DNA from: a virus
Virus record (IMG/VR): IMGVR_UViG_3300002835_007496
Coordinates: 1 to 26,021 of that record
DNA: 26,021 nucleotides
Strand: one strand, 5' to 3'
The notes below the pieces were generated by a model, which was given only the letters and a program-made list of their open reading frames with translations, did no database searches and was not told the DNA's origin. Positions 1 to 26,021 of this stretch are shown one piece after another. Position 1 is the first letter of the stretch. Each line of letters starts with the position of its first letter. A program made the translations under genes and the position numbers.

Positions 1-425
1 AACGATGACAAGAACTCAGACACAGACAAATACTTCAACTCAAACAGTAACACCTACTGAAGCGGCAACAAGTACACCAACAAATACTAGTACTTCTACT
101 CCTACTCAAACACCTACAAATACACTAACACCAACAAATACACTAACACCAACGATGACAAGAACTCAGACACAGACAAATACTTCAACTCAAACAGTAA
201 CACCTACTGAAGCGGCAACAAGTACACCAACAAATACTAGTACTTCTACTCCTACTCAAACACCTACAAATACACTAACACCAACAAATACACTAACACC
301 AACGATGACAAGAACTCAGACACAGACAAATACTTCAACTCAAACAGTAACACCTACTGAAGCGGCAACAAGTACACCAACAAATACTAGTACTTCTACT
401 CCTACTCAAACACCTACAAATACAC
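1..425 (+). repeat. Exact 150-bp tandem repeat, about 2.8 copies
   Basis: Copies begin at 1, 151 and 301. The third matches the others base for base until 425 and diverges at 426. Each unit encodes 50 residues of Thr/Pro-rich linker, in frame, so copy-number change alters only linker length. The perfect DNA identity, including silent sites, points to recent duplication or ongoing homogenisation. The array may continue upstream of the window. Confidence 0.95.
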
Positions 426-853
426 CAACAAACACACAAACACCAACAATTACGCAGACTCCTACAAGAACATCATTCCCAACTAACACTCCTACAAGAA
501 CTCAAACACCAACAATTACACAGACACCAACAGTATCACCAACAATTACACAGACACCAACGTTTACTCCTACACCAACTCAAACTCCAGTAACATGTTA
601 TGAGTATACATTCACTGGTGGTAGTGCGGATGTGTATACTTATTATTGGACTGGTTGTACGGGGACTGATAATTCTATTGCTTTTGGAGGTACTGATCCG
701 ATTTGTACATTCTTTGCTGTCAATGTAAACGCCTTTTATGAAATAGGTGGCGATTATGTTATCTGTGATTCAAACTCGATATCAGGAGGTACTTGTGGTT
801 TAAGTGTCACTCTAGCATCATACCCTTGGACTGCTTCTACACTTTGTTTATAA
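2..853 (+). CDS. Thr/Pro-repeat surface protein, 5'-truncated
   Basis: The reading frame is open to the left edge of the window, so the true start lies upstream; the ATG at 5 is only a Met inside the repeat. The visible part has about 200 residues of low-complexity Thr/Pro/Ser/Gln/Asn sequence (TPTNT, TQTPT units), then a roughly 85-residue C-terminal globular domain from about position 595. That domain has five cysteines and several aromatic residues, including the patch YTYYWTGC. It ends with TAA at 851-853, one base before the ATG of the next gene. The layout (long extended linker plus small Cys-containing tip) suggests a virion surface fibre or decoration protein; this is inference. No enzymatic motif or signal peptide is visible. 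I do not recognise a named family. Confidence 0.75.
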
Positions 854-854
854 T

Positions 855-2531
855 ATGAAATGTCTAAAAGGTTTTTATCTCAATGAGACCCTCAATGATA
901 GTGTAGTTAATTACAGAAGATGTTCAGACGGTCTTAATATAACACAGGTTATTAATCCTAATGAAAAAGTAACAATTTGGTTCTTCGAAGGTAGTCTTAC
1001 GACCGCATTTGAAGACCAAATTGTATCTGAAGTTGTTGAATTTCCACAAACTTCCTTAACTCCTTCTACAAGTTCAAATAATCCTGAAGGAGAAACGTTA
1101 ACCCCAACACCAACACAAACAATTACCCCTTATTTTTCTCTAAGTCCAACACCTACACAAACTTTAACACCAACATTAACTAAAACGCCAACTACGACAC
1201 CATCAATTCCTCCTACACGAACTATTTCTCCGACTATAACAAAAACACCAACAGTAACAAAAACAGAAAATAGTACACCAGAACCGACACCAACAAAAAC
1301 CCAAACACAAACCCCAACATTAACTAGAACATTAACACCTACTAGAACTCCCACAAGAACAAAAACACAAACACCAACAATCACAAGTGGTGGCTGTCCA
1401 TATATTTTAACTATATGTTATAATTGGACTATCCCTGTCGGGGGTCTTGGAGTGACAAATTATAGTTACTTCAATTGTATTACTGAACAAAATACGGTCA
1501 TAGACAATTCAGTACAGAGAATTGTTTGTTCCACAGCTAGACCTCAACCACAAGGACCTGGTCCAATTGCAATTCAAGGTTCTCAGTGTGATACTGTTTG
1601 TTTACCCCCAAGTCCAAGTAACACACCAACTATAACACCAACTATAACACCAACTATAACTTCTAGCCTCACACCCACACTCGGTCTATGTGAGTTTCCA
1701 TATACGTATTGTTTTAATTGGACTATTCCTCAAGAAACACCTTCGACACAATATGACTATTTTAATTGTATTACTCAAGTTTACACAAGTGTATCATCCG
1801 ATATACAAAGAACTGTATGTTCGTCTAATCAACCAAAAAGACGTGATGGTACATCATCAGCATTTTCAGGATCAGCATGTCTGACACTATGTATAAGTCC
1901 AAGTCCAACACCTACAAGTACTCTGACCGTAACACCAACCAAAACACTTACTCCGTCAGTTACTTCTTCACCACCACCACCAGTTATTGTTACAACAATA
2001 ATAAACGTGTCGGGTTGTACTGGTGATATTGTTGAAGTTCCAATTCATATCACAATGAATCCATCGGTTTCAATAAGTTCTTTGAGTTACGCTATTACAT
2101 ATGACAATAGTGTCTTATCTGGAAATAATACTAATCAATCAACAAGAATATCAGGATTAGCCACTGAATTTTCAACTATTATTACTAATTTTAGTACTTT
2201 TAATGGTATACCACAATTTAGAGCTACATGGTTTGATTTAACACCAGTCTTGTTTAATGGTGTAATTTTCAATGTGAAATTTAAAATTTTGACATCGGGA
2301 TCTCATTTATTGACGTGGGATATAATAAATATTGGTAATTGTGAATATACTGATGAAATAGGTACAACTATAGAACCAGTTGAATGGACAAATGGATCTG
2401 TTTTAGAAAACCCAAATTGTAATTCTTTTATTGAAATAGTACCATCGGTAAGTGTTACACAAACACCAACCATCACACCTACTCCACCTAATAACTTTTC
2501 CCATAACACAATATTTTTAACATTTAATTAA
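855..2531 (+). CDS. Modular Thr/Pro-linked surface protein with two six-Cys modules and a cohesin-like domain
   Basis: 558 residues. An N-terminal domain (1-70) is followed by a Thr/Pro linker (about 80-178), a six-cysteine module (181-249), a short TPTIT linker, a second copy of that module (279-346), a third linker, a beta-rich domain (about 376-523) and a final Thr/Pro stretch. The two modules share cysteine spacings of 7, 19-20, 17, 20 and 4, with YNWTIP/FNWTIP and YFNCIT in both. The 376-523 domain has GDIVEVPI and then AITYDNSVL, as in cohesin and related beta-sandwich domains. ATG follows the previous stop by one base, and its own stop is one base from the protease gene, so the three genes are probably translationally coupled. 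A host-binding or virion-decoration role is inferred from architecture only; no named phage fibre was recognised. Confidence 0.75.
   Translation: MKCLKGFYLNETLNDSVVNYRRCSDGLNITQVINPNEKVTIWFFEGSLTTAFEDQIVSEVVEFPQTSLTPSTSSNNPEGETLTPTPTQTITPYFSLSPTPTQTLTPTLTKTPTTTPSIPPTRTISPTITKTPTVTKTENSTPEPTPTKTQTQTPTLTRTLTPTRTPTRTKTQTPTITSGGCPYILTICYNWTIPVGGLGVTNYSYFNCITEQNTVIDNSVQRIVCSTARPQPQGPGPIAIQGSQCDTVCLPPSPSNTPTITPTITPTITSSLTPTLGLCEFPYTYCFNWTIPQETPSTQYDYFNCITQVYTSVSSDIQRTVCSSNQPKRRDGTSSAFSGSACLTLCISPSPTPTSTLTVTPTKTLTPSVTSSPPPPVIVTTIINVSGCTGDIVEVPIHITMNPSVSISSLSYAITYDNSVLSGNNTNQSTRISGLATEFSTIITNFSTFNGIPQFRATWFDLTPVLFNGVIFNVKFKILTSGSHLLTWDIINIGNCEYTDEIGTTIEPVEWTNGSVLENPNCNSFIEIVPSVSVTQTPTITPTPPNNFSHNTIFLTFN
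1395..1892 (+). repeat. Pair of diverged six-cysteine modules within the surface protein
   Basis: Module A covers 1395-1601 (Cys 181, 188, 208, 225, 245, 249) and module B covers 1689-1892 (Cys 279, 286, 305, 322, 342, 346). Spacing is the same except for one residue. Both open with a Cys and an (Y/F)NWTIP strand and share YFNCIT and VQR(I/T)VCS-like or IQRTVCS-like stretches. They are separated by a TPTIT linker, so they look like duplicated beads on an extended string. Confidence 0.85.
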
Positions 2532-2532
2532 G

Positions 2533-3795
2533 ATGAATGAAATTATATCTAACACGATACAAAAATTGTATGAATCAACACCTGAGGACATTCAAGTTGC
2601 ATTGTCTTACAAAATAAAAGATGGTGTTGTTACTGATGAGATTTGTATCGGATTTCGTGTTACAAAAAAAAAACAATTTTCAGAACTCTTACCTGAAGAA
2701 ATTTTACCATCTGAGTTGGAGATTGATGGTGTAATTTTTAACACAGATGTCGTAGAAGTTGGTTCGATTGAACAGTTATCCTGTGTAGAACCTATAGGTG
2801 TGAATTGTGACGATACCATTTGTAATAGTTGTTTTAACTGGTTATCTCAACCTGTGGAGAATAAACAGAGGATAAGACCTGTTGTTGGTGGTTTATCCAT
2901 AACATCTCAGAATAAAATTGGGTTTGTAGGTACTTTAGGACTTTTAGTCGTGGATCGAGAAACAAATTGTTTGTTAGGTTTAACGAATAATCATGTTGTA
3001 GTTAAAAATTCATCTATTTCATCTAAAAGAAGTGTTAATTTTGAAATACAAAATGAATTAAATAATTTTGTTTATCAAAATGGAGAAACTCCAAATGAAA
3101 TAGTTTCTAACTCCAATTATTTGAAGATTGGACAGGTTTTAAAATATGTTCCTTTAAATAATACGGAATACAATCAAGTAGATGGGGCTCTTTTTTCAAT
3201 TAATTCCGATATTTCTTCTACTGAGACTTCCTCTAATATTTTGGGTTTAACAGGACAGAGTTCTTTTTTAACATTTGCATCTACTCATGAAATTGATAAT
3301 CTTTTGTCGATAAACCCCCCTGTCAAAAGTTCTGGAAGAACTACAGGTATTAAACAGGGCGATTGTGGGTTACGAATAACATCGGTGTCACTTAATACTA
3401 GTGTTAGGTATCATTGGGGGGTATCAGGTGGAACCTCAATAAGTAGATCGGTACCTTTTAATCGTTTAATCGAGTTTACTCGTAACAATATTAATTGTAA
3501 ATATCCTGTGGCCGCAGGAGATTCTGGTTCAGTATTAATTGCAGAATTAAACGGTATTAACAAAGTAATTGGATTAGTTTTTGCGGGCTCTTCTAATGGT
3601 TTGATTGGTGTTGCATGTAGAATTGACGATGTAGTCTCTCAATTAAATATTGACCATTGGACAGGTCAAACTGTAAATTATGTAAATAGTATATCAACTA
3701 AAACGGTTCAAGGTTTATCTTCATTACTAAATATTTCGTGTGGTAATCAAACTTTTTGGCAAATAGGAACTACTTCAGTTGATAATCCTTGTTAA
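2533..3795 (+). CDS. Chymotrypsin-fold (trypsin-like) serine protease
   Basis: 420 residues. A PA-clan catalytic triad is visible: His154 in TNNHVV, Asp217 in QVDGALF and Ser331 in AAGDSGS. A GRTTG stretch (268-272) lies between Asp and Ser, as in bacterial trypsin-like peptidases. The N-terminal roughly 80 residues contain GFRVTKKK and VVEVGSI. They resemble the front domain seen before some bacterial trypsin/NAL1-like peptidases; that match is from memory. A cysteine cluster (84, 92, 97, 100) precedes the protease domain, and a roughly 45-residue tail ends in Cys. No signal peptide is evident. The start is one base after the stop of the modular surface protein, so the protease is probably made with it. 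Processing of the neighbouring surface proteins or of host surface proteins is inference. The T4 prohead protease family (gp21) is a different fold. Confidence 0.88.
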   Translation: MNEIISNTIQKLYESTPEDIQVALSYKIKDGVVTDEICIGFRVTKKKQFSELLPEEILPSELEIDGVIFNTDVVEVGSIEQLSCVEPIGVNCDDTICNSCFNWLSQPVENKQRIRPVVGGLSITSQNKIGFVGTLGLLVVDRETNCLLGLTNNHVVVKNSSISSKRSVNFEIQNELNNFVYQNGETPNEIVSNSNYLKIGQVLKYVPLNNTEYNQVDGALFSINSDISSTETSSNILGLTGQSSFLTFASTHEIDNLLSINPPVKSSGRTTGIKQGDCGLRITSVSLNTSVRYHWGVSGGTSISRSVPFNRLIEFTRNNINCKYPVAAGDSGSVLIAELNGINKVIGLVFAGSSNGLIGVACRIDDVVSQLNIDHWTGQTVNYVNSISTKTVQGLSSLLNISCGNQTFWQIGTTSVDNPC

Positions 3796-4017
3796 ATGTT
3801 TTAAAAAAATACATAAAACTTTAATCTATAGATATTTTGTTATTAATCATAATATTTATATGAAAACCACTAAAAAACTACTATGTTCAAAACTTATGAG
3901 TTGATAGTGGTGATTAAATTCAAAAAATAAACTAAATGAAAAACATCTATTTCGACCATCTTTGTAATCAGACGGTTTAATAATAATCATAACTTCATTA
4001 AAAATTAAAAAAAATAT
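3796..4017 (+). promoter_or_regulatory. Non-coding leader upstream of the sheath gene
   Basis: A 222-bp gap with no supportable ORF. It contains TATTTATA at 3853-3860. A long hairpin can form with arms ACCACTA (3866-3872) and TAGTGGT (3905-3911). A shorter one has arms ACCATCT (3955-3961) and AGACGGT (3970-3976), with one mismatch. An A-rich stretch runs directly into the sheath ATG with no Shine-Dalgarno. It most likely holds the sheath promoter and a structured 5' leader; no promoter box can be assigned with certainty. No tRNA cloverleaf was found. Confidence 0.45.
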
Positions 4018-7000
4018 ATGGCAACTTCAAATAAAATTTTTGTGTCACCTGGTGTATACACATCTGAACGAGATTTAACATTTGTAACACAAAGTGTTGG
4101 TGTTACTACATTAGGATTAGTAGGTGAAACTCTTACAGGCCCAGCCTTTGAACCTATTTTCATAACAAACTACGATGAATTTTCTGCTTTTTTTGGTGGA
4201 ACTACTCCTGAAAAATTTGTTAATACTCAAATTCCGAAATATGAATTAGCTTATATTGCAAAATCCTATTTACAACAGTCAAATCAATTATTTGTGACGA
4301 GGGTTTTAGGTCTTTCGGGTTATGATGCTGGCCCTTCATGGTCTATTTTGACACAAGCAAATGTTGATGGCACAACAATTAATACTACTGATACAACAGG
4401 GGTTGATTTTACCTGTAATTTTTCAGTAGATAGTTCTGGAAATGTAACTTTTACAACACCTCCAACTGCTTTTTGGAGTAATGACTTTACTACACCTTAT
4501 ACTCAACTTAATGGAACACCATCCACATACTCGTCTCAATTTACATCTTTAATTAGTTTAGTTGGTACGACCTCTTTAAATCAATCTACTATTTATATTT
4601 TTGGTACTATACCTTCTTCCGCCTACAATAGTATTTCTTCTCAATACACAGGACAAACTAATGTCTTCCAATGTTCCGGTCTAACCACTGACACTGCCGA
4701 CTTTACATCACCTGATAATGATGCTTGGTATTATGCATCTTTTGACCCCCAACCAAATTATAAGTATTCTGGATATTCATTTTACGCTTATGTAGATTCT
4801 ACAACAATTGATGGTCAAGGATACACTGGTCAAATAAGAGGTAAATCATTTACTTATTCGGGGGATTCTTTTAATCAGTATGATGGTATTGTTGTTGCAA
4901 CTTTAAGGTCTAGAGGAATTTCTAATTATGGTTCAGGTGGCGATGGTCCTGCTTATCAAATTACAGGATTGACAAGTGTTGGTTTAGATTTTACTGGTTC
5001 TTATTCTTCAGCAACACAAAATCCTTTTGTTAGATTTGCTATTTCAGGTACTACTGACGGCACTTCAAATCCTAAAAATTTCTCATTTGTTGGTTCTTTT
5101 TCAAATACAGATCAAAATTATTTACCAGCAGTTTTAGGTAGGACGAATTTTTCAAAACCTAGAACAGAAGTACCGTTATTTGTTGAAGAAATTTACCCAA
5201 CGTTGATGTCTTATGGATATAATAAAGGTTTGATTCGTGGTTTAAGGTCTGAATTGGTTGCAACCCCAGGCTTACGGTATGGCTCAACAACAAACTCTAT
5301 AGCTAATTACTTGTCTAGATATAAGACCGCAGAGTCTCCATGGGTGGTTTCCCAATTACGTGGCAGTCAAGTTGAAAGATTGTTCAGAGTAATTACAATT
5401 TCTGATGGAGATTCGTCTAATACTCAAGTTAAGATTTCCATTCAAAATATTTCTTTTACAAATAATACTTTTGATGTAGGTGTACGTGATTTTTTTGATA
5501 CCGACACAAATCCTGTTTACTTAGAAAAGTTTACAAATTGTTCTATGGACATTACATCGAATAGTTATGTCGGTGTTAGAATTGGTACGTCAGATGGAGA
5601 GTATGCTCTTGTATCCAAATATATTATGTTAGAGTTGAATTTGGACGCACCTGTTGATTCATTACCTTGTGGTTTTGAAGGCTATGTAATGAGAACTTAT
5701 TCATCCCTTACTACTTCACAACCACCTTTCCCTATTTACAAAGTAGCATACAATTATCCTGGTGAAGTAATTTATAATCCTCCATTTGGAATCACTAGTG
5801 GACCTGTCGCTGGACGAGGATTATCTAACGCGGTTGAAAGTACTGGCGATAAAATTCGTTCTACATTTTTGGGGATTTCTTCACAAATTGGTTATGATCC
5901 TGATTTTTTCCAATATAAAGGTCAGAAACCACCAACTTCTTCGTCACAACTATGTAACTCTGAAGAATTCGCCCCTTGGGACTATATCACACCAGGATTC
6001 CATATGGATTCAGGTGCCACTGTTGTTTTAATAACTACAGGTCCTACTTCAGGTACCCCCGCCTTTGAGTGTGGAGATGCTTCATTTAGAAATGATCCAC
6101 AAAGTGCCGAAAACCCATATTTCTCTATTCAAGCTCGTAAATTTACTTTCTTGGTTCAAAAAGGGTTTGATGGTTGGGATATTTATAGAGAATACAGAAC
6201 AAATGGAGATGGTTTCATTGTTGGTGGTACTGGATACCAACGTGGTGCTTGTTCATCTTTAAAATATCCCTACGCTACTGGGTGGGGAGCTTTTAAACCT
6301 ATCACTTTTGGTAATACTAGTGAGTATGCTAATACAGACTATTATGCGTATCTTATGGGAATTCAAACATTTGCTAATCCAGAGGCCACAAATATTAATG
6401 TGTTTGCGACTCCAGGTATAGACTATGTTAACAATGCTAATCTTGTTGATGATGTTATCTCTATGATTACATTTCAAAGAGCAGACTCAATTTATATTGT
6501 AACCACACCTGATTGTAATGTATATTTACCAACAAATACTGATAACTTTATTTATCCGACTGAGATTGTTGATAATTTAGTAAATTCAAACATTGATTCA
6601 AATTATACGGCAACGTACTATCCTTGGATTTTGGTAAGAGACACTGTAACTAATACTCAAATTTATTTACCACCTACTAATGAAGTTTGTCGTAATCTTG
6701 CCTTAACCGATAACGTTTCTTTCCCATGGTTTGCAACTGCTGGATATTCTCGCGGATTAGTTAATGCGGTAAAAGCTAGGAAAAAATTAACCCAAGAAGA
6801 TAGAGACACTTTGTATCAGGGTCGTGTCAATCCTATTGCTACATTTTCTGATGTTGGAACGGTTATTTGGGGTAACAAAACGTTACAAATTGCGGATACC
6901 GCTTTGAACAGAATCAATGTTAGAAGGTTATTGTTACAAGCTAGAAAACTTATTTCCGCAGTTGCTGTTAGACTATTGTTTGAACAGAATGATGCTAAGG

Positions 7001-7218
7001 TTCGTCAAGATTTCTTAGATAGTGTAAATCCAATTTTGGATGCTATTAGGAGAGACCGTGGTTTGTATGATTTCCGTGTAACAGTAAGTAGTTCTGTAGA
7101 GGATCTAGATAGAAATACGTTGAGTGGTAAAATATATTTGAAACCTACTAGAGCACTCGAATTTATTGATATTGAATTCTTGCTTACCCCTACAGGTGCT
7201 TCTTTTGAAAATATCTAA
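4018..7218 (+). CDS. Contractile tail sheath protein (T4 gp18-like)
   Basis: 1066 residues. The N-terminus carries the sheath hallmark SPGVYTSERD (residues 10-19), then a GLVGET...GPAFEP stretch. The C-terminal ~130 residues (GRVNPIATFSDVGTVIWGNK, then helices with RRLLLQARK and a terminal beta segment) match the conserved sheath domain that links neighbouring subunits. The middle (about 110-750) is much longer than in T4 gp18 (659 residues) and rich in Ser, Thr, Gly and aromatic residues. It probably forms extra surface domains on the outside of the tail. The start is chosen at the only ATG matching the family N-terminus, preceded by an A-rich leader. Sheath polymerises around the tube and contracts to drive DNA delivery. 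The downstream tube gene supports the call. Confidence 0.93.
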   Translation: MATSNKIFVSPGVYTSERDLTFVTQSVGVTTLGLVGETLTGPAFEPIFITNYDEFSAFFGGTTPEKFVNTQIPKYELAYIAKSYLQQSNQLFVTRVLGLSGYDAGPSWSILTQANVDGTTINTTDTTGVDFTCNFSVDSSGNVTFTTPPTAFWSNDFTTPYTQLNGTPSTYSSQFTSLISLVGTTSLNQSTIYIFGTIPSSAYNSISSQYTGQTNVFQCSGLTTDTADFTSPDNDAWYYASFDPQPNYKYSGYSFYAYVDSTTIDGQGYTGQIRGKSFTYSGDSFNQYDGIVVATLRSRGISNYGSGGDGPAYQITGLTSVGLDFTGSYSSATQNPFVRFAISGTTDGTSNPKNFSFVGSFSNTDQNYLPAVLGRTNFSKPRTEVPLFVEEIYPTLMSYGYNKGLIRGLRSELVATPGLRYGSTTNSIANYLSRYKTAESPWVVSQLRGSQVERLFRVITISDGDSSNTQVKISIQNISFTNNTFDVGVRDFFDTDTNPVYLEKFTNCSMDITSNSYVGVRIGTSDGEYALVSKYIMLELNLDAPVDSLPCGFEGYVMRTYSSLTTSQPPFPIYKVAYNYPGEVIYNPPFGITSGPVAGRGLSNAVESTGDKIRSTFLGISSQIGYDPDFFQYKGQKPPTSSSQLCNSEEFAPWDYITPGFHMDSGATVVLITTGPTSGTPAFECGDASFRNDPQSAENPYFSIQARKFTFLVQKGFDGWDIYREYRTNGDGFIVGGTGYQRGACSSLKYPYATGWGAFKPITFGNTSEYANTDYYAYLMGIQTFANPEATNINVFATPGIDYVNNANLVDDVISMITFQRADSIYIVTTPDCNVYLPTNTDNFIYPTEIVDNLVNSNIDSNYTATYYPWILVRDTVTNTQIYLPPTNEVCRNLALTDNVSFPWFATAGYSRGLVNAVKARKKLTQEDRDTLYQGRVNPIATFSDVGTVIWGNKTLQIADTALNRINVRRLLLQARKLISAVAVRLLFEQNDAKVRQDFLDSVNPILDAIRRDRGLYDFRVTVSSSVEDLDRNTLSGKIYLKPTRALEFIDIEFLLTPTGASFENI

Positions 7219-7224
7219 ACTTAA

Positions 7225-8049
7225 ATGTCCCAATATGAAAAATTAATGGTAATTTCGGAGGGTTTCGATGCTTTCGGAACCCCCGAATTAAAGTATTATG
7301 CATTTGATTGGGATGATAACATAATGCATATGCCGACCAAGATTATGGTTCTTGATGATAAAGGATCTGAAGTTGGTATGTCCACCGAAGATTTTGCTAA
7401 GTATCGTGGAATTATAGGTAAGGAAAATTTCCCGTATGAGGGGACAACCATTGTGGACTATGCTCAAAACCCCTTTCGTAATTTTAGAACAGAAGGAGAT
7501 AGACAATTTATTATTGACAGTATGAAGGGAAAACCTGGGCCAGTATGGTCCGACTTTGTGGAAGCAATTAATAATGGTTCTATTTTTTCAATTATTACGG
7601 CTAGAGGACACAACCCAAACACTATAAAGCAAGCCATATACAATATGATTATATCTAATTATAATGGTATAAACAAAGATTCATTAATTAAAAACCTCAA
7701 GAAATACAGAAAAATATTAGGAAACAAAACTTATAATAGAGATCTTATAAATTATTATATGAATTTGAATAAGTTTTACCCTGTGTCTTTTGGAACTGAG
7801 GCTAGTGCTGCAAACCCAGAAGAACTCAAAGTAAAAGCACTACAAGAATTTATTAATTATGTAAAAAGACATGCAAAAAAACTAAAGAAAAAACTTTATT
7901 TGAAAGACAACGTCAAAGGAGCATTTACACCTACTGTTGGATTTTCAGATGATGATATAAGAAACTTAGAAAAAATTAAACAAGAATTTATTAAAGAACC
8001 AATATTAAGAACATATTCAACCGCGAGCGGGAAAAAAACCAAATTCTAA
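7225..8049 (+). CDS. HAD-superfamily phosphatase-like protein
   Basis: 274 residues, starting 6 bp after the sheath stop. HAD motif I is FDWDDN (Asp28 nucleophile, Asp30 acid/base). Motif II is SIITARG with Thr125. A Lys at 202 or 204 could serve motif III, and GFSDDD (Asp242-244) fits motif IV. A long insertion between motifs I and II and a lysine-rich helical region (212-228) give it an unusual cap. HAD proteins hydrolyse phosphoesters through an aspartyl-phosphate; the substrate cannot be read from the sequence. Its place between sheath and tube genes suggests expression with structural genes, but a nucleotide or polynucleotide 3'/5' phosphatase role is equally possible. No Shine-Dalgarno is seen; translation may be coupled to the sheath gene. 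Confidence 0.8.
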   Translation: MSQYEKLMVISEGFDAFGTPELKYYAFDWDDNIMHMPTKIMVLDDKGSEVGMSTEDFAKYRGIIGKENFPYEGTTIVDYAQNPFRNFRTEGDRQFIIDSMKGKPGPVWSDFVEAINNGSIFSIITARGHNPNTIKQAIYNMIISNYNGINKDSLIKNLKKYRKILGNKTYNRDLINYYMNLNKFYPVSFGTEASAANPEELKVKALQEFINYVKRHAKKLKKKLYLKDNVKGAFTPTVGFSDDDIRNLEKIKQEFIKEPILRTYSTASGKKTKF

Positions 8050-8095
8050 TAGGAGAATATTCGAAAAAAAAATAAAGTAAATAGAAAAATTTTTC
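8050..8095. other. Convergent gap with small palindrome
   Basis: The 44-bp gap between the phosphatase-like gene and the minus-strand endonuclease gene. It holds an AGGAG just after the phosphatase stop with no gene to serve, and a perfect 12-bp palindrome GAAAAATTTTTC at 8084-8095 that overlaps the endonuclease stop. The palindrome could be a weak bidirectional terminator, but such A/T palindromes are common in AT-rich DNA. The orphan AGGAG may be chance, or a relic of the layout before the endonuclease gene arrived. Confidence 0.2.
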
Positions 8096-9737
8096 AACGC
8101 TCAAATTTCTTCAAAAAAACAATGGTACCACAATCATAAATTCTTTCAATATTTCGAGAAACCATAATTTGTTTTTCGGTTAACTTAATATCAAAACCTT
8201 CTTTTTTTAATTTTTCTTTTCTAAAATTCATTCTATGTACTCTTTTTTTTCCAATGATATACCAATAATTTGGTTTATTAATATTGGTCTGAGTAAACCC
8301 TAGTTTACAATACAAATCCCCCTGACTCCAACGACGATCCGCATAACTAATTATTTGAGTTGGGTGATAGTTTTTTATGAAGTGATTAAGTAATTTTTCA
8401 GCCCCCCCTACAACTATTGTATCTGTTTTATTACAAAACCTACTTAATTCATATCCACTATGATGTGAACCGATACCTAGTCTTGGTTTTGTAAAGGTCA
8501 TCAAAGATACTAATTCTTGGTTATAGTATAAACCTAAATTAATTTTTGAATTTATTTTTCCTTGTAAATGGTGTGTGTCCAAAAAACTAGACGATGTTTG
8601 GGGGTCTACATTTTTAATAACACACTTTCTTGCAAACACTCTGTCCAAGGTAAGACCTAACAAATTTTTTAATTTGGACTTAATAATGTCTTTTTTGAAT
8701 AACCATTCGTCTTCAAAGATGTGAATTAGTCGTATATTATTTTGTTCACAAATTTGGGTTTTATTCAAATGATAATTCTTTCCGACCTTATTTTCAGAAT
8801 GCCAATACAGACCATTAAACTCAATTGCCAGATTATGTGAAGGTATGAAAATATCTATTTGATATGGTGGAATTATGGATAGTGATGATGTGATTGTCTG
8901 AACACCACAAGAAAGTAAAAATTGATTGATTTCTTTTTCTATGTTGGATACACTAGATGAACAGTTTGGACACCCATGCTTGGATAAATGATCGTAGGGG
9001 AGTTGATCGAATATCCCGTGTGTTGGACAAATTATTTTAATCTTTGTGTGTGAGTTATGATATTCCACAAGAGAATAATCATATTTGTCAGAATGAATTT
9101 TTTTAGCTCTTTCGATAAATTCAGATTCATTTAAACTAAACTTTTCTTTCTTTCGGTCAATTGAACATTTTTTACAACCTTGCCCGCACAAGTGTTTCGA
9201 AGGGGTTTGTTCAAAAACTCCATGTTTTGGACACAAGATTTTTACATTTTTTGTAGATTTGATAAAATGCACCAATGAATAATCATAATAAGTTCCGTGT
9301 TTTTCAATTGCTTTAGTAACAAAAGTTTCAGTGTTGGAACGGGGTTTACTTCTACTACAAGAAGGACAACCCTGACCAACCATATGTTGAGAAGGAAGTT
9401 TTTCAAAAATCCCATGAACAGGACATATAATTTTTACCTTGGTTTCTGAATTAACATAATTAGTCAATGAGTAGTCATATAGATCCCCAAACCTTTTTTT
9501 TACTTTGGTTAAAAACTCTTGGGTATTTGTTACCCTGTCTAAACAAAACTTACAACCATTTTTACCACGCAAATGTTCACTAGGTAATTGCATAAAACTG
9601 TAATTGTGTAAATTACAAATTAATTTTACTTTAATAGTGGGGTTTACATAATCAACAAATTCATAATTGAATTTATCAGAATATAATTTTTTTGATTTTT
9701 CAATAAATTTTGTTCTGTTGTAAAATATTTTAGGCAT
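8094..9737 (-). CDS. Free-standing homing endonuclease, zinc-module plus Vsr/EDxHD-like nuclease
   Basis: 547 residues, the only minus-strand gene here. Four tandem treble-clef-like modules fill residues 1-260. The last three match YDYS...KIxCPxHGxF...GCxxC closely, with ligand sets C105/H108/C124/C127, C169/H172/C188/C191 and C237/H240/C256/C259. The first (C41, H44, C62, C65) is more diverged. The nuclease core follows: QIDIFIP (Asp295), AIEFNGLYWHSE (Glu306, His313), a second His (323), then IFEDEW (Glu342, Asp343). This resembles the very-short-patch-repair fold of EDxHD homing endonucleases such as I-Bth0305I. A C-terminal domain (FARKC, GLYYNQELVSLM, YADRRWS) is typical of this family. 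It probably cuts DNA at a specific site and spreads its own gene. It lies between sheath-side and tube genes, against the direction of the operon. Confidence 0.9.
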   Translation of the reverse strand: MPKIFYNRTKFIEKSKKLYSDKFNYEFVDYVNPTIKVKLICNLHNYSFMQLPSEHLRGKNGCKFCLDRVTNTQEFLTKVKKRFGDLYDYSLTNYVNSETKVKIICPVHGIFEKLPSQHMVGQGCPSCSRSKPRSNTETFVTKAIEKHGTYYDYSLVHFIKSTKNVKILCPKHGVFEQTPSKHLCGQGCKKCSIDRKKEKFSLNESEFIERAKKIHSDKYDYSLVEYHNSHTKIKIICPTHGIFDQLPYDHLSKHGCPNCSSSVSNIEKEINQFLLSCGVQTITSSLSIIPPYQIDIFIPSHNLAIEFNGLYWHSENKVGKNYHLNKTQICEQNNIRLIHIFEDEWLFKKDIIKSKLKNLLGLTLDRVFARKCVIKNVDPQTSSSFLDTHHLQGKINSKINLGLYYNQELVSLMTFTKPRLGIGSHHSGYELSRFCNKTDTIVVGGAEKLLNHFIKNYHPTQIISYADRRWSQGDLYCKLGFTQTNINKPNYWYIIGKKRVHRMNFRKEKLKKEGFDIKLTEKQIMVSRNIERIYDCGTIVFLKKFER

Positions 9738-9772
9738 GGATATATTTATTAAGTGTATTTAAAAAGTACGAC

Positions 9773-9780
9773 TATAAATA
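9773..9780 (+). promoter_or_regulatory. T4-type late promoter box TATAAATA
   Basis: An exact TATAAATA octamer, the T4 late promoter consensus, sits 18 bp before the tail tube ATG in the divergent gap between the endonuclease gene (minus) and the tube gene (plus). An A-rich leader follows it. The position is right for a short leader on a strongly expressed late transcript. A related AATAAATA lies on the other strand at 9750-9743, only 5 nt from the endonuclease start, too close to be convincing. Function is inferred from T4-like phages. Confidence 0.6.
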
Positions 9781-9798
9781 TAATCAAAAAAAAATAAA

Positions 9799-10287
9799 AT
9801 GGCAGATTTACTAATGAAAATGCCGGTTCCATACGAACCGAAAAGAACTAATAGATTTGTGGTTAGGTTTGACTCAACTCTAGGAATTAACGAGTGGTAT
9901 GTTGAAACCGCTGGAAGACCTAAAATAGATATTACATCAGTTGCGATTCCGTTTTTAAACACTGAAACCTATGTGGCTGGAAGATTCAAATGGAATGCAA
10001 TTAGTGTTGTGTTTAGAGATCCAATTGGACCTTCGGCAACACAAGCCCTTATGGAGTGGGTACGATTACATGCGGAATCTGTCACAGGTCGTATGGGATA
10101 CGCCGCAGGATATAAAAAGAATGTGGATCTAGAAATGTTAGACCCAACGGGTGTAGTGGTTGAAAAATGGATATTGGAGGGTTGTCAAATCGTTTCAGCA
10201 GAATGGGATCAATTAAATTATGGTAATGATACATTAGCTAAAGCAACACTTAACTTACAACCTGATCGTTGTATTCTAGTGTTCTAA
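9799..10287 (+). CDS. Tail tube protein (T4 gp19-like)
   Basis: 162 residues, almost the length of T4 gp19 (163). It has the family pattern of an N-terminal segment with NRFVVRFD, a central FKWNAISVVFRDP strand pair, then MLDPTGVVVEKWILEGC and a final beta segment ending DRCILVF. The subunits stack as hexameric rings to form the inner tail tube through which DNA passes, inside the sheath encoded upstream. The ATG is preceded by an A-rich leader and a TATAAATA box rather than a Shine-Dalgarno. It is separated from the sheath gene by the phosphatase and endonuclease genes, whereas in many T4-like phages sheath and tube genes are adjacent. Confidence 0.92.
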   Translation: MADLLMKMPVPYEPKRTNRFVVRFDSTLGINEWYVETAGRPKIDITSVAIPFLNTETYVAGRFKWNAISVVFRDPIGPSATQALMEWVRLHAESVTGRMGYAAGYKKNVDLEMLDPTGVVVEKWILEGCQIVSAEWDQLNYGNDTLAKATLNLQPDRCILVF

Positions 10288-10346
10288 AAAATTAAAAAAA
10301 ACCTGTGTATTAAAACACAAAACCTTTAATATTTAATTTTTTTTTT
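10286..10346 (+). terminator. Possible A/T-rich terminator after tail tube gene
   Basis: Just past the tube stop, AAAAAATTAAA (about 10286-10296) can pair with TTTAATTTTTT (about 10332-10342). A small inner GTGT/ACAC hairpin lies between, and the right arm runs into a long T tract. The stem is nearly all A/T, so terminator strength is doubtful. It may separate abundant tube expression from the following gene. Confidence 0.4.
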
Positions 10347-10378
10347 TCTTTGTTACATTGAAAAAAAAAGAAATAACG

Positions 10379-10747
10379 ATGATAGAGATTCCAAATTTGA
10401 TAGAACCATTAATGGCGAACAGGTACGCGATAGAAGTCGTAGGAACCGAGATTCCTAGTTATTTGTTTAGAGAATTCAAAATTTTCAATGAGGGGGACGA
10501 ACTTATTTTTACGACAGAATTTTATGAAACAGTCAATTTTTGTTTTAACCCAAATGAGTTCTTCAAAATTACAGCAGTAAAAATATCATATTTAGATCCT
10601 ACAGGTGGTGTTGTCAATCAATTATTGTTTGAAACAAAATCTATGAATTATGAAAAAATCGGATCATATGCTAGTGATGATTTACAGACCAATAAAATGA
10701 GATTTGTAATAGCAAAACACACAACTTCATTACTTTGTAAAAACTAA
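10379..10747 (+). CDS. Tail tube-like structural protein (gp19-fold paralogue)
   Basis: 122 residues from the ATG at 10379. An in-frame TTG at 10358 would add KKKEIT-type residues, but the ATG sits after an A-rich leader ending AACG, as at the tape measure start, so it is preferred. The core mirrors the tail tube protein: NRYAIEVVG against NRFVVRFD, a YLDPTGGVVNQLLFE strand against MLDPTGVVVEKWILE, and a closing strand NKMRFVI against KATLNLQ. The protein is therefore probably a tube-fold paralogue, perhaps a tube initiator, terminator or baseplate tube ring (T4 gp48 and gp54 carry related domains). Its place between tube and chaperone genes fits tail assembly. The exact role is not visible. 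Confidence 0.6.
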   Translation: MIEIPNLIEPLMANRYAIEVVGTEIPSYLFREFKIFNEGDELIFTTEFYETVNFCFNPNEFFKITAVKISYLDPTGGVVNQLLFETKSMNYEKIGSYASDDLQTNKMRFVIAKHTTSLLCKN

Positions 10748-10774
10748 AATTAAAACAAAATTATATTATAAGCC

Positions 10775-11524
10775 ATGGACGAAAATTTAATAAAATATGG
10801 ACAAACAGATTTTACCTTACCACACGATGTGGTAAAATTACCGAGCGGTGGTAAATTCTATTCAAATAAAAAAAAGACAGTGAAGATTGGATACTTAACG
10901 GCTAGCGATGAAAATCTTCTTATGGGGTCAAATCCTAATGATCTAATCCTTTCTTTAGTTCGGAACAAACTTTATGAACCAGATATTAAACCAGAAGAAC
11001 TCCTTAATGGAGATTTAGAAGCAATATTAATTTTTTTAAGAAATACTTCGTTTGGTTCTGAATATACAATAAATAGTGTAGACCCACAAACAAATAAAGT
11101 TTTTCAAACTACTATAAATTTAGAAGAATTAGATTTACGAATACCTAATGTTGAATCAGATGAAAATGGAACATGGACAGTAACTCTACCCAAGAGCCAA
11201 AGTCAGGTTACTTTAAGACCATTAACATATGGAGAACTTAATGAAATTAACAAACAGGCAGACACATATCCACAAAATAGAGTTGCTCCAAAAATGACTT
11301 GGAGATTACAAAAACAAATAATATCAGTAAATGGAGATAATACTCCTCAAACTATAAATAAATTTATTGAAACAATGCCAATTCTAGACTCAAAGTTTAT
11401 TCGACGTTTTATTGACGAGAATGAACCTAAAATAGAATTAAAACGAATAGTAACAGCCCCGTCAGGAAGTAAGGTAGATGTAGAAATCGCCTTTGGGGCG
11501 GAATTTTTTCGTGTTTTCTTCTGA
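10775..11524 (+). CDS. Tail assembly chaperone / baseplate hub protein gp26-like (zero-frame product)
   Basis: 249 residues. The opening, with KLPSGGKFYSNKKKTVKIGYLTASDEN split over residues 21-47, and the later VTLRPLTYGELNEI (about 148-161) resemble T4-like gp26-type proteins found just before the tape measure gene. Positionally it matches the lambda gpG class of tail chaperones, which coat the tape measure during assembly. The zero-frame protein ends with FGAEFFRVFF and TGA at 11522-11524. An overlapping frame continues openly for another 40-plus codons, suggesting a longer frameshifted product, as in gpG/gpGT. The ATG has no Shine-Dalgarno. Similarity is from pattern memory; a profile search is needed to choose between gp26 and generic chaperone labels. 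Confidence 0.65.
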   Translation: MDENLIKYGQTDFTLPHDVVKLPSGGKFYSNKKKTVKIGYLTASDENLLMGSNPNDLILSLVRNKLYEPDIKPEELLNGDLEAILIFLRNTSFGSEYTINSVDPQTNKVFQTTINLEELDLRIPNVESDENGTWTVTLPKSQSQVTLRPLTYGELNEINKQADTYPQNRVAPKMTWRLQKQIISVNGDNTPQTINKFIETMPILDSKFIRRFIDENEPKIELKRIVTAPSGSKVDVEIAFGAEFFRVFF

Positions 11525-11651
11525 GAACCGAACATATCAAGTGGATGAGTTTTTCATTTTAAATCAAACACTTAAAATTTCATATACGGATTATTTGATA
11601 ATGCCCATTTTTTGGAGAACTAGATTAATGGAACTTGTGAAAAAAAAATAA
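11508..11651 (+). CDS. Frameshifted C-terminal extension of the tail chaperone (gpT-like)
   Basis: This frame overlaps the end of the chaperone gene and stays open to TAA at 11649-11651, giving roughly 46 residues: FVFSSENRTYQV, then DEFFILNQTLKISYTDYLI and MPIFWRTRLMELVKKK. It has no good start codon of its own. The composition (aromatic, then helix, then MPxF/E-R helix, then Lys tail) looks like a real domain, not random sequence. It is in the +1 frame (equal to -2) relative to the chaperone. A T6-C tract (TTTTTTC, 11504-11510) in the overlap allows a -2 slip with Phe tRNAs re-pairing fully on U codons. An assembly or sequencing indel in that T run is the main alternative. Confidence 0.55.
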   Translation, partial: FVFSSENRTYQVDEFFILNQTLKISYTDYLIMPIFWRTRLMELVKKK

Positions 11652-11666
11652 TTTAGTTAGACTCGA

Positions 11667-11674
11667 TATTTATA
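11667..11674 (+). promoter_or_regulatory. TATTTATA box after chaperone extension
   Basis: The reverse complement of the TATAAATA late box, 16 bp after the extension stop. The same octamer occurs after the stops of two other genes (3853-3860, 25550-25557). Here it lies upstream of a terminator hairpin. If read on the minus strand it would be a late promoter box pointing back into the chaperone gene. Function is unknown. Confidence 0.25.
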
Positions 11675-11691
11675 TTAAATCCACCTTATAG

Positions 11692-11716
11692 CCCATCGAT
11701 TTCGATGGGTTTTTTT
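11692..11716 (+). terminator. Rho-independent terminator before the tape measure gene
   Basis: A perfect inverted repeat CCCATCGA (11692-11699) and TCGATGGG (11702-11709) with a tight loop, followed at once by seven T residues (11710-11716). This is the best intrinsic terminator in the window. It separates the tube/chaperone transcript from the tape measure and baseplate genes, so the latter probably have their own promoter. A TATAAAAA at 11728-11735 is the nearest candidate, one base from the late consensus. Confidence 0.85.
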
Positions 11717-11743
11717 GGTGTTTTTATTATAAAAAAAACAACG

Positions 11744-13870
11744 ATGGATCCAAATTCAGCATCTACCTTTCAAACTATAAGCAATTTTCTTGCGGATATA
11801 GAAAACCAATTGAAAACCGTTTTTAATATACCCGCAATTGAAATGCAAATAAGACAAGCACAAGCCACATTAGCGGGTACTTTTGGTGCCACTCAAAAAG
11901 AAATAATGGGGCTACGAAAAGAATTAGCTATTGCGGCACCAGAAATTGTCAAACTTGGTGGTAACTTTCAGGATGTTGTAGATTTACAAAAGCAGGTCTC
12001 TGTGAATCTTGGAACTAATACTATTTTGGCAGGTGAAACTATCCAAAAATTGTTTGCCGTACAAAAAGTTTTTAAACTGACCACTGAAGCTATGGGGAGT
12101 GCGGTATTAGATTTTGAAAAAATTGGTATATCGGCAGGAGTACTCAGTACTAAATTTGAGACTGCGGCAAATCAAGCTAGAAGAATTGGTGTTAATACAT
12201 CCGCCGTTTTTTCAATGATAAGTCAAAATTTAGACAATTTAAATAAATTTGGGTTTCAGAATGGTGTCGAGGGTTTAACTCGAATGGCAGCACGAGCGGC
12301 AGCTATGCGAATAGACATGAAAGAAATCTTTTATTTTGCTGAAAAAGTTTATAGTCCAGAGGGAGCTATAGAAACTGTTGCCGCTTTACAAAGAATGGGT
12401 GCCGCTGTTGGGGATTTAGCTGATCCGTTCAGATTAATGTATATGGCACAAGAAGATGTTGAAGGTTTGTTAACTTCTATAACAAAAATGAGTAGCAAAT
12501 TTGCATACTTTGATGAACAGTCTAAAGAATTTAAAATATTTCCTCAGGCAAAACGAGACCTAAGAGAAATTTCAACAGCGCTTGGTATTTCACAATCAAC
12601 ACTCAATGAGATGATAATGAGTCAAGCCAAATTACAGAAGATGGGTGGAGAAATACGACTACAGAACGTATCCGAGGAAGATAGGTTACTCATTGCTGGT
12701 TTGGCAAATATGAGATCAGATGGTAAATATCAAATCAAAGTTGAAGGTCAAGAGAAATTAGTCAGTGAATTAAATTCTAAAGATTTGGAACTTTTAAAAC
12801 GTGAACCTAAAACTTTAGAGGACTTAGCTCGTGAACAACTTACCGCTCAACAAACATTAGTAAACTTATTTAGAGCTAGTTTGATGACAAGAGCCTCATT
12901 AGTTGTTGGTGGAACAATACCAGATCAATTCGCACAAGCACTAAAAGGGGCGGCCAATGTACTTTCTGAATCTACAAAACCAATCACATCACCAAAAAAT
13001 ATAAAATCTGGACTTGAGAACCAAGATTTATTTTTTTCACAAGCAAAAAAAATAATAGAAGATCTTACATCAGGAACCGTAACAAATGCACAGGCACTCG
13101 AAAGAACTGGTAAGTTAATTGACAAACAACTAGAGGGGTTGGCTAAACTTGGCAATGAATTTGGAAAATTTGAATGGAATAAAGAACTAGAAAAACATAT
13201 GACTTCAAATAATAAACTTTATACAGAAACTAAAACTTTATTAAATTTATTAAATATAAGTATTAATGATGCTAAAGATTTTATTTTTGGACCATTACAC
13301 GAAACTATGGATGAACTGAAAAAAATAAAAAGTACACCAGACACTAAATCACTACAAGAGTATTTGAAAAAATCAACAGAAACTCCAGCGGCAGGTATTT
13401 CATATTACACACCAAATCAAAATGTGCCCTCGAAATTTACAACGTATACACCACCTATTGATAATACCTCAGAAACAATAACTAATGTATCACCATTATT
13501 AGTTAAAAACCAACTAAATATCAAAGATATGACCATTTCTCAAATATTACCAAATATTTTGAGTGAAAAAATACAACAACAAATGAAACCAGAACCATTG
13601 GTAACAAACACACAATATGTTAATAATATACCACAGAGAGAACTGCCAAAACGGGAAGAAGTCCAAACTGGAAATTTAAATGTAAAATTTGATGAGGTTA
13701 GTGGTAAAATATCATTAATGCTAACTCAACAAGATGGAAAAGAGACTAAAATTGATGATATGACTGTAAGTCAAATTATTTCTAATCCATTATTTAAAAA
13801 TAATTTAAAGTCAATGATTGAAGACTCAAAACCCAAAAAACAATACGAGTCTGTTCCCTCATACGCGTAA
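11744..13870 (+). CDS. Tail tape measure protein
   Basis: 708 residues from the ATG at 11744. The frame is also open from 11705, but that start lies inside the terminator T tract and adds implausible residues. The first 400 residues are helical and rich in Ala, Gln and Leu, with repeated patterns such as RMAARAAAMRID, ALQRMGAAVGDLADPFRL and ISQSTLNEMI that are typical of phage tape measure proteins. The C-terminal third is polar and Pro/Asn-rich, with two copies of a KIDDMTVSQI-like motif (KDMTISQILPN and DDMTVSQIISN). Tape measure proteins span the tube lumen and set tail length. Position after tube and chaperone genes supports the call. T4 gp29 is 590 residues, so a somewhat longer tail is expected. 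Confidence 0.8.
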   Translation: MDPNSASTFQTISNFLADIENQLKTVFNIPAIEMQIRQAQATLAGTFGATQKEIMGLRKELAIAAPEIVKLGGNFQDVVDLQKQVSVNLGTNTILAGETIQKLFAVQKVFKLTTEAMGSAVLDFEKIGISAGVLSTKFETAANQARRIGVNTSAVFSMISQNLDNLNKFGFQNGVEGLTRMAARAAAMRIDMKEIFYFAEKVYSPEGAIETVAALQRMGAAVGDLADPFRLMYMAQEDVEGLLTSITKMSSKFAYFDEQSKEFKIFPQAKRDLREISTALGISQSTLNEMIMSQAKLQKMGGEIRLQNVSEEDRLLIAGLANMRSDGKYQIKVEGQEKLVSELNSKDLELLKREPKTLEDLAREQLTAQQTLVNLFRASLMTRASLVVGGTIPDQFAQALKGAANVLSESTKPITSPKNIKSGLENQDLFFSQAKKIIEDLTSGTVTNAQALERTGKLIDKQLEGLAKLGNEFGKFEWNKELEKHMTSNNKLYTETKTLLNLLNISINDAKDFIFGPLHETMDELKKIKSTPDTKSLQEYLKKSTETPAAGISYYTPNQNVPSKFTTYTPPIDNTSETITNVSPLLVKNQLNIKDMTISQILPNILSEKIQQQMKPEPLVTNTQYVNNIPQRELPKREEVQTGNLNVKFDEVSGKISLMLTQQDGKETKIDDMTVSQIISNPLFKNNLKSMIEDSKPKKQYESVPSYA

Positions 13871-13911
13871 TTAAAAACCCCAAAAAAAAGTAAATCAAGT
13901 ATTTATGGATA

Positions 13912-16900
13912 ATGCCAAGTCAGTTAACATTTACCGCCACTGAAAGTTTAAGGAATAGTTTATTAGGTCGAAATTTAAGACCGTATAATAAACAAAATAG
14001 TGGTACTGTATATCCGTCACGAACACAATACCAACCAAACTATAGCAATGTAGTTGATTCTCCTGACATACTTATAGACCGATCTCCATACTCAAAGAAC
14101 TTAAATGTATTAAATCAATTTGGGCCAGATGGTGGATACAACTATGATATTTCGGATATCAACACAACACTACAAAACAAACCGAATGAGGGACCATATG
14201 GACCATATCCACCGTACACAAACGAACTTCAAGCGTATTCACAGACATTTCAAACTAAAAGTAGAATAAAAAATGAATATTCACCGAGAGACGGATACCA
14301 ATATTATGATGTAGGTGATTTTGTGAGAGTTCAAAAAAACTCATCATATTGGGACCCACCTAGTTTCAGACCCTCAACATATTCACCATACAGTATTTTA
14401 CTATCTAATGTACCTGTTGGGTCAAATGGATCAATACTCGAAGATTCTGAATTAGCGCAATTAGGAGCACAATCTTTACAACAACTATTTAAAGACACTA
14501 TAGATAGGAATTTAGAAACTGAAACAACTGGTAGATTAAATATTTTAAATGGATCTAAAGATCCAGTTAACCTAGCGCTTATCGTATCTGGAAAAAGACC
14601 TCTAGCATTTAGTGATTGGAAAATTACGGCTGGAGGAGATATTGGAGCTCGTGCTCAAAGTTTAGTACAACGGATTGCAGGGTTTACTTTTCCATCTTCA
14701 CCTATACCAGGAGATATTCTACCAACAAGAACTTTTAACTCGACACAATCTGCGGTCATTGCGGCAGATGATGGTAGAAGAGGTTCTGTGTTTGGTTTAT
14801 TTGGAACTAGACCGACAAATCCATCTCAATTACTTTTAGATTACACTGGAAAAGGACAAAGAGAACAACTTACAAATAGTTTAGTATTTAACAGGTTTAG
14901 ACCAAAATATAATACAGGTGGGACTGGAGTCTTATCAGCAATTGGTCAAGCAATATTTGGGGGTTTTGGGGATGACCTTGGAGAAGGATTATACTATGTA
15001 GGAAGTCCAATGAACGAACCTGGATATATGAAGTCACCCCCAGGTGAAGTACCAATCAATGAATTTGGAGAACAAGTCATAGCACCAGTATATGGTCCAG
15101 ATGTTTTGGGGATAGCGTATGAAGGCAATGATCTGACAGATAGATTTCAATTTGGTTTTAGAGGTGAAAACTACATAGATCAAGGAAATCTTATGGGTGG
15201 ATTTACTTGGATGAAAGAAGAATTCATCCCCGAGGCAGGTAAAGGGGTTGGACCAAATGGAACTTTATCGAAGGAAGATGAAGACTTTCCAATGATTTCT
15301 AACGATTTTTTTGATAGTCAATCATCTGACTTTGACTTTAAACCAGGATCCATATTATTCGACACACAAAGACTTATTGATTCAACACCAAAAGGAGGTG
15401 CAAGGTACAAACATGTTGGAAACGCAATTAACCAAACGAGCAAAATATTCAATGATGGGTATAAACAAATAACTAAAGGTTCGAGAGTATTAAGATATAC
15501 TCCAGAGTTAGAAAATAGAGTTATTGAATATTGTAGAGTTTTCACAAAAGATAGACCATACTTGTCATTTACTGATCTTCAAAAGTCTGACGGGAACATT
15601 CGTAAAATGGACTATTCAGTTTTAAACAATACGTTTAATGTAAACATAGCCCCAGAAAAAGGGGGGACTTCAACATATGCAAATGGTAAAGCAAAAAAAT
15701 ATATGTTTTCTATTGAAAATTTAGCCTGGAGGACATCATCTAGACCTAATTTAACATATGAAAGTTTACCAAAATGTGAACAAGGACCAAACGGTGGGAG
15801 AATAATGTGGTTTCCGCCATACGATCTTGAATTTAGTGAATCTATAAGACCCGATTTTACCCCAACAACTTTTTTGGGTAGACCTGAACCCGTCTATACT
15901 TATAAAAACACAACGAGGGGGGGAAATCTTAAATGGAAAATAATTGTTGACCACCCATCGATAATGAATTTGATAGCACAAAAAGTTTTGGAAAATAAAA
16001 CAAATACTGAAGCCGATCAAATATTAAATTCGTTTTTAGCTGGTTGTAAAAAATATGATTTATATGAATTAGCGGCAATTTATAATACAGTGCCTCTAGA
16101 TCAATTACAATCTACGATTAGAATATTGAATGAACCAAATATCACAGATGAAATTTATTCGGAGGCATATACTTCACTTATACCAGATCCACAAAATATA
16201 TCATTAGAAATTCCTCAACAACCACCGACACCCTCTCTTGAAGAGTATCAAAATTTTGGGTTTTATTTTGATAACGATGTTCCACCTAAGTCTGGAGAGA
16301 TATCAAATTATGAAACATATTATTCATTATATGTTACACAAAGCAATAAAGACAAATATGAACGACTTGCAACAACCAATCAAAAAGGACCTGTATCTGA
16401 ATTTTTCCCCAAAGTAGTAGAATCTAATTTTTTGAAAACAAAAGAATTATGTGAAAAAATAATTAAGATTTTAACAGAAGATTCAACAGCAACAATAAAA
16501 ATGGAGATTGTATCTTTTGCCTCATCACCAGGTACTATAGCATATAATAAAAGTTTATCGGAAAGAAGAAACACATCTGTACTTAAATTTTTTGAAGCAT
16601 TTTCATCAGCATCAGGGAAACAATTAAAAGATTTTATAGGGTCTAGGCTAACAATAACCTCAATTGCAGAAGGAGAAGAAGGGCCACCAACACAACCTAA
16701 GTACATAGACAATACAATGGGACAAAGTGTGAGTTGTGGTGAAAATTTACTTGGAAATTCAAAAATATATTCTTATAATGCTATGGCTTGTCGAGTTACT
16801 AAAATAAAAACAATTAGTGTGACATCTAACCCAACACAACCTCAACCTAGTAATAATAATCCAAATATAACATTAATAGATGATGGTAAACAACCAAGTG

Positions 16901-18780
16901 CCCCGAAAAAAGAAAAAGAACCACAGTCCTTCACAGAAAAAATCTCAAGTAAAGGAGCGACTAAAAAAATATTAAGAATGTTACTTTCTGAATGTGATTA
17001 TTTTGAAGTACTTAAAGATACTGATTTTTTTCTTTATAACTCATTAAAAAATAAACTGAAATATTTTTCTCCAGCGTTCCACTCAATGACACCCGAAGGT
17101 CTTAATGCTAGATTAACATTTTTACAACAATGCATGAGACCTGGGGACACTATACCAACAATAGGACCTGACGGTCAAAAAATAATGAACGAAGCACTAA
17201 ACACTGCTTTCGGTGCACCACCAGTATTAGTAATTCGTGTTGGAGATTTTTATAATACTAAAATTATACCAACAAATCTTTCTTTACAATATGAGAAAAA
17301 TCTCATAGATATGAATCCAGAGGGTATTGGTTTACAACCTATGATAGTCACAGTAAGTCTAGATTTTAACTTCATAGGTGGATCAGGATTAAAAGATCCA
17401 ATCGATACATTACAAAATGCACTTTCATTTAATTACTATGCAAATACCGAAGTTTATGATGAAAGAGCGGAAGAAACTGACACATCATTGAACAAATTAG
17501 ATGAACAAATTATACAAAAAATTCAGAATTTACAACCATTGGTGGGTGTGAATAATACAGATAAAAATCCAAAAGTTTTATTTGGAGAAACAATTGGTCA
17601 AATAGAACAATCTGGACAGACCGTAAGTGGTATCACTGGAGAATTAAAATATGAAAAAATATACAATGATCTCATTCAACAAACACAAAAATATTTTACA
17701 ACAACTTTAAGTTTTTATCAAAATATTTTAAACGTATACGGATATGGTTTGATACCTATGTTATCCTCAATAAGAGGAACATTATTTAACGATAATTCAA
17801 ATCCACAACCGACACCTGGTCCAAATAGATCATATAATCTAGGGAAAATCGTCGGGGTTGATACACAAATTTATGGAAAACCAGCGTTATATTGTGATAA
17901 TATTAGATGGGCTTTTAAATCTCTAAATGAATATATTGACAATGAAGTTATTGGAATCTTCAAAACATACACACCACAAGGAAATTCATATACAACAGGG
18001 CCTGGTGAAATGGACACAATTACAATAACACAACCACAAAAAAATATTTTCAAAGAAAATTATAAAAGATTTTTACAAGGTTATGAACAAACTTTTCAGA
18101 ATAAATTAACAGAATTTATTCAACCACTTATAACAGAACAACAAAATTTAGTATTTATTATAGATAAACTTAATTTTGTATATCAAAATAATTCAGACGG
18201 TGTTGTTAAAAGTCCAAATGAAGTTGAGATTTATGAACTAACTCAACAATTACCTAATTATTTACAGATAATACAACAGAATTTACAAAATTTTATAGAT
18301 ACACAAGACGTATATGGATTGTATTCGGACAATAGATATCAATATCCATCTAGTGGAAATTTTGATACAAGTGGTTTAACAGGGTTTTCGGCTTTGGTAT
18401 CACCAGAACAAAAAACTGAGTATTTTTTAATGTCTAAACTATTGAGTGACAATAACGAGGCTAGACAATTTTTAATAGACCTTACAGCAAATTTAGATAC
18501 GTTTACGAAACAAATAGTAACAAATTATTATTCAAACTTTTTGAAAAATGTTTATGATGGTTGTAATACGGCAGGAAAAAATTTACTTGTTAAGTATAAA
18601 GAAGAGTTGGGGAAACCCTTTGTAATCTACACACCTGAAATTGATACAAATAATGTTAAAGCCTCTTTTCAACAAACACTACCTAATTTACCGTTAGAAC
18701 AATCTTTACGTGATTTATTTGCAGCTAAAAATGATACGGAATCGTATAATCCCTTTAATTTGAAAAAGAAATTTAACTAA
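13912..18780 (+). CDS. Giant tube-cap/baseplate structural protein with an internal OmpA-like domain
   Basis: 1622 residues. Residues about 200-290 (LQQLFKDTIDRNLE, FSDWKITAGGDIGARAQS) and about 620-680 (GRIMWFPPYDLEFSES, FLGRPEPVYTYKNTTRG) look like a tail-tube-cap or baseplate protein of large T4-like phages. Residues about 784-970 form an OmpA/MotB-like peptidoglycan-binding domain: FYFDND (784-789), then SFASSPGTIAYN...LSERR (868-886) with the conserved Asn879 and LSxxR Arg886. Residues about 1050-1190 (FHSMTPEGLNARLTFLQQC, IRVGDFYNTKI, NPEGIGLQPM, FIGGSGL) resume baseplate-type sequence. The rest is helical and polar. The start follows the tape measure stop by 41 bp. The stop overlaps the next ATG (TAATG). 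The exact T4 counterpart (gp48/gp54 type) is inferred. Confidence 0.7.
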   Translation: MPSQLTFTATESLRNSLLGRNLRPYNKQNSGTVYPSRTQYQPNYSNVVDSPDILIDRSPYSKNLNVLNQFGPDGGYNYDISDINTTLQNKPNEGPYGPYPPYTNELQAYSQTFQTKSRIKNEYSPRDGYQYYDVGDFVRVQKNSSYWDPPSFRPSTYSPYSILLSNVPVGSNGSILEDSELAQLGAQSLQQLFKDTIDRNLETETTGRLNILNGSKDPVNLALIVSGKRPLAFSDWKITAGGDIGARAQSLVQRIAGFTFPSSPIPGDILPTRTFNSTQSAVIAADDGRRGSVFGLFGTRPTNPSQLLLDYTGKGQREQLTNSLVFNRFRPKYNTGGTGVLSAIGQAIFGGFGDDLGEGLYYVGSPMNEPGYMKSPPGEVPINEFGEQVIAPVYGPDVLGIAYEGNDLTDRFQFGFRGENYIDQGNLMGGFTWMKEEFIPEAGKGVGPNGTLSKEDEDFPMISNDFFDSQSSDFDFKPGSILFDTQRLIDSTPKGGARYKHVGNAINQTSKIFNDGYKQITKGSRVLRYTPELENRVIEYCRVFTKDRPYLSFTDLQKSDGNIRKMDYSVLNNTFNVNIAPEKGGTSTYANGKAKKYMFSIENLAWRTSSRPNLTYESLPKCEQGPNGGRIMWFPPYDLEFSESIRPDFTPTTFLGRPEPVYTYKNTTRGGNLKWKIIVDHPSIMNLIAQKVLENKTNTEADQILNSFLAGCKKYDLYELAAIYNTVPLDQLQSTIRILNEPNITDEIYSEAYTSLIPDPQNISLEIPQQPPTPSLEEYQNFGFYFDNDVPPKSGEISNYETYYSLYVTQSNKDKYERLATTNQKGPVSEFFPKVVESNFLKTKELCEKIIKILTEDSTATIKMEIVSFASSPGTIAYNKSLSERRNTSVLKFFEAFSSASGKQLKDFIGSRLTITSIAEGEEGPPTQPKYIDNTMGQSVSCGENLLGNSKIYSYNAMACRVTKIKTISVTSNPTQPQPSNNNPNITLIDDGKQPSAPKKEKEPQSFTEKISSKGATKKILRMLLSECDYFEVLKDTDFFLYNSLKNKLKYFSPAFHSMTPEGLNARLTFLQQCMRPGDTIPTIGPDGQKIMNEALNTAFGAPPVLVIRVGDFYNTKIIPTNLSLQYEKNLIDMNPEGIGLQPMIVTVSLDFNFIGGSGLKDPIDTLQNALSFNYYANTEVYDERAEETDTSLNKLDEQIIQKIQNLQPLVGVNNTDKNPKVLFGETIGQIEQSGQTVSGITGELKYEKIYNDLIQQTQKYFTTTLSFYQNILNVYGYGLIPMLSSIRGTLFNDNSNPQPTPGPNRSYNLGKIVGVDTQIYGKPALYCDNIRWAFKSLNEYIDNEVIGIFKTYTPQGNSYTTGPGEMDTITITQPQKNIFKENYKRFLQGYEQTFQNKLTEFIQPLITEQQNLVFIIDKLNFVYQNNSDGVVKSPNEVEIYELTQQLPNYLQIIQQNLQNFIDTQDVYGLYSDNRYQYPSSGNFDTSGLTGFSALVSPEQKTEYFLMSKLLSDNNEARQFLIDLTANLDTFTKQIVTNYYSNFLKNVYDGCNTAGKNLLVKYKEELGKPFVIYTPEIDTNNVKASFQQTLPNLPLEQSLRDLFAAKNDTESYNPFNLKKKFN

Positions 18781-19100
18781 TGCAAACCTACTATAACAGA
18801 TACCAAGAATTTTTAATAAATGGTGAACAAACCGTAGTACCTTTTGTTACTTTGCCTACAAAAGGAACTGATATTACTTATGTTTATAAAATGGGAGTCA
18901 GTAGACTTGATAAATTATCACAACAATTTTATGGTTCACCTTTTTTTGGTTGGTTGATCTTACAGGCTAATCCACAATTTGGGGGTTTAGAATGGAATAT
19001 TTCTGATAATGCAATAATACGAATTCCATTTCCTTTGGTGTCTTCATTACAAGATTATAAAAATCAATTAAATACTCATTTCTTATATTATGGTAGATAA
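18780..19100 (+). CDS. LysM/gp53-like baseplate protein
   Basis: 106 residues, starting on the last base of the preceding stop (TAATG), so translation is coupled. The central region YVYKMGVSRLDKLSQQFYGS, then FFGWLILQANP and a closing strand AIIRIPFPL, follow the LysM-like fold used by T4 gp53-type baseplate wedge proteins, in which the xLDxLSxxFYG helix is typical. The chain is shorter than T4 gp53 (196 residues), keeping essentially only this core. It probably bridges baseplate subunits; peptidoglycan binding is possible but less likely. Its end overlaps the start of the giant hub-like gene by 11 bp. Confidence 0.8.
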   Translation: MQTYYNRYQEFLINGEQTVVPFVTLPTKGTDITYVYKMGVSRLDKLSQQFYGSPFFGWLILQANPQFGGLEWNISDNAIIRIPFPLVSSLQDYKNQLNTHFLYYGR

Positions 19101-22100
19101 CAGTATGGATGGTGATATTTTCATCGAAGTATCAGAAAACAATATTTTTTTAATTGATCCTAATAGAGTTCTTACTAGTGACGGTAATATTAAAGAAAGA
19201 AATGTTAAACATGAAAATTTAATTATGTATGCAAACTTGGAGGCTAAAATTTATCCAAGAACAAAACTTCTAGTTGGAGCACCAATCGACGACGCAATCC
19301 AAAATCAACAGATTGCTAGTTTTAATTTCTTAAGTCCTGGAGGAGAAGCATTTATGAATAATAAATATGTAGACGAAATTACAGGATTTAATACACTAGA
19401 TGGGAATGGAGTTAATCAACCATCGTTTAACATAAAGAGGACTGACAAATCCGACAATTTTTATTTAGCACAAAATACTAAAAATAGAAAAGACACAGGT
19501 TTATTAGGTATCGAAAGTATTAGCATTAAAAACACTAGATCATTTACCCCGACAGTTGACATGGTCTTAATTGATGTAATGGGAAGAGCTTTATTTGAAA
19601 AAGGTGAAAATTCCGAATATGCTTTTTTCTTTAATCTACCATATCCTATGTTTTACCTAACTCTAAAGGGTTATTATGGAAGAGCGATTAGATATGAACT
19701 CATATTAACTAATTTCAGTGCGGCGTTTGAAAGTGGTACTGGTAATTATAGGATTAACCTAAAATTTTATTCCTACAAATATACAGTTTTAGCCGAAACA
19801 CCATTGGGAGCTTTGTATGCTCTTCCATTTATGTACACACAGGAATATCAATTAAATCCTGTACAACAACCAACAAGTGTTGGGGCGGCACAAACATCAA
19901 TAGGAAATAATCTATTGACAACAATTAATGTAAAAACTTCTAGAGGTCGTGACTTTTTAAAACAAATTTACCAAAGATACAAAAACGGAGGGTTACTCAA
20001 AAAAGATTTCCCAGAACTTACATTTGCTGAATTTTTAGCGGCTATTCAAGGACTTGAGAAATTTTTAGAGCAATCATATGGATTAGCAGATTTCTCACCA
20101 TTAGATGATGGGGACACATATTTTAAATTGTTAAACGATTACAGAGATAGTATAGTAAATCAGAGTGATTCGTCTAGTTGGTTCAACATGAATGTTGATA
20201 CGTCAAAACCATATGTTCTCAACACAGATCAAGACACTGAAGAAATTTTACTAGCTTGGATTTTTAATGAAAATAAAAGAAAAAACAAACAAGAAGCTCT
20301 AAATGGTTTAGGCGAACTACAAAAAATTGTAAATAATTACAATAAAACATTAGGGTCGAATAAAACATATGGTATCAATGGGAGTTTTGTGATAGATAAC
20401 GTAAGATTTTCTAGTGGTGTTAAATCGATTACAAAAATTGACGCTAAAATAAGTCCTGATGTTTCATCGATTGAATATAACACTTTTGTAAAACAACTCA
20501 CCCCCGACAATATTAATTGGGAGGCCACTTTTGAAGTGAGAAATAAAAGAAAACCACTACTTGGTGAAGTAGATATTTTAAGAGTAAAGGAAAGTGAATT
20601 TTTTCAAACAGTTTTTAGTCAAAGTCAGTTAAATATACCTACGTTTCCAACATATAATTTTGTATTTGAAGGTAAAAAAAATTTTTCAGGCATCATTGAT
20701 CAATGTTTTAAAGAATTTGCAGAACAACGTCTGTTAGTAACAAATGAGTTAAATAATTTCTTAGCAAAAAAAATTGAAGGGCCAACCGGTCTAGGTTTTA
20801 AACCAACAATTAGAAATGTTATGGCAATTATTTTTGCGTCAGTTGAGGCTTTTTATAGATTGATGGATCAAGTTCACACCGATGCCTGGAATAAAAGAGA
20901 TAGTCAAATCAGAAAAAGAGCTATTTTTACAGATGATAATCCAGATAACCCCCCACTATCTTCGACAGGGCCAGTTTATCCTTGGCCACTTTACTTAAGG
21001 AAAGATAAAGATGGAAAATATGAAGTCAGATATCCAGGGGAATATTCTGAAGTTTTTTTAACTCGAGGATCTGATTTTTCAATCTGGCCTGAAATTGAAT
21101 TTGTGGAGGAATATATTAAAGGACTACAAAATAGTCAAGAAAGTTTGTCAAATATTTCACCAACACAATCAGATTTAGATGGTAGTGGAGTAATAAACAG
21201 AATTACAGTAAATGGTGTAGAATTCCCGACTAGTAATATAATTTTGAGTGATTATCAAGATGTAAAATTTATTTATGAAATTTATGAACGATTTATTCTA
21301 CCAGCTTTTTATGATAGAATATTGAATGAAAATTCTGATTCAATTACAGTATATTCCGATATTGCAAATATGGAAGTTACGAATATAAAAAGTTCTTTAA
21401 ATGGATACTCAAGTCCAAATTTGATAAAAATTCTAAAAAATTTTGATTTAAATTCTGACACTTTTCTTCCTACACTAAGAAGAATATCAAATGATGGTGT
21501 TGGTTTATCTTGGCAACAATTTATTCGTGGTATTTTTACATCTGAATATATGAGGTTAATAACAAAGGATGACTTTGCAATTTTGAGTAACAATACAATT
21601 TCATCGGCTAGTGTTAACTCAAATAAAAACCCAAAAATATTGACTAGACTTGGGCAATATGTAAAAAGTCCTAAATCGACAACAACAGATTTCTTAGATT
21701 TATTACCTTTTAGAGATACTAATTGGGTTTCTGAAAATATGGTAAACATAAAAAATACAACAAATAATTTATATGACACTACAACTAGTTTGTTTTTAAA
21801 CAACGATCTAAGTTATATTACAAACTTTGAAAGATCATCTAATTACGACGTTAACTTTAACAGACCGTTTGTCAACAATTCTTATTTAAAAGTTGACGCT
21901 CCAAATATTCCTAATAATATTCCCTATCAAGCAAATGGTAATAATTCTGCCGTAGGATTTAATGTATTCTATGAAACAAAAATTAATACGAATTCTAGAT
22001 CGATAACTGAAGGACTTCTAAATTACTCAAATAAGACTGGTAATCTTACAGCAAATCAAACTGTATCAATAATCAATACTCCATTTTTTGTAAACGCACT

Positions 22101-25100
22101 TATGGAAGGTGTTGAAAACGAAAAAAATAAAGAATTATATCCTTACATTGCGGCCGCATATCTTTTTATAAATGGTTTACCATTAACTACTCTGAGAGAA
22201 AAATATAAAAATATTGGAAATATTACTAGTGAGTTGAATTACATGTTCACTACACTTACTAAATTTGGTGCCGTACACAGAGTTCCATACTCATGGATTC
22301 TAAAAATGGGATCAGTATGGTATAGGTATAAAAAATTTGTTAATGATGGGGTTGATATTCTGACTAATTCTTGGAAAAGTATTCCGATTCAAGAATATTA
22401 CGATCCGACGACACTTGATTTATCCAAAGAATATAGTTTTACAAACTATCAAAACAAAACTGTAAATTTTGTAGCTCAAAAAAATATACTTGGTACGTCA
22501 CCTTCTATTTCCTATACATCAGTTAAAAATGTAGGATTTTACCCAAAAGTAATTAATGATTTATTTTTTTTTATTACTGGTCAAAATTTAATGACAGGTT
22601 ACACATCAAGCGACATACAAAAAGCAACTTTAGATGGATTAAGAATTGGAAGTACAAATTGTAAAATAGATCTACCAGAAGGTTTTGATCCCACATCACC
22701 AAGTAGATCAATGAGATACAACGGCTGGTTTGTATCGTTTGATACCAATCAATCACCCAAATTTGGGACAAATTTATTTGGTAAAACAATTATTTTTCCA
22801 TCTTTAGGAACAAACAATAATCAAGTATTTTTTGAATGTTTTGAACAAGCATCACAAGGAATCCAAATGACACAAGAACTTTTTCAAAACAAGGCAGTAG
22901 ATGACGGTTCAGTTAGGTTTTTTTGGGATGCAGCTAACTTTGGGTACTTCGAAACACCAAGTGTAAATAAACCTAATTATGACGAATATTTAAATATTTT
23001 AAAACCATCACAAAGTAACAGTGAAGCATTTACCCTGAGTGCTCAATATTCTAAAATAGAAGAGATTTTTGGCGTTTTCAAAACAGAAATTTTAAATTTG
23101 TTTGAAAATGAATTTTTAGAATTTTCAAAATCTAAAAATAGTTTATCACCAGAAAACATAGATCCGACCTATATTACATTTAAAAATTTTCAAAACGTAT
23201 TCACCAATTGTTTAATTATTGATCAAGTCCCAAATACGTTAGACGAAAATAATTATGTCAACACCTGTGCTAGAAATCAAAATGTCTCAATAACTAATAA
23301 GTTAAATTCTTTTTTAAATTTTGATGTGGCATTTAAATTTGGTAATCCAGGAAATTTTGATAGAAAGATTTTCGGAAGTTTTACCACACTTCCATCATTT
23401 AGAGTTTTTGATGAATTTACTTACAAACCATATGTACTTGGATCTTTACCAGGTGATTCATTACAGACAAGTTTGATTGATTCGCAATTTAGATACCCCA
23501 ACGCTTGGACAACTTTAAGACAGTATGTGGGTTTTTCGACAATAGAAAATGTACAATATTCTTCTTCAGGAAGTTATATTACTGATTTTTTTATAACTAT
23601 GAATGTTGAATTTGAAAGTACAAATATAATCAATTTAGCTCAATTGATAAAAATTTTTGCAACGCAAAAAACCCTTAATAATGGAAATTATGATAGAGGA
23701 AACTTTATTTTAGACATTAATGATTTTTATTTAGAAAAGAACACATCGATGGAACTAGTAATAAATGAAACTATGTCTAGTTTGAGAAAGTTATTACCAC
23801 AAGTACAGGATACTAACACAAAACCAATAAGAACTTCGATAGATGGTATGGTACCAAAATTAGAGCTATGGAGTACCTTCAAAGCGTTTAATGACAAATG
23901 GATTTCAGGATCAGATTTTCAAGAAAAATTATTATTTGAACAAGTTGTGTTTTTGGATAGAGCAAATAGAGATATTGGGGATTTAGTGATAATTGATGTT
24001 TTCGCATTGAATCAATATGCCTCATCATTTAAAAACATGTCTTCTAGAGTTATTGATGTTATTAGTAAAATTATTGTTGATAATAAATTTTTAATGATGC
24101 CTATGCCCGCATACATTAATTTTTGGGGACAAGGTCAGGTTAAAAACGGAATAACACCAAAAGCACAAAGTGTTGAAGATGTTGCAAATAATTTATTTGG
24201 AGTTTATAATGATGTAGATACAAGATATGCTGAACCTACATTTTTATGTTACTATGTTGGTAATCCAAGTGAACATTTAGTGATGGGAGATACTAATGTA
24301 AATGGATATCGAACCGATTCATTCGACTTTGGAAGACCCAATCCTCTTAACTACACACTAAAAGATAAGTCAGATTGGAAAAACTCTAATATGGTTGTTG
24401 GGTTTAACGTAGATTTTGGAACTAGAAATCAAGCAATTTTTACTTCAATACAATTAGATCAAAATTCTGCGGCCGCCACAACTGAGGCTAACAGAGTAAT
24501 TACGGAAATTGCGGCACAAGCTGGAGGAACAAAAACGTCGTTACAAACTGTAAGTTTGTACAACTTATACAAAGTCCGTAGTTATACTGCAAGAATAGAA
24601 TGTATGGGTAATATGATGCTACAACCAACAATGTATTTTAATTTAAAACATGTTCCAATGTTTACTGGTCCATACATGATTCAGTCAGTAGAACATAAAA
24701 TAGAGGCGGGCCGTTTCACTACTTTTTTTGAAGGAGTGAGAATGCCAATATATTCTATTCCTATGATAGATAAACAACTCATATCAATTAACCAATCAAT
24801 TTATAATAATTCTTTGTCTGAAATTAAAAGAAAAAGAGAAACTAGTTCGAGTAACTCCGTAACATCCAATATAATATCAATAGGAAATTCAGTTCAAACA
24901 AACGTTTCGTTTCAAAAAACAGATCCAGGACTGTGTTTTAATTCTATTTTAACCGCTAAAAATCCTTATAACACTTTTGAAGGGACAGAAGGAATTATAA
25001 CGTCAATTCCTTTGTCAAGTTTTGCTGACAAATTAAAGTCAATATCAAATAAACCAACACGTATTATGACTTTTTTTACCGCATATGTGAATGGATATAA

Positions 25101-25536
25101 AGATGAAAAGATAAACAGTTTTAATTATGATTTAGGGGGGACACCATTAGCTGGGTATGAAATACCAAATATAGATTATGGCCAATTAAATGTTAATTTA
25201 GAAAAAAAATATATGTGTAAAAGGTTTCCTGACGGAAAAACTTACCCTTTTGCTACTTTTCTAGATTTCGATAAATCAATCAATTTTATCAAAACTAGAT
25301 TTTCTGGAAACATACTTAATAAAAATAAGAATATATCTTATAATGGGTTATGGAATAATGATGATGATATAGTTGCGAATTCGATAATACTATGGGTAAA
25401 TTATTACCCACAAAAAAGATTCCAAAATGAAGAAGAGTATTCAAAATGGGTCACAAATAATCAGAATATGATCGAATCATTGAAAACAATATCTAAACAA
25501 TCATTAGAACAAATGAAAAAATTTGGATTGATTTAA
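19090..25536 (+). CDS. Giant baseplate hub-like protein
   Basis: 2148 residues from 19090; an in-frame ATG at 19105, just after the preceding stop, is an alternative start. Residues about 137-250 (LLGIESISIKNTRSFTPTVD, LPYPMFYLTLKGYYGRAIRY, AAFESGTGNYRINLKF) form a conserved-looking beta domain. Residues about 1822-1892 (RSYTARIECMGNMMLQPTMY, MFTGPYMIQSVEHKIEAGRF, then FFEGVRMP) resemble the end of gpD/gp27-type hub proteins. These form the ring at the tube tip that carries the spike. A separate C-terminal ~200-residue domain (about 1947-2147) follows a low-complexity Ser/Asn linker and could be a peptidoglycan hydrolase-like domain, but no catalytic motif is clear. The length is several times that of T4 gp27. 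Gene position after tape measure and LysM gene supports a hub role. Confidence 0.6.
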   Translation: MVDNSMDGDIFIEVSENNIFLIDPNRVLTSDGNIKERNVKHENLIMYANLEAKIYPRTKLLVGAPIDDAIQNQQIASFNFLSPGGEAFMNNKYVDEITGFNTLDGNGVNQPSFNIKRTDKSDNFYLAQNTKNRKDTGLLGIESISIKNTRSFTPTVDMVLIDVMGRALFEKGENSEYAFFFNLPYPMFYLTLKGYYGRAIRYELILTNFSAAFESGTGNYRINLKFYSYKYTVLAETPLGALYALPFMYTQEYQLNPVQQPTSVGAAQTSIGNNLLTTINVKTSRGRDFLKQIYQRYKNGGLLKKDFPELTFAEFLAAIQGLEKFLEQSYGLADFSPLDDGDTYFKLLNDYRDSIVNQSDSSSWFNMNVDTSKPYVLNTDQDTEEILLAWIFNENKRKNKQEALNGLGELQKIVNNYNKTLGSNKTYGINGSFVIDNVRFSSGVKSITKIDAKISPDVSSIEYNTFVKQLTPDNINWEATFEVRNKRKPLLGEVDILRVKESEFFQTVFSQSQLNIPTFPTYNFVFEGKKNFSGIIDQCFKEFAEQRLLVTNELNNFLAKKIEGPTGLGFKPTIRNVMAIIFASVEAFYRLMDQVHTDAWNKRDSQIRKRAIFTDDNPDNPPLSSTGPVYPWPLYLRKDKDGKYEVRYPGEYSEVFLTRGSDFSIWPEIEFVEEYIKGLQNSQESLSNISPTQSDLDGSGVINRITVNGVEFPTSNIILSDYQDVKFIYEIYERFILPAFYDRILNENSDSITVYSDIANMEVTNIKSSLNGYSSPNLIKILKNFDLNSDTFLPTLRRISNDGVGLSWQQFIRGIFTSEYMRLITKDDFAILSNNTISSASVNSNKNPKILTRLGQYVKSPKSTTTDFLDLLPFRDTNWVSENMVNIKNTTNNLYDTTTSLFLNNDLSYITNFERSSNYDVNFNRPFVNNSYLKVDAPNIPNNIPYQANGNNSAVGFNVFYETKINTNSRSITEGLLNYSNKTGNLTANQTVSIINTPFFVNALMEGVENEKNKELYPYIAAAYLFINGLPLTTLREKYKNIGNITSELNYMFTTLTKFGAVHRVPYSWILKMGSVWYRYKKFVNDGVDILTNSWKSIPIQEYYDPTTLDLSKEYSFTNYQNKTVNFVAQKNILGTSPSISYTSVKNVGFYPKVINDLFFFITGQNLMTGYTSSDIQKATLDGLRIGSTNCKIDLPEGFDPTSPSRSMRYNGWFVSFDTNQSPKFGTNLFGKTIIFPSLGTNNNQVFFECFEQASQGIQMTQELFQNKAVDDGSVRFFWDAANFGYFETPSVNKPNYDEYLNILKPSQSNSEAFTLSAQYSKIEEIFGVFKTEILNLFENEFLEFSKSKNSLSPENIDPTYITFKNFQNVFTNCLIIDQVPNTLDENNYVNTCARNQNVSITNKLNSFLNFDVAFKFGNPGNFDRKIFGSFTTLPSFRVFDEFTYKPYVLGSLPGDSLQTSLIDSQFRYPNAWTTLRQYVGFSTIENVQYSSSGSYITDFFITMNVEFESTNIINLAQLIKIFATQKTLNNGNYDRGNFILDINDFYLEKNTSMELVINETMSSLRKLLPQVQDTNTKPIRTSIDGMVPKLELWSTFKAFNDKWISGSDFQEKLLFEQVVFLDRANRDIGDLVIIDVFALNQYASSFKNMSSRVIDVISKIIVDNKFLMMPMPAYINFWGQGQVKNGITPKAQSVEDVANNLFGVYNDVDTRYAEPTFLCYYVGNPSEHLVMGDTNVNGYRTDSFDFGRPNPLNYTLKDKSDWKNSNMVVGFNVDFGTRNQAIFTSIQLDQNSAAATTEANRVITEIAAQAGGTKTSLQTVSLYNLYKVRSYTARIECMGNMMLQPTMYFNLKHVPMFTGPYMIQSVEHKIEAGRFTTFFEGVRMPIYSIPMIDKQLISINQSIYNNSLSEIKRKRETSSSNSVTSNIISIGNSVQTNVSFQKTDPGLCFNSILTAKNPYNTFEGTEGIITSIPLSSFADKLKSISNKPTRIMTFFTAYVNGYKDEKINSFNYDLGGTPLAGYEIPNIDYGQLNVNLEKKYMCKRFPDGKTYPFATFLDFDKSINFIKTRFSGNILNKNKNISYNGLWNNDDDIVANSIILWVNYYPQKRFQNEEEYSKWVTNNQNMIESLKTISKQSLEQMKKFGLI

Positions 25537-25677
25537 ACAAAAGTTCGTATATTTATATGTAACTCACCTAAACAACATTTGTTATTAATTAATGGAGTTA
25601 AAAGTGAGAAAATAAATTGAACCATTCAACCATATTTAGTGTTTGAATAGTTTCATAAAATTAATTAAAATAAAAAA
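25537..25677 (+). promoter_or_regulatory. Structured non-coding leader
   Basis: A 141-bp gap. It starts with TATTTATA (25550-25557), as in the sheath leader. Arms CTCAC (25563-25567) and GTGAG (25604-25608) can pair. A second hairpin spans about 25618-25655: TGAA and ATTCAA on the left, TTGAAT and TTCA on the right, with a small internal mismatch. An A-rich run then leads to the next ATG. It probably carries a promoter or RNA-processing signal for the following genes. No tRNA or ORF is seen. Confidence 0.4.
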
Positions 25678-25902
25678 ATGGAATTACAAAATATTTTAGA
25701 CAATTATTTGGGTAAAAGAACACGTTATACTCAAAAACAAGTAACAAATGGTTTTAGTGAGGTTTGCGATTTAGATACAGGTGATTGTTATACTGTTAGA
25801 GAAAGAGATGGATTAATAGAGAGAGTTGACAATACAATGAGAACAAATAAAAAAATCCAAGTAGAAACATCTCATGGAATTAAACAATTATTAAATGGAT
25901 AA
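25678..25902 (+). CDS. Small protein of unknown function
   Basis: 74 residues, charged, with a central beta-hairpin-like stretch EVCDLDTGDCYTVRERDG holding its only two cysteines, which could pair. There is no signal peptide, membrane segment or enzyme motif. The ATG follows a long A-rich leader without a Shine-Dalgarno, matching the start style of other genes here, and the next gene begins 3 bp after the stop. The context implies late expression with structural genes. I do not recognise the family. Confidence 0.65.
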   Translation: MELQNILDNYLGKRTRYTQKQVTNGFSEVCDLDTGDCYTVRERDGLIERVDNTMRTNKKIQVETSHGIKQLLNG

Positions 25903-25905
25903 GAT

Positions 25906-26021
25906 ATGTCTATAGAAAAAAAAATTCTTCAAGAAATTAGGCGCCATCACCAAATTAACAAATATGTGATGGAACAGGAAGTTGCACCTGATACGGCGGC
26001 GCCAATTTTAGATCCAAATGC
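25906..26021 (+). CDS. Start of a further protein, cut by the window edge
   Basis: An ORF begins at ATG 25906 and is open to the end of the window (38 complete codons). It reads MSIEKKILQEIRRHHQINKY and continues with acidic and Ala/Pro-rich residues. The first 25 residues look like an amphipathic helix. It starts 3 bp after the previous stop, so it is probably co-translated. Too little is visible to assign a function. Confidence 0.6.
   Translation, partial: MSIEKKILQEIRRHHQINKYVMEQEVAPDTAAPILDPN

Follow-up and report, generated by a model that had tools for sequence, protein, structure and literature searches.

An OmpA-type domain nested in a tail-tube-initiator-like baseplate protein of uncultured phages

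Tail-tube initiators sit inside the baseplate, and how contractile tails cope with the cell wall once the outer membrane has been pierced is understood mainly for phages that carry a tail lysozyme. OmpA domains, for their part, are already known in phages, as separate proteins, and in secretion machines, as anchors to the wall of the machine's own cell; in the open-access literature we found no description of an OmpA domain in the baseplate of a phage or of a contractile injection system. Two bacterial domains serve as references here. In TagL, the beta1-alpha1 and beta2-alpha2 loops enclose a buried diaminopimelate (DAP), which contacts Asp486, Asn494, Leu497 and Arg501, and the residues N494, L497, S498, R501 and A502 are needed for wall binding (PMC8253398). 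In the OmpA of A. baumannii, whose structures 3TD3 and 3TD5 contain glycine or the stem pentapeptide, Asp271 and Arg286 bind DAP, as recounted in PMC5974059.

The window, that is, the whole stretch of DNA analysed here, is the entire 26,021-base virus record IMGVR_UViG_3300002835_007496 of IMG/VR. One of its ORFs (13912..18780, + strand) encodes a protein of 1622 aa that we describe as a tail-tube-initiator-like baseplate protein on the basis of its fold matches, and that belongs to a large family: at least 594 coding stretches in IMG/VR match it, 80 of which were kept. We are nearly certain, at the level of fold and as judged from predicted structures, that a loop of the initiator's tube-like fold carries a complete OmpA-type domain. 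What this domain does is a different matter, for which we present the competing explanations along with the evidence that bears on them.

Place in the tail gene cluster

The 1622-aa ORF sits in a tail cluster, with sheath, tube and T4_baseplate genes upstream and a gp53-like gene directly downstream. The tail sheath protein (4018..7218, +; 1066 aa) matches PHROG 23 with E 3.2e-58, the best-matching part being only its last 290 or so residues (aa 774-1064); the tail tube protein (9799..10287, +) matches PHROG 4542 with E 1.8e-28, and a hub protein of the T4_baseplate family, assigned in tail context (10775..11524, +), matches PF12322 with E 7.6e-13. The gp53-like baseplate wedge protein (18780..19100, +; 106 aa) matches PHROG 7145 with E 0.0039 and T4 gp53 itself weakly (E 0.27); by analogy with T4 gp53 it may be of the LysM type. 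Its gene follows directly on the initiator-like gene in 146 of the 149 relatives for which there is enough sequence.

Several other features of the record deserve mention in their own right. A 2148-aa protein encoded at 19090-25536 has no Pfam or PHROG match, and its C-terminal part looks hub-like by eye. Between the sheath and tube genes, on the opposite strand (8094-9737, -), lies a gene for a 547-aa free-standing homing-endonuclease-like protein (PHROG 559, E 5.7e-144; DUF723). The adjacent ORFs 2-853 and 855-2531 both contain long Thr/Pro repeats (TPTxTPT), a pairing that is unusual for a phage tail region, and the second also matches Cohesin (PF00963, E 3.1e-7, above the cutoff). These Thr/Pro-rich genes adjoin one for a 420-aa protein (2533-3795) that matches a PHROG protease family with E 8e-25 and has a GDSGS serine-protease-like motif. 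Finally, a minus-strand ORF at 16380-16712, which overlaps the OmpA-like domain, is taken as a mechanical ORF.

The initiator-like fold and its insert

No initiator-family profile in PHROG, Pfam or NCBIfam matches the 1622-aa protein, and the likeness to initiators comes from structure prediction. An AlphaFold2 model of aa 490-1300, built from 56 relatives, has a mean pLDDT of 61 and a pTM of 0.35 overall, with moderate confidence in the halves that flank the insert. By VIA-align, model residues 101-681 (aa 590-1170), which extend on both sides of the insert, match contractile baseplate chains; at this moderate confidence of the model, the flanking halves give Z 11.3 with PVC (6j0n_b), 11.1 with AFP (6rao_G), 10.3 with P1 (9ay5_G), 9.3 with T4 (5iv5_BE) and 9.2 with cyanophage A-1(L) (8kea_R). 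These chains are tail-tube-initiator-like, going by our naming of the individual AFP and T4 chains, and gp48-type tube caps are among the matches of the model in a Foldseek comparison with viral models. From conservation and VIA-align, the N-terminal half of the initiator (tube-like) fold covers approximately aa 590-765 (15679..16206, +) and holds the invariant motifs GGRIMWFPPYD and GRPEP...TY, and the C-terminal half covers approximately aa 1008-1168 (16933..17415, +) and includes FHSMTPEGLNARLTFLQQC and GDFYNTKI. Since the matches to the initiator fold lie to either side of the insert, this fold encloses the OmpA domain. A first-pass annotation, made from the DNA sequence, had already placed the domain between two baseplate-type regions, which can now be specified as the two halves of a tail-tube-initiator-like fold.

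The insert itself is delimited, by Pfam, by profile matches to PDB sequences and by the model, as an OmpA-like domain of aa 776-976 (16237..16839, +; predicted fold aa 769-971). The HMM search against PF00691 that the annotation had proposed gives a divided answer: there is a match (aa 842-928, E 9.6e-4 with the whole protein, E 6e-5 with the domain alone), but the score, 19.9 bits for the whole protein and 23.8 for the domain, stays below the curated cutoff of 27.2, which one relative, L130, exceeds with 30.3 bits. At E values up to 0.01, PF00691 matches 38 of the 58 close-relative domains and 30 of the 63 distant inserts. The insert of L130 (L130:3502-4227) has GHTSKVG, near the canonical GHTDxxG, and lies on a long branch in the tree of the flanks.

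The sub-cutoff Pfam score of the window's own protein speaks for a fortuitous hit on a short helix motif, an explanation that we consider refuted and to which we give practically no weight. A profile of the 58 domains finds 34 PDB sequences, nearly all of the OmpA/Pal/YfiB/PomB type (best E 8.9e-7), L130 scores above the cutoff, reversed inserts used as a control produce no significant match, and two independent models have the OmpA fold. In the first of these, the OmpA part (aa 769-971) reaches a pLDDT of about 90-95; the best PDB matches of the model by Foldseek are PorE, Pal and OmpA, with PorE 6TOP in first place, and VIA-align gives the domain Z 10.5 with 6TOP and Z 10.4 with A. baumannii OmpA 3TD3/3TD5 (rmsd 2.2-2.3 over 119-121 residues). 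The second is a model of a far-clade insert, L086, binned with Prochlorococcus, in which PF00691 finds no match: it gives Z 10.9 with 3TD3/3TD5, and OmpA/Pal/MotB-type chains fill its top 50. The un-iterated profile of the phage domains also reaches bacterial OmpA domains, with E down to 1.9e-8. The OmpA/MotB pattern that the annotation had read in 16255-16830 (aa 782-973) is thus borne out both by the profile matches and by the superposition on OmpA structures that it had suggested.

The crevice and the family

The beta1-alpha1 loop carries the motif FYFDNDVP (aa 784-791; 16261..16284, +), in which Asn788-Asp789 are among the ten most conserved positions, and the beta2-alpha2 crevice motif is SFASSPGTIAYNKSLSERRNTS (aa 868-889; 16513..16578, +), with Ser871 at the canonical Asp site followed by Asn879, Leu882 and Arg886; both had been quoted correctly in the earlier reading, as FYFDND (aa 784-789) and SFASSPGTIAYNKSLSERR (aa 868-886). 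A conserved Gly-Glu follows beta3 (aa 921-922; 16672..16677, +), each residue being present in 72 of 73 close relatives, and the same count holds for each member of a conserved pair before the last strand, Cys942 and Cys960 (16735..16791, +), the latter in AMACR (aa 957-961), which possibly form a disulfide. This Cys pair is seen in many distant inserts and is absent from the Prochlorococcus-type clade.

The Asp of the TDxxG motif had been described as replaced by Ala/Ser. Its loss is confirmed, but the assignment has to be made more precise: the Asp has become Ser871, and it is the preceding Thr that has become Ala870. Among the aligned inserts, the canonical Asp position holds Ser in 111 of 125 and Asp or Glu in none of the 125. 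The Asn and the Arg of LSxxR are kept, as had been stated, R886 in all 125 and N879 in 108 of 111, and no relatives lacking the Asn/Arg pair were found. When 160 positions are ranked by conservation over the 91 rows that remain after dropping those more than 70% identical, the top ten are R886, N879, Y785, L882, N788, F786, A870, S871, D789 and G868 (for this last, most rows have Gly, but the window protein has Ser). All ten fall in motifs that line the DAP crevice in solved structures.

Ser871 stands 8 residues before Asn879 and 15 before Arg886, exactly as in Asp486-Asn494-Arg501 of TagL, and the second interval is also that from Asp271 to Arg286 in A. baumannii OmpA. The phage counterparts of the TagL contacts Asp486, Asn494, Leu497 and Arg501 are S871, N879, L882 and R886; of the five residues needed for wall binding in TagL, four (N494, L497, S498 and R501) are matched, by N879, L882, S883 and R886, and Ala502 is not kept (N/I887). 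The first-loop Asn-Asp is kept in the phage domains, and the bacterial domains compared are without it. In a domain that has otherwise diverged strongly, it is thus the crevice that has been preserved best, with a consistent change at one ligand residue.

The family is large yet absent from the cultured-phage collection that we searched: a second IMG/VR scan, with a far relative as query, gave at least 597 stretches (79 kept), and four family proteins compared by tblastn with 50,697 phage records found no relative. Six loci turned up when 84,980 genomes of bacteria and archaea were scanned; they lie in a Prochlorococcus single-cell assembly and in MAGs assigned to Bacteroidales, Paludibacteraceae, Holophagaceae and Mycoplasmatota. 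The Mycoplasmatota have no cell wall; since the sequence so binned is a MAG contig of 8 kb, we draw no inference on its host. Microcystis phage Mel-JY01 and a 484-kb uncultured phage have the sheath in common with the window phage; as candidate relatives they were set aside, the regions read giving only a faint match to the left flank (E 5.5e-6 and 1.6e-4, respectively), and the OmpA insert was not found in those regions.

We could delimit the insert in 159 relatives, which gave 127 distinct inserts; 124 of these contain the domain as judged by an iterated profile. The three others (L101, L115 and L151) are three separate tips in the tree of the flanking halves. The inserts of L115 and L101 measure 250 and 223 aa, close to the normal size, and their domains may only have degraded beyond detection; that of L151 is short (138 aa). 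Loss or degradation in three tips indicates that the domain is not indispensable for building the baseplate. These three losses, and the strong divergence outside the crevice (a mean column identity of 12% across distant inserts), are what one would expect if the insert were a functionless leftover, brought in by an old recombination with a host's OmpA gene and kept for no other reason than that it folds and does no harm. We consider this quite improbable. A relic would not keep the domain in nearly every distinct insert, with an invariant Arg and crevice positions filling the whole top ten, and the fact that conservation within the domain is highest in the crevice argues against an idle remnant.

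Where the domain came from is suggested by its motif. At the T-D site the phage proteins have A-S followed by a Pro-x-Gly pattern (SFASSPG in the window, GYASPQG and similar in relatives), and the host form is GYASPEG. Both canonical GHTD and GYASPEG OmpA domains occur in the Bacteroidales genomes to which the loci led, and in the two GYASPEG examples (L179 and L181) the OmpA domain forms the C-terminal part of an outer-membrane barrel protein. A tree built from 45 phage and 17 bacterial domains gathers the phage domains in one group (99/85), which adjoins the GYASPEG rows with a very short branch (97/74), these being two host rows only. The resemblance to ASPEG-type members proposed in the first-pass annotation is therefore upheld, the domain being most like the GYASPEG OmpA type of Bacteroidales outer-membrane proteins by sequence motif and in this small tree. 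A recent acquisition in the window phage only is ruled out, the domain being family-wide and the phage domains forming a single group; the tree is compatible with one old acquisition, without amounting to proof. In the open-access literature we found no paper on peptidoglycan binding by ASPEG/GYASPEG-type domains.

Possible wall docking and comparison with known systems

We propose the following scenario. The 1622-aa protein would be the tail-tube initiator of a contractile-tailed phage, a ring of the gp48/gp54 or eCIS-initiator type at the junction of tube and hub; with six copies of the initiator, as in the solved baseplates, every tail would bear six OmpA domains arranged in a ring. The domain's crevice, which lies between its beta1-alpha1 and beta2-alpha2 loops, would still bind a ligand with a carboxylate group, and the likeliest candidate is a stem peptide of peptidoglycan, bound by its diaminopimelate end. 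Binding would take place as contraction drives the end of the tube into the periplasm, where the domain would presumably be exposed. The effect would be to steady or position the tube end at the wall.

Because all ten of the most conserved positions, including the first-loop Asn-Asp, lie in the DAP-crevice motifs, we favour a ligand-binding crevice, whose ligand is probably the stem peptide, over a purely structural role, and we give this preference about an even chance of being right; the first-pass annotation had named both possibilities, a baseplate that could grip the cell wall and a domain turned purely structural. It is a real objection that no member has an equivalent of Asp271, which with Arg286 is reported to bind DAP, and the conserved Arg and Asn could instead serve folding or a protein partner. 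Indeed, the OmpA domain may by now be a purely structural protein-protein module, its crevice holding a side chain or the tail of the gp53-like wedge protein, the hub or the tape measure, in the way that LysM folds serve structurally in gp53 and in eCIS baseplates. We take this to be a serious contender, though somewhat under an even chance. The universal loss of the canonical Asp, the strictness with which the gp53-like gene follows and the position of the domain inside the initiator fold all fit such a role, and an invariant partner in the virion would also produce a highly conserved crevice. Against this, the three relatives that lack the domain, or have it degraded, keep the rest of the initiator, which is harder to reconcile with a load-bearing contact, and the conserved residues are those of the wall-ligand set and form no new surface patch.

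The full form of the ligand-binding reading, namely an uncultured lineage of contractile phages with a ring of wall-binding OmpA-type domains whose pocket has been rebuilt (Asp to Ser, with an added Asn-Asp) and engages the target's peptidoglycan during injection, we would put only slightly short of even. If true, docking of a contractile tail on the wall would be a step without description in the literature searched, where an OmpA domain inside a tube initiator or baseplate is itself undescribed. That the tube initiator of a widespread, uncultured group includes a wall-binding fold raises the question of whether the tube docks on peptidoglycan. The core of the baseplate would then offer two examples of such a fold, LysM in gp53-type proteins being the first, and the relatives with and without the domain offer a natural series for comparison.

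How, then, does this protein compare with what is known? With tail-tube initiators (the T4 gp48/gp54 type, the PVC/AFP chains and P1) it shares the fold of the flanking halves, at Z 9-11, and with the initiators of contractile systems the gene order of tape measure, initiator, gp53-like and hub-like genes; it differs from known initiators in its length of 1622 aa, in its nested OmpA domain, in its long N- and C-terminal extensions and in having no sequence-profile match. With the OmpA C-terminal/Pal/MotB domains of PF00691 (A. baumannii 3TD3-3TD5) the models share the beta-alpha-beta fold, at Z 10.4-10.9, and the Asn, Leu, Ser and Arg of the DAP crevice stand at identical spacing. Unlike those domains, the phage domain has Ser for Asp in nearly all members and Asp in none, an extra Asn-Asp in the first loop, and a long beta3-beta4 region with a Cys pair, and it sits in a tail protein. 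As the canonical DAP ligand Asp is missing throughout and binding is a prediction here, we do not file it as a canonical DAP-binding OmpA domain. The nearest bacterial neighbours, the GYASPEG domains of Bacteroidales, likewise have Ser at the Asp position, Ala before it and the LSxxRA helix, but in the two host examples compared the domain is fused to a barrel, whereas in the phage it is nested in a tube-initiator fold.

PHROG 26111 and the OmpA protein of Cellulophaga phage phi17:2 are, like the present domain, encoded by phages, but they are separate proteins outside the initiator, and PHROG 26111 is filed under moron/membrane. The T6SS accessory protein TagL and PorE of the T9SS likewise belong to machines for secretion or injection in which an OmpA domain holds the wall. 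These anchor the machine to the cell that produces it, whereas the phage domain, being part of a virus particle, would meet the wall of the target cell.
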